A stretch of 64,000 nt of DNA from contig CANRPF010000005.1 of assembly GCA_947632375.1 (NCBI GenBank), forward strand, positions 1 through 64,000. The letters are read 5' to 3'. The position numbers and the translations under genes were made by a program. Below the pieces are notes generated by a model. It did no database searches and was not told where the DNA came from. It saw nothing but the letters and a program-made list of their open reading frames with translations. Positions 1 to 64,000 of this stretch are shown in pieces (position 1 is the first letter of the stretch; each line of letters starts with the position of its first letter). The stretch is from an uncultured Bacilli bacterium. GTDB lineage: Bacteria > Bacillota_I > Bacilli_A > RF39 > UBA660.

Positions 1-2
1 GC

Positions 3-1319
3 GAACCAGACTGTATGGCTGTAATAGAGGCTGGCTATCCTAATGCTGTATCAGTTCCTAATGGTTGCAATAATACTAAATGGATAGAACAATGTTGGGA
101 TTGGCTAGAACAATTTAAAAAGATTATTATTTGGTGTGATAATGACGAACCTGGAATAAAAGCTAGAAATGATATTTGTAATAGGCTTGGAACATGGCGT
201 ACTTATTACATAGAAATAACAGACCGTACGCCAAGTGGCAAGCCAATAAAAGACGCTAATGAATTGTTATATCGTTTTGACAAAGAAAAAGTGTTAGATT
301 ACATAAACGCCCCTACTGAATTACCAGTAGAAGGAGTTTTAGACCTAGCAAACGTTACACCTTTTGATATTCAAACAGCCGAAGGCTTATATACAGGAAT
401 AGAAGATTTAGATAACCAAATATATAAAATTGTTTTAGGAACAGTAAATATTGTTACAGGAAAATCTGGAGAAGGAAAATCTGTTTTTGTAAATCAAGTT
501 GCTATTTGTCAAGCATTAGAACAGAACTATGATGTATTCGTTTTTAGTGGTGAATTGCCAGCACCAGTTTTGAAGACTTGGGTTGAGGTCAACATGATAG
601 GTAGAGAAAATATGGACTTGATTGACGGTGGACACGTCAGACAATTTCATAAGAAAGCCCAAGACGAAATGAGAGAATGGTACTCTGGTAGAATTATGGT
701 ATATGACGACAACTTAGATACAACAGCAAGTACATTATTGCATAAAATGGAAGAAATGGCTCGTAAATTTGGTACAAAAGTGTTCGTTATAGACAATTTA
801 ATGATGGTTGATTTAGAGTGTGACGACGAAAGTAGACTACAAGCTGAAAAGAATTTTATTAAAGATTTAATCAATTTTGCAAAGAAATTTAATGTTCTTG
901 TATGGCTTGTTGCACACCCTAGAAAAACAGGAGAAATTAGAGTAACAAAAGAAGATATAGCAGGTAGTTCTAATATAGCAAATTTAGCACATATGGTTTT
1001 TAGTGTTCATAGATATTCAGATAATGAAAAAGAAGGCGAACTCAACAACAGAGGTACATACAGTAGGGGCAAAGAGCCTGTTGAATATGATAGTGTTGTA
1101 GAGGTATTGAAAAACAGAATTACAGGAATAATGCCAAAAATAGATTTGTATTTTGATTATCCGTCTTATAGATTTTATAGAACACCAAGAGAATTATGGC
1201 ATAGATATAAATGGGATATGAATAAAGAACCATTAAATACAAAAGACCCTAATGAAGAAATGAGACGAAAAGAACGTATAAAAAGAGAAGGGACTTATCC
1301 AAGTGAACTCGATAACTGA
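3..1319 (+). CDS. TOPRIM primase / DnaB-like replicative helicase (5' end outside window)
   Basis: Frame open to window edge (EPDCMAVIEAGYPNAVSVPNG TOPRIM-like, IIIWCDNDEPG); Walker A GKSGEGKS; DnaB-like motifs. Confidence 0.85.
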   Translation, partial: EPDCMAVIEAGYPNAVSVPNGCNNTKWIEQCWDWLEQFKKIIIWCDNDEPGIKARNDICNRLGTWRTYYIEITDRTPSGKPIKDANELLYRFDKEKVLDYINAPTELPVEGVLDLANVTPFDIQTAEGLYTGIEDLDNQIYKIVLGTVNIVTGKSGEGKSVFVNQVAICQALEQNYDVFVFSGELPAPVLKTWVEVNMIGRENMDLIDGGHVRQFHKKAQDEMREWYSGRIMVYDDNLDTTASTLLHKMEEMARKFGTKVFVIDNLMMVDLECDDESRLQAEKNFIKDLINFAKKFNVLVWLVAHPRKTGEIRVTKEDIAGSSNIANLAHMVFSVHRYSDNEKEGELNNRGTYSRGKEPVEYDSVVEVLKNRITGIMPKIDLYFDYPSYRFYRTPRELWHRYKWDMNKEPLNTKDPNEEMRRKERIKREGTYPSELDN

Positions 1320-2121
1320 TATTAAAAACGAGTTAAAGGTTTTTGATAGATATAAATTCTATGAAGAGCCACACATATATACTTATGTTGAAGACGACGG
1401 TACAGAAACAGAAGTTGGTATGTCCGTAACTCAACTAATAAGTCAATATGAAAATCCTTTTGACGAAGAAAAGATGTCTTATTTCACAGCCAAGAAAAAA
1501 GGTATCCCACAAGAAATGGTTTTAGCAAATTGGCATTTTAATAGAGATTTTTCATGCTGTAAAGGAACACATATTCATGCTTATAATGAATATTTATGGA
1601 AGTATCAAGGAAAACGACCTTATAAGTACAACAGAGACGACGTTATAGACGAGTTTGGCTATGACGCTATAGAGAATGTATGGGAGAAGATAAAACTTCT
1701 CTGCGAGCGTTTTTACGCCCAATTCAAAGACCATTTAATTCCTATTGGTCTTGAACAGATTGTTGGTAGTAGAGATTATGACATTGCTGGGGCAATAGAT
1801 TTCCTTGCATACTCAAAAAAACTAGACGCTATTATAATACTTGATTATAAAACAAATAAAGAAATAAAAAAGGGGTCGTACAATAATAAGAAAATGTTAA
1901 AACCTTTAAACGATATATTAGATTGTAACTATTATCATTATTGTTTACAGCTTGCTATTTATAAAATATTGATAGAGCATGAAACTAATTTAAAACTAAG
2001 TAATAAAAAATGGTTGATATGGTTAAATGAAAATAACGATAACTATGTTTTATATGAGTGTGAAGATTTAGAAGATAAAGCAAGAGAGATTTTGGAAAAA
2101 AGGAGAGTAAAATGGAAATAA
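1303..2121 (+). CDS. PD-(D/E)XK nuclease (Cas4/RecB-like)
   Basis: AGAIDFLAY...IIILDYKTNKEI nuclease core. Confidence 0.75.
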   Translation: MNSITDIKNELKVFDRYKFYEEPHIYTYVEDDGTETEVGMSVTQLISQYENPFDEEKMSYFTAKKKGIPQEMVLANWHFNRDFSCCKGTHIHAYNEYLWKYQGKRPYKYNRDDVIDEFGYDAIENVWEKIKLLCERFYAQFKDHLIPIGLEQIVGSRDYDIAGAIDFLAYSKKLDAIIILDYKTNKEIKKGSYNNKKMLKPLNDILDCNYYHYCLQLAIYKILIEHETNLKLSNKKWLIWLNENNDNYVLYECEDLEDKAREILEKRRVKWK

Positions 2122-2705
2122 ATGAAAATAAGGAGAAATTTAAAAAGTTGTGTAAAGACCTTATTAAAAGAGAAGGTATTGACGACCTACTAGAATGGCT
2201 TGAAACAACAGACTTTTATGTTGCACCTGCCAGTACTAGATACCATTGTCGAGTTGAAGGTGGATTGTGTTATCACTCTTTAAATGTGTTTGAAAGAATG
2301 GTTAAAGAGTTTACTGACGAAGGTTATCTTAATAACTTAGGAACAGAAGCAAAAGCAAAACTTATGGAACAGATAGCAATAGTCAGTTTATTCCATGACG
2401 TATGTAAAGCCAATTTTTATAAAGTGTCTGAAAGAAACGTTAAAAATGAATACGGTGTATGGGTTAAAGAACCATTTTATACTGTTGAAAATAAAGGTAT
2501 GTTGGTAGGACATGGTTATAAATCAGCAAGAATAGTTAATAGATATATGAATATTAATGATGAAGAGTATATGGCTATAGTACATCACATGGGATATTCA
2601 AGCGACGATAATATAGGTAATGTTAGTGAAATATTTAATAAAAGTATTCTTACATTGTTATTGCATATAGCAGACACAAAGGCTACTTTTATTGACGAGA
2701 AATAG
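2112..2705 (+). CDS. HD-domain phosphohydrolase
   Basis: GGLCYHSLNVFERM ... SLFHDVCKANFY. Confidence 0.75.
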   Translation: MEINENKEKFKKLCKDLIKREGIDDLLEWLETTDFYVAPASTRYHCRVEGGLCYHSLNVFERMVKEFTDEGYLNNLGTEAKAKLMEQIAIVSLFHDVCKANFYKVSERNVKNEYGVWVKEPFYTVENKGMLVGHGYKSARIVNRYMNINDEEYMAIVHHMGYSSDDNIGNVSEIFNKSILTLLLHIADTKATFIDEK

Positions 2706-2724
2706 TGTTGAGAGGTGAATATAT

Positions 2725-2931
2725 ATGTTTGAAGATAATATTACTACTAAAAGATTGTTAAAAAGAAAATCTTATATGGAGGCTTTAGAAAAGGCTAAGG
2801 AAGAAAATAATGATTTTAAAGTAAGACAACTAGAAGGTAAAATCGCTATGTTTAATAGAAAACACTATCCAGAAAACCACTGGAATAGTAAAGAAAAAGG
2901 AACTTATGTAAAAAAGGAGATTAAAAAATAA
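2725..2931 (+). CDS. hypothetical protein
   Basis: ORF with RBS, packed into operon. Confidence 0.6.
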   Translation: MFEDNITTKRLLKRKSYMEALEKAKEENNDFKVRQLEGKIAMFNRKHYPENHWNSKEKGTYVKKEIKK

Positions 2932-3488
2932 TGAACATTGAAGATTTAAGTGGTTATGGTATTGTTAAAACCATAGCTGAAATAATTGAACAAGGCTTTG
3001 CCTTTGACGAAGAAACTGGGGAAGTATTGTTCGAGCATGAAGATTTAGATAAGTTAGAAATGGCTTTAGACGATAAGATGTCGTCAACAGTAGGATATTA
3101 TAATGTTCTATGTGATAAAGTAGATAATCTTAAAAAACGTAAAAAAGAAATAGATTATTCTATAAAACTTGCTGAAAAAAGAGTTGAAAGAATGAAAGAT
3201 TATTTAGATTATCTAATGAAAGCCAATAACAAAACTAAATTTGAAAAAGACGAACATAAAATATCATATAGAAAATCTGTGGCTTCTAATATTAGTGACG
3301 AAAAGGCTTTAAGAGATTATATTAATTCTGATAAAGAACTTACAGAAAAATATTTGAAATTCAAAGAGCCAGACATTAATAAAAAAGCCATAATGGAAGA
3401 TATAAAAAGTTCTAAGAAAGATAATGAATATACTCTTGAAATTCCTGGATTTGAATTGATAGAGAATAATAATATAATAATAAAGTAA
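2931..3488 (+). CDS. Siphovirus Gp157-like protein
   Basis: Domain pattern: acidic N-term, KVDNLKKRKKEIDYSIKLAEKRVERMKDYLDYLMK coiled coil, KFEKDEHKISYRKS. Confidence 0.7.
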   Translation: MNIEDLSGYGIVKTIAEIIEQGFAFDEETGEVLFEHEDLDKLEMALDDKMSSTVGYYNVLCDKVDNLKKRKKEIDYSIKLAEKRVERMKDYLDYLMKANNKTKFEKDEHKISYRKSVASNISDEKALRDYINSDKELTEKYLKFKEPDINKKAIMEDIKSSKKDNEYTLEIPGFELIENNNIIIK

Positions 3489-3501
3489 AAGAGGTGTTAT
3501 A

Positions 3502-3729
3502 ATGTATCAATTAAATTTATCAATTAATGAAGACGAGGCTGACTTAATACTTAGAGGTCTAGGGTTACATAAAAACGAGGTAGAAAAATTAGCAAATCGT
3601 ATTTTAACTGACGCTAGAAAACAAATCGCTGATATTGACAAAGCCAATCAAGAAGCTGCTGAAAAAGCAAAAAAAGAAAGCGAAGAGAAAAAAGAAAAAG
3701 AGAAAATTGAAGAAGAAGGAGAAAAATAA
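3502..3729 (+). CDS. hypothetical protein with charged coiled-coil tail
   Basis: ORF with RBS GAGGTGTTATAATG. Confidence 0.55.
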   Translation: MYQLNLSINEDEADLILRGLGLHKNEVEKLANRILTDARKQIADIDKANQEAAEKAKKESEEKKEKEKIEEEGEK

Positions 3730-3733
3730 CATA

Positions 3734-3973
3734 ATGGAAGAAAAGAAAGATAAGACAATAGTGTGCAGAAATTGTGGTAATGAGTTTACATTTACTGTAG
3801 GAGAACAAAAATTTTATGAAGAGAAAGGTTTTGCAGACCCTGTAAGATGTAGAGACTGTAGAGCAAAAAGAAAAGCTGAAAGAGAAGCACAAGAAGAAAA
3901 GACAGAAGAACAAAAACAACAAGATTTTGAAGATATGCTAAAGAAATTCCAAGAAAACACAGTTAAATTTTAA
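3734..3973 (+). CDS. zinc-ribbon protein
   Basis: CRNCGNEF...PVRCRDCRAKRK; inner ATG of ORF 3635..3973. Confidence 0.7.
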   Translation: MEEKKDKTIVCRNCGNEFTFTVGEQKFYEEKGFADPVRCRDCRAKRKAEREAQEEKTEEQKQQDFEDMLKKFQENTVKF

Positions 3974-3977
3974 TAAG

Positions 3978-4002
3978 AAAACCGACACGTTCGGTTTTTT
4001 AT
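3978..4002 (+). terminator. intrinsic terminator
   Basis: AAACCGA-CACGT-TCGGTTT followed by T run. Confidence 0.8.
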
Positions 4003-4031
4003 TTGACTTTTTTAATAAAGTATGATATTAT
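4003..4031 (+). promoter_or_regulatory. sigma70-like promoter
   Basis: TTGACT-17-TATTAT with TGA extended -10. Confidence 0.8.
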
Positions 4032-4062
4032 TTTATTATAGTAGAGAGGCAAAGGTGAGGAC

Positions 4063-7000
4063 ATGGAAAAGAATTATGTTGTATATCATTTACATTCGGA
4101 TATGAGTTTATTAGACTCATGTACGAAATATCAAGATTATATTGCTAAGGCTGTAGAATTAGGACAGAAAGCAATATGTTTTACTGAACATGGTAATATA
4201 TTTAATTGGGTATCAAAAAAGATAGATTGTGAGAAAGCTGGACTTAAATATTTACATGGTTGTGAAGTCTACTTAACTCAACAATTAGAACCTAAAATAA
4301 GAGATAATTACCATACCGTACTTATAGCAAAAAACTTTGACGGTGTATTAGAGATTAATTCTTTAATAAGTTTATCTAACAGAGAAGACCATAGATATTT
4401 TAAACCTAGAATTACTTTTGAAGAATTTTGTAATATATCAGACAATGTTATTAAAATAAGTGCGTGCTTAGCCTCACCACTAGCAAGAATGGAAGAAGAA
4501 GTTAAAAACAAAACTAAAGAAATTGAAGAGATAGAAGACGATAGCAAGAAAGAAGAATTACAGAAAGAAATAGATATATTGAATAAGTATATTAAAGAAT
4601 TACCTTATCATTATGACTATTTTGAAGTACAACCCCATGTTGCTAGTGAAGAACAGAAAGAATACAACAAAAAATTATTTGAGATGTCCAAGAAATACAA
4701 GAAACCTTTAATTGCTGGAACAGACACTCATAGTCTAAATCAATATAAGGCTGAATGTAGACAAATGTTAATGTTAAGTAAACATATCAATTATGCTTTG
4801 GAAGATACATTTGATTTAACATATAAGTCTTATGACGAACTTGTTGATATGTTTGAAAGACAAGATTGTTTAAATAAGAATACATATTTAGAAGCAATAA
4901 ATAATACTAATGTAATGGCTGACTCTGTTGAGGAATTTGAGTTAGATACATCTTTTAAATATCCAAAAGTTTATGACGACGATATAGCCGAGATAAAAAA
5001 ACGTCTTAATGAAAGACTTAAAAAAATGGTTTTAGACGGAACAATACCAAGAGAACAATTACCAAAGTTTACTGAAAACATAAGAGAAGAAGTAAGAGTA
5101 TTTGAAAAAATACAGATGTGTGGTTTTATGTTATTCATGTCAGATTTGATAGAGTGGTGTAGACAAAATAATATACCAACAGGAACAGCAAGAGGTAGTT
5201 GTGGTGGTAGTTGTGTTGCTTATGTATTAGGCATTATAGATTTAAATCCTATTACATGGAAAACTGTGTTCTCGAGATTTGCAAACGAAAGCAGAAAAGA
5301 AATCGGGGATATAGATATAGACTTTGCACCAAATGACAGAGAAAAAGTCTATAATCATATGATTGAAAAATTTGGAGAAAACAACACAGATTATATATTG
5401 GCTTTGGGTACAATATCAGACAGGGCTTGTATAGACGAGATTTGTAGGGCTTTAAGTTATAAAGAGCCAGATAATCCTTTATATTTGCTTGATAATGTTA
5501 AAGTTATAAAACAAGAATATGAAGACGACCCAGAGAGTGCAAGAAAGAAATATCCAGATATATTTTATTATTTTGACGGTATGCTTAATACTACTATATC
5601 ACAATCTATGCACCCATGTGGCATGGTCGTAAGCCCTATAACATTAAATGACAACTATGGAGAGTTATGGAGCGACGGTAAGAAGATAATACAAATAGAT
5701 ATGGAAGCAATTCATGACGTATCATTAGTAAAATATGATATATTAGGTTTAAAGAATGTAGGTATAATAAAAGACGCTTGTGAAAGTGCTGGAATACCTT
5801 ATCCTAAAACAAACACAATAGATTGGAACGACCAAGATGTATGGGCTGATATGATTAAAGCACCACAGGGAATATTCCAATTTGAAAGTGCTTTTGCATT
5901 TCAAAACTTAAAACAATTCCAACCTAAAAATATATATGATATGTCTTTAGTTACTGCTGCACTTAGACCTTCTGGGGCTTCGTATAGAGACAGCTTAATG
6001 AAAAAAGAAGTACATCATAATATCTCACCAATGATAGACGATTTACTTAAAGATAACTACGGTTATTTAGTTTATCAATGTGACGTTTTAAAATTCTTAC
6101 AACAGATATGTGGATTAAATGGTAGTGAAGCCGACAATGTTCGTAGAGCCATAGCAAGAAAGCAAATGGATAGATTACAAGAAGCATTACCAAAGATAGA
6201 AAAGGGTTATGTTGAAAAGTCAGGAAAACCTAAAGACGAAGCCATAGCAGAATTGCAAGAATATATACAAATACTTATAGACGCTAGTTCTTATATGTTT
6301 GGATATAATCATTCTATTGCTTATTGTATGATAGGATATATATGTGCATATCTTAGATATTATTATCCTGCTGACTTTATATTATCTTATCTAAACAATG
6401 CAGATAACGAAGACGATATAATTGGTGGTTATGAATTATCAAAGTTATATAATGTACCAATTGAGTCAGCTAGATTTAGACACTCTACATATAATTATGT
6501 ATTAGATAAAAAAGAAAATAAAATCTATAAAGGGGTAGAAAGTATAAAGTTCCTTAATAAAGATTGTTCTTTATTCTTATACAGTTTAAAAGATAATCAA
6601 TACGATACCTTTATTGATTTGTTATATGAAATAGACGGTTCTAAAGACGAAAGTAATAGGTCTTATGTAAACTCGAGACAGCTTGAAACATTAATAAAAC
6701 TACAATACTTTGAAGAGTTTGGTGGAAACAAAAAACTTTTGACTGTACATAATATGTTTAAACAACTAGCAAATAAAAAAGTTTTAAGCAAAGAAAAAGT
6801 AGAAAATCTGGGATTAACAAAGGAAATTTTAGAGGCTGGAGATGTAACTGAAACAAAAAAACAGTACAAAATAAATGATATGTGTGCTATACTGAAATTA
6901 ATAGAGGATAGTACGCCAAATGAGAACTTAACTGTTGAGGAACAAGTTGAGTTTGAATTGGACTCTCTAGGATATATCAGTATGACTTATGATGTCTCTA

Positions 7001-7278
7001 AGAATATTTGTTATATCAAAGATACTAATACCAAATATACACCAAGATTAACTCTGTATTGCCTTAAAAATGGTAGCACTATTGAATGTAAAGTTGCTAA
7101 AACATTATATAAAAATAATACTATCAGAAAAGGTGATGTTATAAGAGCCAATAGATTTGAGAAAAGACATAAAAGTATTAAGACAGCAGACGGTTGGCAA
7201 AGAACAGAAGATACAGAATGGTGGTTAGTTGGTTATGAAAAAACTACTATAGAGGAGGAACTTAAAAATGAAGATTGA
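4063..7278 (+). CDS. dnaE: DNA polymerase III alpha subunit, DnaE type with PHP domain
   Basis: YHLHSDMSLLDS..., ICFTEHGN, GTARGSCGGSCVAYVLGI, DIDIDFAPNDREKVY. Confidence 0.93.
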   Translation: MEKNYVVYHLHSDMSLLDSCTKYQDYIAKAVELGQKAICFTEHGNIFNWVSKKIDCEKAGLKYLHGCEVYLTQQLEPKIRDNYHTVLIAKNFDGVLEINSLISLSNREDHRYFKPRITFEEFCNISDNVIKISACLASPLARMEEEVKNKTKEIEEIEDDSKKEELQKEIDILNKYIKELPYHYDYFEVQPHVASEEQKEYNKKLFEMSKKYKKPLIAGTDTHSLNQYKAECRQMLMLSKHINYALEDTFDLTYKSYDELVDMFERQDCLNKNTYLEAINNTNVMADSVEEFELDTSFKYPKVYDDDIAEIKKRLNERLKKMVLDGTIPREQLPKFTENIREEVRVFEKIQMCGFMLFMSDLIEWCRQNNIPTGTARGSCGGSCVAYVLGIIDLNPITWKTVFSRFANESRKEIGDIDIDFAPNDREKVYNHMIEKFGENNTDYILALGTISDRACIDEICRALSYKEPDNPLYLLDNVKVIKQEYEDDPESARKKYPDIFYYFDGMLNTTISQSMHPCGMVVSPITLNDNYGELWSDGKKIIQIDMEAIHDVSLVKYDILGLKNVGIIKDACESAGIPYPKTNTIDWNDQDVWADMIKAPQGIFQFESAFAFQNLKQFQPKNIYDMSLVTAALRPSGASYRDSLMKKEVHHNISPMIDDLLKDNYGYLVYQCDVLKFLQQICGLNGSEADNVRRAIARKQMDRLQEALPKIEKGYVEKSGKPKDEAIAELQEYIQILIDASSYMFGYNHSIAYCMIGYICAYLRYYYPADFILSYLNNADNEDDIIGGYELSKLYNVPIESARFRHSTYNYVLDKKENKIYKGVESIKFLNKDCSLFLYSLKDNQYDTFIDLLYEIDGSKDESNRSYVNSRQLETLIKLQYFEEFGGNKKLLTVHNMFKQLANKKVLSKEKVENLGLTKEILEAGDVTETKKQYKINDMCAILKLIEDSTPNENLTVEEQVEFELDSLGYISMTYDVSKNICYIKDTNTKYTPRLTLYCLKNGSTIECKVAKTLYKNNTIRKGDVIRANRFEKRHKSIKTADGWQRTEDTEWWLVGYEKTTIEEELKNED

Positions 7279-7438
7279 TTATTTAAGAACTAATGGCTTA
7301 CCTAAGGAAGAAAAAGATAAAAAGAAAGCAGATTTTATCAAAAACCTAAAGAAAGCCATAGCAAAGAGAGAAAAGAATGTAAAAAAGGAGAGTAAAGACA
7401 ATGGAGAAAGAACAAAGAAAAAAGGTTCAAGTTCTTGA
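7268..7438 (+). CDS. hypothetical small basic protein
   Basis: 56-codon ORF bridging dnaE and the ligase gene, overlaps both; read from sequence. Confidence 0.45.
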   Translation: MKIDYLRTNGLPKEEKDKKKADFIKNLKKAIAKREKNVKKESKDNGERTKKKGSSS

Positions 7439-8576
7439 TTTTATTAGGGAACATGATAACTGGGAAGAACTGTTGTCTAAAGAACCTTATAACATAATAA
7501 TTAAATGGAAGAAACCTTTTGTATTACTGAAATATAATCAATATGAAAGTGATTTTGGTAATCCAATAGTACAGGAATGTAGAGGTTTAATTTTAAAAGA
7601 AGATAAAGAAGAGAAGTTTAAAATCGCCTCTATGCGTTTTTCAAAATTCTTTAATTATGGTGAAGATAAAGCCTCTAAATTAGATTTTGACCCGTATGTT
7701 GAAGTTCAACAAAAAATAGACGGGTCTATTATAGGGGTTTGGTACGACCAGATTACTGGTTGGCACGTATCTACAAGTGGTAACATAGACGCCCAAGACG
7801 CAGATTTACAATTTCAAACAGATGTTTTAAAAAATTATTATGATTTATTTAAGGAAGCGGCTTTGAATACAAATTTTCAAACAAAGTTTTTGCAACCACA
7901 ATATACATATATATTTGAACTTGTAAGTCCGTACAATAAAACAGTTGTGCCTTATCCAGAGCCAGATTTATATTTATTGGCTGTTAGAGATAATAATACT
8001 TTGGAAGAGGTATCACGTGATGTTTTAAATTTTATGGGGTCAGTTTTAAATGTTAAAACACCAAAATATTTTAGTTGTACTAATATAAAAGAAGCCAAAG
8101 AGGCTGTTAGTAAACTAACAAAGAATAGTGAACACTTTGAAGGTTTTGTTTTATGTGATAAACATTTTAATAGAATAAAAATGAAGACGCCATGTTATAT
8201 GGAATTATTCTTTATGAAAGGCGAAGGAATAATGTCTGAAAAGAAGATTTTAAAAATCATACTAGACGAAGCTGACGACGATTTTATATCAGCGTTCCCA
8301 GAGTATAAGAAAGAATTTAATGAGATAAAAAATGCTTTTAATAATTTTACAAATAAAATGAAAGAAGCATTGAATATCGCAGGAAAGTTTAAATCTGGTG
8401 ACAGAAAGACTTATGCTAGCGAGGTTTGTAGAAGTCCATTTGCAGATGTGTTATTTAAAGCCTATGATATTGATTATTGGGATAAAGCAAAACCAGAACA
8501 AAACGAGTTTGTCATAGATTATATTAACAATATACATTTATCTAAACTCGTAGAAAGGATAAAAGAAGAATTATGA
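7401..8576 (+). CDS. RNA ligase (T4 Rnl1-like)
   Basis: ECRGLIL...FSKFFNYGE...VEVQQKIDGSIIGVWY ligase motif I, EGFVL. Confidence 0.85.
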   Translation: MEKEQRKKVQVLDFIREHDNWEELLSKEPYNIIIKWKKPFVLLKYNQYESDFGNPIVQECRGLILKEDKEEKFKIASMRFSKFFNYGEDKASKLDFDPYVEVQQKIDGSIIGVWYDQITGWHVSTSGNIDAQDADLQFQTDVLKNYYDLFKEAALNTNFQTKFLQPQYTYIFELVSPYNKTVVPYPEPDLYLLAVRDNNTLEEVSRDVLNFMGSVLNVKTPKYFSCTNIKEAKEAVSKLTKNSEHFEGFVLCDKHFNRIKMKTPCYMELFFMKGEGIMSEKKILKIILDEADDDFISAFPEYKKEFNEIKNAFNNFTNKMKEALNIAGKFKSGDRKTYASEVCRSPFADVLFKAYDIDYWDKAKPEQNEFVIDYINNIHLSKLVERIKEEL

Positions 8577-8812
8577 AAAAGAAGTATTTAGTAATTATGC
8601 AAGACGAATATTGTAACCTGTATTATATGGGGAAATATGATAGTTTGTCAGACGCCCTTCCAGACGTAAATGACTGGTTAGAACCTTATAATGTTAAACT
8701 GGAAGAATTAAAATCTCGACCAGGAACTATGAACGAGGTTTTCGACACAGACATTGAAACAGAGACTGGGTTTGTTATGGTTAGAGGTTTTATTTTAAAC
8801 GACAATGAATAA
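8573..8812 (+). CDS. hypothetical protein
   Basis: ORF overlapping upstream stop. Confidence 0.6.
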   Translation: MKKKYLVIMQDEYCNLYYMGKYDSLSDALPDVNDWLEPYNVKLEELKSRPGTMNEVFDTDIETETGFVMVRGFILNDNE

Positions 8813-8830
8813 GAAAAGGAAGATTTTATT

Positions 8831-9028
8831 ATGAATAAGAAAGCAGAGTTTGTTAAAATAACAGACGAACAAGAAAAAAGAATTGAAGAAGTTAGACTAT
8901 ATTTCTCAAACATTTATAATGCTATTGAGAAATTAACAAAACCTAGTAGAGAAACTTCTCTAGCAATTACAAAACTAGAAGAAGCACAATACTGGGCTAT
9001 AAAAGGAATAACTAGGGAAGAAGATTAA
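8831..9028 (+). CDS. hypothetical protein (Acb2/Tad1-size, unassigned)
   Basis: ORF with upstream RBS; no family recognised. Confidence 0.6.
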   Translation: MNKKAEFVKITDEQEKRIEEVRLYFSNIYNAIEKLTKPSRETSLAITKLEEAQYWAIKGITREED

Positions 9029-9050
9029 GAAAGGTAAGGAGATAGGTATT

Positions 9051-9320
9051 ATGAAAAACAATGATTTTGAAAAATTAGCAAAGAAGACAGTAGTAGATTA
9101 TTTTAATAAGAACGCAGAAAAGACAGACAGCATAGAGATAAAGGAAGAGGATACATTTATTGTTTGGAGTTGTAAAACTCTACAAAACAACAAGGCTTTA
9201 ATAAGCACAAATGTATCAGACGGTATGTATTATGAATTAACTTACAATGGTGATAAGAAAGAATTATATCTTGACGCTTATAAGAAATGGGAAAACGTAT
9301 GTTACAAGATAGACGAATAA
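9051..9320 (+). CDS. hypothetical protein
   Basis: ORF with RBS AAGGAGATAGGTATTATG. Confidence 0.6.
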   Translation: MKNNDFEKLAKKTVVDYFNKNAEKTDSIEIKEEDTFIVWSCKTLQNNKALISTNVSDGMYYELTYNGDKKELYLDAYKKWENVCYKIDE

Positions 9321-10114
9321 TGGAAAGAGTGCAAAAGCACTATGATTATTTAACATCTTTAGGATTAAACGTCGCTTGTATATTTGCCCAAGGTTCTATG
9401 AATTATGGTTTATATGTTCAAGACGAGGACTATAAGAGTGACGTTGATACTAAAGCAATAATCTTGCCTACCTTAGACGATTTAATTAGAGGAGAAAAAA
9501 TGAAAACCACTAAATATGAGTTTGAGGGAGAACAAATAGACGTTAAAGATATAAGAGTTATGGTTCAAATGTGGGCTAAGGCTAATCCAACTTATCTTGA
9601 AATACTATTTACAAAATACAAAATTATCAATCCTGATTTTGAAGAATATATAAACGACATCTTAGATATGAAAAATGAGATTGTTGCAATGAATTTATCA
9701 CAATTAGCAAGAAGTATTAGTGGTATGAGTAAAGAAAAGGTTAAAGGGTTAGAACATTTATGCCCAAGCCAAGAAAACGATATAGAGAAGTTTGGTTATT
9801 GTCCAAAACAGTTATGTCATATTATAAGACTAAACAGACTTATGATTGATATATTTTATAACCATTTGCCTTTTGACAAAGCTTTGGTTTTTAATGACAA
9901 TAATGAGATTAAAAAATATCTTATTGAAGTTAAAAAAGGGAAAGAGTCTTTAGATAGAGCAAGAAGACTGGCTATAGAATATGATAACGTGACTAAGGGA
10001 ATAATGAACGATAATTTAGATATTGAATTTGACAGTTATACTAAAAGTAAATTAAATGATATAGTCAGAAACTTAGTTAAATTTAATATAGTAAAACAAA
10101 TTAAGGAGAATTAA
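9299..10114 (+). CDS. nucleotidyltransferase, RlaP-like (RNA-repair-associated pol beta family)
   Basis: IFAQGSMNYGLYVQDEDYKSDVDTKAIILP; exact start uncertain (ORF opens 9287). Confidence 0.75.
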   Translation: MLQDRRIMERVQKHYDYLTSLGLNVACIFAQGSMNYGLYVQDEDYKSDVDTKAIILPTLDDLIRGEKMKTTKYEFEGEQIDVKDIRVMVQMWAKANPTYLEILFTKYKIINPDFEEYINDILDMKNEIVAMNLSQLARSISGMSKEKVKGLEHLCPSQENDIEKFGYCPKQLCHIIRLNRLMIDIFYNHLPFDKALVFNDNNEIKKYLIEVKKGKESLDRARRLAIEYDNVTKGIMNDNLDIEFDSYTKSKLNDIVRNLVKFNIVKQIKEN

Positions 10115-10116
10115 TC

Positions 10117-10926
10117 ATGAAAAAAAAGATATTTGCTGTTAGTGATATTCACGGACACTATCAAGAATTAATAAAAGCCTTAGACGAGGCTGGATTTGAC
10201 GAAAACAATAAAGACCATTTATTAATAAGTATAGGAGACGCATTTGATAGAGGGTCTTGTTCACTTAGTGTATATGAATATCTTAAAAGATTAGAAGATA
10301 AAGGCAGTGCTATCGTACTAAGAGGTAATCATACAACTTTTTTTGAAGATTATCTTACTGGTAAAAGATACACACCTTTTAACTATCTAAATAATGGAAC
10401 AGACGAAACACTTGCTGATTTCTTAGGTAGAACAAGACCTTTTGAGAGTTGGTGGTTTATTGATAAAGGTAAAGAAGAAGACCCTACTCTTTTAGATTTT
10501 GCTGACTTTATGAAAGAAGCAAGAGACGAAATTAATGAAAATTATCCAGAATTGTTAAATTGGCTTAGAAGCAGACCTTATTACTATGAAACAAAGAACT
10601 ATATATTCACACATGGGGCTATAGATACAACAGTAGAAGATTGGCACTATCCACATTGTGAGATTTTTGACTATTTAAACTGGGAGGCTCTAGTATGGGA
10701 CAATGGTTCTTTTTTTGGTAAGGAAATTAATAATACAGATAAAACAGTTGTTATAGGTCATTTTGGAACAGCTCATTTAAGAGAGATGTACGAAATAGAC
10801 GATAACAAAGACAAGTATGATATATTAACTAGAGAAGACGGAAAGGTAATAGCAATAGACGCAACTACCGTTGTATCAAAGAAAGTTAATGTATTAGTTA
10901 TAGAGGGGGAAGAATTATTAAATTAA
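10117..10926 (+). CDS. Ser/Thr phosphatase-like metallophosphoesterase
   Basis: FAVSDIHGHYQEL...GDAFDRG...LRGNHT. Confidence 0.85.
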   Translation: MKKKIFAVSDIHGHYQELIKALDEAGFDENNKDHLLISIGDAFDRGSCSLSVYEYLKRLEDKGSAIVLRGNHTTFFEDYLTGKRYTPFNYLNNGTDETLADFLGRTRPFESWWFIDKGKEEDPTLLDFADFMKEARDEINENYPELLNWLRSRPYYYETKNYIFTHGAIDTTVEDWHYPHCEIFDYLNWEALVWDNGSFFGKEINNTDKTVVIGHFGTAHLREMYEIDDNKDKYDILTREDGKVIAIDATTVVSKKVNVLVIEGEELLN

Positions 10927-10948
10927 AATTAAGATAGGGGGCTTTAAA

Positions 10949-13900
10949 TTGAAATATGTAGTAAAAAGAGATAAAAGGACAGAATTATTTAATAAAGAAA
11001 AGATTATAAATGCTGTTGAGGCAGCGTTCAATAGCGTGGAAAACGAAATTTCAGATAAGGCTCACATGAAAGCGAGAGAAATCGCTAATTATGTAGGTGA
11101 TATAGAAGAAACTTTAGACGTAGAAAAAATACAAGATATTGTAGAAGAAAAATTAATGGCTAGCAATAGAAAGGATATAGCAAGAGAATATATAAGATAT
11201 AGATACCAAAGAACAAAAGAAAGAGAAAGAAACTCACAGTTCATGAAAGAGGTGTCAGAAAAACTAGGGGCAACTAATGTACAAAACCAAAACGCTAATG
11301 TTGACGAACACTCATTTGGTGGTCGTATGGGTGAGGCTAAAAACTCACTTATGAAAAAGTATGCACTAGATTATATTATGTCTGATATGTCCAGAGAAAA
11401 TCATTTGAATAATGAAATATATGTTCATGATTTAGATAGTTATGCTGTTGGTTGTCATAATTGTTTAAGTATACCTTTTGACAAATTATTAGCAGAAGGG
11501 TTTAATACAAGACAAACAGATGTAAGACCAGCACAATCTATTAATACTGCATTTCAGTTGGTGGCTGTAATATTTCAATTACAAAGTTTACAACAATTCG
11601 GTGGGGTAAGTGCAACTCATTTGGATTGGACAATGGTTCCGTATGTTCGTAAATCGTTTTATAAACATTTTATAGACGGTTTGCATTATGTAACCGACGC
11701 TAAATATGACGAAAGTGAATTTAATTCAGAACTAAGCGTTGATAGCGAAGAATATAAAAAATATCCAGCAACTTATAATTATGCTATGGATATGACAAAA
11801 AGAGAATTAAATCAAGCTGTAGAAGGTATGTACCACAACCTTAGATATTAGGGCGACTTAATAGTAATATTAAGAACATAGCTATCTAAACGGGGAAACT
11901 CTTTTAATAAGACAATCCCGTGCTAAATTTGTATTAATAAATACAATAAATGCCTAACGACTATCCATATAAAAACGTGGAGTAGGGCTAAGCGGCTCGA
12001 AATGGTAGCCTCCCTTTAGGGAAGAAGATATAGTCTAATCTTTATGGTGACATAAAGAAGTTCATAAGAGAACTGCATAAGAGTAGCGACCTTATGTGAA
12101 TACAAATGTAATACATTGCAATCACGTAGTGGTAATCAATTACCTTTTACATCAATAAATTATGGTACTTGTACTCTACCAGAAGGTAGAATGGTAATTA
12201 AAGCATTATTAGAGGGTTCTATTAAAGGTGTAGGAAAAGTAAGAAAAACACCTATATTCCCATGTGGAATATTCCAATGTATGAAAGGCGTTAATAGAAA
12301 AGAAGGAGACCCTAATTATGATTTATTCTTATTAGCATTAAAATCAACATCTAAAAGATTATATCCTAATTATGCTAATGTAGACTGGTCTGGTAATGCT
12401 GGATATGATATAAACGACCCTAAAACATATTTCTCAACTATGGGTAAGTGTAAATGCAGCTCATATAAAACCTTTTGAACCTCGCTCGAGGGTGTCACAA
12501 TTTTTGTGGCTAACGGTTAGGACTTATTAAAGTTGAGACCGTGCTAAGCCTTTATTAAGGAAAGTGTATCGACTATCCCTGGTGAATGTAAGGGAGTAGA
12601 GCTAGAGATAAGCACTAGCTCGAAGCGGAAGGCTGTCGAAAGATAGAAGATATAGTCAGTGCCAATGGTGACATTGGATAAAACGTGCAGAACAGCGAAT
12701 GGCTTTGATATAAATGCAGACGAAGGTGTAAATCCACAAACAAAAGACGGTCGTGGAAACATTTGTCCTGTAACTATTATAATGCCAACTCTTGCTATGG
12801 AAGCAATAAAAGAAAATGATAATATAATAGATAATTTTATAAATCTATTAGATAATAAAATATCAGAAGCAAGAGATATGCTCATTGAAAGATATAATTA
12901 TATATGCAGTCAAAATCCTAATTCGGCTAAATTTATGTATGAAAATGGTTTAATGATAGGATATGACGGAAAGAACATTGAAAGTGCTATGAAGCATGGT
13001 ACTTTAGCCATAGGACAAATAGGTCTTGCAGAAACTTTACAAATATTAATAGGTAAAGACCATACAACAGAAGAGGGTATGGAATTGGCTAAAAAAATAG
13101 AAAGTTTATTTAAAAAACGTTGTGCAGAATTTAAAGAAGAATATAAATTAAACTTTGGGGTATATTTTACACCTAAATTTTCTTGGGTGAATTAATAGTG
13201 ATATTAATTAAAAATCTCGTTAAACGGTCTATCGTAATAAGGTGGTAAGAGAGCCTAAACCGAAAGGCAGAGGTAATACCGTAGGATTTCATTCAAATTG
13301 TAAGAAAGGAATTAATAGCATGGCTAAGAAATTATTAAAAGATAAATTGGTTAACAGAAACGAAATTAAAGAAGAATTAAGACCAATTAAAAATACAAAA
13401 AATGCTTATTGTACGCCTAGTGGTTTGTTTTATGCAGATTATGGTAACGATATGTTTTATCCATTAAGAACAGAAATAAACTCAACAAGTAAATATTGTT
13501 ATGTAGGATTAAGATATAATAATAAAAATCATAACACTAGAAAGAAAGCACATAGAATAATAGCAGAAACATATATTCCTAATCCTAATAAATGTAAAAC
13601 GGTAAGACATAAAAACAATATAAGACATGATAATCGTGTCGAAAATTTATACTGGACTAATATTTGAATGATGTTCTCTAACGACTATCGAAAATTATTA
13701 ATGTAATGAGTAGAGTACACTTATGTGGAAAAGCGAGACCCTTCATAAGAAGGTGAAGATATAGTCTAATCCGTAACTAAATATCGGGAAACCGACGGTA
13801 GAAAAATGGCAGAAAATTTATGCTATACCTCAATGAAAAAGTTTAAATCAAAATATGGTGAAATACAAAATGTTAGTGACAGAGAATATTTCACTAATTC

Positions 13901-14955
13901 AATACACGTTCCTGTTTGGAAAGAGATGTCACCATTTGAAAAAATAGATATTGAAAGCCAATTAACAGGATATAGTTCAGCAGGTTGTATAACTTATGTA
14001 GAATTAGACGGTGGTGTTCAAAACAACTTAGAAGCATTAGAAGAAATAGTAAATTACGCAATGGATAAAGATATACCATACTTTGCTATAAATGTACCAA
14101 ATGACACTTGTTTAGAATGTGGTTATACAGACGAATTTAATGATAAATGTCCAATGTGTGATAGTGAAAATATCCAACAATTAAGACGTGTAACGGGTTA
14201 ACCTGTGAAGATAAGCCCGAAAATTAGTGTAAACTTATCGAAATGATAAGGTTCCCTTAACCAGAACTCTATTCGGGTTCAGAAGTAAAATAATAATTAA
14301 GGGGGTATCAAGAAATGCGAAATAATGCAAACCTTGAGTTTAGAAAAATAAAATCGCTTAAATATTTATATGAAGTTAATGAAAATGGAACTATCTTTAG
14401 AAATGTAAAATCTAAAAAACAAAATAAAATTGTCCTAGATAAACATCACTCAAAGACTGGTTATTATAAAACATATGTTCGATTAAACGGAAAAACAAAA
14501 AGAGTTATGATACATAAAATTGTTGCTGAATGTTGGCTAGGTGATTGTCCAGAAGGATATGAAGTAGACCATATTGATAGAAACAGCAGAAATAACAATT
14601 ACAGAAATTTAAGATATGTTGCTGAAAATAAAGTTTTAGTAAAACCAGTTAAGATAGTTGGCAATGGTGAAGAAAAAATATTTAGGTCAATGACTAAATG
14701 TGCAGAATATCTTGGAAAGAAATATAATAAAACAACAGAAGCCATAAGATATAAATTAAAAGCGAGAAGACATCATATATTTGATTATGATATTATTTAT
14801 CTAAATGCAGAGACTAGACACACTAACCCCAAGGGGTAAGGAATAGTCCATAATGAAAGATTATGTATTTAACAGGAGACTACAAAACAGCGTTTAACTT
14901 AGGTAAACAAAAAGAAACAGAAGATAGATATAAACATAGCAAAAAAATGAAATAA
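10949..14955 (+). CDS. nrdD: anaerobic ribonucleoside-triphosphate reductase, join(10949..11841,12109..12445,12686..13174,13809..14198,14866..14955)
   Basis: Exon junctions rebuild HNL/NTLQSRSGNQLPF, STMG/CRTANGFD, GVYFTP/AENLCYT, RRVTG/YLTGDYKTAFNLGKQ. Confidence 0.93.
11842..12108 (+). mobile_element. group I intron 1 in nrdD, no ORF
   Basis: Exon ends in U, intron ends in G; AACGACTATCC and AAGATATAGTCTAA (P7-like). Confidence 0.87.
12446..12685 (+). mobile_element. group I intron 2 in nrdD, no ORF
   Basis: Exon ATGGGT, intron ends ACG; TCGACTATCC / GAAGATATAGTC. Confidence 0.87.
13175..13808 (+). mobile_element. group I intron 3 in nrdD with HNH ORF
   Basis: Exon ends CCT, intron ends ATG; AACGACTATCG / GAAGATATAGTCTAAT. 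Confidence 0.88.
13321..13667 (+). CDS. intron-encoded HNH-family homing endonuclease
   Basis: KAHRIIAETYIPNPNKCKTVRHKNNIRHDNRVENLYW; start at AAGGAATTAATAGCATGG. Confidence 0.75.
14199..14865 (+). mobile_element. group I intron 4 in nrdD with HNH ORF
   Basis: Exon ends GGT, intron ends ATG; GACTAGACA / GGAATAGTCC. Confidence 0.85.
14315..14839 (+). CDS. intron-encoded HNH homing endonuclease
   Basis: MIHKIVAECWLGDCPEGYEVDHIDRNSRNNNYRNLRYV; RBS AAGGGGGTATC. Confidence 0.88.
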   Translation: MRNNANLEFRKIKSLKYLYEVNENGTIFRNVKSKKQNKIVLDKHHSKTGYYKTYVRLNGKTKRVMIHKIVAECWLGDCPEGYEVDHIDRNSRNNNYRNLRYVAENKVLVKPVKIVGNGEEKIFRSMTKCAEYLGKKYNKTTEAIRYKLKARRHHIFDYDIIYLNAETRHTNPKG

Positions 14956-14978
14956 TCTTTTAAGGGGTGCGGTAAACT

Positions 14979-15398
14979 GTGAGAACAATCACAAAACAAA
15001 TGGTAAGAGAATATGATTTAAAAAAAGCAGGTTTTGATTTTATGGGATATACTTTTAATAATATGAACGAATTAAGTTTTCACCATTTAATTATTCCAAA
15101 AAGAGATAGTAAAAAACAAGGAATAGGAGACGGTTATCATAAATGGAATGGTGCTATATTAGTAAGAGATACATCTCATGATTATTTACACATTATAGAA
15201 AGATTAGACCGAGATATGTTTTTAGAAATCACAAAAGAAATGATAGAAGAAAATATAAGAGGTTGTGTTGATGTGAAAAACCTAAAAAGAATAAGAGATA
15301 TACTATTGAGTTTTGAGAGAGAGCATAGTGGAGAATTAACAAGTAAAGGTAAAATTTTAATAAAAAATAGTTATATAACAAAAAGAATACCTTTATAA
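14979..15398 (+). CDS. small HNH-like protein between nrdD and nrdG
   Basis: LSFHHLIIPKRD...WNGAILVRDTSHDYLHIIERLD. Confidence 0.6.
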   Translation: MRTITKQMVREYDLKKAGFDFMGYTFNNMNELSFHHLIIPKRDSKKQGIGDGYHKWNGAILVRDTSHDYLHIIERLDRDMFLEITKEMIEENIRGCVDVKNLKRIRDILLSFEREHSGELTSKGKILIKNSYITKRIPL

Positions 15399-15410
15399 AA
15401 GGAGATTAAT

Positions 15411-15908
15411 ATGAGATACGCACAGATAGAAAGATATGAAGTTACTAATGGTAAAGGATTTGGGGTGTCTTTGTTTACACAAGGTTGCCCCTTCCATTGT
15501 AAAAATTGTTTTAACCCAGAAACATGGGATTTTGACAAAGGAAAAGAGTGGACAAAAAAAGAAGAAGACTTAATAATCGAGTTGCTAAAACCAGATTACA
15601 TGACAAGGTTGACAGTTTTAGGTGGAGAACCTATCCTAGAACGTAATATAGAACCCCTTACAGAGCTTTTTAAACGTTTAAAGGAATTATACCCAGAAAA
15701 ACAAATATGGCTCTATACGGGTAGTAATTTTGAATATGTAGCAACAGTTTATGACGAGTTTATAGAGTATATAGACGTTATGATAGACGGACAATATAAA
15801 GACGAATTAAGAGACGTTTCCCTTGCTTTTAGGGGCTCTACAAACCAAAGAATTATAGACGTGCAAAAGTCTTTAGAAAATCATAATGTCGTAATACTAG
15901 ATATATAA
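15411..15908 (+). CDS. nrdG: anaerobic NTP reductase activating radical SAM protein
   Basis: GFGVSLFTQGCPFHCKNCFNPETWDF. Confidence 0.93.
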   Translation: MRYAQIERYEVTNGKGFGVSLFTQGCPFHCKNCFNPETWDFDKGKEWTKKEEDLIIELLKPDYMTRLTVLGGEPILERNIEPLTELFKRLKELYPEKQIWLYTGSNFEYVATVYDEFIEYIDVMIDGQYKDELRDVSLAFRGSTNQRIIDVQKSLENHNVVILDI

Positions 15909-15932
15909 AAATAATAAAAAGGGGTGTTTAGT

Positions 15933-16871
15933 ATGGACAATAGAAAAGAAATTTGCGAACGTATTTATAAAATGGCAAAAAGAAAAGTGAGTTTTAGTGA
16001 TATATGCAGAAAAATGGAACTAAAAGATTATGAGGTTGCTGGGCTGGTATCTATAATGAACCAAGAAGGCTATAATATTGATTTTGTTGACGGTGAGGTA
16101 GTAATATTCAAAATGCCACCTAAAGCAGAAGAAATATATACAGTACCTTATGATTTAGAACACCTTAAATTATTATTGATAAGTGATACGCACTTAGCAA
16201 GCAAATATGACAGATTAGATATATTGAGGTATCTATATGACAAAGCAGAACAAAATGGGGTAAAACATATATTACACTCTGGAGATTTTACAGACGGAAG
16301 AAGTAACAGACCAGAACACATATATGAATTAAAAGAATTATCTCTTGAAGGACAAGTTGATTACTGCGTCAAGAACTATCCACATTTTAGTGGACAAACC
16401 TATGTTATAGGTGGAAATCATGACTATTGGTGGAGTAAATCGGCTGGTAGTGATATTGTAAAAATGATAGCAAATCAAAGAGACGATATAACTTATCTTG
16501 GTTCTGATGTAGCCGATATGAGAATAGGTAAGTTAAAAATAAGATTATTCCATGGCTCTGGTGCAAATGCTTATGCTGTATCACATAAGATACAAAAATA
16601 TCTTGACACTATACCACCAAAAGAAAAACCAGACATTTTACAAATGGGACATATACATCAAAGTTGTTATGTTAAAGTTGGAGATACTCATTGCTTCCAA
16701 ACAAGCTGTTTAGAAGACCAAACACCATATTGTAGAAGTAAAGGACTACCTAATGATAAGTCGTGTTGGTGGGTAGATATAGACTTTGATAAAAGAGGAA
16801 ACATACATTCGATTACACCAAAATTAGAGAATTTTGGAGAAAAAAGACTGGTAAAAAAGAGAGGAAGGTAG
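15933..16871 (+). CDS. metallophosphoesterase
   Basis: LKLLLISDTHLASKYDRLD...HSGDFTDG...VIGGNHDYW...MGHIHQ. Confidence 0.85.
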   Translation: MDNRKEICERIYKMAKRKVSFSDICRKMELKDYEVAGLVSIMNQEGYNIDFVDGEVVIFKMPPKAEEIYTVPYDLEHLKLLLISDTHLASKYDRLDILRYLYDKAEQNGVKHILHSGDFTDGRSNRPEHIYELKELSLEGQVDYCVKNYPHFSGQTYVIGGNHDYWWSKSAGSDIVKMIANQRDDITYLGSDVADMRIGKLKIRLFHGSGANAYAVSHKIQKYLDTIPPKEKPDILQMGHIHQSCYVKVGDTHCFQTSCLEDQTPYCRSKGLPNDKSCWWVDIDFDKRGNIHSITPKLENFGEKRLVKKRGR

Positions 16872-16875
16872 TATA

Positions 16876-17163
16876 ATGAAAGTAATGATAAGTCAACCAA
16901 TGAACGGCAAATCCAACAGACAGATTATAGAAGAACGAAAAGCCTTGACAGAACAATTAATATCAGAGGGACATGAAATAATAGATACTATCTTAGATAT
17001 AAGCGAAAACAAAAGTCCTGTTTATTATTTAGGAACATCAATTCAAAAAATGGCAGAAGCAGACGCTGTTGTTTTTATGAAAGGGTGGAAAGAAGCGAGG
17101 GGTTGCAGAATAGAACACCTAGTAGCAAAAGAATATGGAAAATTTATTAAGGAGGAAATTTAG
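16876..17163 (+). CDS. DUF4406 / deoxyribosyltransferase-like protein
   Basis: MISQPMNGKSNRQI...QKMAEADAVVFMKGWKEARGCRIEHLVAKEY. Confidence 0.7.
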   Translation: MKVMISQPMNGKSNRQIIEERKALTEQLISEGHEIIDTILDISENKSPVYYLGTSIQKMAEADAVVFMKGWKEARGCRIEHLVAKEYGKFIKEEI

Positions 17164-17645
17164 TGAGAAAATTTGAGAAAATAGGATACGTACAATTTAA
17201 AAGAGATGTACCAGAAGATTTTTCGGAACAAACATATCTACGCATTAAGATACCACAAAGAGCCACATCTAAGTCAGCTGGATATGATTTGAGTGCTGCA
17301 ATACCTGTTAAAATCGAGCCATATGAAACGAAACTCGTACCAACAGGGCTGAAAGTACAAATGGAAGACAATGATGTATTCCTAATAACAGTAAGGTCTA
17401 GTATTGGTATTAAAAGACATATGATGTTAGCCAATAATGTAGGTGTTATAGACGCTGATTATTATAATAATGCTGATAACGAAGGACATATTTGGATAGC
17501 ATTAACTAACTTAGGAGATACAACACAAGAATTTGAAGCAGGTGACAGAATAGCCCAAGGAATATTTGTTGGATATAAAACACTAGACGAAGAAACTGTT
17601 ACAGACAAAGTAAGAGAAAGTGGTATAGGAAGTACAGGGCAGTAA
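17163..17645 (+). CDS. dut: dUTPase
   Basis: ATSKSAGYDLSAA, RSSIGIKRHMMLANNVGVID, GDRIAQGIF, VRESGIGSTGQ. Confidence 0.92.
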   Translation: MRKFEKIGYVQFKRDVPEDFSEQTYLRIKIPQRATSKSAGYDLSAAIPVKIEPYETKLVPTGLKVQMEDNDVFLITVRSSIGIKRHMMLANNVGVIDADYYNNADNEGHIWIALTNLGDTTQEFEAGDRIAQGIFVGYKTLDEETVTDKVRESGIGSTGQ

Positions 17646-17674
17646 AATAAAAAAGTAATAAAGGAGATTTGATT

Positions 17675-18013
17675 ATGATTATTGACAAAGAAAAATTAGA
17701 AACAGAAAAAGAAATGTGGAAGAACTTTTACAAGAACTATGATAGTTTAGCAGATTGTATATTTGCTGATGTATTGGCTTATTATGAACCAGACAAGAGA
17801 ATTGATAAGTTAAAAGAAATTTCAGAAATCATTAAAGGGCTTGATAAACCAATCAGTGGAGACGAGTTTTATAATTCTGTAAAAGGCGACCTGGAATCCT
17901 TTATCAAAGTGTCAGACGAGGCAGCCGTTGCTTATAGAACATTATCTTGGCTTGGTGAGATTGAAGTTCAAGACGAGATATGTGCAGACGAACCTCAAAG
18001 AAAGAAAAAATAA
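17675..18013 (+). CDS. hypothetical protein
   Basis: ORF with RBS AAGGAGATTTGATT. Confidence 0.6.
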   Translation: MIIDKEKLETEKEMWKNFYKNYDSLADCIFADVLAYYEPDKRIDKLKEISEIIKGLDKPISGDEFYNSVKGDLESFIKVSDEAAVAYRTLSWLGEIEVQDEICADEPQRKKK

Positions 18014-18019
18014 AAAATG

Positions 18020-18048
18020 TTGACTTACACCTCTTAAAGAGTTATAAT
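18020..18048 (+). promoter_or_regulatory. sigma70-like promoter
   Basis: TTGACT-17-TATAAT. Confidence 0.8.
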
Positions 18049-18074
18049 AATACTCATAGGAGGTGTTTTTCTTA

Positions 18075-18437
18075 ATGGAAATAATAGAGATTATATTCTT
18101 TGTGATATTACTTACTAATACTCTTTTAATTGCAAATTGTTTATTCTTTATTTGTCACTTACAAAAAGAGATAAATATTATAAAGAAACAACGTATAACA
18201 ACAAGGAATAATAACAATAACAATAATGTTAAAAAGAGAACGTATTTTAAATCAAGTAATTACAGAAAGAATGGGGTCGTAAGACTAAAACAATATGAAA
18301 ACAAGCCTGGAAGAAAACCAGCACTTGAAAAAATCCATATTGACGACCTTAGAAAAATTGCCAGTCAACGAGGCATAAAACAATACAGCAACTACAGAAA
18401 AGCAGAACTAATACAAAAAATTAAAGAGACCTATTAA
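18075..18437 (+). CDS. membrane-anchored protein with Rho-N/SAP-like C-terminus
   Basis: N-term TM helix; LEKIHIDDLRKIASQRGIKQYSNYRKAELIQKIKE. Confidence 0.65.
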   Translation: MEIIEIIFFVILLTNTLLIANCLFFICHLQKEINIIKKQRITTRNNNNNNNVKKRTYFKSSNYRKNGVVRLKQYENKPGRKPALEKIHIDDLRKIASQRGIKQYSNYRKAELIQKIKETY

Positions 18438-18454
18438 TAAGGTCTCTTTTTTTT
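18423..18454 (+). terminator. intrinsic terminator
   Basis: AGAGACCT-ATTAATA-AGGTCTCT + T8. Confidence 0.85.
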
Positions 18455-18788
18455 ACCGTTTTTTCAAACGATAGTGTTATTAATTTGAACTTTGAAAAGT
18501 TTGAACCAAGGGCATACACAACGATTTTTTATACTCTCTTCAAAAAGATAATAGCATTCTTAATGAAATAATAAATGAATTAAAAACATTAGTATTAAAT
18601 AAAAGCAATTAATATTATTAAAAAAATTGATAAAGTAGGAAAAGACGATAAAGAGACAATATCTGTTCCTAAATTTTATCAAAAATATAAGGATATTTAA
18701 GCAACATATATCTATAATCTCCAAAATCAAATCCAAACTCAATTATACATAGTTACTAATAAAACATTTTCGCCCTTAGTTCTATTTC

Positions 18789-18817
18789 ATTATATCATAT
18801 TACAGATACTCTGTCAA
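18789..18817 (-). promoter_or_regulatory. sigma70-like promoter
   Basis: TTGACA-17-TATAAT (minus), reads into 18.5-18.78 kb. Confidence 0.75.
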
Positions 18818-18819
18818 TA

Positions 18820-18964
18820 AAAAAAAGAAAAAAAGAGTGTGAAATTTCTCTTTTTTCAAGTTCTTATATTTGTGTAAGTATACAAGAACATAGTATTGAG
18901 TAGCATTTAGTAGTATGCAAACCCTAGTAGACAGGGTCTGTGAGTTGGTTGTTTTTCACAACCA
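18820..18964 (-). ncRNA. candidate small RNA
   Basis: Own promoter, three hairpins, U-rich terminator hairpin, no ORF on the transcribed strand. Confidence 0.6.
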
Positions 18965-18969
18965 CTATA

Positions 18970-18998
18970 AATATATCATACTATAATTAATTTGTCAA
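18970..18998 (-). promoter_or_regulatory. sigma70-like promoter of the candidate sRNA
   Basis: TTGACA-17-TATATT (minus). Confidence 0.75.
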
Positions 18999-19270
18999 TA
19001 GTCTTTTCTATTTTTATCATAAATATTTATTTTAGTTATATCATTAACATCATAATCACCGACAATCTCGTCTAGTGCATTAATAATATCTCCGTCATTA
19101 AAATAGATAGGACTTTGACCTTCTAAAGCTCTCTCTGCTATATGTCTAATCTCGTCTATAAGACATTTACAGCCTTCAAGAGACTCACCTTGTCCGTCAT
19201 AGTCATATGCTATTTCTCTAATTACACTCAATGCGTCTCTTAAAACTACGACTTCTCTATCTTGTATCAT
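18995..19270 (-). CDS. hypothetical protein
   Basis: ORF in minus operon. Confidence 0.6.
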   Translation of the reverse strand: MIQDREVVVLRDALSVIREIAYDYDGQGESLEGCKCLIDEIRHIAERALEGQSPIYFNDGDIINALDEIVGDYDVNDITKINIYDKNRKDY

Positions 19271-19279
19271 ATTTGATAC

Positions 19280-19513
19280 CTACCCTATAGTAAATTCTGT
19301 TGTGTCTTCACCGTCTGTACTAGCAACAACTTTAACATCTTTGTATTTGTATTCAATGTCTTCAAAATCTCTATAAACATCTTCTGGACTATGATTTACA
19401 AATTCTTTTTTTAATAATTCAAAGTGTTTTGTTGCTTCTTCTACCTCCTCGTAAGACTTAATTTCAATTACCTTTTCTTCTTCATTTCTTGTTACAATTT
19501 TTACATCAAACAT
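19280..19513 (-). CDS. hypothetical protein
   Basis: MFDVKIVTRNEEEK...; RBS GGAGGAATTAGA. Confidence 0.6.
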   Translation of the reverse strand: MFDVKIVTRNEEEKVIEIKSYEEVEEATKHFELLKKEFVNHSPEDVYRDFEDIEYKYKDVKVVASTDGEDTTEFTIG

Positions 19514-19524
19514 TCTAATTCCTC

Positions 19525-19722
19525 CTAATCTTTTATAAAATGAATAACATAGGCTATTACAACAATAGCCACCCATATAAAATAATATGTAGGTTTGTCA
19601 ATTGTTAAACCAAACAAGGTTTTAAAACCTCTTATGATAATATCATCAAACCCAAATAGTGCTAAAAACCAAGCACAAAATAATATCTCAACTATACTAA
19701 TAAACACAAATCTCACCACCAT
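19525..19722 (-). CDS. small membrane protein
   Basis: Two hydrophobic segments. Confidence 0.55.
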   Translation of the reverse strand: MVVRFVFISIVEILFCAWFLALFGFDDIIIRGFKTLFGLTIDKPTYYFIWVAIVVIAYVIHFIKD

Positions 19723-20090
19723 AAATCAAAGAAATATTTTTTAAATAATGATAAAGATTTTTTAATTTTCTTTTGTTGTCTATTTGAAGGTTCGTCTTCT
19801 GTTATTATAAGACCAAAACCCTCTATCATTTTGTCTAGTATATCCACCCACTCTTGCATATCATTAAATTCACATGGATAAGATAAGTTATTAGTGTCTT
19901 TGAAATAACGTAGATAGGTATATATATCCATAGCCAATACAATGTCCATTTCCCACGTATCTGCTTCGGACAAGCCTACATCTTCGTCTATTTCATATCT
20001 ACTGTCATTTTTATCCTTATTGAAAGGATATGTGTCTTCATTCACCCCTAATTCTCTTAGGTACTTATTTAAGCGTACCATGTTATACAC
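19713..20090 (-). CDS. hypothetical protein
   Basis: ORF. Confidence 0.6.
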   Translation of the reverse strand: MYNMVRLNKYLRELGVNEDTYPFNKDKNDSRYEIDEDVGLSEADTWEMDIVLAMDIYTYLRYFKDTNNLSYPCEFNDMQEWVDILDKMIEGFGLIITEDEPSNRQQKKIKKSLSLFKKYFFDLWW

Positions 20091-20713
20091 CTCCTGCCTT
20101 CGTTCTTTTCATTAGATATACCACCTTCTGTATCCCACCTATAGACGTATATCTTATCTTTTGTATATTTACATTTTGGTAAAGTTGCTTTAAAACTATC
20201 ATAAAAGAAAGCGTCTTCCCCAAAACCATACAAACTAAATAAATTATCAAATCTTATATTATGTTTATTTAGATAACTCAACCTATAAAGTCCACTCCAC
20301 ACGTAAGCACAACCAGCACGTTCTACGTATTCGTCGTCTCCCGTGTCGTCTATATAATCAAAGCCATACAAATCATATTGTCCGTCTTCTATATAGCCTA
20401 ATAGAGTGTTTATATAATTATCTAAGACATAATCGTCGCTATCCATAAATGTTATATATTCGCCTTTTGCATTGTTAATACCAATATTTCTACACTCTGC
20501 AACCCATAAATTTTCTTTATTGATTACATAATGAAAGTTTTTATTTTTAGATATTTTATGTTTAAGCATTATATCAACACTATTATCTGTAGAACAATCG
20601 TCAATGAATATTACCTCAACCTCTTCTGTTAACTGATTGTTTACACTATCGAGCATTTGTTCGAGATACAAACTTTTATTATAGTTTGGAATAACTATGG
20701 TTAATTTAATCAT
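20069..20713 (-). CDS. family 2 glycosyltransferase
   Basis: LTIVIPNYNKSLYLEQMLDSV...FIDDCSTDNS...ITFMDSDDYVLD. Confidence 0.9.
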   Translation of the reverse strand: MIKLTIVIPNYNKSLYLEQMLDSVNNQLTEEVEVIFIDDCSTDNSVDIMLKHKISKNKNFHYVINKENLWVAECRNIGINNAKGEYITFMDSDDYVLDNYINTLLGYIEDGQYDLYGFDYIDDTGDDEYVERAGCAYVWSGLYRLSYLNKHNIRFDNLFSLYGFGEDAFFYDSFKATLPKCKYTKDKIYVYRWDTEGGISNEKNEGRRCITWYA

Positions 20714-21197
20714 TTAATATCTCCAAAGCCTTATAATAATCGTTCATAGTAAATCCTACATTAGTAGATGTTTGAACTAAATGTTCTTGTTGTTCTGGTA
20801 AAAAATCATTGTCGTCGTCTAATATAATGTAGTTATTAATTTCAGGGTGTTCTTTTAAATACACGTCTATCTCTACACCTCTAATATTCTCTTTTGAATA
20901 AATCATTGGCGTAGAGCCGAGTATTTTAATATCTTTTAATAATCCAGAATTATATAAACACTCGTCAACATTATTGCTAGAACGCCAAGACGAAGATATT
21001 ACTATATGTGAGTTTGTATCTTTACATAGTTTATTTAACCACATAATAGACTGTCTATTTGAGACACAACCACTACTCTCATTACATAATAAGTAATAAA
21101 ATCCGTCTCTTTTTACTTCACCTTTAATATTAAAAGGCTCTGTACTAATTTGAAATGTATTGACTACACCGTCTATATCTAAAAATATAACATTCAT
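20706..21197 (-). CDS. HAD-like phosphatase
   Basis: MNVIFLDIDGVVNTF...ISSSWRSS...IILDDDNDF. Confidence 0.75.
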   Translation of the reverse strand: MNVIFLDIDGVVNTFQISTEPFNIKGEVKRDGFYYLLCNESSGCVSNRQSIMWLNKLCKDTNSHIVISSSWRSSNNVDECLYNSGLLKDIKILGSTPMIYSKENIRGVEIDVYLKEHPEINNYIILDDDNDFLPEQQEHLVQTSTNVGFTMNDYYKALEILND

Positions 21198-21243
21198 AAT
21201 AATCTCCTTAGAAATATTTGGGGTGGCGTAAAAGCCACCTCTA

Positions 21244-23244
21244 TTAACTAAATAAATCTATGATTGTATCTTTTGTGATAGCCTCTAAAGATAAATCAAT
21301 ATCTGCTTTTATTTCTTCTTCAACTATATCGCAAGAGCCGTCTTCGTTCTCTTTAATTACAGATTTTTTATATGTAGGACTATTAATAACGATAGCACCA
21401 GCGTCTGTAAGTAAGTCATGAAGTTTTAATCTTGTTCTTGAATTTTGTTGTAAGAAATCAAATGCTATTTTTTTGGCTTCTGTTTGCCTAGAAGATATAT
21501 TGCTACCTTGTGAAAAATCTTCAAAGTATAATTTTATATCTTCGTCTGTGATAACCATAAGTCCAATAACCATATCATATTGATTAGGCACTACTTTTAA
21601 ATTACATTGAGCCAATATATTATTAGGGTCAACAACATAATTATCACTTAAAGTTGCTTGGTATGGATTATCTTCTTTTGCAACCATGAACTCAAATGGA
21701 ATTTCTTCATTATTTGCTGTAAAATTATTTAATGTTATTAACCAAGCACCATATCCATAATCTCTGCTAACATAAAATACTTCTGTTGCACCTAAAGGTT
21801 CAGGGGCTGTTGTCAAGTCACCAGAGAACAAGATACTATTATTGCTTGTTTTATATTGGGCGTCCCAACCAAAACTCTCATTCTTATTCATTTGCTTTAT
21901 ATCTAAATCAACTCTACCGTTTTTATTAAACCAATGAATACCATAAACCATATTACTATCTCTTGGAACAGAAACACATGAACCTACTGGAATATTACCA
22001 ACGAACATCTTCTCGCTTGTAGGAGCTGCGTATGTAATGTTAGACGGAATGTAAACTACTTTACCGTTAACTTTATCTGTCATTCTCATTACTAGATAAG
22101 TATATATGTATTCATGATACGCAGAGAATTTAGTTTTAATAGGTTTACTAATACTATCTATTTGTTTAGCATATGTTTTACCATTTCTAATTTTATATAG
22201 CATAGCATTATTACCTGTCATTCTGTAAGATAAAGCATTTAAAATTCTAATTACTCTAAAAACGGTAGCGTCGTTTAGTTCTTTTGTTAATTCTTCAAAA
22301 TCAATATGAATAAGGTGTTCACTATTATAATTTACATCTGTTATGTGATTTAATAAACTATCTTTTAAAGGTTTATGATTTTTCTTGGCAAGTTTTCTTA
22401 ATTTATTGATTATTAAGTTTATACCAGTTCTTGTAGTCTTTTTGCTATCATAATAGTAATTATCACTCTTTACCTTTAAAGCAAGAAATAATTTTTTATT
22501 TCTTAGGAATATAGAAGATAACTTCTCATAACCACCAACAGTATTAACATATTTATTTAACAAATCAAATCTTGTATCAATATCGCTACATTGCAACTCT
22601 TCTATTAATTCTTTGCTTTGTATTTTTAATGTTTTACCTGTTAGTTTATATATCAAATAACGTAAGAACTCGTCTGGATTTTTTGGTACAACACCATATC
22701 TATCGTATAAGGCTATTTTAACCTCTCTGTTTTTGATGTCGTCAAACTCTTCTCTTCTAAGAAAATCGGATAACAACATAACATCTTCAACTGTATCTTT
22801 AGATAAGGCTATACCACTTGTCAATAAGGTCATAAGTTTTTCATTAACTTGTTTTGTTGTCAATGGTCTAATATAAATTAAATCAACATCTTCTTTTAAT
22901 TCTGGTATCTCTAATTTTTCTGCTGGAATATATACTGTCTCTTCGCTATAAAGTCCTAAAATTTCAAGACCATAAGTTGTAAAGTAATGAGTTAATTGTT
23001 GACTAATTAAAGTATTTATATCTTTATCAGCAACAGTTTGAAAACTCTTATGAAAAGTATTATTCCATTGTTTACCGTCTTTACCATACATTTGAATAGC
23101 GTCTTCGACAATACTATCGTCAGCAAAATCTGGAATTAATAGACCATATTTAAAACCACGTTCATTAAAACTTTCAGCCTTTTCTTCTGAATAAAAACCT
23201 TTAAATAATCTTAATAACGACTTTTGCATTTCCATAACAAACAC
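21244..23244 (-). CDS. large protein with possible TerD-like C-terminal region
   Basis: RVDLDIKQMNKN...SILFSGDLTTAPEPLGATEVFYV...AWLITLNNFTAN; family assignment tentative. Confidence 0.55.
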   Translation of the reverse strand: MFVMEMQKSLLRLFKGFYSEEKAESFNERGFKYGLLIPDFADDSIVEDAIQMYGKDGKQWNNTFHKSFQTVADKDINTLISQQLTHYFTTYGLEILGLYSEETVYIPAEKLEIPELKEDVDLIYIRPLTTKQVNEKLMTLLTSGIALSKDTVEDVMLLSDFLRREEFDDIKNREVKIALYDRYGVVPKNPDEFLRYLIYKLTGKTLKIQSKELIEELQCSDIDTRFDLLNKYVNTVGGYEKLSSIFLRNKKLFLALKVKSDNYYYDSKKTTRTGINLIINKLRKLAKKNHKPLKDSLLNHITDVNYNSEHLIHIDFEELTKELNDATVFRVIRILNALSYRMTGNNAMLYKIRNGKTYAKQIDSISKPIKTKFSAYHEYIYTYLVMRMTDKVNGKVVYIPSNITYAAPTSEKMFVGNIPVGSCVSVPRDSNMVYGIHWFNKNGRVDLDIKQMNKNESFGWDAQYKTSNNSILFSGDLTTAPEPLGATEVFYVSRDYGYGAWLITLNNFTANNEEIPFEFMVAKEDNPYQATLSDNYVVDPNNILAQCNLKVVPNQYDMVIGLMVITDEDIKLYFEDFSQGSNISSRQTEAKKIAFDFLQQNSRTRLKLHDLLTDAGAIVINSPTYKKSVIKENEDGSCDIVEEEIKADIDLSLEAITKDTIIDLFS

Positions 23245-23259
23245 CTTCTTTACTATAAT

Positions 23260-23735
23260 ATTAAAATAGACGAGAGGTAATACAAGCCCATAATGTAATA
23301 AAGGAACCTCTTGTGTCTATTAAAACAATATAGGCGACGAGTAATCTCCTTCTTTTTTGAAAATGGCTCTGCCATACATTAGTAGGGACTCGTTATGCCT
23401 ATATTTATATATTACAAGAACGTAGACTAAATCAATATCCATTTACTAACTATTCGTTAATATGAAAGGAAGCCTATATGTCCTTATAACCAAATTTAAG
23501 TGGTTTAGGTTAGATTTGCACTAACATATAAGATTTATAACTTTACGACCTCATGAGAAAGTACGACTTTATCGAATATGATAAAAATTACAATAACGTC
23601 TCCACTCAAAACTATCTTATGTTCTACTTGAACTACTAAACCATGAGTGTTCGGCGGATTAGACCGAACATACTTGATATACTACAAAAATCAATCGAAA
23701 AACAATATATCAAGAAGTAAAAAATGAAAAATAAT
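23260..23735 (-). ncRNA. structured RNA region A (strand inferred from the flanking operon)
   Basis: No ORF; inverted repeats at 23265-23321, 23330-23402, 23550-23647, 23558-23570, 23648-23670, 23673-23714. Confidence 0.55.
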
Positions 23736-23739
23736 CGGT

Positions 23740-23900
23740 GTGCTTTGACAGGAGTTGAACCTGTAACTACAGAATTAATATTGATTGAAAAATTTACAAA
23801 AAACAATCAACAAAGGTAAAGTATATTAAGAGGAGTCGGAAATATGAAAACCGCTGCTCTAAAAGAGTATTCTGTCGCTTTACGTTAAGCTACAAAGCAC
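23740..23900 (-). tRNA. tRNA-like structure with about 90-nt insertion between anticodon-stem halves
   Basis: Acceptor TGCTTTG/CAAAGCA, D-arm GCTT/AAGC, ACAGA/TCTGT, T-arm ACAGG-TTCAACT-CCTGT. Confidence 0.45.
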
Positions 23901-23907
23901 ATATAGA

Positions 23908-24052
23908 TTTCAACTCACAAATTATAGGCTATTTTGGAAAAGGGGTACCAAAATCCTAAATAATAAAGTTCTATTTGTGATAACAATTTTAAACATTGTC
24001 GTACTAAGTTCAAATAATTACAAGAACAATGTCTCCTAATTGTGAGTTGAAA
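23908..24052 (-). ncRNA. structured RNA region B (three-way junction)
   Basis: 13-bp closing stem TTTCAACTCACAA/TTGTGAGTTGAAA; internal ATTTTGG/CCAAAAT and ACATTGT/ACAATGT. Confidence 0.55.
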
Positions 24053-24059
24053 ATAATAT

Positions 24060-24135
24060 TGGTGGAACATACAGGGCTCGAACCTGCGACCTTCTGCTTG
24101 CAAAGCAGACGTTCTCCCAACTGAACTAATGCCCC
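24060..24135 (-). tRNA. tRNA-Ala (TGC)
   Basis: GGGGCAT/ATGTTCC with G3:U70, TTTGCAA anticodon loop, encoded CCA. Confidence 0.92.
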
Positions 24136-24298
24136 AAATATGAGGTTCGCAAATCTAGTGGAGGAAAATTCACTAAAATTTGTTATGACATGCAAACTTC
24201 CATGATATGCAAACCCTAAAAGGAAATAATAATCATAATGACATTCATATTACATCAAAAGATTATCGAATAATAAAATGTACAAAAAGTAATACATT

Positions 24299-24373
24299 TG
24301 GCAGGGGGTGTAGGAGTCAAACCCACTCGACAGTAGTTTTGGAGACTACTCGGCAAATCGTCGCCTACCCCCT
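24299..24373 (-). tRNA. tRNA-Trp (CCA)
   Basis: AGGGGGT/ACCCCCT, GTAGT-CTCCAAA-ACTAC, G73, encoded CCA; short D loop. Confidence 0.8.
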
Positions 24374-24445
24374 AGGAAAAGGGAGGGAACCCTCCATAGA
24401 GGTGATTTCTATGAAAAGCATACAGTAAACGATAATAATGATTTT

Positions 24446-24545
24446 ACCTATCTAAATCATGTTCTCTAAGCCATATTTTGTGTCCCGATTTGTAATGGCA
24501 CTTGTTTACTGAAAGACGCTTTCACTTTTTACAAAGCAGATAGGT
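24446..24545 (-). ncRNA. structured RNA region C
   Basis: Closing stem ACCTATCT/AGATAGGT; inner TGAAAG-ACG-CTTTCA and GCCAT/ATGGC. Confidence 0.45.
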
Positions 24546-24586
24546 TTTTGTTTGACAGCGTCCTAACCAACTCTTATCATAATAAC

Positions 24587-24615
24587 ATTATATCATAAAT
24601 AATCACTATTGTCAA
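24587..24615 (-). promoter_or_regulatory. sigma70-like promoter of the tRNA/ncRNA operon
   Basis: TTGACA-17-TATAAT (minus), TGA extended -10. Confidence 0.82.
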
Positions 24616-24955
24616 GAAAATTTTGTATTTTTTCTTGAAATTCTTCCACTAATATACCATTGTCCAAAGAAAACGATATATTTATGGCTTTTAGAGATGT
24701 TAAAAGTACATCTATGGTATCCATTTTACCAACATTTGCTGCGTAAATGATAATTTCTATTATATCAGCAAGTTTATCTTGAAAATCTACAATAGAAATA
24801 TCATTTTCTTTAGTAAAAACCTCTATTATATGGTTTTTTATTCTTTCTTGTTGTCTTCCTACTTCTTCTAAGCAGTCCATACAAGCATATTTATCAATCT
24901 CGGATAGTGGAACTAAATTTTCTGTAGAACCACATTGCAAACATTCTTTAATCAT
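24593..24955 (-). CDS. zinc-binding hypothetical protein
   Basis: CLQCGSTENL...CMDC. Confidence 0.65.
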   Translation of the reverse strand: MIKECLQCGSTENLVPLSEIDKYACMDCLEEVGRQQERIKNHIIEVFTKENDISIVDFQDKLADIIEIIIYAANVGKMDTIDVLLTSLKAINISFSLDNGILVEEFQEKIQNFLDNSDYL

Positions 24956-25716
24956 TTTAAAGTATTAAGTATTTCGTCTAACATTACAGCACATTCGTCT
25001 GGTGATATTTCTCTGTTAGCTCTCATACCCCTTCCAAGATATTTATACCAAGAAACTTCATAATCACGCCACTTGAAGTTGTAATCTTCTGTAGCACTCT
25101 CGCTCCAGTCATAAGCAAATGCGTCAAATGTATTACCATGAAATCTTTGTCCTGTATTTTTAAATGGACTTTCGTATACCTCATTATTTTTATTCCACAT
25201 ATATGTACATAATCTATCTTCTATTGTTCTTAAAGCAGAATATACATAATTTGGAACGTTATGACTATATTCTTTGGTGTTTCTAAAATCTTCGTCAGCC
25301 CTAATATCAAGACAATTAATACCAAGTTCTACTCTATTATCATACAGAACCATTTTTTGTTCTTCATTGAAAAAAGCGTCTTGGTCGTTCCACCCAACTA
25401 TTAAATGTAAGTAAGGCTCTTCTTTGCCTTGCAAATTAACAATAATTTGAGTAATATCTTTATTCTCTAATCTATCAAAGACACTACTGTCAACACCAAG
25501 TATATCTATATACGTCAAATCATAAATCTTCTCATTGAATATTATAAAAACACTACCACATATCAAATCTGACTCTATATTACCATTTCTATAATAATGA
25601 GTTGTTGTAATATCTTCAAAGAAATAACTATCAATGTAATCTGCTGGAATAGTTGCACTATCACAATTTTCAAAAACAAGTTCTATACTTTTTAGTTTAT
25701 CATTCTTCTTCTCCAT
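24952..25716 (-). CDS. hypothetical protein
   Basis: 254-aa ORF. Confidence 0.65.
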   Translation of the reverse strand: MEKKNDKLKSIELVFENCDSATIPADYIDSYFFEDITTTHYYRNGNIESDLICGSVFIIFNEKIYDLTYIDILGVDSSVFDRLENKDITQIIVNLQGKEEPYLHLIVGWNDQDAFFNEEQKMVLYDNRVELGINCLDIRADEDFRNTKEYSHNVPNYVYSALRTIEDRLCTYMWNKNNEVYESPFKNTGQRFHGNTFDAFAYDWSESATEDYNFKWRDYEVSWYKYLGRGMRANREISPDECAVMLDEILNTLK

Positions 25717-26650
25717 TATACACGCTCCTATCTGCGTCAGCCTTCATTAATATTTCTAATTTAGAGAATAATTCTTCTCCTATCTTTTCTTTAGTTTTAT
25801 CTAAATCTGCAATAAATTTATCCATATGGTGATATATCAAAGTTGCCACTTGCATATCTTCTAACTCTACTTCTGTTAATAAGAAATTTCTATGTTTATA
25901 ACAGTTAGCATATAGTAAATACAAGTAAGCAGAAACTTTATGGTGACTATAATAAGTAGATGTCTGTTTTTCTTCGTTGTAACCTCTACAATAAGGTTTA
26001 CCTATATCATGAAATCTACCAGCACGACGTAAAATTTCGTCTCCGTCGCTCCACTTATAAGCCTTATCACACGTATTTAATAAATGCTCTATTAACGTCT
26101 GTGTATGATGTATATTGCCCTGTTCATAATTATACCCTATTCTAGTCAACAAGTCAATAATCTCGTCGCATGGAAATGTGTCAGTATTTGCATAGTGTAT
26201 TTTGTCAAATCCCTCATAATACATTGGAATATCTATGTTTCGTATCATTGACAATAACTTATCTTCTGGAATATGTCTTTCAGGTCTTGTTAAATTACGG
26301 TCAAATAAAGTACCAATAGAACATAAACATAATATAGCCTCAACGTTTGCTATTTTTTTTGTTTCATTAATTATGTTTTTACGTCTTTTTATGTTAAGGT
26401 TGGTAGCATTATAAATGACATCTTTGCCTTCTTGTAAGGCTTTTCTTGAACGTTTTCTCATTTCAGCAAAAACCTTTTCGTTATGTTCTTGGTCTTCAAA
26501 ACCAAATAATTCTACTCTAATATCGTCACTTGAAACAATAGCACACTCTACACCATTTTCTTCTATATGTTCTTTTAACATATTGGCAATCGTGTCTTTC
26601 CCAGAGCCTGGAACCCCTATCATTACATATAAGGTGTTTTGTCTTCGCAT
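25700..26650 (-). CDS. polynucleotide kinase-like P-loop kinase fused to HD phosphohydrolase
   Basis: MIGVPGSGKDTIA...; GRFHDIGKPYCR...YYSHHKVSA. Confidence 0.82.
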   Translation of the reverse strand: MRRQNTLYVMIGVPGSGKDTIANMLKEHIEENGVECAIVSSDDIRVELFGFEDQEHNEKVFAEMRKRSRKALQEGKDVIYNATNLNIKRRKNIINETKKIANVEAILCLCSIGTLFDRNLTRPERHIPEDKLLSMIRNIDIPMYYEGFDKIHYANTDTFPCDEIIDLLTRIGYNYEQGNIHHTQTLIEHLLNTCDKAYKWSDGDEILRRAGRFHDIGKPYCRGYNEEKQTSTYYSHHKVSAYLYLLYANCYKHRNFLLTEVELEDMQVATLIYHHMDKFIADLDKTKEKIGEELFSKLEILMKADADRSVYNGEEE

Positions 26651-26940
26651 ATATTACTCACCTTCTTTGCTTTTTCATTTCTCAATTCTATAATAGCCAG
26701 AATTGAATAATTTGCTAAATCTAATAAAGTATCTTCTATCTTCTCGTCAACAACTTGCTGGTCTTTTTTGTGATTTAGAGTAGTAACTCTATTTATTTTA
26801 TCATACATTCTAACTAGAAAAGCGTCTAATCCAAATTTATTATATGTATCAGCAACACTATCTCCATAATCTGCATTTTTCTTTTTGTATAAATCTAGCA
26901 TTTGTTCTGTAATATCTTCAAAAACCTTTTCTTTATTCAT
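26623..26940 (-). CDS. DUF1599 / nucleotide modification associated domain 1 protein
   Basis: LYKKKNADYGDS...FLVRMYDKINRV...EDTLLDLANYSILAIIEL. Confidence 0.75.
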   Translation of the reverse strand: MNKEKVFEDITEQMLDLYKKKNADYGDSVADTYNKFGLDAFLVRMYDKINRVTTLNHKKDQQVVDEKIEDTLLDLANYSILAIIELRNEKAKKVSNICEDKTPYM

Positions 26941-26942
26941 AA

Positions 26943-27191
26943 CTACTCACTCTTTTCTTCTGCACAAATTGTTAATAATTTATTATTTACTTCTTTAGCA
27001 TTTTCAAGTTTTTCTTCTAAAACTTCTATGTCCCCTTCTTTAGAAGACACATCAGCATTTAAGTCAGCTATTTTAGAATTTAATTCTGCGTTAACTCTTT
27101 CAATATGTATTCCTCTAATACCAGTTATAAAAGCACCAACAATAAATATTGAAAATATTATTATAAAAATTTTATCTGCTTTTGTTCTCAT
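26943..27191 (-). CDS. membrane-anchored coiled-coil protein
   Basis: N-term TM IFIIIFSIFIVGAFITG then coiled coil. Confidence 0.55.
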   Translation of the reverse strand: MRTKADKIFIIIFSIFIVGAFITGIRGIHIERVNAELNSKIADLNADVSSKEGDIEVLEEKLENAKEVNNKLLTICAEEKSE

Positions 27192-27372
27192 TAAAATACC
27201 TCCTACACTCTTTATCTTGTAAAGCGTCTGTAACAACCATATTTCCACAACGTCTATCAATATCACTATCTTTAATGCAACACACAATAGACACTATGAC
27301 ACAAGATATTGCAAACATAATTATTACAAGACATACTATATCTCTTGTATTTATCATTTTACCCCTCCTCAA
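27172..27372 (-). CDS. small membrane protein
   Basis: TM segment VCLVIIMFAISCVIVSIVCCI. Confidence 0.5.
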   Translation of the reverse strand: MRRGKMINTRDIVCLVIIMFAISCVIVSIVCCIKDSDIDRRCGNMVVTDALQDKECRRYFNENKSR

Positions 27373-27883
27373 TATCCCATTTATCTACATTTAATTTTTC
27401 ATATAGATAAGTGGATTGCTTTTTAATCATTCTTTTTGTTATCTCTAACTTTTTACAGGTCTCTTTTATCCCTTTTAGTGGTAAATCTTTGTCTGTAAAA
27501 TAAAGTCTTAAAGCATATATTAGAAAATCGTCAAAGTCTTCACATTTAGCAAGAGATGTAATCTCTTCTTTTACGAATAATCTACCCACTAATTCTTCAT
27601 ATATTCTGACGTCTCTTTTATAATCAGTAAATTCTTTACGGATTTCTTTTTCGTCAGCCATTGCTTCTTTAGCCTTGTCTTGCCATAATAGATATTTGTC
27701 AAAACTTTCACTCTTTTCTTCTAGGAGAGCTAAATACTTATTTTTGAAATCGTCTCTTTCTTCAATTACTTGTTGTAAGTTTTTTCTGCAAGTCTTTAAT
27801 TTCTTTTTAGTCTGTTTTCTCTCTAGTTTATCATTTTGCTTAATCTCTCTTCCCTCTAAGAACTCGCTAAACACTATAATCAC
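27359..27883 (-). CDS. hypothetical coiled-coil protein
   Basis: ORF. Confidence 0.6.
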   Translation of the reverse strand: MIIVFSEFLEGREIKQNDKLERKQTKKKLKTCRKNLQQVIEERDDFKNKYLALLEEKSESFDKYLLWQDKAKEAMADEKEIRKEFTDYKRDVRIYEELVGRLFVKEEITSLAKCEDFDDFLIYALRLYFTDKDLPLKGIKETCKKLEITKRMIKKQSTYLYEKLNVDKWDIEEG

Positions 27884-27900
27884 CTCTCTATCTTAATAAG

Positions 27901-27929
27901 ATAATATCATAATTATTTATCTTTGTCAA
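27901..27929 (-). promoter_or_regulatory. sigma70-like promoter
   Basis: TTGACA-17-TATTAT (minus). Confidence 0.75.
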
Positions 27930-28182
27930 TATTATTTTTGAAATTATTCCAAATTTCTAATGTTTTATTGTCTATTGGTATTCTAAGCAGTATAATCCCT
28001 TCTTTAGTTATAACGTCATAGACAGTTACTGTTTTATTATTAGGTAGGATAACATTTTGTAGTGGAACAATGTCTTGTAAATCGTTCATATCTACATATA
28101 TGTTACTATATCCTTTTTCTACTGTATCATTTTTGACACCAAATATTATATATTCAGCATTTTTGTTAATAGGTTCTTTCAA
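27913..28182 (-). CDS. hypothetical protein
   Basis: ORF. Confidence 0.6.
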   Translation of the reverse strand: MKEPINKNAEYIIFGVKNDTVEKGYSNIYVDMNDLQDIVPLQNVILPNNKTVTVYDVITKEGIILLRIPIDNKTLEIWNNFKNNIDKDK

Positions 28183-28510
28183 AAAAATCGCCCCTTTCTT
28201 GTAGGTTTAAGGCTCTTTGACACTCTGGACAAAGACCGTATCTATCAAGCCAAGGCAAATATGATAAATTTTTACCACATCTGCAACATATAAAACCTAC
28301 ACTTATCTCTTTATAAAATTGTCTACGGTATTTATTACCCTGTGTTACTGCGTTTTTCTCTCGTTCTGTATCAATATTGATACAATTATCAATATCTAGG
28401 AAAACTTTGTTTTGCATTTGAACAGGTACGTCTTTGTTTTTCAAACGAGATGTACGCAATTTATTTTTTTGAAAAACTAAATCTTCGGTTAAATCAACAT
28501 TAGTCTTCAT
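28166..28510 (-). CDS. zinc-ribbon protein
   Basis: CCRCGKNLSYL...YGLCPECQRAL. Confidence 0.65.
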   Translation of the reverse strand: MKTNVDLTEDLVFQKNKLRTSRLKNKDVPVQMQNKVFLDIDNCINIDTEREKNAVTQGNKYRRQFYKEISVGFICCRCGKNLSYLPWLDRYGLCPECQRALNLQERGDFFERTY

Positions 28511-28526
28511 AATATTCTACCTTTCA

Positions 28527-29300
28527 TTAATCGTTAAAGAATACTTTGCTAAACCACCCTATAAAACCTTTTTTCTCTTGTTCCTTTATTGGCATTAATG
28601 GTACGACTTTAAGGTCGTCGTCTAATCTATCAAGTTCTTTTCTTATTTCTTCTGTATCTGTTGGTGTTCCTATCTCAATAAGTTTTTCTTTACCAACCTC
28701 TCTAATAAATTTATCCATTGTTAAATCACAATATTCGTCAACCCAGTCTCCCAAGTAATAAAATCTATCACTTATTACATATGCACTATTATCTGGCATA
28801 GGGCTTCTTATTTCACTTCTTTTTTGGAAAGTTCCAAATAATATAGGGTCTTTCTCCATTCTATCTTTTTCAACTTGACGTTCAACTTCACCAGTATAAT
28901 CGGTAAATAATACATACATCTGGTCGAAATAAGGTTTTGTTTGAGCGATAATATCAACTATATCGTCTGGGATATTTCTAGGATAGTTCTCTAACTCTAT
29001 TATTTTAACGGCGTCATTTGCTATATTATCTATGTATTCTTCTATATCTGTTCTATCAACAAATGTATTAATTCCAAGTTTTACTATTTCTCGTTCCTTT
29101 TCAACACAATCAACCAAAAATCTAAGTTTTTCTATAAGTCTTTTTTGTCCAGTTGTTTTAAGTTTTTCTACTGTCTGTAAGGCACCATTATAAAAGTTTT
29201 TTAAATCTTCGTCTGATGTCTTTTTCTTTTTATCTTTTAATGTTTCAAAATATTCTGTTGGTGTCATTTCTTTAAAATCTTTTGATTTTTTCTTAGCCAT
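28527..29300 (-). CDS. hypothetical protein
   Basis: 257-aa ORF. Confidence 0.65.
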   Translation of the reverse strand: MAKKKSKDFKEMTPTEYFETLKDKKKKTSDEDLKNFYNGALQTVEKLKTTGQKRLIEKLRFLVDCVEKEREIVKLGINTFVDRTDIEEYIDNIANDAVKIIELENYPRNIPDDIVDIIAQTKPYFDQMYVLFTDYTGEVERQVEKDRMEKDPILFGTFQKRSEIRSPMPDNSAYVISDRFYYLGDWVDEYCDLTMDKFIREVGKEKLIEIGTPTDTEEIRKELDRLDDDLKVVPLMPIKEQEKKGFIGWFSKVFFND

Positions 29301-29307
29301 AATAAAA

Positions 29308-29928
29308 TCACCTCTTAATTAACTTTTTAGCTACATAATCATTATAAATATCATATCTTTTAGTAACGTCTTGTTGTTCTTCTAAAGAGTATCCTTTCAT
29401 AACATTGTTATAAAATCCACAATTTGAAAATGGCTCTACACAACCACCACATCTTATACATTGTGGCACTAAAGACCAAGCCACATCTTCGTCATATTTT
29501 CTTATTTCTTCAACCAATTCTCTTGTATATTCTACTGTCGTAGGGTCTGCACTCATGCAAAGTCTTTTCTCTGCTATATTCATAAGTGCTTGGATATTAG
29601 CGTCCATTTCCATTGGAACGTAGTTCATTTGTGAACGTTGTTCTCTATCTACGCCAGTACGGTCTGTACGTTCAGTACCAACAAATTTCTCTACACCTTC
29701 ATGATGTCTAGCAAAATGTGTACTGATAGCATATGGAATATTGTCCCATTTCCAACTTATCATACTACGTCTAATTGGTGAGTGACGACAAATTAATAAT
29801 TTTCTCTTCCACTCTTGTTTAGGTTCAACCCCTGCTTCTTTACTTATTGTAGTCATGCAAGCTGATTTAATAGCTAGCCAGTCTACATCAAATTTTGTTA
29901 TTCTTACTTTTGTATCGTATTTCTTCAT
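29308..29928 (-). CDS. ThyX-like (flavin-dependent thymidylate synthase family) protein
   Basis: RHSPIRRSMISWKWDNIPYAISTHFARHHEG...REQRSQMNYV. Confidence 0.72.
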   Translation of the reverse strand: MKKYDTKVRITKFDVDWLAIKSACMTTISKEAGVEPKQEWKRKLLICRHSPIRRSMISWKWDNIPYAISTHFARHHEGVEKFVGTERTDRTGVDREQRSQMNYVPMEMDANIQALMNIAEKRLCMSADPTTVEYTRELVEEIRKYDEDVAWSLVPQCIRCGGCVEPFSNCGFYNNVMKGYSLEEQQDVTKRYDIYNDYVAKKLIKR

Positions 29929-29960
29929 TTTTATAATCTCCTCCCATGTATTATAAAAAT

Positions 29961-29989
29961 ATATTATCATATGAAATAAAAAAAGTCAA
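29961..29989 (-). promoter_or_regulatory. sigma70-like promoter
   Basis: TTGACT-17-TAATAT (minus). Confidence 0.78.
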
Positions 29990-30006
29990 GAGAATATCTC
30001 AACTTT

Positions 30007-32253
30007 TTAAATTTCTTGAAAAATTTGCACCAAAAAGGTCTTTCTATCGTCTATTGCATTTTTATATATACAAGTATTAAACGATTTAGGTTCAGCAATT
30101 ATATGAGCCATACTTTTAGCCCTTGTTATTGCTGTATATAACCACTCATTTGAAAGCATTACATATGAAGAATTATCAAAAGCCACTATAACGTCTTTAA
30201 ATTGTGAGCCTTGGCTAGAGTGACAAGTTATTGCATACGCAAGTTCAAGTCCAGCATATTTTTCTTTAGGAATTATAACTTCTCCCTCGTCATAAAAGTC
30301 TATAATACAATATTTTTTATGTATTTCCTTGACTATACCCATACTACCATTAAATATATTAGTAACATTATCGTCTGGTGTTCTAACACTATAATGATTT
30401 TTACGATTTATGATTTTATCCCCTTCTCTTATACAATAATCACTTTTGTTTTTGGTGGCTTCAAAAGAGATTTCTCTTGTAAACTTATTCTTTTTAGGAT
30501 TTATCATATTTTGTATTGCTTTATTAATCTTCATACGTGATAGTTTTATTCTGTCATTTTGAGCAACTATAATCTGTACGTCTCTTATATCTTTATATTT
30601 CTGTAATTCTTGCTTAAAAGTATCAATAACTAGGTCATAAAGTAATGTTTTATCTTCTCTTAAACAAAAGTGTAGGTCTTGTAATTCACCTAAAACTTGG
30701 TCTGTATCAAGACTTTCTTTAAACATTATCTCTTTATGTCTAACTTTTTGTGATGTCGTGATAATAGCACTTTTCTTGGCTTGTCTGTGTATTTTAGTAA
30801 GTTCTATGATAGGTATTTTATTACTATCCATTAGATTACTAAGAAGATTACCTATTCCAATTGGTGGTAATTGTCCATTATCACCTAACATAATAAGTTT
30901 AGAGCCATTAGGTATGGCTTGTATTAAAGACCAGAATAATTCAAGTCCTACCATAGATATTTCGTCTATAATTACCATATCTACGTCTAATGGATTGTCT
31001 TCTTTGTAGACAAACCCGTCACCTTGAAAGCCTAAAAGTCTATGTATTGTACTACTTTCATAACCAGTTGCTTCTGCTATTCTTTTTGACGCTTGTCCAG
31101 AAAATGCACATTGTCTTATAACGTCAGTAGTATTGTTATAAATAATGTCATAAATACCTTTTATAAGACTACTTTTACCAGTACCAGCCAAACCTACTAT
31201 AACTGACACGTTTTGATTTAATACTTTGTATATTCCGTCAAGTTGTTCGTCTGTAAACTCAAAACCCTGTTTCTTTATTGTTTTATCTATTTCTTTTTGT
31301 ATTATTTTGTTATCTATGGTCTTAACACTAGCATTATTAAGTTGATTTAATTTATCAACTATCTTACACTCTAGGTCATAATAGTAATACAAAGCCAATT
31401 GGTCTTTGTTTATATCTTCATAGACTAATTTAGCCTTAACCATATCTTCTAGGACTACTTTTATTCTATCGTAGTTAACATCTAGTAAATCAACAACCAT
31501 AATTTCAAATTTTTCATGTGTTAGCCATGTAGAGCCAAGCATTGGATTAGTTGCAATATCTTTTAATAGATAGGTTACACCTGCTTTTATTCTAAATTTG
31601 CTATCTTTTGCTATGTTGTATTGCAAGGCTATTTTATCAGCACTTTTAAAACCAATTCCTTTAACGTCGTCTGCTAGCATATAAGGATTTTGCTTAAATT
31701 TAGCAATTGCTTTATCTGGAGAGCCATATTGTTCTACAAGTTGTTTTATTCTGCTAGAACTAACGCCTAGTGGAGCAAAAAAGTTGTATGCTGGGGCGTA
31801 TCTTTCAGAAGACACGAATTTATCTATAATTTTCTGTGCTGTTTTTGCACCAATTCCTTTAACTTTAACCAATTCTTTAATATTTTTACTTTTTATATAT
31901 TCAAAAGGTTCGTCTAAAGTATCATATAATGTTTTAACTTGTTTTTCAGTAAGAATTTGTTCCAAAAACATTTTCTCGTCTTCTTGGGTATCTATCTCTG
32001 TGCACTCATACATACTTGAAAACTTTAATTGCGTACCATAAGGCGTTTCTATGATATTACCCTCTACTATATATATACCTCTATTTGTCGGTTCTGCCAT
32101 AGTATATCCTGACATTCTAAATCTGTCACTGGGCAATTCTTTTTTATCTCCTTCCATTACAGATATGACATCAGCCAAAAAAGCTGTCCAGTTGGTATCT
32201 GGACTATAAAATGATATATCTTTTTTTTGTCTTATTTTAATTTTGAGTTTCAT
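30007..32253 (-). CDS. RecD2-like helicase
   Basis: HhH KVKGIGAKTAQKI; Walker A VGLAGTGKSS; DMVIIDEISMVG; AYAITCHSSQGSQF. Confidence 0.88.
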   Translation of the reverse strand: MKLKIKIRQKKDISFYSPDTNWTAFLADVISVMEGDKKELPSDRFRMSGYTMAEPTNRGIYIVEGNIIETPYGTQLKFSSMYECTEIDTQEDEKMFLEQILTEKQVKTLYDTLDEPFEYIKSKNIKELVKVKGIGAKTAQKIIDKFVSSERYAPAYNFFAPLGVSSSRIKQLVEQYGSPDKAIAKFKQNPYMLADDVKGIGFKSADKIALQYNIAKDSKFRIKAGVTYLLKDIATNPMLGSTWLTHEKFEIMVVDLLDVNYDRIKVVLEDMVKAKLVYEDINKDQLALYYYYDLECKIVDKLNQLNNASVKTIDNKIIQKEIDKTIKKQGFEFTDEQLDGIYKVLNQNVSVIVGLAGTGKSSLIKGIYDIIYNNTTDVIRQCAFSGQASKRIAEATGYESSTIHRLLGFQGDGFVYKEDNPLDVDMVIIDEISMVGLELFWSLIQAIPNGSKLIMLGDNGQLPPIGIGNLLSNLMDSNKIPIIELTKIHRQAKKSAIITTSQKVRHKEIMFKESLDTDQVLGELQDLHFCLREDKTLLYDLVIDTFKQELQKYKDIRDVQIIVAQNDRIKLSRMKINKAIQNMINPKKNKFTREISFEATKNKSDYCIREGDKIINRKNHYSVRTPDDNVTNIFNGSMGIVKEIHKKYCIIDFYDEGEVIIPKEKYAGLELAYAITCHSSQGSQFKDVIVAFDNSSYVMLSNEWLYTAITRAKSMAHIIAEPKSFNTCIYKNAIDDRKTFLVQIFQEI

Positions 32254-33166
32254 TATTAATTACCCCTTCTTTTATGACTTTAAACATATCCTTTATATCG
32301 CTTTTTAGGTCATATCTTTCTGGAGAGGTAGAAGTCATTGCAAATTGTTCATTAACGCCGTCTATATACATAGTCATAGTTCCGTCGTCTCCTTGATAAA
32401 ACTCTTGCCACTCTTCGTTAGTAAGCATATTTTTAACGTCAAGTTGTTTTATAGCAAGATTGTCAAAAGATACACACTTGAATTTATCTAGGTATTTTGG
32501 TAAATCTCTTTTTAACCAATCTATCTTATCTTGTATATCTTTAGCCACTTTTTCATTTTGTAGCAAATCTGCACCTCTACCCCAATTTTTATACCCTAGA
32601 ATAAGTATTTTACAACCAAATTGAGATAGATAATCAAACACATCTTTACCATGTATTCCTGCTATCAAATGTACTACTGCATTATCATTTTTAGCAACCT
32701 CTTTCCACATTAGGTCGAAAGGTTTTAAATAAGATATTCCTAAACCATAGATAAGGTTTTCCTCAATAAGTTCATTTATAAGATTTACATTATCTATAAA
32801 CTCATTTTGATGTACTGTTATAGAAGGTATAACGCCTTGCTTTTTAAGTTTTTGCAAGAAAGGCTTTAGGTCTGGGTGGCTAGTTACTTTTCCACCACCA
32901 ATAGCCATTTCTGTACCTTTAGTAAGACTATTTACAAATTGTAAATTCATTATATCTCCATGCTTACCTTCTGGATTAGACTTCTCATGACACATACGAC
33001 AATTCATATTACACCAATTAGTGATTTTGAAATCCATAGATACAGGAAATTCTAGGTCTGGCTTTTCATATTCACCTTCTGTTTCTATTATTCTTGTGCC
33101 GTCTTCATATATAGATATTGTAGCATTACCATTATGGTATTTTTCTAACATTTTCATAAAAACCAC
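32237..33166 (-). CDS. radical SAM protein
   Basis: ITNWCNMNCRMCHEKSNP (CxxxCxxC), IGGGKVTSHPD. Confidence 0.85.
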   Translation of the reverse strand: MVFMKMLEKYHNGNATISIYEDGTRIIETEGEYEKPDLEFPVSMDFKITNWCNMNCRMCHEKSNPEGKHGDIMNLQFVNSLTKGTEMAIGGGKVTSHPDLKPFLQKLKKQGVIPSITVHQNEFIDNVNLINELIEENLIYGLGISYLKPFDLMWKEVAKNDNAVVHLIAGIHGKDVFDYLSQFGCKILILGYKNWGRGADLLQNEKVAKDIQDKIDWLKRDLPKYLDKFKCVSFDNLAIKQLDVKNMLTNEEWQEFYQGDDGTMTMYIDGVNEQFAMTSTSPERYDLKSDIKDMFKVIKEGVINNETQN

Positions 33167-33177
33167 CTCTCTCTTTT

Positions 33178-33414
33178 TTATTTTAATTTTATTGTTTTAG
33201 ATAATCTAGGCATTTCTTGCTCATATATATTTATGAAAGTTTGCAACATTGAGGCTGCTGTTTTATAGTGAGAACTATGACATACTGGAATATAAGTTGG
33301 CATTTCTTGTTTGTCTAGGCTCTCTCGGTTACGCATTTCTATATCGTGTAATGTATTTAAGTAAAATTGTCCAGTAAGGGGACAATATTCCCCCACCCAA
33401 ATCTCTTTTTCCAT
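33178..33414 (-). CDS. hypothetical protein
   Basis: ORF. Confidence 0.55.
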   Translation of the reverse strand: MEKEIWVGEYCPLTGQFYLNTLHDIEMRNRESLDKQEMPTYIPVCHSSHYKTAASMLQTFINIYEQEMPRLSKTIKLK

Positions 33415-33884
33415 TATCCGTCAAAGCCATAATAACCGAAAGCAACTATTTTATCCCCACTTTTTGTTGTATAATCTTCTTTATATTGTTCAAAATCCTC
33501 ATAATAATCTTTATAATGTTCAAATGAGAAAGGAATATCATAAGGGAAATCTTCAATAAACTCGTCAATATCTTCTTTTGTTAAAGTATTGAGATTTTCT
33601 TCTGTACATAAGTCTTCTATGTTGTCTGCTTTTACGTCATTATACATATATTCTGTAGCATATTTACCTTCACTATTTTTATAAGTATCATAATTACATC
33701 TTTCATAAATAATACTCTTTTTAACTTCTGTAACAAACTCTTCTTCTGTACAAAACCTCTCATTAAGACTATCATAATAAAGTTCTCCATTTTTCCATTT
33801 ATTATAATCGTCGTCACTACATATTACTAATGAGTGTGTACTGCTAGAGTTAGTTTCAAAAGTTTTTCTTCTTAATATTCTCAT
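33414..33884 (-). CDS. NSSSTH-family protein 1
   Basis: MRILRRKTFETNSSSTHSLVI. Confidence 0.8.
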   Translation of the reverse strand: MRILRRKTFETNSSSTHSLVICSDDDYNKWKNGELYYDSLNERFCTEEEFVTEVKKSIIYERCNYDTYKNSEGKYATEYMYNDVKADNIEDLCTEENLNTLTKEDIDEFIEDFPYDIPFSFEHYKDYYEDFEQYKEDYTTKSGDKIVAFGYYGFDG

Positions 33885-33897
33885 ATTATCACCTTCT

Positions 33898-34221
33898 TTA
33901 TATAATTTCTTCTTCAAGTTCTGGAACGATTTCTTCAATAATTTCTTTTACCATTTGTTTAAAGTAATCGTCATTTTTATCTTGTAAAAGACTACCATTA
34001 TTAACGGCTTTTAATAATTTATTCTTTTCTCTTTGTTGTTTTTCTTTTTTAGCATTTTGTAAGATTTCTATCATTTCGTCTATTTCTTCTACACTACATA
34101 AAATACTAAATAGATTTTCTAATACTTCTGTATTTTCTTCTTCCTCTAATAATTCTATTTTATTATCAGCATTATCAGCGTCACTGATAGTGATAGTCAT
34201 TTTAACTGCCTTGTCTTCCAT
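33898..34221 (-). CDS. hypothetical protein
   Basis: ORF. Confidence 0.6.
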   Translation of the reverse strand: MEDKAVKMTITISDADNADNKIELLEEEENTEVLENLFSILCSVEEIDEMIEILQNAKKEKQQREKNKLLKAVNNGSLLQDKNDDYFKQMVKEIIEEIVPELEEEII

Positions 34222-34223
34222 TT

Positions 34224-34478
34224 TTATTCTCCTCCTAAATCTTTTTGTTCGTGCATGATTTCGTCAAGTAATTCTAAACCTTCTTCGTCTTCTTCCTCTG
34301 TTTCTTCTTCAACCTCGTAGTCATAATCAACGTAGAAATCAAAGTTGCTTAAAATATCATTTAAAAATATTTCTAGTGCGTCCATTTTATTGTCAGCTTC
34401 AACTTCTTCTTCTTGGTCGAAAGAACCAGCTATTCTTACTCTGTAATTTTTCATTCTTATACACCTCCATTCAAGCAA
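34224..34478 (-). CDS. hypothetical acidic protein
   Basis: ORF. Confidence 0.6.
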   Translation of the reverse strand: MLEWRCIRMKNYRVRIAGSFDQEEEVEADNKMDALEIFLNDILSNFDFYVDYDYEVEEETEEEDEEGLELLDEIMHEQKDLGGE

Positions 34479-34702
34479 TAGACATCTGTAACTTTTCTTT
34501 GTTTCTTATATCCTTCTTCTACACAAGTTGTAACTCTGAAAATGGTATCGTCAAGTATATAATCTTTGGTGTTTTTATCCACATCTTCAACCTTAATCTT
34601 TCTCTCGTCGTTTTGGATTTTAAAGAAATCCTTTAGGTCACTACAACCTACTGTTTTGTCTGGTAGATATTTCACTATCCATTCAATTCTGTCTAAACTC
34701 AT
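34457..34702 (-). CDS. hypothetical protein
   Basis: ORF. Confidence 0.6.
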   Translation of the reverse strand: MSLDRIEWIVKYLPDKTVGCSDLKDFFKIQNDERKIKVEDVDKNTKDYILDDTIFRVTTCVEEGYKKQRKVTDVYCLNGGV

Positions 34703-34729
34703 AATTATCTCCTCCTATCTTATATATAC

Positions 34730-34758
34730 ATGATAACATATAAATTTCAAAATGTCAA
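34730..34758 (-). promoter_or_regulatory. sigma70-like promoter
   Basis: TTGACA-17-TATCAT (minus). Confidence 0.75.
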
Positions 34759-34806
34759 CATTTAATACAAAAAATTTTCATTGTCTTAAAAATGAGACAA
34801 AGTTTA

Positions 34807-34842
34807 CAAAAAGAAAATGATAGGTTTTTATTCCTATCATTG
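34807..34842 (-). terminator. intrinsic terminator
   Basis: ATGATAGG-N8-CCTATCAT then TTTTCTTTTT on minus strand. Confidence 0.75.
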
Positions 34843-34843
34843 A

Positions 34844-35668
34844 TTAGTGCAAGTAAACGTCTTTATCTTTGGAATATTCTTTAAGTCTATCCCAAAACTC
34901 TCCAGCTGGAATATCATACTCTTTATATATATTATACCTTTCTTCTTCGTCTACGTCTTTCAAATCAGGCATTTTTTCTCCTTTTGCATTTACATAATAG
35001 GGCTCTTCGTCATAGTCATATTCATAACCAATAGTTTTAATATTGTACCCCCTGTACTCGTCACCACTTATAGTGATATAAGCGTCTTTGTTAAAAACAA
35101 GTCTTTTAACAAAATCGTCATTTGTACTCAATTGTTCTATTAATCTGTCTCCGTCATAATCATAGACATGGTCTACATAATTACCACCATATCCACCTAG
35201 TATTACAACACCCCTTCCTGTTAAATCTCCATTATCTTTGTCGTCGTCAATATATTTAAAGACGTCTTTAGGATTAGGATTTCTGTATCCGTCTTTATTA
35301 TTTTTAACAAATTCTGAATACCTTTCCTTTTTCATGCTATCTGTTAGTGGAAGAATATCTTCTGTATCCATATCATAATAAGTGTCATTATCTAAATATT
35401 CTTTTACTACTTGCTTCCATATTTCCCATACTCTATCTTTAAATTTCTTTATTGTTTTTTTATCACAATTCTCTTTTATAATCATGTAGACATATGCTAG
35501 TTTTTCGTCCCATTCGTCTACAAGCCTAGAGGGATACCTACCAAAAGTATAGTCATGTTCAAGACTATCGTCAATATTCCATTTATCTTTACTTACTTTA
35601 TGTGGAACAACAATAGCGTGTGTACTACTGCTGTTCGTTTCAAAAGTTCCTTTTCTAATTATTTTCAT
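34844..35668 (-). CDS. NSSSTH-family protein 2
   Basis: MKIIRKGTFETNSSSTHAIVV. Confidence 0.8.
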   Translation of the reverse strand: MKIIRKGTFETNSSSTHAIVVPHKVSKDKWNIDDSLEHDYTFGRYPSRLVDEWDEKLAYVYMIIKENCDKKTIKKFKDRVWEIWKQVVKEYLDNDTYYDMDTEDILPLTDSMKKERYSEFVKNNKDGYRNPNPKDVFKYIDDDKDNGDLTGRGVVILGGYGGNYVDHVYDYDGDRLIEQLSTNDDFVKRLVFNKDAYITISGDEYRGYNIKTIGYEYDYDEEPYYVNAKGEKMPDLKDVDEEERYNIYKEYDIPAGEFWDRLKEYSKDKDVYLH

Positions 35669-35677
35669 ATTATCACC

Positions 35678-35917
35678 TTATCCTTTTCTTAACTCTTTTC
35701 TCTTTTCTCTTATTTCTGCTAACACCTCTAAAAATACGTCTTGGTCTTGACTTTTTTCTGCAAGCCACTCTTCGAGTTCTTTCAAAACCTTTTCATATTT
35801 ATATATCCCATTTACACTAGATACAAAGACATCATGTAAAGTGTCAATACAATAATCATGATACCATTTGCCCTTTATTAAATGAGATTGTTCTTCCCCT
35901 ATTTCTTTTTGACACAT
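35678..35917 (-). CDS. hypothetical protein
   Basis: ORF. Confidence 0.55.
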   Translation of the reverse strand: MCQKEIGEEQSHLIKGKWYHDYCIDTLHDVFVSSVNGIYKYEKVLKELEEWLAEKSQDQDVFLEVLAEIREKRKELRKG

Positions 35918-35933
35918 GACACATTTTTTTATA

Positions 35934-36290
35934 TTACCACCTCTCTCCTAAATAAATAGACATTGCCATTTTATCTTTATTTACTGCTTTATCAATACTC
36001 TCTCCATAATAATAGATAAAATCTTTTGGAGCGTATTCTTCGTCAAAATCTTCCATGTTTTCGTCAAATATATCGTAAACATTACTATAATGTCTACCTT
36101 TATAAATAAAATCATTATCTTCTGTTCTTGTTATTCTTTTATCTTCGTCAATATCAAGCATTTCATTTTCATATAAGTTTAAAACTTTTTCTCCCATTAA
36201 AAACTTATCATAATCTTCTTTACTAACGATAACTAACGAATGTGTACTACTGCTATTTGTTTCAAATGTATTTCTTCTTTTAAATATCAT
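35934..36290 (-). CDS. NSSSTH-family protein 3
   Basis: MIFKRRNTFETNSSSTHSLVI. Confidence 0.8.
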   Translation of the reverse strand: MIFKRRNTFETNSSSTHSLVIVSKEDYDKFLMGEKVLNLYENEMLDIDEDKRITRTEDNDFIYKGRHYSNVYDIFDENMEDFDEEYAPKDFIYYYGESIDKAVNKDKMAMSIYLGERW

Positions 36291-36624
36291 ATTCTTCCTC
36301 CTTTAGTAAATCTAATAAACCAAACTTTTCTGCTAAATCCATTACTGAACCTTCTGTTAAATCCACAAGAGTAATTTTATGTTCACATATTCGCTCTATT
36401 TCTTCTATAAATATATAAACACAAGTCTTTGTAACTAATTGAATAGCGTCTGTTAAAATAAACTCTACAATACATTTTTCTTCATTATCTACTTCTCCAA
36501 CGCCATAAGAATATACACAACCACAAGGAACTATATCCCTTATCTTATCAACCTCTGGATTTTTCTTTAAGAGAACTTTCATAAATTCCATTGGTAGTGC
36601 TATGTGCCCAACACTCATATACAT
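36280..36624 (-). CDS. hypothetical protein
   Basis: ORF. Confidence 0.6.
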   Translation of the reverse strand: MYMSVGHIALPMEFMKVLLKKNPEVDKIRDIVPCGCVYSYGVGEVDNEEKCIVEFILTDAIQLVTKTCVYIFIEEIERICEHKITLVDLTEGSVMDLAEKFGLLDLLKEEEYDI

Positions 36625-36625
36625 A

Positions 36626-37027
36626 TTATCTTGCCACCATTTCTATACGATAGTCCATTACAAATTGTCTTAAATTTTCATAATTCATAACGGCTTTATT
36701 TAAGTTTTCTGCTAAAATATCGTCTACACCCTCTATATCAACGTAAGGTGTATCAGTCATTATATCAAAATCAAACGTTATGTCATTATCTGCTAAAAGA
36801 TTTAACATTTGAAACACTCTTAATATATTATCCTCACTTAACAAATAAGTCAAGAGGTAAGATAACATAAATTCCCATGAATTAAGATATGTTTTCATAG
36901 CGTGGTCTGTAAAACTATCTATTGTAAGTGTTACTCTTTTTGGTATATCGGGCTTTGGTAAACTCATAACCAAAGTATGTGTACTAGAACTATTTGTCTC
37001 AAAAGTATCATTTCTAATTAACTTCAT
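36626..37027 (-). CDS. NSSSTH-family protein 4
   Basis: MKLIRNDTFETNSSSTHTLVM; RBS GGGAGGGATTAAC. Confidence 0.8.
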   Translation of the reverse strand: MKLIRNDTFETNSSSTHTLVMSLPKPDIPKRVTLTIDSFTDHAMKTYLNSWEFMLSYLLTYLLSEDNILRVFQMLNLLADNDITFDFDIMTDTPYVDIEGVDDILAENLNKAVMNYENLRQFVMDYRIEMVAR

Positions 37028-37028
37028 G

Positions 37029-37508
37029 TTAATCCCTCCCAAATTCAATAATATTTCCATTTGCAAGAACTATTTTTAATAATGTTTCGTGGTCGAATTG
37101 TAATAATTCTATTAATATATCACCTAAATCTTTATCCCAAGATATTAGTTGGTGATTTATACCAACGATTTCTTCAATATCTCCATGATATTCACTAGGA
37201 AATATAATCTGTTTATGAAATACTTTATTAACTACATCTTCTATTTCCTTAAATTGATAATCCGTTTTTATCATAGCCACTAATTCTGCATAAGAATTAA
37301 CATCATACATATACCAACTTGCAATATGAGATACCAAATAAGACACTTTATCTTTTAGTGTTGTTAATCTCATTTCGTCGTCTGTATCTATCCACCTTAT
37401 TTTCAAATTAGAACTATAAGGCGTATAATTTTCCATTTCACCACCTAAAACTAGAGAGTGTGTACTGCTTGAATTTGTTTCAAATGTTTTTTTTCTTTTA
37501 ATTTCCAT
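37029..37508 (-). CDS. NSSSTH-family protein 5
   Basis: MEIKRKKTFETNSSSTHSLVL. Confidence 0.8.
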   Translation of the reverse strand: MEIKRKKTFETNSSSTHSLVLGGEMENYTPYSSNLKIRWIDTDDEMRLTTLKDKVSYLVSHIASWYMYDVNSYAELVAMIKTDYQFKEIEDVVNKVFHKQIIFPSEYHGDIEEIVGINHQLISWDKDLGDILIELLQFDHETLLKIVLANGNIIEFGRD

Positions 37509-37522
37509 AATATCTCCTCCTT

Positions 37523-37870
37523 TTATCTATAATAAGCTGTACTACTTATTAATTCTTTAGTAATTACATATTCTATATCTTCGTCACTTTTTATAGTGTC
37601 ACCATTTTCTAAAATTACCTCTTTATCAGTAATATCGACTACTTTTTTGCCATTTACCCAATCGTCTTTTATAATCAAATTTTTTAAATTGTTTTCTACA
37701 ATAGGCTCGTAATCTTGAATAAATCGAAGACAATCCATTGAAAGTGTTGGCTCGCACCAATGGTCTAACCACTCTATGTCAAAGCAAACATAATCATTTT
37801 CCTTATCAACCTCTTCTAATTTTGCAATTAAGCCCTCAAATCTAGCGTATTGCCCTGTTTTTATTTCCAT
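37523..37870 (-). CDS. hypothetical protein
   Basis: ORF. Confidence 0.6.
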   Translation of the reverse strand: MEIKTGQYARFEGLIAKLEEVDKENDYVCFDIEWLDHWCEPTLSMDCLRFIQDYEPIVENNLKNLIIKDDWVNGKKVVDITDKEVILENGDTIKSDEDIEYVITKELISSTAYYR

Positions 37871-37871
37871 T

Positions 37872-38213
37872 TTATCTCACCTTTTCAACTTTATTGATAT
37901 TTTTGTATTCACTAAGAATAGGTATTCTAAAACCTGACGTAGTTATTTTATATGTTTTCCCTTTCTCTAGCTTTCCATAAATATCAGAACTATCGAATTT
38001 TGCTTTCCAAAATAAGTCACTTATTTTATAGATATTTTTTCCACAATCTACCAAATAAACACCGTCTCTATCATAATTTTTAATCCATTTGTCTTCTACT
38101 TGACAAGTTGTTGTTTCTGTATTCATATATCCTATTGAACAATAACCGATACAAAGAACTATGAATATTAAGAAAACCAGTCCTCCACCTAACGCTCTGT
38201 CCATATCTGTCAT
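37872..38213 (-). CDS. membrane protein
   Basis: TM GGGLVFLIFIVLCIGYCSIGY. Confidence 0.6.
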   Translation of the reverse strand: MTDMDRALGGGLVFLIFIVLCIGYCSIGYMNTETTTCQVEDKWIKNYDRDGVYLVDCGKNIYKISDLFWKAKFDSSDIYGKLEKGKTYKITTSGFRIPILSEYKNINKVEKVR

Positions 38214-38383
38214 TTTCTTTTATTCTCCCCTTTCACTTTCTGTTTTACTTTAACACTATAATTTTCTATGTGTTCAACTTCTTTTTCTATATCTTCTATA
38301 TTTTCTAATTTTTTAATATCAGTGATTTCATGATTATCATTTCTTAACTCTAAAATTATCTCGTAAATATCTTTGTCGCTCAT
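38210..38383 (-). CDS. hypothetical small protein
   Basis: 57-aa ORF read manually (MSDKDIYEIILELRNDNHEI...). Confidence 0.5.
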   Translation of the reverse strand: MSDKDIYEIILELRNDNHEITDIKKLENIEDIEKEVEHIENYSVKVKQKVKGENKRK

Positions 38384-38400
38384 TATTTCACCACCAATTC

Positions 38401-38778
38401 TTAATCTTCATTTATATACTCGTCTAGTAATATGTGAAAAGTTAAAAAACAATTTTCATAACCAACTTTTGCGTCGAATAAATAACCTCTTTTATCTTCG
38501 TCTTCTGTCATTTTAATAGTTTTTTCAATATCTTTTAATTTATCTCTAATTACTTTATCGTAAACACGACAAATCTTTTTTATCTTATCTGTTTCTTCAC
38601 TATTTCTTACTGCTAATTTTTCCAATATTTTATTTTCTTTCTTTAATTCGTCAAAATAAACTAGAAACGCTAATTGTTGGTCGTCTAAAGGCTGTTCTGC
38701 ACCTATTACATAATCAATTATTTTCTCTCTATTCCATACTTTTGGATTGAAGTTTGGTATCATTTCATATTCACCCAC
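38401..38778 (-). CDS. hypothetical protein
   Basis: ORF. Confidence 0.6.
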   Translation of the reverse strand: MGEYEMIPNFNPKVWNREKIIDYVIGAEQPLDDQQLAFLVYFDELKKENKILEKLAVRNSEETDKIKKICRVYDKVIRDKLKDIEKTIKMTEDEDKRGYLFDAKVGYENCFLTFHILLDEYINED

Positions 38779-39320
38779 CTTAAATATAATTCTCTTATAT
38801 CTTCATTTTCATTTGCATAATCACTATAATCTTTTTCTCTTTTTATTTTTTCTATGATTTTATCCATTTCTTTTTCGATTTTTTCTTTCTCTGTATATTC
38901 CCCACGATTTTTTAATTTCCATTTATAGTTGTCATTTTCCACCTTTAATCTTTTTCCATTTATATAAGGCTCTAAATAATCTTCGTCAAACTCTCTATGT
39001 TTCACGATAGACTGCTCAAATAAATCACAAGCCGTAGATAGCATTCTTTGTATATCACAGGCTTGCTCGGAATTTTTTTCCGTATAACCCCCTTGGTAAA
39101 CAACGCCTTTTATATCGTCACTATAATAACAAACCATATCGAAACTAATATCTCGTATCATTTTTAATATCTCTGGTAAAGTCATAGTAAGAATAATATC
39201 TTCTGTTTTATCTTTTAATCTGTCAAAGTTAATTTCATTAGCAAAAAAATCTTTTCTGCTTTCATAACTATTCTTTTTCTCCACTATCAACACCACTTTC
39301 TTTTTCTTCTTTTTTTGCAA
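38760..39320 (-). CDS. hypothetical protein
   Basis: ORF. Confidence 0.6.
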   Translation of the reverse strand: MQKKKKKKVVLIVEKKNSYESRKDFFANEINFDRLKDKTEDIILTMTLPEILKMIRDISFDMVCYYSDDIKGVVYQGGYTEKNSEQACDIQRMLSTACDLFEQSIVKHREFDEDYLEPYINGKRLKVENDNYKWKLKNRGEYTEKEKIEKEMDKIIEKIKREKDYSDYANENEDIRELYLRWVNMK

Positions 39321-39672
39321 TGGTATATAGATAATCTTCGTTAATTGTTTTCAATACGTTTATATTATTGTCATAAGTTTTCTTCATTACATTAATAAAC
39401 TTATCTATATATGCCATGTAATCCTTTAAAAAGGCTTGTTCTTCTGCACCTTTTATCTGTGGTAGTATATTATCATTCATAAAATCTTCCCACTTTTCTT
39501 GGACAGGTTTATTGTCCTCTCCAAGCGTGTTATGTATCGGTTTTAAACTACCAAATACTAATTTTTCCACATTTAATTTTGTTTGCAAATTGTTAATTAA
39601 ACTTTCTGCAACAAAAAGTCTTTTCTTATCGTTCTCTTTTAAAATTATTTCTTTTTCTTTCTCGTTTTCCAT
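39268..39672 (-). CDS. hypothetical protein
   Basis: ORF. Confidence 0.6.
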   Translation of the reverse strand: MENEKEKEIILKENDKKRLFVAESLINNLQTKLNVEKLVFGSLKPIHNTLGEDNKPVQEKWEDFMNDNILPQIKGAEEQAFLKDYMAYIDKFINVMKKTYDNNINVLKTINEDYLYTIAKKEEKESGVDSGEKE

Positions 39673-39673
39673 G

Positions 39674-39889
39674 TTAATTATATTCCTCCTTATTTATTGT
39701 TCCACACTCTGTACATTTTCCAACATCACTTACCAACATTTCATTAAAACCCATAGTCAAGAAGAATAATGCCGTTCTTTGTGTTGTACTTTGGTCTTTT
39801 CCTAAATATTCGTGTAAAGTTTCCTTTTCACAATGTCGACAATAAAGAGTTATGTACTCTCTGTTCTCGTCTTTAAACATAAAAATCAC
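39674..39889 (-). CDS. zinc-ribbon protein
   Basis: LYCRHCEKETLHEY...GKCTECGTIN. Confidence 0.65.
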   Translation of the reverse strand: MIFMFKDENREYITLYCRHCEKETLHEYLGKDQSTTQRTALFFLTMGFNEMLVSDVGKCTECGTINKEEYN

Positions 39890-39910
39890 TCTCCCTTATA
39901 CCTTACAAAA

Positions 39911-39939
39911 ATATTATCATAAAATTAAAAAAAAGTCAA
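39911..39939 (-). promoter_or_regulatory. sigma70-like promoter
   Basis: TTGACT-17-TAATAT (minus). Confidence 0.78.
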
Positions 39940-39968
39940 GCAAATAATCTTAACTTTCCCACAAAATT

Positions 39969-40505
39969 TTAATTTTCATTTATATCACGTTTTTTCCTTC
40001 CTCTTTTAGAGGTAATTAGGGCTTTTATATCATTAGGACTATAAACCCTATATTTATAAAATCTGCTGCTAAAATTCTTTTCCTTTTTGTATACATTATT
40101 TAATAACATTTTTCTTTGTTGGAATAAATTAACTTTATTTTTCTGTTCCATGAACATTTGTTTGATTTCCCACTCGTCTGACAATTTTCTTCTTTCTTTT
40201 CTACATTTCTTTAATAGTTTTACAAATTTCAAAGCACTATTAGGTGTAAAATCATAGTCTTCAAGTTCCACAAAGTGCAATAAATCATTTAATATATTGT
40301 CATTTTCCGATTGTTTTTCGGAGATGTCATTAAAATAATTATCTAAATCATTTAAGTAATCAATTGCCTTTTGTATATTATCAACAATTTCCATGTGTTT
40401 CTGTGTATCTTTTTCTTCTATATTCTCTTCTTTTTTACTTTCCTTATGCTCTGTTTCAAGCAATTCTTTTACCTCTTGTGAGGGCTCTAATGTAGTTTTC
40501 TTCAT
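39969..40505 (-). CDS. hypothetical protein
   Basis: ORF. Confidence 0.6.
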   Translation of the reverse strand: MKKTTLEPSQEVKELLETEHKESKKEENIEEKDTQKHMEIVDNIQKAIDYLNDLDNYFNDISEKQSENDNILNDLLHFVELEDYDFTPNSALKFVKLLKKCRKERRKLSDEWEIKQMFMEQKNKVNLFQQRKMLLNNVYKKEKNFSSRFYKYRVYSPNDIKALITSKRGRKKRDINEN

Positions 40506-40521
40506 GTTTTATCACCACCCA

Positions 40522-41466
40522 TTATAACATATTTTCTCTTACGAGTTTACTATCATTATTTATCATAGTCTCTCTTATAACTTTATCACTTGTGTGTACG
40601 TATGTGTTTGTTGTAGTAACATTGTCATGTCCTAGAATATCTCTAACAACATTTAAAGGCGTACCATTGTTTGCCATTGCTGTTGCTCCTGCATGTCTTA
40701 TTTTATGTGCTGAAAAGTGTTGCCACCAATCTAATCTACCACTATACAAAGGACTTTCATTAAATCTTTTTGCATTGCTTTTTAAACACTCGTCAAAGTG
40801 TGTACTTTTTACTGGTAAACCATTTCTAGTTACAAATAATAAATTAGTATTTAAATTATTTCTTTCAACAACACCTTTTCTATAATTATTAATATACTTT
40901 TTTGCTATCTCAATTGTTAATGGACTGAAATCTATACGTCTTTCTTTATTTCCTTTACCAATAACATAAGCATAACCTCTTTCTATGTCGTCAGTTGTAA
41001 TCTGTATTAATTCACAAAATCTAACACAAGTGTTATACATAATCTGACACATTGCTTTTGTTCTTAAATTTCCAATAAAGGAAATGAAATCAATTGCGTC
41101 CTCTTCGTCTAAAAATTTTACTTTCCTTTTAGGTACTTTAGGTGGTACTATCTCAAAAATTTCTTCGTCTATAAGTTTTCTAATCTCTTTATTTTCTTTT
41201 CTTATATATTTAAAAACCTCTTTAATCTGTGCTAGTTTTACTTTTCTACTATTAGCACCATTTCCTTTATCTGTTAAATATTTAAGAAAATCTTCTATAT
41301 CTTTTGCCGTTACATTTATAATGTCTTCTTTTGTTTTTAAACCTTTATAGTCAGCAAACTCTTTAAATCTATCTACGTATTGTAACATAGATTTCTCTCC
41401 TCTACCTTCGATTTTTAACTTATATTCCACAAAATCATTAAGCACCTTATCAACATTATCTTTCAT
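40522..41466 (-). CDS. tyrosine recombinase (XerC/D-like)
   Basis: N-term SAM-like domain; YNTCVRFCEL, SAHKIRHAGATAMA, LGHDNVTTTNTYVH. Confidence 0.9.
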   Translation of the reverse strand: MKDNVDKVLNDFVEYKLKIEGRGEKSMLQYVDRFKEFADYKGLKTKEDIINVTAKDIEDFLKYLTDKGNGANSRKVKLAQIKEVFKYIRKENKEIRKLIDEEIFEIVPPKVPKRKVKFLDEEDAIDFISFIGNLRTKAMCQIMYNTCVRFCELIQITTDDIERGYAYVIGKGNKERRIDFSPLTIEIAKKYINNYRKGVVERNNLNTNLLFVTRNGLPVKSTHFDECLKSNAKRFNESPLYSGRLDWWQHFSAHKIRHAGATAMANNGTPLNVVRDILGHDNVTTTNTYVHTSDKVIRETMINNDSKLVRENML

Positions 41467-41471
41467 TTGTT

Positions 41472-41726
41472 TTACACCTCTTTCTTATTTTTATTCAGTT
41501 TATCATTTTTTTTAACTTTTGTCAAATAATAAATACCCTCTTTTTCTATTACTGACACGTCAAAATTTATTAATTCTTTTACAGCCTTAACTTGTTCTGT
41601 AAAGAAACAATAACCATGTCCTTTTGATTTTAAATCTCTTGTAGTTTCTTTTACTACAGAGTTAAAACTACTTCTACCTATTTCCTCTTCCATACTATTA
41701 CCTCTCTTCTTCGTCATATTCTTCAT
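41472..41726 (-). CDS. hypothetical protein
   Basis: ORF. Confidence 0.55.
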   Translation of the reverse strand: MKNMTKKRGNSMEEEIGRSSFNSVVKETTRDLKSKGHGYCFFTEQVKAVKELINFDVSVIEKEGIYYLTKVKKNDKLNKNKKEV

Positions 41727-41811
41727 AATCTTGAAACATTTTATCTTCTTGTCTTTCTACAACCTCGTCTACTACTGATTTGCATACTAAAGTCATAATT
41801 AAATTTAACAT
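41698..41811 (-). CDS. hypothetical small protein
   Basis: 37-aa ORF read manually (MLNLIMTLVCKSVVDEVVERQEDK...). Confidence 0.4.
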   Translation of the reverse strand: MLNLIMTLVCKSVVDEVVERQEDKMFQDYEEYDEEER

Positions 41812-41831
41812 TATTTTTCACTCTCCTCTGT

Positions 41832-42092
41832 TTATACGTCTTTAATTTCATAATTTTCTTCTAAAATAAATTCTAAAAGTTCGTCAGTAGTATATATTCC
41901 ATGTAACCAATCTATTACATAATCATTGCCATATTTACTACAATATTCCTCTATAATATCTTTCTCTCCGTCGTCATTTTTATCAGCATAATCATAATAA
42001 TTTACTAACACTCTATCTATTTTTTCTAGTGTTTCTGTATCTAATTTATTTTTTAAATCTTTATAACCTACACAAGTATTTAAAATTTCCAT
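41832..42092 (-). CDS. hypothetical protein
   Basis: ORF. Confidence 0.6.
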   Translation of the reverse strand: MEILNTCVGYKDLKNKLDTETLEKIDRVLVNYYDYADKNDDGEKDIIEEYCSKYGNDYVIDWLHGIYTTDELLEFILEENYEIKDV

Positions 42093-42545
42093 TTATTGTT
42101 CCTCTCCTATTAATAGATATTTTACATCTTCATATAAATATTTAATATTTGTTTCTCCATTTTCTATTTCCGATAAAATATAATCATAAATTGTACTTAC
42201 ATCTTTATTTTTTTTGTAATAATTTATTGCTTGTTCTTTATTTTGGAAAGTTCTTTTTATTTCTGTATTTTTATCAAATAAAACTACATTTATCTCTTTA
42301 GGTTTTGTTATTTCTACATTTTTATTAATTGTTTCCTTAAAACTTTCCCAAAAATCAACATCTTTTAATATATTGGAAATAGTTGTTTCCATATCAATTT
42401 CTACTGCTTGTTTAAAAAGAGTTTTTTCTACTAATTCTGTTAAAAATTCTTCCATTAAGCCCTCTTTTAAACATATCTCGTCTTCTTTATTTTTATATAA
42501 TTTAAACAATTCTTCTTTTTCTACATCAAAAAGCATATTAATCAC
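42093..42545 (-). CDS. hypothetical protein
   Basis: ORF. Confidence 0.6.
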   Translation of the reverse strand: MINMLFDVEKEELFKLYKNKEDEICLKEGLMEEFLTELVEKTLFKQAVEIDMETTISNILKDVDFWESFKETINKNVEITKPKEINVVLFDKNTEIKRTFQNKEQAINYYKKNKDVSTIYDYILSEIENGETNIKYLYEDVKYLLIGEEQ

Positions 42546-42551
42546 TCTCCT

Positions 42552-42812
42552 TTATTCGTCTTCTTCTCTATTATTCCATGGACAAACATCATAATATTCT
42601 TCTTCAATATCTTCTAGTTCGTCTGCTAATTTATTAAAAGCCTTACTCATTTTTATTAAAACGTCGTTCCACCTCTCGTCTTCATATATATCTACGCACC
42701 CATGTTCTTCATAATTTTCTGCTATATATCTAAATAATTCACTAGGTACTACACCCATTTCAACTATAAAATCAGCAATTGTTTTCTTTTCTATATACTT
42801 TTCTATACTCAT
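42552..42812 (-). CDS. hypothetical protein
   Basis: ORF. Confidence 0.6.
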   Translation of the reverse strand: MSIEKYIEKKTIADFIVEMGVVPSELFRYIAENYEEHGCVDIYEDERWNDVLIKMSKAFNKLADELEDIEEEYYDVCPWNNREEDE

Positions 42813-42813
42813 A

Positions 42814-43068
42814 TTAATTTACACCTCTCTTTAATATTTGTTTTAACTTATCTTCACTATCAACATAGCAATATTCTTCATACATGTTATTGTTTATAAA
42901 ATCTATTGCTTTATTAATATCGTCTTCCTTTTCTTCTAATCGTTTTTCTAACATATACATATATTGTCCAAACGATACATAAGCACCACTTAAATTTTTA
43001 TCTTCTTTACATAATTCCAACCACTCATTAACTCCTAATTCTTCTTTTAATTTTAACATTTCTTTCAT
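42814..43068 (-). CDS. hypothetical protein
   Basis: ORF. Confidence 0.6.
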   Translation of the reverse strand: MKEMLKLKEELGVNEWLELCKEDKNLSGAYVSFGQYMYMLEKRLEEKEDDINKAIDFINNNMYEEYCYVDSEDKLKQILKRGVN

Positions 43069-43072
43069 TATA

Positions 43073-43327
43073 TCACTCTCCTATTAAGTTATTGAACCAC
43101 TCTATTTTATCTTCTTGTACGTCGTCAACAAAGTCATAACTTAAAATGATAACCTCTTCTTTTTCTTCTCCACGTACTTTAAATTTTATTGCTATATTTT
43201 TGTTGTTTTCTAAATCAGTATATTGTTTTATTTCTTTTATAATATAGCCTTGTTCTCTTCGTTGTTTACTTATATGTTCTTTTAATATTTTAAATAAATC
43301 TTCCATAAAACTATTCATTATAAACAC
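43073..43327 (-). CDS. hypothetical protein
   Basis: ORF. Confidence 0.6.
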   Translation of the reverse strand: MFIMNSFMEDLFKILKEHISKQRREQGYIIKEIKQYTDLENNKNIAIKFKVRGEEKEEVIILSYDFVDDVQEDKIEWFNNLIGE

Positions 43328-43335
43328 CTCTCTTT

Positions 43336-43809
43336 TTATATATCATTTCTTTCAACTATTTGTTTTATTCTACTAAAACTTACACCATACATCTCTGCAA
43401 GTTTACGATAACTATATTTCTTAAAAGGATTATTTGTGTTCTGCCCCTCGTTTTTCTTTTGTCCAATAGAATATAGTCTTTTTATTTCTTTCATATCTTC
43501 TATTGATAACTTTGATTTCTTATGATTTTCTCCCCACAGAAATTTTTTATTATTCGTTATATAAAGATTATCAATTGCATTGTTATCTTTATTTCCGTCT
43601 TTATGCTCCACGTGATAACTATAATTATTAACATCAAAATCGTTTTGGTGGAAAGCATAATAAACTAATCTAGCATAAGAAACACTTTTATATTTTTTAT
43701 TTCCTACTTTAATAGTTATACTTTTACTATTTTTTTTAGGTTTCCCATTTAAGTTTAAAATAGTTCCGTCTTCGTAAACTTTATAACCTAACACTTGTTT
43801 CTCTTCCAT
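43336..43809 (-). CDS. free-standing HNH homing endonuclease
   Basis: VEHKDGNKDNNAIDNLYI plus C-term helix-turn-helix YRKLAEMYGVSFSRIKQIV. Confidence 0.85.
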   Translation of the reverse strand: MEEKQVLGYKVYEDGTILNLNGKPKKNSKSITIKVGNKKYKSVSYARLVYYAFHQNDFDVNNYSYHVEHKDGNKDNNAIDNLYITNNKKFLWGENHKKSKLSIEDMKEIKRLYSIGQKKNEGQNTNNPFKKYSYRKLAEMYGVSFSRIKQIVERNDI

Positions 43810-44068
43810 TTTGTTTTCGTTCTCCTTTACGTTCTATATAATTCCTTAAATTCTTAAAACCAATACTATATATAGTAGCAAATTCTAAACATATACTTTT
43901 GTTGTTTTTGTTGTAAAATTTAACCACTTTTTTCTTTTTATTTATTTTATAAAAATCTATTTCTTTTTTTAGTTTAGCAATAGATAGGTCGTATGATATA
44001 TTCTTACATACATCATAAAACTCTATCTTGCCATACTTTTTTATAAAATCAGCATTATTCATTTGCAT
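43781..44068 (-). CDS. hypothetical basic protein
   Basis: ORF. Confidence 0.5.
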   Translation of the reverse strand: MQMNNADFIKKYGKIEFYDVCKNISYDLSIAKLKKEIDFYKINKKKKVVKFYNKNNKSICLEFATIYSIGFKNLRNYIERKGERKQNGRETSVRL

Positions 44069-44795
44069 TAAAATCTTCTCTTTTCTCTTTCATAAGTTCT
44101 TTTTCTTCTTGTGCTGATTTTATTTCTTCTTCACTCATACAATCTTTATATTCATATTCACTATCAAATATTTCTTTATACTCTTTATCTGTTAATAGTT
44201 CAAAACTATTGTCAATAAAATCTATTTGTTTCATAACATAATCATATAACTCTTTGTTTTGATTTTCAAGTTTATATTTTTCGTATTCTCCAGTAAAACC
44301 ATTATTATGTAATTCAAAGTATTTTCTTGCTGTAATCATTTTAAAATCGTCTTCCAATGTCATGTTTTCTACCTCTTCATAACCACCACCTAAACCATAT
44401 TTGATTTTACCATTATCTTGTATATCAATTACAAGAATACCATTATTATTGTCTTGTTTTTTAGGTATCATTTTAAAAGTATCTTTATCTTCTTCGTCGA
44501 AGACGTATTTTTCTTTTACTAAATCAACACCTTTTCCATAACTACCAAGAGTTGTATTCATTTGTATTAAGTTATGTAAAATATCAATATCTTTCCTATC
44601 ACGATTTGTTATTTCAAAGTTCTTTTCTGCAAAATTATTATATTCGTCTTTCATATTCTTACTAATGAAATCTAATAACTGATAAGTTCTATTTATCATA
44701 TAATGTCCATAATTCCATTGTAAGTGCATAGCCACTAAATTTTTATTGTTTTTATATCTTATATATACTTGGCTCCTTTGTCCCATAATTAACAC
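44055..44795 (-). CDS. hypothetical protein
   Basis: 246-aa ORF; GQRSQVYIRYKNNKNLVAMHLQWNYG. Confidence 0.65.
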   Translation of the reverse strand: MLIMGQRSQVYIRYKNNKNLVAMHLQWNYGHYMINRTYQLLDFISKNMKDEYNNFAEKNFEITNRDRKDIDILHNLIQMNTTLGSYGKGVDLVKEKYVFDEEDKDTFKMIPKKQDNNNGILVIDIQDNGKIKYGLGGGYEEVENMTLEDDFKMITARKYFELHNNGFTGEYEKYKLENQNKELYDYVMKQIDFIDNSFELLTDKEYKEIFDSEYEYKDCMSEEEIKSAQEEKELMKEKREDFNANE

Positions 44796-45004
44796 TCTCC
44801 TTCTTCTATTTCAATATCGTCTATTTCTTCTTTTAATTCTTCTATTATTGTTTCGTCGTCACAACCTAGATAATAAGATGTATTTTCTTTTACTTTATCA
44901 AAAACTATATCTATATTACCTAATAACTCTGCATAATTATCTCCCTTGACAGTAAGTTGTGTTCCGTCATGTAACCAAAATGTAAAACTTAATTTATTAT
45001 TCAT
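44789..45004 (-). CDS. hypothetical protein
   Basis: ORF. Confidence 0.6.
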   Translation of the reverse strand: MNNKLSFTFWLHDGTQLTVKGDNYAELLGNIDIVFDKVKENTSYYLGCDDETIIEELKEEIDDIEIEEGEC

Positions 45005-45021
45005 TTCATACCACCTCTCTT

Positions 45022-45627
45022 TTATTTATTATTCTCAATATCTCTTAAATAATCTTCTACAGAATAATTATCAATTCTTTCTCTTTCTTTAAAATATTTT
45101 TTGCCATATTCTTGCAATTCTTTTATAGTGTTTTCATATTCGTCTTCTGTTAAAGAAGATATTTCTGTTATTTTTCTGCTTAAAGCACCTATTTTGTTTT
45201 GATATTCATATCTTTTATCATTATTTAGACTACCAACTACATCATTTACTTTAAACTCTCTGCCTACACTATCTTTTCCTACATAATATTTAAATATCAT
45301 TGATGTAAACTTTATTCCAAATTCTAAAAATTGTAAATTTACAACATTTGCATTTATATATAAATCTGCTTGTAAACTATCTAACACGTCATTTTTTCCA
45401 CGACTGATAATAAAAGCACCATTTATACTAAAATCTTCTTTTCTTTTTAAAGGAATATTATCAACATCAAGTTCTATACAATTTAAATCTTCTTTATCAT
45501 AATCTAGCCAACCTTGTCCACATGAAATAATAATTCCATTTTTATCATAAAATTTTATATTCTTAATAACATACTTATCATAATGATAACATCTATAAAA
45601 ATTTTCTTCTTTACCAATTTTAATCAT
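45022..45627 (-). CDS. hypothetical protein
   Basis: ORF. Confidence 0.6.
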   Translation of the reverse strand: MIKIGKEENFYRCYHYDKYVIKNIKFYDKNGIIISCGQGWLDYDKEDLNCIELDVDNIPLKRKEDFSINGAFIISRGKNDVLDSLQADLYINANVVNLQFLEFGIKFTSMIFKYYVGKDSVGREFKVNDVVGSLNNDKRYEYQNKIGALSRKITEISSLTEDEYENTIKELQEYGKKYFKERERIDNYSVEDYLRDIENNK

Positions 45628-45638
45628 TTTTTACACCT

Positions 45639-45803
45639 CTAATCTTCTTCTAATATATTTTTAATTTCTAATCTATCTAAATCTTCTTCTGTAAAACCTA
45701 ATGTTTTAAACTTATTGATTATCTCTTCATTTGTTCCATTAATTCTCCATAATACAATTAGATAGTCTATAACCTCATTTAATAATTGTAAATCTCTATT
45801 CAT
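45639..45803 (-). CDS. hypothetical small protein
   Basis: 54-aa ORF read manually (MNRDLQLLNEVIDYLIVLWRINGTNEE...). Confidence 0.5.
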   Translation of the reverse strand: MNRDLQLLNEVIDYLIVLWRINGTNEEIINKFKTLGFTEEDLDRLEIKNILEED

Positions 45804-45821
45804 TATTAACATCTCCTTTTA

Positions 45822-46313
45822 TTAATATTCTTCTAAATCTAACATATCTTCAACTTTTAAATCTAGTAAGTCAAAATTTGCTATTTTATTAACCTCTAAT
45901 TTTTTAGTGTCTAGGTTAATAATATATGACCACTCACAGAATAAGGTATTTTCAAGGAAACTATTTCCATTACTCATATAAGGGACAACTCTATCTATAT
46001 AACAATTTAACTTACCTTGTGTATTTCTTAATAAGCAATACCAATCTTCTAAACTACGACTACTTACATTTAAGTCAACCACATTTGCTTTTACACACAT
46101 GTCTTGTTGTTCTTTTGTTGGAATAGAATTCTCATTAATCAACTCTATATAGTCAAAAGTATCACTTAAAACCTTTATTCTATCTTCCTTTTTTATTTTA
46201 TTAATCTCTTCTACAAGTTCTACACCTAAACCGCTAGGATAACTATCCCAATGATTATAAGTTCCCTTTAACTTTCCATTTTTTTTAATTCCATAATAAC
46301 CTCTCGTACTCAT
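45822..46313 (-). CDS. conserved phage protein (MSTRGYYG family)
   Basis: MSTRGYYGIKKNGKLKGTYNHWDSYPSGLG. Confidence 0.65.
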   Translation of the reverse strand: MSTRGYYGIKKNGKLKGTYNHWDSYPSGLGVELVEEINKIKKEDRIKVLSDTFDYIELINENSIPTKEQQDMCVKANVVDLNVSSRSLEDWYCLLRNTQGKLNCYIDRVVPYMSNGNSFLENTLFCEWSYIINLDTKKLEVNKIANFDLLDLKVEDMLDLEEY

Positions 46314-46314
46314 T

Positions 46315-46608
46315 TTAATTTACACCTCTTTCTTGTCTTATAATTTCAAAACCATTTTCGATAAAATATTCTTCTATTTTACCTCTTATATATCTTGTAA
46401 TATCATAATTTAATAATTTTTCTAACAACCACCAAAACTCGTCTTTATTATTATCTTTATCATATATTTCGTGATTTATAATTATTCCTAAATCTTTATG
46501 TTCTAAATCGTCAAGTTCAAGCCATACATAAGAATATTCTTCATGTCCCTTTAACTTAACAAACATACCTTTTTTATCTTCCCAATAATAATCAACAAAT
46601 TTTTCCAT
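46315..46608 (-). CDS. hypothetical protein
   Basis: ORF. Confidence 0.6.
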   Translation of the reverse strand: MEKFVDYYWEDKKGMFVKLKGHEEYSYVWLELDDLEHKDLGIIINHEIYDKDNNKDEFWWLLEKLLNYDITRYIRGKIEEYFIENGFEIIRQERGVN

Positions 46609-46611
46609 TTA

Positions 46612-47061
46612 TTACACCTCTTCTTTCTCTTCTAATAGATATTGTTCTGCATAATAACATACTCGGTCAAACCACTCTAAATCTTCCATAGCATTTTCCA
46701 CACTTTTATCAAAATCATATTTTGCGTTGTTCGGTATTGCATATTTCATAAAATATCTAGCAAATATATATGTTAATTTATCGTCTTGATATTCTGTTGG
46801 AATATTGCTATATTCTTGTGGAAAATCTTCTAATTCGTCATTTAAAACATTTTCCATTTTATCTATATATCTTTCCAAAAGTTCAAAAGCAAAATCTATA
46901 CTTTCGTCACTTATCTCTTTATCAAAAACGTCTTCTATTTCGTCAACCTCATTTTCAAATTCACTTTTAACTGCATATAATATATCTTTTACTTTATCTA
47001 TTGTTATTTCTTTATTATCAAACATTTGTTCTACACCTCTTTCCTTAAAAATCAAATTCAT
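46612..47061 (-). CDS. hypothetical protein
   Basis: ORF. Confidence 0.6.
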   Translation of the reverse strand: MNLIFKERGVEQMFDNKEITIDKVKDILYAVKSEFENEVDEIEDVFDKEISDESIDFAFELLERYIDKMENVLNDELEDFPQEYSNIPTEYQDDKLTYIFARYFMKYAIPNNAKYDFDKSVENAMEDLEWFDRVCYYAEQYLLEEKEEV

Positions 47062-47626
47062 GTTTTAAATCTTTTTCTATTTCTTTATATAATTCTTCTG
47101 TAATCTCTCCGTTTGTTAACATTTTTTCTAGTGCGTACCCATATAGATAATTTACTTTATTACCAATACTTAAAGTATTTCCACCCGTTAACTGATAATA
47201 ATATTTTTTTATCTGTCCTAAAGTGGTATTATCTCCCAAGTTCCATGTTTCTTCGAGTTTTTTATAGACTTGTTTCTTCTTTTCTTTTATATATGTATTT
47301 ATATATACGTTTGTTTCTTGATTTAAACGTATAAGAAATATAAGTTCTTCTTTTATTCTGTTGTCCAACTCTTCTTGACTATTATAACCAAAGAAATCGT
47401 TTTCGTCAGTTAAACACATTTCCATGTTTGTTGCTAAATTTTGTGTACTTTTAAGTAATGCACTTTTTAAGCCTTTTAAATTATTATTTTTAATATGTAA
47501 AACTAAACTCGTTTCCTTTACACTATCAAGTCCATACTTTATAGTCAAAGTATTTTCGTCTTCAAATTCATAATCTAAAAGCCAACCATAAAGTTTTAAC
47601 TTTTCCAATATTGTTCTTATTTCCAT
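47045..47626 (-). CDS. hypothetical protein
   Basis: ORF. Confidence 0.6.
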   Translation of the reverse strand: MEIRTILEKLKLYGWLLDYEFEDENTLTIKYGLDSVKETSLVLHIKNNNLKGLKSALLKSTQNLATNMEMCLTDENDFFGYNSQEELDNRIKEELIFLIRLNQETNVYINTYIKEKKKQVYKKLEETWNLGDNTTLGQIKKYYYQLTGGNTLSIGNKVNYLYGYALEKMLTNGEITEELYKEIEKDLKHEFDF

Positions 47627-47641
47627 TTTATTTCACCACCT

Positions 47642-48226
47642 TTAATAATCAATTTCATTAAATGCTCTTAAAAAATCACTCATAAAACCTATCATTATGT
47701 TTAAACTATCAATATCAATATTTTTTAAAGTTGTTTCCTTGTCTTCGCCTTTTCTTTCTTTTTCTATAAGATATTCACACAATTCGTTTATATAATCATA
47801 GTGTTTTTTGTATATTTCTAAAAAACTTTTAAATCTGTTTCTATTTCTTTCGTTAATACTATCTGCCGAGTTATCGTCAAAACCCCACCCATAGTCTTCC
47901 ATTTTATCAAATATTTCTTTCTTTATCTTGTTTTTAGTTATAACTAATGTATTTTCTGTATCTTCCATTAAACTTTCTATATCTAATGTTAAATTATATA
48001 AATTTAATATTTTTTCTAAAGTATCTCTTAAAACCCACCACATATTTACATTAAGTCTTAACTCACCTTTATAATCATTATTTACATATTCTAACATTTT
48101 ATCTATGCACTCAAATAATATATTCCACTCGTTTAAATATCTTTCATTCCACTCGCTATTTTTCACCGCAACCTCAAAACTTTCTTTAATTGCATTGTTT
48201 ATTCTTTCGTCTAAATATTGTTTCAT
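47642..48226 (-). CDS. hypothetical protein
   Basis: ORF. Confidence 0.6.
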   Translation of the reverse strand: MKQYLDERINNAIKESFEVAVKNSEWNERYLNEWNILFECIDKMLEYVNNDYKGELRLNVNMWWVLRDTLEKILNLYNLTLDIESLMEDTENTLVITKNKIKKEIFDKMEDYGWGFDDNSADSINERNRNRFKSFLEIYKKHYDYINELCEYLIEKERKGEDKETTLKNIDIDSLNIMIGFMSDFLRAFNEIDY

Positions 48227-48240
48227 TTTTCACACCTCTT

Positions 48241-48477
48241 TCATACATAATTTTTTATAATTTCTTCTAATTCCTTTATTATTACATTTATTTTTGTATA
48301 TTCTTCATAAATTTTATTATCTTTTAAATCACTATTTAATCTATCTCTAGCAATTCTCAAAAACTCTGTTGCTAGTCTTAACATTTCATAATCATTAATG
48401 ATATTATCTAAATTAAATAACATGTCTTTCCCTAAATAGTTATTAAAAGTTTCTCTAATATCATAATCATATTCCAT
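48241..48477 (-). CDS. hypothetical protein
   Basis: ORF. Confidence 0.6.
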   Translation of the reverse strand: MEYDYDIRETFNNYLGKDMLFNLDNIINDYEMLRLATEFLRIARDRLNSDLKDNKIYEEYTKINVIIKELEEIIKNYV

Positions 48478-48481
48478 ATTT

Positions 48482-48997
48482 TCACCTCATTTTTTCATAT
48501 TCGTTTATTAAATCTAATACTGACGGATTGTTTGTTTTTAATAGTTCATTTGCCTTTTTAAAATAATTAAAGTCTTTTCCATTCTGTTTACTTATACTTT
48601 CAAGTTCTTTTAATGCTCTTAAAAAACCTTTACTTACTATTTCATAATGCCAATCACCATGTTTAAACCCTAATTCTTCATAATACCAATAATTTTCTAT
48701 TTCATACCCACAAGTGAGATAATCTTTTAATTCTTTAGTCCTTTTGTCTTGTATTACATAATCAGCACTAGCATAGTCCCCTATTAAAATTAAATCGTCT
48801 TTATCTTCTTTATATATTAAATCTTCTTTATATTCTGTTCTAGTCCATACACTATGATATATACTATCTATCATACATTGTATTTTCCATATATTTTCAA
48901 CCTCTTCTTCTGTTAGTTGTTCGTCATGATTAATTTCTATGTCTCCCAAATACTCATAACACATTTTCAACTCTGTTAAAATCTCTTTTTCTGTCAT
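48482..48997 (-). CDS. hypothetical protein, paralogue of 49237..49761
   Basis: KEILTELKMCYEYLGDIEINHDEQL ... NYWYYEELGF. Confidence 0.65.
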   Translation of the reverse strand: MTEKEILTELKMCYEYLGDIEINHDEQLTEEEVENIWKIQCMIDSIYHSVWTRTEYKEDLIYKEDKDDLILIGDYASADYVIQDKRTKELKDYLTCGYEIENYWYYEELGFKHGDWHYEIVSKGFLRALKELESISKQNGKDFNYFKKANELLKTNNPSVLDLINEYEKMR

Positions 48998-49015
48998 TTT
49001 ATTTCACCTCTTTAA

Positions 49016-49240
49016 TTATATCTCTTTCATTATATTATTAATCTTTTGCTTATCTTTATTATCAATAAACTCATATAAACATTGACAATTAATAATATCT
49101 TTCATTTCTATTTTATTTCTAATTAATTCTCTATCTTCAAAATCATATAAATAATAGATATTATTTTTACTTTTTCTTAACTCAAATCTATCACAACTTG
49201 CTTTTGCTAAAATTCTATTGAAAAAATCTAAATTATTCAT
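49016..49240 (-). CDS. hypothetical protein
   Basis: ORF. Confidence 0.55.
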   Translation of the reverse strand: MNNLDFFNRILAKASCDRFELRKSKNNIYYLYDFEDRELIRNKIEMKDIINCQCLYEFIDNKDKQKINNIMKEI

Positions 49241-49761
49241 TCGTTATCACTACCAAACTCGTCTAAAAAGTATAATGTATTTGAGTTGCAAGTTTCTAAT
49301 AAATCTTGTGCTTTATCATAATAATCAAACTCTTCTCCACACTTTTCACTTAATCTTGATATTTCGTCTAGTGCTTTCATAAGTCCTTTTCCCATTAATT
49401 CATAACCATATTCTACATCTTTTATCTCTTTTCTGTCTGTTAATTCTAATTCTTCATAATACCAATTACCACTAATGGAATATTCAAACTCTCCAGTTTC
49501 TACATCTTGTACAGAATAATCATTATTAACATCTTTTCCTATAATAGTATTTGTTCCAAGTTCTTCGTCTTCTTCCACGAATAAATCTCCACTAGGAAAA
49601 GCATTTTCCCATACATAACTATAAATATCACTTATCATTTTTTCCATGTTCTCTATATCTTTTTTATGAACATATCTTAATTGTTCCTTTTCGTTTTTGT
49701 TTATATCTAATAAATATTCATAACACATTTTTAATTCTGCTAAAATCTTTTTATTACTCAT
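49237..49761 (-). CDS. hypothetical protein, paralogue of 48482..48997
   Basis: KKILAELKMCYEYLLDINKNEKEQL ... GNWYYEELEL. Confidence 0.65.
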   Translation of the reverse strand: MSNKKILAELKMCYEYLLDINKNEKEQLRYVHKKDIENMEKMISDIYSYVWENAFPSGDLFVEEDEELGTNTIIGKDVNNDYSVQDVETGEFEYSISGNWYYEELELTDRKEIKDVEYGYELMGKGLMKALDEISRLSEKCGEEFDYYDKAQDLLETCNSNTLYFLDEFGSDNE

Positions 49762-50084
49762 TTTCTATCTCTCCTTTCGTTTTCAATATTTATTTTTTCT
49801 AATACTATATAGAACATCTCTGTAAAATTTCCTATAAAATCATTAAATACTTGATAAACCTCTACTAAATTCTTATTCTGTTCCTTTAATACACGTTTAT
49901 CTCTATGTGGAATAACATACCACTCTTCGTTTTTTTCTTCTGCAAGTATTATATCATTAATATAATTAATCAAATATTCTTTTGCACTTTTCTTATCTTG
50001 ATATAAACCAATTATACGAGTATTTAATTGTTGTTTTTTCATATTCCTTACCTCGTCAATATAAGTTTCATATAATAAATACAT
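49758..50084 (-). CDS. hypothetical protein
   Basis: ORF. Confidence 0.55.
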   Translation of the reverse strand: MYLLYETYIDEVRNMKKQQLNTRIIGLYQDKKSAKEYLINYINDIILAEEKNEEWYVIPHRDKRVLKEQNKNLVEVYQVFNDFIGNFTEMFYIVLEKINIENERRDRK

Positions 50085-50116
50085 AATCTAATCTCCTTTT
50101 CTTTTTCTTTACACTT

Positions 50117-50160
50117 ATTATATCATATTACTTTTAATATATTCACTTTTTTTACACTTT
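50117..50160 (-). promoter_or_regulatory. class II promoter
   Basis: GTGTAAAAAAAGTGAATA-17-TATAAT (minus). Confidence 0.7.
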
Positions 50161-50163
50161 TTT

Positions 50164-50385
50164 TTATAAAATTTCATAATCTTCATTTAAGATACACTCA
50201 ATAATATATTTTTCACTTGGAAATAAACCTAGCCACTCTCCAATTTCTATTGTTTCTTCGTATTCTCCGTATCTTATAACTAATTTATTGCCAGTTTTGT
50301 TTTCAATGTCATAAGCAAAATCAAAACCTTTATTATCTTCATAAACTATAAAATCATTATTTTCAAATATTTTCTTTAATGTCAT
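50164..50385 (-). CDS. hypothetical protein
   Basis: ORF. Confidence 0.6.
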   Translation of the reverse strand: MTLKKIFENNDFIVYEDNKGFDFAYDIENKTGNKLVIRYGEYEETIEIGEWLGLFPSEKYIIECILNEDYEIL

Positions 50386-50387
50386 TA

Positions 50388-51044
50388 TTAAACACCTCTT
50401 TTATAATATTTATCTTCTACATATCTTTCAAGACAACTATAAATACCTTGTTCATTTGTATTATATTCACTAGCCTTAAAATCTTTTGCAATTTTAACAC
50501 AAAATTTGTATGCTAAATCGTTCTCACTAGGAAGAAAGTTTTTTAATAAATCTCTTAATACAAATATTATATAACTATCACTATCAAGAAGATATGTTTT
50601 TTCTTTTTCTAATTCTTCTAAAACATCTAATAGACTTTTCATTTCAATATTATAATCGTTTTCACTATAATCATGCTCTTTAGCCCATGTTCTTAAATTT
50701 ATAATTCTATCTTTAATAGTTTCTATATCATTTATATATAGATTATCTTCATAATAACCATAAGAATATATATCTACCTCTCCACTTATATACCACTCAT
50801 GCTCTTTATTGTCTGTATCAAAATTTTTGTCGTTTGCAAATAGTGTTATATTATAACCACTAGCATTAATAGGTATATAACCAGTCCAAAAATCTATGTC
50901 AACGTCTACACCACCACAACTGATGTCAAAATCTTCGTTATTAACAACCTCTTCAATACCACCTTTATTAAATAAATCTACTGCTTTTTTATAACCCTCG
51001 TAAGCAAGTTTATAATCAAAATAGTTTCTTCCTCTATTATTCAT
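50388..51044 (-). CDS. hypothetical protein
   Basis: 218-aa ORF. Confidence 0.6.
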   Translation of the reverse strand: MNNRGRNYFDYKLAYEGYKKAVDLFNKGGIEEVVNNEDFDISCGGVDVDIDFWTGYIPINASGYNITLFANDKNFDTDNKEHEWYISGEVDIYSYGYYEDNLYINDIETIKDRIINLRTWAKEHDYSENDYNIEMKSLLDVLEELEKEKTYLLDSDSYIIFVLRDLLKNFLPSENDLAYKFCVKIAKDFKASEYNTNEQGIYSCLERYVEDKYYKRGV

Positions 51045-51046
51045 AT

Positions 51047-51298
51047 TTAATCACTCTCCTTATTTATTTTTTTTCTTTTATTAATCTCTTTTTTGCTCCT
51101 AGCAAAATTTTTATTTTGTAATCTTTTTTTCTTTTTATATATTCTTGCATTTGCATTATGATGTTTTCTGCTTTCATTATTCTTTATTAAAAGCCTTTCA
51201 AGACACTCTATTATCTCTTCGTCTTTTTCTTTAGATTTAATTTTATACAATATCTCTCTATCTTTTTCATTTATATAAATATGTGCCATATTATACAC
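51047..51298 (-). CDS. hypothetical basic protein
   Basis: ORF. Confidence 0.5.
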   Translation of the reverse strand: MYNMAHIYINEKDREILYKIKSKEKDEEIIECLERLLIKNNESRKHHNANARIYKKKKRLQNKNFARSKKEINKRKKINKESD

Positions 51299-51779
51299 CC
51301 CTATTCTTCTTTAATCTTTCTTCTTCTTTTTCTAAACACTTTTCACAATAAGCACTTTCATAATCTTCTTTCTTTTCTCCACATATCATACAAAACCACT
51401 TGTTCTTTTCTTCTTGTTCTAAATTATCAAGAAAATCTCTAAAATTATCTAGCCAAACTTTCATACCTTTATCTGTATATTTTTTTGCAATAGTATAAAA
51501 ATCTTCAAGACTACTTATTAAACAATCTTCTCCTAGGTAATCGTCTATTTCATATTGCCACTCTGTTTTATAGTAATCTATTGCTCTACCTACTGCATGA
51601 CTGATAATTTCTTCAATTGTATCATTTTCCCATACATTTTCTTTTGTTTGCAAATCAAACAAATCAAATTTATCTCCATTTCTTACAACACACCACTCAT
51701 AGTAATTTAAAAACTCGTCTAAATACTTTAGTTTTTCGTCTTTTGTGATGTCATAAAAACTAACTACATCTTTTTTCAT
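51291..51779 (-). CDS. hypothetical protein, paralogue of 51783..52181, with zinc ribbon tail
   Basis: MKKDVVSFYDITKDEKLKYLDEF...; CMICGEKKEDYESAYCEKC. Confidence 0.65.
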   Translation of the reverse strand: MKKDVVSFYDITKDEKLKYLDEFLNYYEWCVVRNGDKFDLFDLQTKENVWENDTIEEIISHAVGRAIDYYKTEWQYEIDDYLGEDCLISSLEDFYTIAKKYTDKGMKVWLDNFRDFLDNLEQEEKNKWFCMICGEKKEDYESAYCEKCLEKEEERLKKNRGV

Positions 51780-51782
51780 ATT

Positions 51783-52181
51783 TTAAACCTCTTTCTTTAC
51801 TTTGTTTATTGACTTAATAAACTTACTTAATAAATCTCTAATCTCTTTATCTTCATTGATGTCTATATAACTATTTGCTATCTTATAAACATTTTTTGCA
51901 TTAATCACAAACTCTCTTTTCTCCCATTTATCTGCTAAATCAAGATAGTAATTAATTCCATAACCAATAGTATAATATAATATATATTGTCTAGTAAACC
52001 CTTTAATTATAGCATTTAAACTACAATTATTATATACATCTCCAGTCTGTAAATCTAATATTCTAAAAGTCCTATTCACACTCGGTTTTATTAAAAATTC
52101 CATTTCCTTAATAAACCTATCTAATACTTTTAATTTATTATCTTTAGTGAGACCATAAAGACTAACAATTCCTTTTTTCAT
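51783..52181 (-). CDS. hypothetical protein, paralogue of 51291..51779
   Basis: MKKGIVSLYGLTKDNKLKVLDRF... Confidence 0.65.
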   Translation of the reverse strand: MKKGIVSLYGLTKDNKLKVLDRFIKEMEFLIKPSVNRTFRILDLQTGDVYNNCSLNAIIKGFTRQYILYYTIGYGINYYLDLADKWEKREFVINAKNVYKIANSYIDINEDKEIRDLLSKFIKSINKVKKEV

Positions 52182-52183
52182 AT

Positions 52184-52573
52184 CTATTCTTCCCCCTCTT
52201 CGTCTAATTCCATATCAAACAATTGTTCTATGTCCTTATAACCTTTTGGTATTTTCTTTAATAATCTCAAACTACCATTAGAAACGTGTTGTCCAGTGTC
52301 TCCAAACATACCAGTAGTCCATATGATGTCAAAAGTGAAATAAATATATTCTTCTAACTCACATAATACTTTAATACCACTTTCTATGTTTCTATAATAT
52401 GTAAATGCGTCATTGAAAATATCTCTTTCAAATAAATCATAAATAACCTTACTTGCTAAATCACAATTGGTATAACAAACATAAAAATCGTTTATAATAT
52501 CGTTCCATTTTTCGTTTGCTAAATCTTGATATTTTTTTGCTCTCTTTTGCACCTCTTCTACCATAAATACCAC
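52184..52573 (-). CDS. hypothetical protein
   Basis: ORF. Confidence 0.6.
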   Translation of the reverse strand: MVFMVEEVQKRAKKYQDLANEKWNDIINDFYVCYTNCDLASKVIYDLFERDIFNDAFTYYRNIESGIKVLCELEEYIYFTFDIIWTTGMFGDTGQHVSNGSLRLLKKIPKGYKDIEQLFDMELDEEGEE

Positions 52574-52582
52574 CTCTTTCTT

Positions 52583-52771
52583 TTAATTATATAAATACCA
52601 CTCTTGTATTTTTAATACATCAAAATCTGCTTGTTTGATTTCTTCTTTTATAGTATATAGCATACTATCATTTACCTCTTCTTTATTGATAACCAACACC
52701 TCGTCTTTAAACATAAAGTATGCAATTACTTTTCCACTTTCATTAAACCATTTAAAACCTTTTCTTGTCAT
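52583..52771 (-). CDS. hypothetical protein
   Basis: ORF. Confidence 0.5.
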   Translation of the reverse strand: MTRKGFKWFNESGKVIAYFMFKDEVLVINKEEVNDSMLYTIKEEIKQADFDVLKIQEWYLYN

Positions 52772-52794
52772 TATTTACTCTCCTATTAAATCTT

Positions 52795-53073
52795 TTATAT
52801 CTCATACATTTTTAATAATATTTCTCTTGTGCTTAATTTGTCTAAAAAGTCTTCTTCCTCGTCTTCACAGAGGTAATATAATCTATCACTTAATTGTGAT
52901 ATACATAAATCGTTTTCGTCTGTTAAGTATAAGTCTTCTAAAAGTGGTATTAAATCATATGCTACCTCGTCATTAAAACCACTTGCTTTTAAACAAATAT
53001 ACTCATACAAATCGTCTATTGTGTCTTCTCCATATTCTTCTATAATTTCGTCTAAAACTTTCTTATCTTCCAT
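52795..53073 (-). CDS. hypothetical acidic protein
   Basis: ORF. Confidence 0.6.
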   Translation of the reverse strand: MEDKKVLDEIIEEYGEDTIDDLYEYICLKASGFNDEVAYDLIPLLEDLYLTDENDLCISQLSDRLYYLCEDEEEDFLDKLSTREILLKMYEI

Positions 53074-53074
53074 T

Positions 53075-53839
53075 TTATTCTCCTCCTCTTAAATAATCTT
53101 CTAAATCATAGCCCCATATATCACAAGCAAATTTTGCATGTTTTTCTTCTTCTTTAACACATTTACCATTTTCAAATATTGCTATTCCATGTCCTTTACA
53201 ACCAATATCTTCATTTGCATATGCTACCTCTACTCTAGCATTATATTTTTTACTTATTTTCTCAAATAACTCATAAGGCATGTTCCAAGCCGTTTCAAAC
53301 TCAACCTCATTATCATTTATATAACGTGTAGAACAAGCATTCCATTTTGTCCCCCAATTATTATTACACCAGTCATACCATGTATCTGCTCCATAGTCCA
53401 ATATATTTTTAATATAAATGTTTCCTAAATCTTCTAAATTATTAACACCTAAATCTATTAAACTACATGAACAAGTGAAATCAATTTTTCCAGTTTTCTT
53501 TTCTTTTTTTATTATTTCTTTTATTTTCTTTTGTGCTTTTTTATAATCTTCTTTACTGAAAATATTTTCATTTCCTAATTTTAATTCTTCAAAATAGCCA
53601 CCTCGATAAAAACTTTGTCCTATACTCTTTAATTTTTTAAAAAGATATTCCCTTTCTACATTATCAATTTTACTAACTGCATAATGTACAGAAATGTCTT
53701 CAAAACACTCACTTATATTAAGTGTTTTAGGCATTTTTATTATTTCATTAAAATCAAATAACTCTTCTTTGTCTTTATAGCAATCTTTCATAATTCTTTT
53801 ATCACTAAATTTTACAATATTTTTCACATAATTCGGCAT
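53075..53839 (-). CDS. Api92/YubB-like ferredoxin-fold protein (DUF1281-type)
   Basis: MPNYVKNIVKF...WYDWCNNNWGTKWNAC...FETAWNMPYELFEKIS. Confidence 0.75.
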   Translation of the reverse strand: MPNYVKNIVKFSDKRIMKDCYKDKEELFDFNEIIKMPKTLNISECFEDISVHYAVSKIDNVEREYLFKKLKSIGQSFYRGGYFEELKLGNENIFSKEDYKKAQKKIKEIIKKEKKTGKIDFTCSCSLIDLGVNNLEDLGNIYIKNILDYGADTWYDWCNNNWGTKWNACSTRYINDNEVEFETAWNMPYELFEKISKKYNARVEVAYANEDIGCKGHGIAIFENGKCVKEEEKHAKFACDIWGYDLEDYLRGGE

Positions 53840-53859
53840 AATTCATTTCTCCTCTCTTT

Positions 53860-54357
53860 TTAATATACAAACATTGGTAATAGATAACCTACCTCTCCAG
53901 TCTTTGTATTTTTGAATTTTATAACATATCTATAACCATAAGAAAATCTACTGCATAATTCAATTTTATCTGCTCTTATTAAATGTTTTATAGTGTCATA
54001 TTTTTTTAAATCAACACCATATTTTATAATCTCACTTTCTTCTTTTATATCTCCACTATATTCTTTTTTTAATTTAAAAACATTATCTTCGTTTATACAA
54101 TTATTTATATCTTCTGTAATATCTACAACATTAATAAGACTAAAACCTCTTGAAAAATCTTTATAAATATTTATAATTGTATCTTTAAGTTTATTGTTTT
54201 CTTCTTCTAAATAACCATAATCTTTATTTAAAAGAACAACTGAACAACAATTACTAATAATATATTTGCTTTCATATTCAAAACATTTATAGTATTGTAA
54301 ATCTTTATGTTCATTATGTACGTCTTTAAAAAACCTTTTTAAATATACCTTATTCAT
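53860..54357 (-). CDS. hypothetical protein, possible paralogue of 62164..62706
   Basis: YYKCFEYESKYIISNCCSVVLL. Confidence 0.6.
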   Translation of the reverse strand: MNKVYLKRFFKDVHNEHKDLQYYKCFEYESKYIISNCCSVVLLNKDYGYLEEENNKLKDTIINIYKDFSRGFSLINVVDITEDINNCINEDNVFKLKKEYSGDIKEESEIIKYGVDLKKYDTIKHLIRADKIELCSRFSYGYRYVIKFKNTKTGEVGYLLPMFVY

Positions 54358-54358
54358 T

Positions 54359-54907
54359 TTACCATACCACCTCTCCAGTTTCTAAATCTTCTAAACTAAA
54401 ACTATTACAACCACAACCAGTATGTACTCTTCTACCCTCTGCAAAACTATCTAAACCTTTTCTTGTTAATCTTTGGTATTTCCAACTTTTTCCACATTTA
54501 TCACAAGTTACTTTATACTTATAATGTATTTCTTGTTTAGGTGGAACAACATTTGCATTAATGTAAACCTTATCTATACTATTACATCTATCTATATGAT
54601 AACCTAATTTATTATTTACCATATTTGCATAATATCTCCACTTTCTATCATGTCCAGTTGTGTCTTCAAAAGTATGTAATATCTCATGAATAATAGTGTT
54701 CTTGATGTCTTTGTCCACACCAACCTCTAATAACCAACTCGATATGTTTATGTCTATCTTATTGACACATTGACCAAATCTTCTTTTAGCACGATAATTT
54801 ACCTTATAAGTAATATTATCTTTTAGTTTTTCTCCTAGTCCAATTTTAACAATTTCTTCTTCACTTTCCTTTGCAAGTCTCTTTAATTTCATTTCCAAAC
54901 TTTCCAT
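54359..54907 (-). CDS. SprT-like zinc metalloprotease
   Basis: IIHEILHTFEDTTGHDRKW (HExxH); zinc ribbon CDKCGKSWKYQR. Confidence 0.8.
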   Translation of the reverse strand: MESLEMKLKRLAKESEEEIVKIGLGEKLKDNITYKVNYRAKRRFGQCVNKIDINISSWLLEVGVDKDIKNTIIHEILHTFEDTTGHDRKWRYYANMVNNKLGYHIDRCNSIDKVYINANVVPPKQEIHYKYKVTCDKCGKSWKYQRLTRKGLDSFAEGRRVHTGCGCNSFSLEDLETGEVVW

Positions 54908-54940
54908 AAAATCTCTCCTTTTTCTTTTCTTTACACCCTA

Positions 54941-54994
54941 ATTATATCATACTTTATTTAAAATGTTCACTTTTTTTGCACTTTTTTTGAAAAA
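54941..54994 (-). promoter_or_regulatory. class II promoter
   Basis: AAAAAGTGCAAAAAAAGTGAACA-17-TATAAT (minus). Confidence 0.75.
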
Positions 54995-54997
54995 GTT

Positions 54998-55318
54998 TTA
55001 ATTATTATATCGTACTTTTGTTTGATTTTTCTCTTTCTTAAATTGTTCTAACTTGTTTTTGTAATATTCTATTTTTTCTTTATTATTTTTTCTTCTAGCC
55101 CAGTATAAGCCATTAGATAAATTATGATATTCTTTATTTTTCTTATTGTAATCTGCACTTTTTTTGTTTTGCTTTTGTTTGTCTTTTACAAATCTTTCTA
55201 TCATATTCAAATATTCAACTAAAATATCATGTTCTCCATTATTTTTATTTATTTTGCTATCTAATAAGTCTTTAACTTTAAACATTATTTGTAAATCTTT
55301 ATTTGTAATTAAAGCCAT
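54998..55318 (-). CDS. hypothetical basic protein
   Basis: ORF. Confidence 0.55.
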   Translation of the reverse strand: MALITNKDLQIMFKVKDLLDSKINKNNGEHDILVEYLNMIERFVKDKQKQNKKSADYNKKNKEYHNLSNGLYWARRKNNKEKIEYYKNKLEQFKKEKNQTKVRYNN

Positions 55319-55332
55319 ACATAAACACCCCC

Positions 55333-55800
55333 CTAATCTAAATCTAAAGATGTAAAGCCAAGTTTATCATTTTCTTTTTCTATTTCTTTTGATAATAACT
55401 CTTTGTAAACATTTCGTGTTTCTTTATCTAATATATAAATACCATTATCTAAATAATTTGTATAAAACTCAATGTCGTCTGTTGGAGATAAATCTTCTAA
55501 TTTACTAATATCATTAATAAGATATTTACTCTCCATTTCGTCAGTCTTATCAAAACCACAACAATTCTCTTTCGTTTGGAAATATAATAACTTTTCTTTC
55601 TTTTCTTCTATTTTATTTTTAATTATGTCTTGTATATGTCCTATGTAAACACAGAATATACCAGTTAAAATACTATTAAAACTCATATTTGAAACATCTG
55701 TAAATGTTCTTATATCTTCAAAATCATATTCACATTTTTCCAACATTTCCCAGTCTGCATAACCACCACCAAATAAAGAACATAAAATATCATATAACAT
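55333..55800 (-). CDS. hypothetical protein
   Basis: ORF. Confidence 0.6.
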   Translation of the reverse strand: MLYDILCSLFGGGYADWEMLEKCEYDFEDIRTFTDVSNMSFNSILTGIFCVYIGHIQDIIKNKIEEKKEKLLYFQTKENCCGFDKTDEMESKYLINDISKLEDLSPTDDIEFYTNYLDNGIYILDKETRNVYKELLSKEIEKENDKLGFTSLDLD

Positions 55801-55802
55801 TT

Positions 55803-56066
55803 TTATACCTCCTCTGTATAACCAAAACTTGCTATACTTTTCATATTAAATGATTTTAAAACAACATCATTTTCAACAATATATAGTCTTTTTCCACTTT
55901 CACTTAACTCGAACTTTTGTTTGCTATCTCTTAACCAGTAGTTAGTGTCTCCACTCATAGGACTTACCATAATCAAATATTTTAGTCCTCTAAAATCTCC
56001 AACATATGTAGGTCTATCACTTTCCATAAAATCTTTTACCCAATCTTTCTTTTCCATAAAAATCAC
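55803..56066 (-). CDS. hypothetical protein
   Basis: ORF. Confidence 0.6.
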   Translation of the reverse strand: MIFMEKKDWVKDFMESDRPTYVGDFRGLKYLIMVSPMSGDTNYWLRDSKQKFELSESGKRLYIVENDVVLKSFNMKSIASFGYTEEV

Positions 56067-56072
56067 TCTCCT

Positions 56073-56273
56073 TTAAAAGTTTTTGGAAATATAATGATTT
56101 GCATACCACTCTATTGTGCTATTCAAAACATCATTTAATTCACTATCTCCCATAACATTACTATAAATGTTTTCTGCAATTTCATTAATTTGTTCTTCTG
56201 TTAATTTACAATATTCTTCACACTCAACATTATTCAAATAATCACAAATCTCTTCTTTTATAAACTCTTCCAT
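56073..56273 (-). CDS. hypothetical protein
   Basis: ORF. Confidence 0.55.
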   Translation of the reverse strand: MEEFIKEEICDYLNNVECEEYCKLTEEQINEIAENIYSNVMGDSELNDVLNSTIEWYANHYISKNF

Positions 56274-56537
56274 TTATATTTTACCCTCTTGTACATCTAA
56301 TATATTATCTCTAAAAAAACTCTTTTGTTGTTTTCCTTTTTCAACTACCTCTAGGTAATCACTATTTGTAATATCTGCACCAGAAGAAACATCTATTTTA
56401 ATAATGTTTTTATTGAAAAACTCTATTTCTGCATATTTTTTAGTTATAAAACACTGCTCGTGATGTCTATTGTAAATTATTGCATTTTTATATAATCTTA
56501 TTTCTTTTACTTTATTATCTAACATTTTATTTTCCAC
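56274..56537 (-). CDS. hypothetical protein
   Basis: ORF. Confidence 0.55.
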   Translation of the reverse strand: MENKMLDNKVKEIRLYKNAIIYNRHHEQCFITKKYAEIEFFNKNIIKIDVSSGADITNSDYLEVVEKGKQQKSFFRDNILDVQEGKI

Positions 56538-56542
56538 CTTTC

Positions 56543-57073
56543 TTAATCTAACTCTATATAATCTCCGTTTTCGTCATAAATACTATGTCCATTAAAACTT
56601 AAATAATACCACTCTTCTCCCTCTAAACCACAATTATTGCATTTATAAGGATAATAAATCATATCGTCTGCTATTTCCATAACATCATAATCTAAATCTT
56701 CATGTCTACATTTAGGACAAACACCCTTTTCATTTAAAAGTTTTTCTTCAAATTTCCAGTTATTAATTTCCATAATATTTTTCATATCTTTTATAATGTT
56801 TTCTACAAGTTTTATATTCTTTTCATTTTCTCCAAATTTTTCTTTATAATAATAACTACCATAAACATTATAATCTTTTCTTATATAATCATATTTAATA
56901 GTATAATCTTCATTTTCTAAAGTTATTATCATATCAGTAAAAGCAATTTCTATTCTTTTACTTTCTCCACTACCTACAAACTTAACATTTGAAAAAACCA
57001 ATGTATTGTCTTCAAAAGTTGCTATCTCGTTATATAGTGGACTATACTTTTCTATAATCTTTTCCATTTTCAT
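56543..57073 (-). CDS. zinc-ribbon protein
   Basis: CPKCRHEDLDYDV...YKCNNCGLEGEEW. Confidence 0.65.
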   Translation of the reverse strand: MKMEKIIEKYSPLYNEIATFEDNTLVFSNVKFVGSGESKRIEIAFTDMIITLENEDYTIKYDYIRKDYNVYGSYYYKEKFGENEKNIKLVENIIKDMKNIMEINNWKFEEKLLNEKGVCPKCRHEDLDYDVMEIADDMIYYPYKCNNCGLEGEEWYYLSFNGHSIYDENGDYIELD

Positions 57074-57095
57074 AAATAATCACTCTCCCTTTTAA

Positions 57096-57761
57096 TTAAT
57101 AACTATAAAATACTATTTTTCCACTTTCTAATTGATAATAATCTTCACTTTCTAACAAATCATAACCAAAAGCATAATCGTCAAAATAATCTTGTTCTTC
57201 ATAACCATAAGCCCATTTTTCATTTTCTATCATATCGTCAAAATCTTTGAATACACAACCTACAATAGCCCTATCTTGATAATCTTGTCCATAGTTGTCA
57301 AAAATATCGTCAACCTCTATCTCACTTAAACCATATTCTTTTGCTACATATTCTTTTTCTTCTTCTATAATCTTATTAAACAAATCTTTGTTCTCTTTAC
57401 TTAATAATCTCTTTTCAATAGTGTTTTCATATTCATTAATAATTTCTATACCTCTTTTATATTTATCACTATCTTTTTCTATTCCAAAACCTAGTGCTTT
57501 TATCTCGTCTTGTAATTCAAATAACTTTTTAAAGTCTTCTTTAGTTAGAATAGTTTCTAAATTATCATAATTTTCTTCTACTAACTTTCTAAACTCTTTT
57601 TCAAAACCACTAAAACAAGCACCCACAATATGTAGACCACTAAAATAATGTCCACACTCAAAACCTTTAAATTCCATATATTTAACACAATCTCTGTCTT
57701 CACTATTTTTCTCTTTTGCTAAAAATAATACTTTTTCCATAATATCTCCTCCTTTTTTCAT
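57096..57761 (-). CDS. hypothetical protein, paralogue of 58446..59051
   Basis: MEKVLFLAKEKNSEDRDCVKYMEFK...LLSKENKDLF...EEEKEYVAKEYGLSEIEVDDI. Confidence 0.65.
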   Translation of the reverse strand: MKKGGDIMEKVLFLAKEKNSEDRDCVKYMEFKGFECGHYFSGLHIVGACFSGFEKEFRKLVEENYDNLETILTKEDFKKLFELQDEIKALGFGIEKDSDKYKRGIEIINEYENTIEKRLLSKENKDLFNKIIEEEKEYVAKEYGLSEIEVDDIFDNYGQDYQDRAIVGCVFKDFDDMIENEKWAYGYEEQDYFDDYAFGYDLLESEDYYQLESGKIVFYSY

Positions 57762-57772
57762 TTTACACTCAT

Positions 57773-57817
57773 ATTATAACATATAAAAGTACAAATGTTC
57801 ACTTTTTTTACACTTTA
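57773..57817 (-). promoter_or_regulatory. class II promoter
   Basis: AAGTGTAAAAAAAGTGAACA-17-TATAAT (minus). Confidence 0.75.
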
Positions 57818-57830
57818 TTTTGATTTTTTT

Positions 57831-58058
57831 TTAAATGTCTTCTTGATAATCATAATTTTTATGAACAAATAAAGGTGTATCATTATAATATAACATCTTA
57901 TAACCAACTCTTAATAAATAAGCCATATTATCATAGTTTATCAAGTTATTATCGTCTTCCAAATAATACTCGTACTTATGTTCCATATTGTAATTTACTG
58001 CTTTTTGTATATTGTCTTTATCTTGTAAATTTATTTCTATTACCTTTTTTCTTTTCAT
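57831..58058 (-). CDS. hypothetical protein
   Basis: ORF. Confidence 0.55.
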   Translation of the reverse strand: MKRKKVIEINLQDKDNIQKAVNYNMEHKYEYYLEDDNNLINYDNMAYLLRVGYKMLYYNDTPLFVHKNYDYQEDI

Positions 58059-58387
58059 TTTAACATCTCCATTTCTACTATATACATATCATTTCCATAA
58101 TCAGTTTCAAAACTACCAATTTCATAGTTGCAATCTAGTACATCAATCTCTGTGCCGTACATATCATATAAAACAACATTATCAAAATAATTACTACAAC
58201 CACTACATAAATCTATTGTTAGATAATTTCCATTAGAAAATTCTACACAACCAATTTCAATATAATCATATATTTTTGCCCCTAGTTTTTCCATTTCCTT
58301 TTTATCTGTGTTAAAATCTAAATCTAGCAACTTTTTATAATACTCATAATCTTCTTTTGAAATACTAAACTTTCCTTTATAAATCAT
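58055..58387 (-). CDS. hypothetical protein
   Basis: ORF. Confidence 0.6.
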   Translation of the reverse strand: MIYKGKFSISKEDYEYYKKLLDLDFNTDKKEMEKLGAKIYDYIEIGCVEFSNGNYLTIDLCSGCSNYFDNVVLYDMYGTEIDVLDCNYEIGSFETDYGNDMYIVEMEMLK

Positions 58388-58445
58388 ATTTTACACCTCT
58401 TCTTTTCCTTTCATACCTATATAACACCTATATAAATTTTTGTAC

Positions 58446-59051
58446 CTAGTCTAAATATTCCACTATTCTACCACTTGGTAGTTTATACCACAAATTATAG
58501 TTACCAATAGTTTTTAGTAATAATTCATTGCCAAAATTTTTATAGTTAAAAAATTCCATAGGTACGTTGTCATACCCGTAAAGTTCCCTTGTATGCTCTA
58601 CCATATCATATAAATTATTATAAACACAACTTACCATATTTCTATCTTTACATTTTAGTTTATAGTTTTTCCATATTTCTTCTGTATCACTATCAGTCAA
58701 ATTGTATTTCTTTTTTATATAGACCTTTTCTTCTTCTTGTATCTCTTCATATAGTTTCTTATTCTCTTCACTCAATAACTTATCTGTAATTATCTTTTCT
58801 ATGTCGTTATAAATACCCTTTTTCTTATCTTTCACGTTATATATTTTATAAAATATCTCAAACTCTTCTTGTGTTAGAACACTTTTAATATCTTCATATT
58901 TATTGTTTACATAATCTCTTAAAGTATTACTAACACCTAGAACATTTTCACATAAAATGTCTTTATTTTTAAAATCTAGGTAAAAAATCACGTTCCTTTT
59001 ATCTAAATTTTCAATTTTTGCCAAAAACACTATATCTTCCATATTTTTCAC
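58446..59051 (-). CDS. hypothetical protein, paralogue of 57096..57761
   Basis: MEDIVFLAKIENLDKRNVIFYLDFK...LLSEENKKLYEEIQEEEKVYIKKKYNLTDSDTEEI. Confidence 0.65.
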   Translation of the reverse strand: MKNMEDIVFLAKIENLDKRNVIFYLDFKNKDILCENVLGVSNTLRDYVNNKYEDIKSVLTQEEFEIFYKIYNVKDKKKGIYNDIEKIITDKLLSEENKKLYEEIQEEEKVYIKKKYNLTDSDTEEIWKNYKLKCKDRNMVSCVYNNLYDMVEHTRELYGYDNVPMEFFNYKNFGNELLLKTIGNYNLWYKLPSGRIVEYLD

Positions 59052-59058
59052 TCTCCTT

Positions 59059-59250
59059 TTATTCCATAGTTTCTATTTTACAATTTGCAACTTGATAGTG
59101 TCCACTTTCCATGAAATCACACATATAATCACTAGCCTTATCTTTAGTTAAGTTATTCTTCACACTAATTATATCTTTTTTTAATAAATTATCACTATCG
59201 GCACCTTTTTTAAATACTATAAATCTGTATTTCTTTTCCATAAAAATCAC
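59059..59250 (-). CDS. hypothetical protein
   Basis: ORF. Confidence 0.55.
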   Translation of the reverse strand: MIFMEKKYRFIVFKKGADSDNLLKKDIISVKNNLTKDKASDYMCDFMESGHYQVANCKIETME

Positions 59251-59260
59251 TCTCCTTTTC

Positions 59261-59452
59261 TTATTTAATACTTTCTACAATATCTGTAAATATATCTGCT
59301 ATCAAACATCTGTTCTGTTCATATTCCTTTTCTATTTTCCTACTTTTTTCATATTCTAGCCACTCTATTTTGTCTTCTAAATACTCTGTATAATCTTCTA
59401 ATTCAAAAATATAATCAATTAATTCTCCTCTAGTCATATCAAAATAGCCCAT
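59261..59452 (-). CDS. hypothetical protein
   Basis: ORF. Confidence 0.55.
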   Translation of the reverse strand: MGYFDMTRGELIDYIFELEDYTEYLEDKIEWLEYEKSRKIEKEYEQNRCLIADIFTDIVESIK

Positions 59453-59469
59453 AGAAACATCTCCTTTAT

Positions 59470-59688
59470 TTACTTTATTTTATTGTATTCTTCATACATT
59501 TGTTTCATAAAGTCCTTGTACCACTTATCATTTTTAAAATATCTATCACAACCAGTTGCTATCTCGTCTTCATTTACAATTATTCTTACACATCTGTTTT
59601 TTTCTGCATTATTAATATCTAAACCTATCATAAATACTACTATTCCTATAATTACTATTCCCACACTTATAATAACTTTCTTATACAT
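59470..59688 (-). CDS. small membrane protein
   Basis: TM VIISVGIVIIGIVVFMIGL. Confidence 0.55.
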   Translation of the reverse strand: MYKKVIISVGIVIIGIVVFMIGLDINNAEKNRCVRIIVNEDEIATGCDRYFKNDKWYKDFMKQMYEEYNKIK

Positions 59689-60058
59689 AAATATCTCCCT
59701 TTTCTATACCAAATACTAATTTTTCTAACTCTTCAAAATCTAGTGTATCTATATCATAAAACTCTTCTAAATTAGATATAGTAATATCTCCACTTAATTT
59801 TACTACCTCTCTTCTGTTATTTGTACTTATAGTTAATAACATATCATTATAGTAAAAGTCAAAATAACCCAAGTCCAAATCAACATTTGTAAAACTTATT
59901 GAAACATTGTCTTCTGCCATTTTTTCAATGTACTTATACACCTTTTCAATGTCATGCGTATCTCCAAAATCAATACTTAATTTTCTCTCTAATTGTCTGT
60001 AATCAACATATGCTTTTTTTAAAATTTTCATATCTTTATCATTATATTTCTTTTCCAT
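59681..60058 (-). CDS. hypothetical protein
   Basis: ORF. Confidence 0.6.
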   Translation of the reverse strand: MEKKYNDKDMKILKKAYVDYRQLERKLSIDFGDTHDIEKVYKYIEKMAEDNVSISFTNVDLDLGYFDFYYNDMLLTISTNNRREVVKLSGDITISNLEEFYDIDTLDFEELEKLVFGIEKGDIYV

Positions 60059-60077
60059 AATAATCTCTCCTTTTTAA

Positions 60078-60617
60078 TTATTTATTCCATTTTACAATAG
60101 CAAATATTCCATTATAATTATAAATTGCATATCTACCACTCAATCTCTTTATAACATTATTTCCACAATCATAATCATAAATCTCAAAATTTTCTCCACT
60201 CATAGTTGTAATAAATTTCAAGCATGGTATTTTAACGTCTTCATTTATAATATATACATAATTAGTTCCGTCTCCTATACCATTAGGTATACATATTGTA
60301 AAGTCTTTATTACCTACTTTTAAACTGCCTATATCACTATATGTTTCAATACGTTCATGTTCCTTTTTATTCAAGTAGTTTATAACTAATCTTGTGTCTT
60401 CTTTAAATAATTCCCAGTAGCCTTGATTGTTTTCTAGTCTCAAATCATTTTTTACCAATTCTTTAAACTCTGTTATTGTTTTAGCATTTAACCAATACTC
60501 TTTTATAATCTCAATACTACCTTTATAATCGTATATACTTTCATTTAATAAACATCTTTTTGTAAACTCGTCTATCTTTTTTGTCTTTTCAAAATTTTCC
60601 CATTTCATATACAACAT
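60078..60617 (-). CDS. hypothetical protein
   Basis: ORF. Confidence 0.6.
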   Translation of the reverse strand: MLYMKWENFEKTKKIDEFTKRCLLNESIYDYKGSIEIIKEYWLNAKTITEFKELVKNDLRLENNQGYWELFKEDTRLVINYLNKKEHERIETYSDIGSLKVGNKDFTICIPNGIGDGTNYVYIINEDVKIPCLKFITTMSGENFEIYDYDCGNNVIKRLSGRYAIYNYNGIFAIVKWNK

Positions 60618-60624
60618 CTCCTAT

Positions 60625-60849
60625 CTATTCATAATCTTTTAATAAAATCTTGTCTACGTCTTCATTATCTAACTTTTCAAGCATTACCTCAACTAAACCA
60701 GTCAAATTAAGATAAATTTTTTCTTTACTTTCATAATTTGATATTCTTAATACATCAACATCTACAAATTCAATAGTTTTGCTATTATCAACTAATCTTT
60801 CAAATAATTCTATTTTTTCCATTTCTATCACTCTCCTATTCCTAATCAA
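60625..60849 (-). CDS. hypothetical protein
   Basis: ORF. Confidence 0.55.
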   Translation of the reverse strand: MIRNRRVIEMEKIELFERLVDNSKTIEFVDVDVLRISNYESKEKIYLNLTGLVEVMLEKLDNEDVDKILLKDYE

Positions 60850-61210
60850 AATCTCTATTTCTTATAGTTTCTTTTAATATCTTTATTTCTTTACCAAAAT
60901 CAGTTTCATAAAACTCGTCAACTACCTTTTGTCTTTTACCTTTTCCAAATCTGCTTATTCCATGTTCTCTTTTATAATTTTCTACATATCTGCAAATCTC
61001 ATTATATTCTAACTTTTCTACAACACAACTCATGCAAGTCTCGTACGTATAACTTTCCCACGTTCTATTATAATATCTGCAAGTATTACTTTCCAATTCT
61101 ACACCATTTTTTAATAAAGTAGTTTTATGTCCCCAAGCACGTGTATTTTCCCAATACTCGTTTACAAAATTGTAAACATTATCATTAATTTTTTTAACTC
61201 TTATTTCCAT
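60842..61210 (-). CDS. hypothetical protein
   Basis: ORF. Confidence 0.6.
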   Translation of the reverse strand: MEIRVKKINDNVYNFVNEYWENTRAWGHKTTLLKNGVELESNTCRYYNRTWESYTYETCMSCVVEKLEYNEICRYVENYKREHGISRFGKGKRQKVVDEFYETDFGKEIKILKETIRNRDFD

Positions 61211-61244
61211 ATTAACCTCTCCTTTTTTTTTAATTTACATTTAT

Positions 61245-61282
61245 ATTATAACATATAAATTTTAAAATGTTCACTTTTTATT
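61245..61282 (-). promoter_or_regulatory. class II promoter
   Basis: AAAAAGTGAACA-17-TATAAT (minus). Confidence 0.7.
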
Positions 61283-61859
61283 CAAAATATTCAATTTTTT
61301 CTAAACACTTTTCTCCATAATCAATTTTTTCTTGAATATTCATTTTTTCTAACTTTTCATATTCACTTTCAGTTAACCCTACTATAAGAGTGCTATGTCC
61401 AGTTGGAACATCATGGTGGCTTTCTCTTAAATATAGATATTTTCCATTTTTACTGCTACCCTTAACATACATAGTGCAATCATAACCTCTGTAAAAGCAA
61501 TCAACATATTTATCAGTTATTTTAGCACCACTTGCACCAGTCCACGTTGCATTAAATAATACAATTAAATAGTGTTCATAATCTTTCATTAAACTATTAA
61601 ATACGTCTTCTATCTCCAACTCGTCTGTATAGTCATATTCTACATTTTCAAGACTTTTAATACAACTGCTATTTTCCAATTCATAAGCACTAACTGAAAC
61701 ATAATCTACATCTAACTCACTTTCAAAATCTGCAAGTTGTTTATCTGCAAGTCCTTTATCAATGTTTTCTATTGGTACATTATAGTAAACACCTACTTGT
61801 TGCAAGTCCATATTTTTAATATAATTTCTGTCAAAACTTTTCTCTACATAAGTTTTCAT
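61278..61859 (-). CDS. hypothetical protein
   Basis: 193-aa ORF. Confidence 0.65.
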   Translation of the reverse strand: MKTYVEKSFDRNYIKNMDLQQVGVYYNVPIENIDKGLADKQLADFESELDVDYVSVSAYELENSSCIKSLENVEYDYTDELEIEDVFNSLMKDYEHYLIVLFNATWTGASGAKITDKYVDCFYRGYDCTMYVKGSSKNGKYLYLRESHHDVPTGHSTLIVGLTESEYEKLEKMNIQEKIDYGEKCLEKIEYFE

Positions 61860-61946
61860 AAATAAACACCTTTCCTTTCAATTTACACTTATAGTATAAC
61901 ACCATATCAAGTTATTATATAAAATTTTTAATCTGTATGAAGAGGA

Positions 61947-62174
61947 CTAAAAATCTTCTTCATACAAACCTTTCAAACTCTTATATGTATCTCTTAAAAT
62001 CTCATGTGCCTTGTCTGTACCTATTTTTAAATACATACTATAATATAATTCTTCTATTATGTCCCTTAATTGTGCATTGTCCAATTTACAACTAATGTTG
62101 TAAATTGTATCCATAAAATCATAATCATTTACCATACAACTTTCCATTTCTTCTAAAAATTCCTTATTTTCCAT
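61947..62174 (-). CDS. hypothetical protein
   Basis: ORF. Confidence 0.55.
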   Translation of the reverse strand: MENKEFLEEMESCMVNDYDFMDTIYNISCKLDNAQLRDIIEELYYSMYLKIGTDKAHEILRDTYKSLKGLYEEDF

Positions 62175-62706
62175 TTAAAATACCCTCCTCTATTAATCTT
62201 GGTCTTCTTATTATTCTTATTATACTTTTAATTGGTAAATAAGCAATACCATTTTTTCCAATAAACATATAACAATAAGTTTCAAAATCTTTTTGTAGTA
62301 AAATTACGTTTGTTATGTCTATTATATCTTTTATTATTTTAATCTGTTTCTTTTCTCTGTCTTGTTCAAAAAACAAGTTGTCTATAATAAAGCCTTTTCT
62401 CTTTAAAATATCTTCTTTTTCTTTTTCAACTAATTTTATTTCCTTGTAATCTTTTAAAAAGTTTCTAAAGCCATGTTTTAGTGCTTTCTCGTCTTGTTCT
62501 TCTAACTTTTCCATGTTTTCTGTTTTTTCTTTTAATAAAAGCATAGAATAACCATTACTTATTAAAAATTTATTTTCTACATCTGCATATTTATTTTTAT
62601 AACTATTCAAACCAGTTTTAAAATACTTTTCTAACATATCATTTTCTCCTTTATTTATTTCCATTATATTTTCACTTTCCTTTCTTTTACTTTCCATATA
62701 TTCCAT
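62164..62706 (-). CDS. hypothetical protein, possible paralogue of 53860..54357
   Basis: KNKYADVENKFLISNGYSMLLL; exact start uncertain. Confidence 0.55.
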   Translation of the reverse strand: MEYMESKRKESENIMEINKGENDMLEKYFKTGLNSYKNKYADVENKFLISNGYSMLLLKEKTENMEKLEEQDEKALKHGFRNFLKDYKEIKLVEKEKEDILKRKGFIIDNLFFEQDREKKQIKIIKDIIDITNVILLQKDFETYCYMFIGKNGIAYLPIKSIIRIIRRPRLIEEGILNGK

Positions 62707-62912
62707 ATTTTATTTACTTTCCATGTTTTTCTCAATTTTTTTCCATGTTATGTTATTTTTTTCTGTTTTATTATTTTCACTTTCTTAACCTTAATTAAGG
62801 AAAGAAAAGCCCAACACCTCAAATACCCAACCACCAACCATTTTTTTATATTTACTTATTCGTCTTCGTCTATAATTTCTCCGTCTTCATTAAGTCCTAG
62901 ACTTTTATACCT

Positions 62913-63119
62913 TTATAGAATATTATTATTTTCTAGGACTTGTTTTACCTCTCCTAATATCATAAAGTTTCCAAAACTACCATTATTTATTTTATATTCA
63001 AGTAGTAACTCTAAAGTCTCCAAGTCTGCCCTACTGCAATTTACACCACTTATTCTAACCATATTATATTCGTTTTCTTCTATTGCTTTTTGTACTTTCT
63101 TTAATAACTTATTTTCCAT
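62913..63119 (-). CDS. hypothetical protein (possible readthrough, see findings)
   Basis: ORF with RBS; coding-like frame continues past TAA. Confidence 0.55.
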   Translation of the reverse strand: MENKLLKKVQKAIEENEYNMVRISGVNCSRADLETLELLLEYKINNGSFGNFMILGEVKQVLENNNIL

Positions 63120-63152
63120 ATCTAATCTCTCCTTTTTCTTTTATATACACTT

Positions 63153-63190
63153 ATTATATCATATCTTTTTAAAAATGTTCACTTTTTTTA
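63153..63190 (-). promoter_or_regulatory. class II promoter
   Basis: GTAAAAAAAGTGAACA-17-TATAAT (minus). Confidence 0.75.
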
Positions 63191-63198
63191 CATCTTTT

Positions 63199-63402
63199 TT
63201 ATTTTTTTGTATCTGTAATAAACATTTTCATTTTATATAACTCTATACCCAAATCGTCTAGTTTTTTATAATATTCTTTTACATCTACACCTAATTTCTC
63301 AAGAGTATGTAGTGCAATTTCTATATTTACAAACTCTTCGTCCATTTTTTTAACACTCTTATAAATATTTCTCAACTCTTCTTTTTTTTGTTTCTCAAAC
63401 AT
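63199..63402 (-). CDS. hypothetical protein
   Basis: ORF. Confidence 0.55.
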   Translation of the reverse strand: MFEKQKKEELRNIYKSVKKMDEEFVNIEIALHTLEKLGVDVKEYYKKLDDLGIELYKMKMFITDTKK

Positions 63403-63438
63403 AATCTTTTCTCTCCTTTTTTTTAATTTTACGTCTCC

Positions 63439-63485
63439 ATTATATCACACAATTTTTAAAATGTTCACTTTTTTAGCACTTTTTC
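63439..63485 (-). promoter_or_regulatory. class II promoter
   Basis: AAAAAGTGCTAAAAAAGTGAACA-17-TATAAT (minus). Confidence 0.75.
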
Positions 63486-63539
63486 TGCATTTTTTTTAAA
63501 AAATTGTTTTTTTTAGTAGACGTTCCTTTATATATAATA

Positions 63540-63655
63540 CCCACAAAACATAGTTTTGCATTTAATACACGTTCCGTGTATGTATATACACGCCCACAAA
63601 CTTTTAAGTTGCATTTATACATTATAATTTCCCACAAAAGTTTAAATTGCATTTA
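63540..63655. repeat. three copies of a 25-bp repeat CCCACAAA-N10-TGCATTTA
   Basis: 63540-63564, 63593-63617, 63631-63655; no gap in alignment. Confidence 0.8.
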
Positions 63656-63827
63656 TATGGTACATACTACATTATACCATGTTTTGTAAGTTTACATATA
63701 CGAAACTCAAACTTATGTTTTATCGAACGTATATTCTATGATACATCTGTTCAATTTTTACCAAGTTTACTAATTGTAAATATTTCTTTTTTCTCTTCCT
63801 CCTCCTCTTTTTTAATTTTACACCTAT

Positions 63828-63876
63828 ATTATACCACTTAAAAATTAAAATGTTCACTTTTTTAGCACTTTTTTTA
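63828..63876 (-). promoter_or_regulatory. class II promoter
   Basis: AAAAAGTGCTAAAAAAGTGAACA-17-TATAAT (minus). Confidence 0.75.
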
Positions 63877-63940
63877 ATTTTTTTTGAAAGTGTAAAAAAG
63901 TGTAAAGTACAAAAGTTTTTTAGGAAATTTTAAAAAAAAT

Positions 63941-63969
63941 GTTGTATTTTGTCGTGAAAGTGGTATAAT
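63941..63969 (+). promoter_or_regulatory. rightward extended -10 promoter
   Basis: GTTGTA-17-TATAAT with TGG extension; GTGTAAA elements upstream. Confidence 0.55.
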
Positions 63970-64000
63970 ATATATATACACAGAGGAAATAGTGTTTATA

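Follow-up and report, generated by a model that had tools for sequence, protein, structure and literature searches.

The minus strand of the window (the whole 64,000-nucleotide stretch analysed here) between positions 24590 and 23260 is, judged from its sequence, a shortened phage tRNA operon containing at least two undescribed RNA families. The explanation I consider best overall, with a probability of roughly 0.55, is that this block combines a pseudoknotted leader RNA, a tRNA operon and an array of stem RNAs, the array acting with the protein encoded beside it as a Y-RNA-like ribonucleoprotein. The presence in phages of tRNA clusters and of large structured RNAs has long lacked an explanation, and the block provides material for that question in the form of two RNA families and one protein family not described before. 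No description of the leader or the stem-unit RNAs was found in a search of the open-access literature.

The window belongs to contig C5 of a metagenome assembly of 2.07 Mb, in which contamination stands at 9%, and Bacilli is the group under which related phage contigs are filed. Its proteins, by sequence reading, include a DnaB-like helicase, a Pol III alpha-like polymerase and a ThyX-like protein. On the same contig as the RNA block are genes for a T4 Rnl1-like RNA ligase (7401–8576, plus strand; PF09511, E 3e-26), a PNKP-like protein with kinase and HD domains (25700–26650, minus; PF13671 and PF01966; phrog_505, polynucleotide kinase) and a HAD_SAK_2 RNA-repair phosphatase-like protein (20706–21197, minus; PF18143, E 8e-25). 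Together these genes indicate that the window is from a large phage. Contigs of relatives (designated L004, L005 and so on) were located by searches with the ThyX-like and PNKP-like proteins, and show the order PNKP, Zn-ribbon gene, promoter, leader, tRNA-Trp, tRNA-Asp, further tRNAs with a tmRNA, array, and a gene for a 666-residue protein. Most of these tRNAs are missing from the window operon, which spans 1.35 kb in place of ∼5 kb. The tmRNAs of the relatives' operons lie at L004 15307–15730, L005 16719–17143, L006 14952–15390, L008 10674–11097, L016 13214–13651 and L017 6633–7056; the window has none.

A preliminary description had presented the block as structured RNA interleaved with tRNAs, devoid of credible reading frames and read from one promoter, and most of this holds up. 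A sigma70-type promoter, TTGACA-17-TATAAT with a TG extension (24615–24587, minus), matches the consensus at 12 of 12 positions and is identical in the relatives. Transcription of the whole block from it, together with the tRNAs, is plausible. No open reading frame of at least 40 codons in the block looks coding, the longest (73 aa) being antisense over tRNA-Trp. The tRNA-Ala (TGC; 24135–24060), the tRNA-Trp (CCA; 24373–24299) and a tRNA-like gene (23899–23740) are all present on the minus strand, as are the inverted repeats listed earlier (23908–23920/24040–24052, 23673–23681/23706–23714 and TGTTCGG/CCGAACA). An Rfam scan of the block gave no family above chance besides the tRNA models, and blastn against phages gave only tRNA matches among the matches listed.

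The same description had suggested one giant RNA, either of GOLLD or ROOL type or new, or else several RNAs, and the last option is the one borne out: the block resolves into a leader of ∼213 nt, the tRNAs, a tRNA-like gene that is interrupted, and small stem RNAs arrayed as three units. The setting is of the GOLLD type, with large structured phage RNAs beside tRNAs, and a GOLLD-like RNA (L006 13963–14424; 102.4 bits, E 7e-26, short of the gathering score of 150) sits between tRNA-Asp and tRNA-Thr in a related operon. In the window, however, the GOLLD covariance model (RF02032) has no match at E up to 10, and ROOL has none at gathering or at E up to 10. GOLLD and ROOL measure 500–800 nt, against 55–140 nt for the stem units and ∼213 nt for the leader, and the sub-blocks are distributed separately among phages, the leader only near tRNA-Trp and the units near the 666-residue gene. 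A single giant RNA of this kind is thus extremely improbable, and the block is better read as a noncoding, highly structured tRNA operon made up of several independent RNAs.

The first of the new families is the leader (24586–24374, minus). The interval from the -10 box to tRNA-Trp, 213–251 nt long, is conserved in all relatives that extend that far. A covariance model (R1) built from the leaders of six relatives, with the window left out of training, matches the window leader with 102.8 bits (E 7e-25), and has no match in phages possessing the array alone. Among eight leader sequences, two-sided changes are seen at 15 of 36 pairs, and 97.2% of cells are paired; the covariation score was reached by 0 of 500 shuffles, and sliding the partner strand cuts pairing to 39–50%. 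With the strands checked singly, helices P1 (24562–24558/24519–24515), P3 (24511–24504/24430–24423) and P4 (24499–24495/24474–24470) were identified. Checked by hand, P1 reads GACGC/GCGTC in the window versus GGCGT/ACGCC, AGCGT/ACGCT and AGAGCGT/ACGCTCT in relatives, the hairpin P2 varies between CTACAC/GTGTAG, CTATAT/ATATAG and CTATAC/GTATAG, P3 is CAGTAAAC/GTTTACTG versus CAATAAGT/ACTTATTG, and P4 is GCCAT/ATGGC versus TCCATC/GATGGA and TTCATC/GATGAA. The 8-bp pairing 24446–24453/24538–24545, taken earlier for a closing stem, does exist, but it is a pseudoknot inside the leader that pairs the P1 loop with the apical loop of P5; it too covaries on hand inspection (ACCTATCT/AGATAGGT, versus TCCTA/TAGGA kept in relatives). 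Because the fold is pseudoknotted, its folding energy is not beyond chance (z -0.08), and simple folding alone would therefore have missed this RNA.

At the 3' end of the leader, three mutually complementary arms, CCTC/GGAGGG/CCCTCC (24402–24382, minus), form an attenuator-like hairpin just before tRNA-Trp. In every phage either arms 1 and 2 or arms 2 and 3 can pair, and the alternative is kept in the relatives, suggesting an attenuator-like function. Control or protection of the tRNA transcript, by way of the pseudoknot and this alternative hairpin, is the leader's probable role. In several relatives the apical loop of P2 is palindromic, CTCGAG in L005, L006, L008 and L016 and CTTAAG in L004, and would there permit dimerisation through loop kissing; the palindrome is lost in the window.

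The tRNA-like gene scores 42.2 bits with the Rfam tRNA model (RF00005; gathering score 29) and possesses all arms, with 97 nt in place of the 7-nt anticodon loop; ARAGORN does not call it. It may be spliced, a mimic or decaying. The insertion was also compared to a reverse-order copy of the stem motif described below, and did not fit. The tRNA-Trp is itself unusual, having a D loop without the usual GG and tRNA-Sec as its top model (37 bits, below gathering), and another odd gene, called tRNA-Phe, whose anticodon loop has 17 nt and which bears an additional hairpin, is found at L006 15394–15493. Three further stretches of the minus strand appear structured: a spacer (24290–24141; fold z -2.20), a 145-nt element closed by the 13-bp stem (24052–23908; z -3.75), and a possible multibranched element closed by TGGTTTAG/CTAAACCA (23643–23501; z -2.07). 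A homologue search for the three found none. In the relatives, two unannotated spacer elements are near-identical between L004 and L006, phages that otherwise differ, one before tRNA-Ala (L004 15836–15979, L006 15590–15744) and one before tRNA-Ser(TGA) (L004 16692–16795, L006 16766–16865).

The second new family, as identified from sequence comparison, is that of the stem units, of which the window holds three in tandem on the minus strand, just upstream of the 666-residue gene. Each unit is built from a 6-bp helix a, a 3x1 internal loop (ANA/C), a 5-bp helix b, a further internal loop (UUCCU.../...UA) and, at the apex, a module that varies. Unit 1 (23485–23416; AAGGAC-AUA-UAGGC-UUCC...UA-GUCUA-C-GUUCUU) was identified by the motif scan, the strict scan and folding, while units 2 (23402–23330) and 3 (23320–23266) also match a covariance model, R2, with 27.5 bits (E 0.001) and 38.6 bits (E 1.6e-6), respectively. 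Helices a and b form in the folds of all three (fold z -2.1, -3.2 and -2.3). By scan, 3–6 units per array are found in L008, L009, L016, L025, L026, L027 and phage S-CRM01.

Among 32 collected units, all 11 pairs show two-sided changes, and the covariation score is 0.838, versus 0.250 in shuffled sequences (0 of 500 shuffles) and 0.14 after one-column slides; the invariant positions (A9, C17, C18, U19, U21 and A22) are all loop bases. The proportion of paired cells, 97.4%, is biased, because the search that gathered these units demanded pairing, and two unbiased tests were therefore made, with a model trained elsewhere and with a pattern covering one strand. The model R2, trained without the window, L052, L053, L079, S-CBWM1 and Phass-1, finds units near a gene of the 666-residue family in every one of these, and over the entire 2.07-Mb assembly 23320–23266 is its sole match with E below 0.9. 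The pattern, AGGCATANNRRGTTCCTTT, describes the 5' strand only. It matched 31 viral stretches, of which five carry the full motif, and all five encode a member of the protein family next door (36–52% identity), while the other 26 encode none. Three of the five are contigs already known, so that only L052 and L053 count as new, independent cases. In shuffled sequence the strict motif occurs on average 0.32 times per 64 kb (both strands), versus three in tandem in the window. Covariation among homologues, the check proposed in the preliminary description, is found, by models and shuffles, for the helices of both leader and array. A weak unit (23.1 bits, E 0.014) was also seen at L051 5534–5610; it precedes a FETNSSST-type gene and one for a HAD_SAK_2 RNA-repair protein, and the stretch examined contains no 666-residue gene.

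Tandem inverted-repeat units in a cluster that has clearly lost tRNAs relative to its relatives could also be DNA elements, such as recombination sites or REP-like sequences, or decayed tRNA genes. This is improbable given the invariant, asymmetric loop bases, the G-U pairs in the helices, the strand, which is always that of the 666-residue gene, and the deep conservation across unrelated phages, and the units are taken here to be RNAs.

The gene downstream of the array (21244–23244, minus; likely start ATG 23229) encodes a 666-residue protein of no assigned family, always found with stem-motif units. Units adjoin the homologue in every phage lineage found to have one, and this adjacency persists at 27–30% protein identity in the cyanophages S-CRM01 (27%) and S-CBWM1 and the gut phage Phass-1, the S-CRM01 homologue being g174. 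No Pfam or PHROG family matches the protein family. An initial viral scan with the 666-residue protein as sole query gave no match, nor did a sequence search of the PDB. AlphaFold models are weak (pLDDT 45 and 58), and the second resembles helical solenoids only generically; Foldseek gave nothing below E 0.001, and the top VIA-align Z of 6.5, mostly to helical-repeat entries, is uninformative. A TerD-like C-terminus was considered, since the VDLDL...SGD positions align in hhalign, but with a probability of only 0.35% this is just a lead.

In the window and in seven relatives (L016, L025, L026, L027, L052, L053 and L074), ∼10–60 nt separate the final unit from the gene. This position immediately 5' of a protein gene, and multi-unit arrays resembling the generally known layout of type III toxin-antitoxin systems (ToxI), are what one would anticipate if the units were cis-acting leader elements by which the 666-residue gene regulates itself, or RNA antitoxins of the type III style. 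However, one unit of S-CRM01 (7855–7908) lies directly 3' of the gene, and those of Phass-1 are 1.3–1.7 kb downstream. Units within one array are also strongly divergent, with variable apical modules including tRNA modules, needless for regulators or for processed antitoxin repeats, and the protein, of 620–670 residues across the family, matched no toxin family in the Pfam search. I therefore consider a regulatory or antitoxin role unlikely, and favour units that act together with the protein.

The apical modules of some relatives' units carry a circularly permuted tRNA, in which a T-arm half is followed by an acceptor closed by a loop and then by a D-arm half. In these inserts the 3' half comes first and a short linker joins it to the 5' half; where the break point can be read closely, it falls on the 5' strand of the stem of the anticodon arm. 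When the inserts are rotated, ARAGORN calls Asn(GTT) in L009 and L025, Lys(TTT) in L016, Ile(GAT) in L027 and Thr(TGT) in L008; it calls no tRNA in any unrotated unit or in shuffled inserts, and rotation reveals no tRNA module in the window's own three units. Other inserts are T-arm/acceptor minihelices (as at L027 6485–6576) or, like those of the window, plain hairpins. A second, non-tRNA module is conserved as AAAGACU..GGG.AGACCC at L008 13834–13912, L009 16330–16410 and L027 6585–6666.

As in the permuted tRNA genes of algae and archaea, the 3' half precedes the 5' half and the break is in the anticodon arm. The relatives' units could be splicing elements for such genes, the motif being cleaved, the ends healed by PNKP and HAD_SAK and sealed by the Rnl1-like ligase, and the circular pre-tRNA opened by RNases P and Z into a working tRNA. 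The intact anticodon loops of the Asn, Lys, Ile and Thr modules, the NCCA in some linkers (L009, L016, L025), as after a tRNA 3' end, the healing and sealing enzymes encoded, and the L016 region, which has a permuted tRNA-Lys and no ordinary one, are all consistent with such a route. Unlike the algal and archaeal genes, however, the phage modules are embedded in a conserved stem RNA, and their acceptors are in several cases closed by short loops. The S-CRM01 acceptor ends in a UUCG tetraloop, an indication of a tRNA mimic, and those of L008 and L016 have four-base loops without CCA. Moreover, most units, including all those of the window, lack a tRNA, and the exon ends lie at no fixed distance from the motif. 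Production of tRNAs by splicing is accordingly quite unlikely.

The closest parallel is the bacterial Y RNA YrlA, together with Rsr (Ro60) and the rtcBA operon for RNA repair. YrlA has a tRNA-like domain, is encoded alongside Rsr and enzymes of RNA repair, and its tRNA-like domain has been proposed to inhibit an anticodon nuclease (PMC7790460); phage tRNAs, for their part, are reported to evade tRNA-targeting defences (PMC10264068). Taken together, these reports make a Y-RNA-like role a reasonable first hypothesis. Like YrlA, the relatives' units have a closed basal stem and an apical tRNA-like domain with permuted halves, and are associated with a single dedicated protein gene as well as with RNA-repair enzymes. 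The Rfam YrlA model (RF02553) matches many tRNA-bearing units of the relatives at 30–37 bits, well below its gathering score of 69, and has no match to the window units; likewise, the permuted tRNA-like domain with closed acceptor is found in relatives only. Unlike in YrlA, the basal stem has the ANA/C and UUCCU/UA loops, the units form tandem arrays and the tRNA module is mostly absent. The 666-residue partner shows no TROVE similarity: a Pfam search of nine family members gave no match to this domain, and hhalign of the protein, as a candidate Ro60, against the TROVE alignment gave a probability of 0.1% or less. A TROVE search of 149 Bacilli-class genomes found one. Given the missing TROVE similarity and the sub-threshold YrlA scores, membership of the Ro/Y RNA family is not claimed.

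By analogy, the units are most likely protein-bound, Y-RNA-like (YrlA-like) decoy or scaffold RNAs. The 666-residue protein would bind their constant stem, the array would be processed into small RNAs, and protein and units would form a phage ribonucleoprotein acting as Rsr does with YrlA. The apical modules, tRNA mimics included, could take part in the surveillance or repair of tRNAs, either as decoys or as docking sites, with the PNKP-like, Rnl1-like and HAD_SAK_2 proteins acting alongside, for example against host anticodon nucleases. A compact, transferable cassette of this kind, an RNA array with a single protein, turns up repeatedly, in phages of Bacilli as well as of cyanobacteria and human gut bacteria, accompanied by tRNA mimics and RNA-repair genes, so that a role in tRNA surveillance or against nucleases is directly testable; two of the phages that carry it, S-CRM01 and S-CBWM1, are cultured. 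More tentatively, and at somewhat less than even odds, the cassette may represent a new class of phage ribonucleoprotein coupled to RNA repair and countering host attack on tRNAs, in which tandem RNAs with a constant stem and interchangeable heads (hairpins, T-arm minihelices, permuted tRNA mimics) join a new family of 620–670-residue proteins, the operon adding a pseudoknotted leader.

Two observations were made elsewhere in the window. Paralogues with an N-terminal FETNSSSTHS motif are encoded at 33414–33938, 34844–35668 and 37029–37508, and are multi-copy in the relatives as well. The anaerobic ribonucleotide reductase gene within 10949–15908 is apparently split (10949–11851 and 12659–13195), and an HNH-like open reading frame lies in the same interval (14315–14839), so this gene may contain introns.

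Follow-up and report, generated by a model that had tools for sequence, protein, structure and literature searches.

What is known of radical-SAM maturases comes mostly from natural-product peptides and a small number of enzymes. The anaerobic sulfatase-maturating enzyme (anSME), a radical-SAM protein, oxidizes a serine or cysteine that lies in a short fixed motif of the folded sulfatase, its client. A short N-terminus shared by diverse proteins is also known from phage T4, in which the capsid-targeting sequence of the internal proteins ends in glutamate. Radical-SAM RiPP maturases with described precursors include PqqE (PqqA), MftC (MftA) and those of the sactipeptide and ranthipeptide systems (PMC5682303, PMC8326336). 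The locus analyzed here resembles such systems in that a radical-SAM gene lies beside small proteins with a conserved N-terminal segment in a same-strand operon.

The window, i.e. the whole stretch of 64,000 nucleotides that was analyzed, is part of a 66,117-base contig in a host bin of 2.07 Mb. The gene set of the contig is phage-like and comprises primase/helicase, DNA polymerase, RNA ligase, polynucleotide kinase, a RecD-like helicase and an integrase. The initial annotation had reported five open reading frames with TFETNSSSTH at residues 8-17. All five were confirmed at the positions given in Table 1, and all lie on the minus strand. An arginine is found at residue 5 in each of them, and the 13-residue segment from this arginine to the histidine at residue 17 is referred to here as the tail, the proteins carrying it as clients. 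A radical-SAM gene adjoins the downstream end of the five-client array. When the 2.07-Mb host bin was searched for the tail peptide with a degenerate DNA pattern, only these five matches were obtained, and the control pattern read backward had no match in the bin.

Table 1. Positions of the clients, their tails and the neighboring genes in the window
Feature	Position	Strand	Description
Client protein 1	37029..37508	minus	159 aa, body family A (E 6e-15), subfamily with FGRD end
Tail of client 1	37458..37496	minus	R5 to H17, RKKTFETNSSSTH
Client protein 2	36626..37027	minus	133 aa, tail present, body unclassified
Tail of client 2	36977..37015	minus	R5 to H17
Client protein 3	35934..36290	minus	118 aa, divergent body family B (E 1e-7)
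Tail of client 3	36240..36278	minus	R5 to H17
Client protein 4	34844..35668	minus	274 aa, body family A with inserts (E 3e-23)
Tail of client 4	35618..35656	minus	R5 to H17
Client protein 5	33414..33884	minus	156 aa, body family B, C-terminus VAFGYYGFDG
Tail of client 5	33834..33872	minus	R5 to H17
78-aa open reading frame	33178..33414	minus	Separates client 5 from the radical-SAM gene; no Pfam match
Radical-SAM enzyme, proposed tail maturase	32237..33157	minus	306 aa, C49xxxC53xxC56, GGG motif, without SPASM cysteines

When 2.9 million viral contigs were scanned with the five N-termini, 61 loci were obtained; 12 more tail loci came from a second scan, which covered 84,980 species genomes. Together with loci gathered later, the initial loci provided 303 unique tail proteins, and up to nine such proteins were found within 10 kb. 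The tail was always N-terminal, with a distance of 8 or 9 positions from the methionine to the aromatic residue in nearly all cases. In the set of 303, which was collected by a regular expression after a first scan seeded with TFETNSSS, Arg(-4), the glutamate, the asparagine and the middle serine were each present in 303 of 303 proteins and the histidine in 302 of 303. The aromatic position was occupied by phenylalanine (286), tryptophan (15) or tyrosine (2), with one histidine seen outside the set, and the threonine position by threonine (300) or serine (3). The first serine of the triplet was replaced by glycine in a single protein and retained in 302, whereas the third was serine in 299 and alanine or threonine in the others; methionine and leucine also occurred there outside the set. 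Any residue was accepted between the serine triplet and the histidine. Tail conservation was equal at enzyme-centered loci, which had been found independently of the tail, as well as in unrestricted scans of the tail positions and in homologues defined by their bodies. Both TCN and AGY codons were common at each of the three serine positions (169/133, 144/159 and 191/108, respectively), showing, in line with the earlier claim of a conserved peptide, that selection acts on the peptide rather than on the DNA.

The linkage of the tail to the radical-SAM enzyme in both directions is close to certain. All open reading frames of the window were searched against the tail loci, antisense frames overlapping the same genes being left out. 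The enzyme was present within the fetched flanks at 48 of 73 tail loci, compared with about 3-6 of 73 for the window's other genes that are not part of the array. Behind the remaining tail loci are 22 viral records, 14 of which contained the enzyme elsewhere. For the reverse direction, the viral contigs were scanned with the enzyme alignment, which yielded 233 candidates. Among the best 80 of these, which were fetched, a tail protein was found within the locus in 75; two of the other five records had a tail protein elsewhere, and three were contigs of 11-18 kb. At loci where the strand was readable, 133 of 133 tail proteins were encoded on that of the enzyme. The commonest gene order was A-B-enzyme, A and B denoting the two main client body families, and the tail proteins frequently ended about 4 bp ahead of the enzyme frame. 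Among the 50,697 records of the GenBank phage set, strong matches to the enzyme (24) and matches to family A (24) fell into the identical 24 records, namely 15 Lak phages and nine records of Microcystis phages; because these are two lineages, they amount to two independent cases and not to 24. In Ma-LMM01, the enzyme is gp128 and the family A tail protein is gp130. The motif had previously been read as a targeting, processing or modification signal or as a shared catalytic turn. The former was the right class, and the evidence now favors modification, the key being the radical-SAM gene, which had been overlooked; a catalytic turn as such was not supported.

Tails of family A and family B clients from one phage also resembled each other. 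Agreement in the upstream flank was 3.53 compared with 2.30 ± 0.11 (0 of 2000 shuffles), the tail spacing agreed in 41 of 45 cases versus 22.9 expected, and the aromatic residue agreed likewise. Upon control for phylogeny with the enzyme tree, the spacing agreement was not significant, with only three independent pairs. Thus, the agreement within a phage may be due to common descent and is regarded as supporting evidence only.

By their bodies of about 70-320 residues, the 303 tail proteins were clustered into family A (156), family B (114) and others (33). The bodies of the window clients do not diverge completely, as had been stated, but comprise two members of family A, two of family B and one unclassified protein. 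In family A, the sequence is conserved around GEFGW, Y-x-DH and either GNDN or GDE, and a KGN end is frequent; in family B, the end VAFGYYGYDG is common. Overall, the C-terminal ends are kept within families as YKGN in A and GYDG or YGHD in B. When the profiles of the two families were compared with each other, exactly the first 29 residues aligned (E 6e-21) and no alignment was obtained past residue 29. Judged by these profiles, families A and B are unrelated outside this segment. AlphaFold models were obtained for a family A member (pLDDT 91.9, pTM 0.86) and for the family B client 5 of the window (pLDDT 92.6, pTM 0.80). In both, pLDDT exceeded 90 for most of the body, and residues 1 to ~14 were the main part of low confidence (pLDDT ~60). 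Low N-terminal pLDDT is no proof of disorder, and the values are taken to mean that the tail mostly precedes the confident fold. Strand 1 starts where the motif ends, at residue 15 in B and at residue 16 in A, which would fit the tail being merely the first strand of one common fold. However, most of the motif lies before this strand and at low confidence, the order of secondary structure differs between the two models, and the bodies are unrelated by profile; we regard this reading as hardly credible. Instead of one common fold with the motif as a mere strand, which the initial annotation had named as the opposing outcome, two confident and apparently unrelated bodies were seen.

No function of the clients was obtained from Pfam, NCBIfam or PHROGs. 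With Foldseek, neither body had a match in the PDB (best E 0.31 and 0.44), and family A had a single uncharacterized viral homologue. Family A corresponds to PHROG 28997, to which no function is assigned: 61 of 81 members matched (best 4e-35), one member covered the whole profile (E 4.6e-30), and the window's own family A members matched weakly (1.4e-4 and 1.2e-3). Family B and the outliers had no PHROG coverage beyond the tail. Three body homologues without the tail were also devoid of the body signature residues. This joint loss could fit a tail and body that act together as one functional site, and it counts against the tail as a substrate.

The cluster motif CxxxCxxC (Cys49, Cys53 and Cys56) was present in 37 of 37 homologues of the enzyme and the glycine-rich SAM-binding motif GGG in 30 of 37, including the window enzyme. 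A search for auxiliary-cluster or SPASM cysteines revealed no further column with at least 30% cysteine in the 37 homologues. The presence of three cluster cysteines only, without SPASM, counts against a maturase. The same holds for the score of the window enzyme against Pfam PF04055 (Radical_SAM), 25.8 bits, which is below the gathering score of 29.5; distant relatives exceed that score with 37.8-51.4 bits. None of the NCBIfam radical-SAM models (HxsC, NrdG2, viperin, MoaA and others) was matched above its cut-off, the best value being 23.4 bits versus 131. The enzyme matched PHROG 16999 (Fe-S oxidoreductase) and, weakly, one solved structure, that of the tetraether synthase Tes (E 0.002). 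Among 196 relatives of the host bin that were searched, it was present in two, the bin itself and one other, suggesting that it is not a chromosomal housekeeping gene. The single cluster and the best, very weak NCBIfam match, NrdG2, would be consistent with the activase of a glycyl-radical system in which the clients carry the radical. The shared tail motif, however, is without glycine, an RV[SC]GY-type loop was not recognized in the aligned clients, and the glycine near the C-terminus of family B is absent from family A. With neither a glycine motif common to both families nor a glycyl loop in the clients, the activase was rejected as very improbable.

Of 49 viral loci that were fetched, 41 (34 unique) had tail, family A body and enzyme joined in one open reading frame. 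Fusions of this kind were also found on Methylobacterium plasmid pVL1_2 and in Salmonella phage Arash, whose annotation calls the protein a methyltransferase. In Deferribacter pDF308, which encodes the nearest full-length plasmid homologue, family A with TNSSSSH is followed by the enzyme in one protein. The fused tail reads R-x-G-[FLH]-A-T-N-S-S-S-S-H, in which A-T-N-S-S-S-S-H was partly imposed by the scan pattern and the arginine lay outside it. A loss of the recognition half of the tail from the fused proteins was ruled out, since the arginine was kept in 34 of 34 unique fused tails and only the glutamate was changed, to alanine. Among distant relatives, the pairing was seen with separate genes in Rhodothermus phage RM378, in which the family A protein p106 (STNSSSSHS) is encoded two genes from the enzyme p108, and in Thermus phage YS40_Isch, in which a TNSSSAS protein is encoded directly upstream of a radical-SAM gene. 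In Agrobacterium pAt, MKLKMDFVSNSSSTSF adjoins a SPASM-type radical-SAM protein, and on one bacterial genome contig MKVRTDFVTNSSSSSF is located few bases upstream of a homologous SPASM-type enzyme (34% identity). In both, a SPASM radical-SAM subfamily lies directly downstream of FV[ST]NSSS[ST]SF proteins. Thus, the pairing of tail and enzyme recurs with a second enzyme subfamily.

The fused forms bear on two other explanations of the tail. It might be a docking handle only, the bodies being adaptors that carry the enzyme to various host or phage targets while the tail stays unchanged. The combination of a single enzyme with multiple unrelated bodies in a phage, a tail outside the confident AlphaFold fold and the agreement of tails within one phage would all be in line with this. 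Fusions, however, need no recruitment in trans, and yet the fused tail is kept (partly by construction of the scan); moreover, the fixed T-N-S-S-S-x-H appears to be stricter than docking peptides usually are. Docking alone is therefore considered unlikely. The tail might also be a capsid-targeting leader that is cut by the prohead protease as in the T4 internal proteins, given that diverse phage proteins share a head with glutamate at residue 10. This glutamate is alanine in the fused forms, though, and TNSSSxH, which would follow the supposed cut, is as invariant as the residues before it. In addition, the constant partner is a radical-SAM gene, and the Ma-LMM01 operon adjoins the DNA primase. 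Targeting of the T4 type was rejected on context and conservation, and its probability is very small.

We propose that the array, together with the radical-SAM gene beside it, constitutes a single protein-maturation system, in which the clients present a common N-terminal substrate tail that would itself be the modified site; this is held with moderate confidence. A tail that serves as substrate and is modified at a core residue is suggested by one enzyme serving unrelated bodies, by the position of the tail outside the fold, by its retention in fusions and by its agreement within a phage. The enzyme would recognize the extended tail R-x3-[F/W/Y/H]-E-T-N-S-S-S-x-H on otherwise unrelated clients and take hydrogen from one of the residues in the T-N-S-S-S-x-H core. 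A covalent modification, e.g. an oxidation, an epimerization or a side-chain cross-link, would be left at the core, and the mature tail would then serve each body's own task. The third serine is replaceable and the second serine, the asparagine, the glutamate and the histidine are almost never replaced, which points to Ser14, Asn12 or His17 as candidate modified residues. Cyclophane-type cross-links are known for other radical-SAM enzymes, and the aromatic residue near the threonine and asparagine would permit one here, but this is only a lead.

Instead of being modified itself, the tail might be an enzyme-binding leader as in RiPPs, with the modification placed in the body or at the C-terminus. 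The conserved C-terminal ends within families and the several outliers ending in Cys or HS/HT would agree with that, as would the N-terminal position of known RiPP leaders (PMC5682303). The C-termini of families that share one enzyme differ, however, and the bodies form folded domains of the size given above. Neither a peptidase nor an exporter was seen in the window's neighborhood, and the tail alone is common to the clients. We consider a leader function quite unlikely and prefer modification of the tail.

A curated family describing the system was not found, and the part of the literature that was covered gave nothing relevant on the motif or on phage radical-SAM precursor systems; in these sources the phage radical-SAM client system is without description. 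The enzyme and an invariant tail on many unrelated proteins are carried by phages, Lak megaphages and Microcystis phages among them. Because the tail is found across hundreds of phages next to or fused to one radical-SAM family, it is most likely a handle for chemical modification by that enzyme. If the tail is modified, phages would encode a protein modification whose consensus is precise enough for clients to be recognized in any genome, and hundreds of hypothetical proteins with an NSSSxH or NSSSSSF start would obtain a first testable function. More tentatively, [TS]-N-S-S-S-x-[HS] might be a general tag for an undescribed radical-SAM modification, used by phages on a number of unrelated proteins simultaneously, by phage and plasmid fusions on themselves and by bacteria on FV[ST]NSSSSSF proteins with a SPASM-type enzyme. 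A tag of this kind, if real, would create a new type of ribosomally encoded cofactor or reactive group in proteins.

Parts of the system are already present in databases. Family A and the enzyme are covered by PHROG 28997 and PHROG 16999, respectively, as unlinked entries without function. Ma-LMM01 gp130/gp128, the Lak phage homologues and RM378 p106/p108 represent the same pair as in the window in isolated or named phages, where the annotation of the proteins, if there is any, does not go beyond hypothetical protein and Fe-S oxidoreductase. Compared with RiPP precursors, which are short and largely unfolded with a variable core, the phage clients have folded, mutually unrelated bodies, and the tail itself is the universal element. 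The phage system further differs from RiPP systems in being phage-encoded, in having several clients per enzyme and in the existence of fused forms, and its enzyme, unlike many known peptide maturases, has no SPASM domain. In contrast to the motif [CS]-x-[PA]-x-R of anSME-dependent sulfatases, the phage motif is T-N-S-S-S-x-H, and its serine triplet is followed by x-H-[SAT]; the clients have no sulfatase match, and the enzyme has no auxiliary-cluster cysteines. Unlike the capsid-targeting sequence of T4, the phage tail remains conserved past the glutamate, and the enzyme linked to it is a radical-SAM protein.

The contig holding the window (contig C5 of the host bin) appears to be of phage origin and to have been grouped into the bin along with host sequence; contamination of the bin was 9.1 percent. 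Its NrdD-like ORF, which matches only part of the profile, is possibly split or interrupted (see table). Beside the transposase-like ORF lies a 220-aa ORF that is conserved in six loci.

Features of the window and of loci with tail or enzyme homologues
Feature	Coordinates	Remark
NrdD-like ORF	window 10949-11851	profile match at positions 5-285 only, of 718
Phage tRNA genes (two), Ala(tgc) and Trp(cca)	window 24060-24373	
Transposase-like ORF with the 220-aa ORF beside it	window 28527-29970	PHROG 10081 (transposase-like ORF)
Body homologue without tail	L127:7941-8465	adjoins tail proteins
Body homologue without tail	L075:5036-5521	adjoins tail proteins
Body homologue without tail	L095:12317-12703	adjoins tail proteins
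Ma-LMM01 gp131	L163:8058-8858	operon neighbour
Operon neighbour	L170:1779-2579	same place as Ma-LMM01 gp131

The three body homologues devoid of the N-terminal tail motif were also found to lack the GDE/DH or GYDG signatures. At the other end of the tail proteins, the extreme C-termini were conserved in the huge-phage arrays (L016, L023, L036, L048, L061, and L065), many unclassified proteins terminating in cysteine (SC or EC) and others in HS or HT.

The same-place neighbours of the tail-enzyme operon in L163 (Microcystis phage Ma-LMM01) and L170 are annotated discordantly as histidyl- and seryl-tRNA synthetase, a disagreement suggesting that neither annotation is reliable. Gp146c of Salmonella phage Arash (L173:3431-4861) is annotated as a methyltransferase, at odds with its identity as a tailed family A protein fused to a radical-SAM enzyme. 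In bacteria, radical-SAM/SPASM genes were located immediately 3' of FV[ST]NSSS[ST]SF proteins (L227:1483-2919 and L175:3568-5002), which suggests that the tail-enzyme class is wider than phages.

What the first reader, a model, noticed from the sequence alone, without database searches (positions are those of the whole stretch)
50117..63876. Second promoter class with AAAAAGTG[CT]WAAAAAAGTGAACATTTT upstream element
Seven minus-strand sites (-10 starts at 50117, 54941, 57773, 61245, 63153, 63439, 63828) each have TATAAT with TGN extension, exactly 17 bp to TGAACA/TGAATA instead of TTGACA, most with a second AAAAGTG[CT]A repeat upstream, and often GTGTAAA near the expected start site. All lie directly upstream of a gene block in the 50-64 kb region; left of 40 kb the promoters are ordinary TTGACW-17-TATAAT. 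Suggests a separate regulon with a dedicated activator or repressor binding the GTG(T/C)AAAAAAAGTGAAC repeats.
Basis: seen in the sequence. Interest (0 to 1): 0.75.

Follow-up and report, generated by a model that had tools for sequence, protein, structure and literature searches.

The report
Phage promoter class with private -35 box
A large gut-bacterium phage drives its block of small genes from seven near-identical promoters in which the usual -35 signal is replaced by a phage-specific box, and two related phages have the same promoter set with a different box each, which points to a phage-made regulator that changes together with its own sites.

Summary
AAAAGTGAAYA-N14-TGN-TATAAT occurs exactly seven times, all minus strand, all intergenic. 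It is absent from the rest of the 2.07-Mb assembly and from 394 other genomes of the class; searches of IMG/VR and GTDB gave only isolated single matches. Flanks are unrelated and the core is about 93% identical, so these are not recent duplications.

Relatives gave the key evidence. G642 (133 kb) and G638 (109 kb) carry the syntenic gene block with the same promoter layout but their own boxes: AGTG[AC]AATAT (10 sites) and TAGGCATAT (5 sites). The box offset from the -10 is identical at all 22 sites. Orthologous promoters, for example before the SprT-like gene in all three phages, have switched box together with their genome. Five orthologous ordinary promoters kept TTGAC[AT]. In C5 and G642 the class also carries a start-site TGTAAA element and a near-perfect extended -10.

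Best reading: host sigma-A RNA polymerase reads the extended -10, and a phage-encoded regulator docks where the -35 should be. I favour an activator (T4 middle-promoter logic); an SPbeta-type repressor operator is a close second. No regulator gene was identified. Most boxes still contain a 3-4/6 match to TTGACA (17 or 18 bp spacer), so weak sigma contact is not excluded.

The parts
50108..50156 (-). class II promoter P50117 (box -46..-26 at 50136-50156, -10 at 50117-50122, start-site GTGTAAA 50108-50114), before 49758-50084
   Evidence: ortholog in G642 at 13643
54930..54980 (-). class II promoter P54941 (box 54960-54980, -10 54941-54946, GTGTAAA 54930-54936), before the SprT-like gene 54359-54907
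   Evidence: orthologous class II promoters with other boxes in G642 (16654) and G638 (100651)
57762..57812 (-). class II promoter P57773 (box 57792-57812, -10 57773-57778, GTGTAAA 57762-57768), before 57096-57761
61234..61284 (-). class II promoter P61245 (box 61264-61284, -10 61245-61250, ATGTAAA 61234-61240); upstream repeat weak; box overlaps the end of gene 61278-61859
63144..63192 (-). class II promoter P63153 (box 63172-63192, -10 63153-63158, GTGTATA 63144-63150), before 62913-63119
63428..63478 (-). class II promoter P63439 (box 63458-63478, -10 63439-63444, start element ACGTAAA 63428-63434), before 63199-63402
   Evidence: ortholog in G642 at 27059
63817..63867 (-). class II promoter P63828 (box 63847-63867, -10 63828-63833, GTGTAAA 63817-63823); drives a leader without a clear gene, at the divergent junction with the rightward gene 64325-64927
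   Evidence: ortholog in G642 at 27407
49016..63402 (-). block of about 36 small mostly ORFan genes served by the class II promoters (SprT-like 54359-54907; DUF1281_C domain protein 53075-53839)
   Evidence: syntenic in G642
4003..4031 (+). ordinary (class I) promoter TTGACT-N14-TGA-TATTAT before the DNA polymerase III alpha gene; TTGACT kept at the orthologous G642 94773
24587..24615 (-). class I promoter TTGACA...TGATATAAT before the tRNA-Trp/tRNA-Ala region; TTGACA kept at G642 118883
27901..27929 (-). class I promoter TTGACA...TGATATTAT; TTGACA kept at G642 123924
34730..34758 (-). class I promoter TTGACATTTT...TGTTATCAT, next best match to the class II matrix (score 21 against 46-54)
63887..63969 (+). 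divergent side of the regulatory region: two GTGTAAA copies (63890, 63900) and a TGGTATAAT promoter-like site (63961) facing the rightward gene 64325-64927
40522..41466 (-). XerD-like tyrosine recombinase with all catalytic residues in C5, G642 and G638

Best explanation
These are promoters read by the host sigma-A RNA polymerase through a near-perfect extended -10 (TGN-TATAAT). The -35 contact is taken over by a phage-encoded DNA-binding regulator bound at about -46 to -26. Most likely it is an activator that docks beside or on sigma region 4, in the way T4 MotA does at middle promoters, and so switches on the 49-63 kb block as one regulon, apart from the replication, tRNA and metabolism genes that use TTGACA promoters. 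Shown from sequence: the promoter class, its exclusive use in one block, the fixed geometry, and the phage-specific, jointly changed box. Inferred: that a phage protein reads the box (my estimate about 0.8, either sign) and that it activates rather than represses.
For: (1) 7 sites, 0 expected, none elsewhere in the assembly or in 394 genomes of the class. (2) Core -42..-26 is 93% identical between sites while -95..-56 is at background (0.39 against 0.37). (3) G642: 10 sites with AGTG[AC]AATAT (one T variant); G638: 5 sites with TAGGCAYAT; the box sits at the same offset from the -10 at all 22 sites. (4) Box identity within phages 0.94/0.92/0.86, between phages 0.21-0.63, and only 0.42-0.58 at orthologous promoters; spacer and flanks show no such difference; label permutation p < 5e-5. 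(5) Five orthologous class I promoters keep TTGAC[AT]. (6) In C5 and G642 class II promoters have a perfect -10 in 16/17 against 6/21 class I (Fisher 4e-5), and TGTA at the start site in 14/17 against 1/21 (9e-7). (7) The box almost never occurs away from a -10. (8) T4 middle promoters show the same logic: a box in place of the -35 at fixed distance, and a stringent -10 (PMC2988021).
Against: No HTH, sigma, MotA-like or other regulator gene was recognised in C5 or in the non-orthologous genes of G642 (those tables list only the 25 best families). The boxes keep 4/6 matches to TTGACA at 17 bp (C5, six of seven sites) or at 18 bp (G638, all five), and 3-4/6 at 18 bp in G642, so weak sigma contact remains possible. 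A repressor operator laid over the -35 would give most of the same pattern. The -10 compensation does not hold in G638 (2/5 perfect). If the block is immediate-early, a newly made activator would come too late.
Confidence: 0.45

Rival explanations
1. Repressor operator: the box is the immunity operator of a temperate phage laid over the -35 of each early promoter, like SPbeta SPBRE bound by MrpR or the L5-type operators; the box differs between phages because immunity specificities diverge.
For: Rapid, genome-wide concerted change of the box fits repressor-operator co-evolution. SPbeta, a comparable large Firmicutes phage, has such an element over its promoters, and the same offset-word method found it again. 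A recombinase with full catalytic residues suggests a temperate life. More distant phages with a SprT gene carry phage-specific signatures over intact TTGACA promoters, one with a palindrome in the spacer (L078).
Against: Almost no copies away from promoters, and exact spacing to the -10 at 22/22 sites. The -35 departs from consensus in all three phages, whereas SPbeta, L078 and L084 keep a near-consensus -35. No repressor gene was recognised, and the tyrosine recombinase is not a dead MrpR-type one.
Confidence: 0.33
2. Host polymerase alone: very strong early promoters with extended -10, A-tract UP element for alpha-CTD and a tolerated non-consensus -35; the shared sequence is optimisation for host RNA polymerase.
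For: Phased A-tracts upstream of -36 in C5; 3-4/6 matches to TTGACA at 17 or 18 bp; T4 early promoters are optimised UP/-35/TGn/-10 promoters; strong extended -10.
Against: Does not explain invariant G at -45, -36 and -34, nor why the box changes as a set between related phages while TTGACA promoters in the same genomes stay. G638 has a different, GC-containing core.
Confidence: 0.12
3. A phage-encoded or host alternative sigma factor, or a sigma region-4 modifier, with a different -35 specificity reads the box.
For: A box at -35 with a constant -10 is what a changed region 4 would read.
Against: No sigma-family match in the families listed for C5 or G642. A perfect sigma-A -10 with TGN is kept. 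A host sigma would give host promoters of this kind, and none is found in the assembly.
Confidence: 0.06
4. Chance or recent duplication of one promoter.
For: P63439 and P63828 are 82% alike over 88 nt.
Against: Flanks at background identity; orthologous sites in relatives; 0 expected by chance.
Confidence: 0.01

Closest known systems
Bacteriophage T4 middle promoters (MotA box, MotA/AsiA sigma appropriation)
   Same: Near-consensus sigma -10, often with TGn; -35 replaced by a phage box at fixed distance from the -10; separate from TTGACA-like promoters of the same phage.
   Different: Box sequence unrelated to WWWTGCTTtA; no MotA or AsiA found; the box differs in each related phage; an added start-site TGTAAA element; timing unknown.
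SPbeta repeated element (SPBRE) and MrpR/YopR
   Same: Large Firmicutes phage; a repeated conserved element laid over several promoters of small genes; found by the same offset-word method.
   Different: SPBRE fills the -35 to -10 spacer with a near-consensus -35 (TAGACA); MrpR has lost catalytic residues whereas the recombinase here keeps them; box position and sequence differ.
Cluster A mycobacteriophage operators/stoperators
   Same: Phage-specific site sets that differ between related phages.
   Different: Stoperators lie throughout the genome and mostly away from promoters; here nearly every copy sits at a -10 with exact spacing.
T4 early promoters (UP/-35/TGn/-10)
   Same: A-rich upstream region, TGn extended -10.
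   Different: No consensus -35; a sequence-specific box replaces it.

Membership tests
T4-type middle promoter / sigma appropriation | near-consensus sigma -10 | tested here: met
   TATAAT 7/7 in C5, 9/10 in G642, 2/5 in G638
T4-type middle promoter / sigma appropriation | phage box in place of the -35 at fixed distance from the -10 | tested here: met
   same offset at 22/22 sites in three phages; residual 3-4/6 match to TTGACA noted
T4-type middle promoter / sigma appropriation | MotA box consensus WWWTGCTTtA | tested here: not met
   boxes are AGTGAACATTTT, AGTG[AC]AATAT and TAGGCATAT; consensus from PMC2988021
T4-type middle promoter / sigma appropriation | MotA and AsiA encoded | tested here: inconclusive
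   none among the families listed for C5 and G642; tables cut at 25 families
T4-type middle promoter / sigma appropriation | activation after early proteins are made | not testable with these tools
   needs infection time course
SPBRE/MrpR repressor system | repeated element laid over several promoters | tested here: met
SPBRE/MrpR repressor system | SPBRE sequence and position in the -35/-10 spacer | tested here: not met
   SPBRE is CAAATACAAAWAATATGTATA in the spacer; here the spacer is variable
SPBRE/MrpR repressor system | repressor that is a catalytically dead tyrosine recombinase | tested here: not met
   the recombinase found keeps R149, K171, H254, R257, H280, Y289 in all three phages
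host-only UP/-35/TGn/-10 early promoter | consensus -35 | tested here: not met
   at 17 bp the hexamer matches TTGACA at 3-4/6 (C5), 2/6 (G642), 1/6 (G638); at 18 bp 3-4/6 in all
alternative sigma factor regulon | sigma-family gene in the phage | tested here: inconclusive
   no match among the families listed

The most novel reading that the evidence does not exclude
A lineage of large Firmicutes phages has its own sigma-appropriation-like switch: a phage factor of unknown family replaces -35 recognition at all promoters of the small-gene block, and factor and sites diverge together so that each phage has a private promoter code.
Probability: 0.35. Interest if true: 0.75.

Novelty: new variant of a known kind. 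Interest (0 to 1): 0.58.

Why it matters
Regulatory codes of large phages of gut and other uncultured Firmicutes are mostly unknown. Here three related phages show a natural box-swap series on the same set of genes, which turns the question of who reads the box into a short candidate list and a simple reporter test. If an activator, it would be a MotA-like solution outside T4-type phages; if a repressor, it would define the immunity system of this group.

Tried and rejected
No near DNA relatives in the phage collection. Distant relatives (LIBA6276, TR-TP2, MT835556, IMG/VR G316 and G317) lack any repeated element at a fixed offset from the -10 (LIBA6276 and TR-TP2 were read in part only). IMG/VR and GTDB pattern hits outside the relatives are single and judged chance. 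The candidate basic protein 51047-51298 was folded as a possible ribbon-helix-helix regulator: long helices only, no support. The recombinase 40522-41466 as an MrpR-type repressor: rejected, catalytic residues intact. UP-element reading: the C5 A-tract lies about 4 bp nearer the start than the E. coli proximal subsite (from memory), and G638 lacks the element. PhoB-like 11-bp direct repeat (from memory of PhoB): fits C5 (5/7) but is about 10 bp in G642 and unclear in G638. The gene 64325-64927, beside the divergent regulatory region, is a candidate regulator by position only; it lies outside the window, so it was not folded.

Full report
What the window is. The window is bases 1-64000 of a 66,117-bp contig (C5) in a draft assembly with 9% estimated contamination, so the host is uncertain. 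It is a fragment of a large phage: primase-helicase, DNA polymerase III alpha, anaerobic ribonucleotide reductase, RecD2 and a XerD-like recombinase. The left 18 kb read rightward; 19-63.4 kb read leftward, and the last part is a run of small, mostly ORFan genes.

The observation. All seven promoters are present as described. AAAAGTGAAYA-N14-TGNTATAAT has 7 hits against 0 in shuffles, all intergenic; the box alone occurs only at these promoters. A matrix made from the seven separates them (46-54 bits) from the next site (21 bits, a TTGACA hybrid at 34730) and from everything else (below 5). An unbiased count of 8-mers at fixed offsets upstream of 106 TGN -10-like sites brings the same box out on top. 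Outside this contig it is missing from the assembly, from 394 other genomes of the class and, apart from isolated hits, from IMG/VR and 84,980 GTDB genomes.

Not duplication. Mean pairwise identity is 0.93 in -42..-26 and 0.93 in -15..-7, but 0.39 in -95..-56 (null 0.37) and 0.53 in the spacer (null 0.43). The core has been kept while the surroundings drifted.

Two classes. Class I (TTGAC[AT]-N14-TGN-TANNNT) has eight promoter-like sites in C5, serving the polymerase gene, the tRNA region and other genes; class II serves only the 49-63 kb block. In C5 and G642 together, class II has perfect TATAAT in 16/17 against 6/21 for class I, and a TGTA start-site element in 14/17 against 1/21. The -10 figure is partly affected by how sites were first found; by box alone it is 6/6 in C5 and 9/10 in G642.

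Relatives. Searches with the primase-helicase and the SprT-like protein found IMG/VR contigs G642 (132,932 bp) and G638 (108,674 bp). Gene order of the leftward block is conserved. G642 has ten class II promoters with AGTG[AC]AATAT (one T variant) and, as in C5, TGTAAA at the start; G638 has five with TAGGCAYAT. The box is at the same offset from the -10 at all 22 sites. Box identity is 0.86-0.94 within a phage but only 0.42-0.58 between orthologous promoters; spacer and flank show no such difference within and between phages. Five orthologous class I promoters (polC; 18998/107932; tRNA region; 27929/123924; recombinase 41525/6598) keep TTGAC[AT]. Sites that change together across a genome while others stay are what a co-evolving, phage-encoded binding protein leaves behind.

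Mechanism. Host sigma-A most likely reads the extended -10. A phage regulator occupying -46..-26 either replaces the -35 contact (activator, preferred) or blocks it (repressor). For activation: exact spacing everywhere, almost no free-standing boxes, degenerate -35, near-perfect -10 in C5 and G642; the T4 middle promoters work this way (PMC2988021). For repression: SPbeta SPBRE/MrpR is a well-studied case in a large Firmicutes phage (PMC10516654), and the offset-word method found SPBRE at the top in SPbeta; phage-specific site sets are also typical of immunity systems (PMC6550527); several more distant phages with the SprT gene have phage-specific sequences over intact TTGACA promoters. A weak point for both: at 17 or 18 bp spacing the boxes still match TTGACA at 3-4 of 6 positions, so host-only recognition cannot be ruled out.

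What was not found. No recognisable regulator: Pfam and PHROG scans of C5 and of the non-orthologous G642 proteins list no HTH, sigma or MotA-like family among the 25 best. The recombinase is catalytically complete in all three phages, so it is not an MrpR-type dead recombinase. Position suggests the rightward gene 64325-64927 (basic, 48% identical in G642), which faces P63828 across the regulatory region; this is a lead only.

Verdict. A real, phage-specific promoter class, confirmed and extended to two relatives with different boxes; a new variant of known phage promoter-switching strategies, with an unidentified regulator.

Noticed in passing
window 39982-, 63655-, 63617-, 63564-; G642 4786-, 4933-, 19332-, 23506-, 25517-, 27183-, 27216-: Dispersed 25-nt element TAAATG-N12-TTGTGGG, 4 copies in C5 and 7 in G642 (0-0.1 expected), all on the transcribed minus strand; read in frame it begins micro-ORFs of the form M-x4-L-W. 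Function unknown.
   Followed up: partly
window 63445-63830: Leader without a clear gene downstream of P63828 with three copies of that element; the same arrangement is conserved in G642 27030-27405.
   Followed up: partly
window 33414-37508: Five paralogous proteins starting with a TFETNSSSTHS motif, with homologs in G642 and G638.
   Followed up: no
window 10949-14201: Anaerobic ribonucleotide reductase gene in pieces (four members match NRDD) with HNH genes at 13242-13667 and 14315-14839, suggesting introns; Rfam gave no match at gathering score.
   Followed up: no
window 50164-63402 (member not resolved): One protein of the set A2 (the block plus two rightward genes) matches the RNA polymerase ADP-ribosylase family phrog_832 weakly (E 0.0014), a possible host takeover factor.
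   Followed up: no
window 1-24428 (+ strand set, member not resolved): One protein matches the Acb2/Tad1 hairpin domain (E 2.5e-11), a possible anti-defence sponge.
   Followed up: no
L078, L079, L081, L084: Other large phages with a SprT-like gene have 9-18 TTGAC[AT] promoter-like sites per 20 kb, each phage with its own signature over them; L078 has a palindrome CCACCTAATAGGTGG in the spacer, L084 has AAAAGTG before TTGACA.
   Followed up: partly
window about 61882-61920: A promoter-like site (TGT-TATACT) with the GTGTAAA start element but without the class II box.
   Followed up: no
[quoted passage not shown]
   Followed up: no
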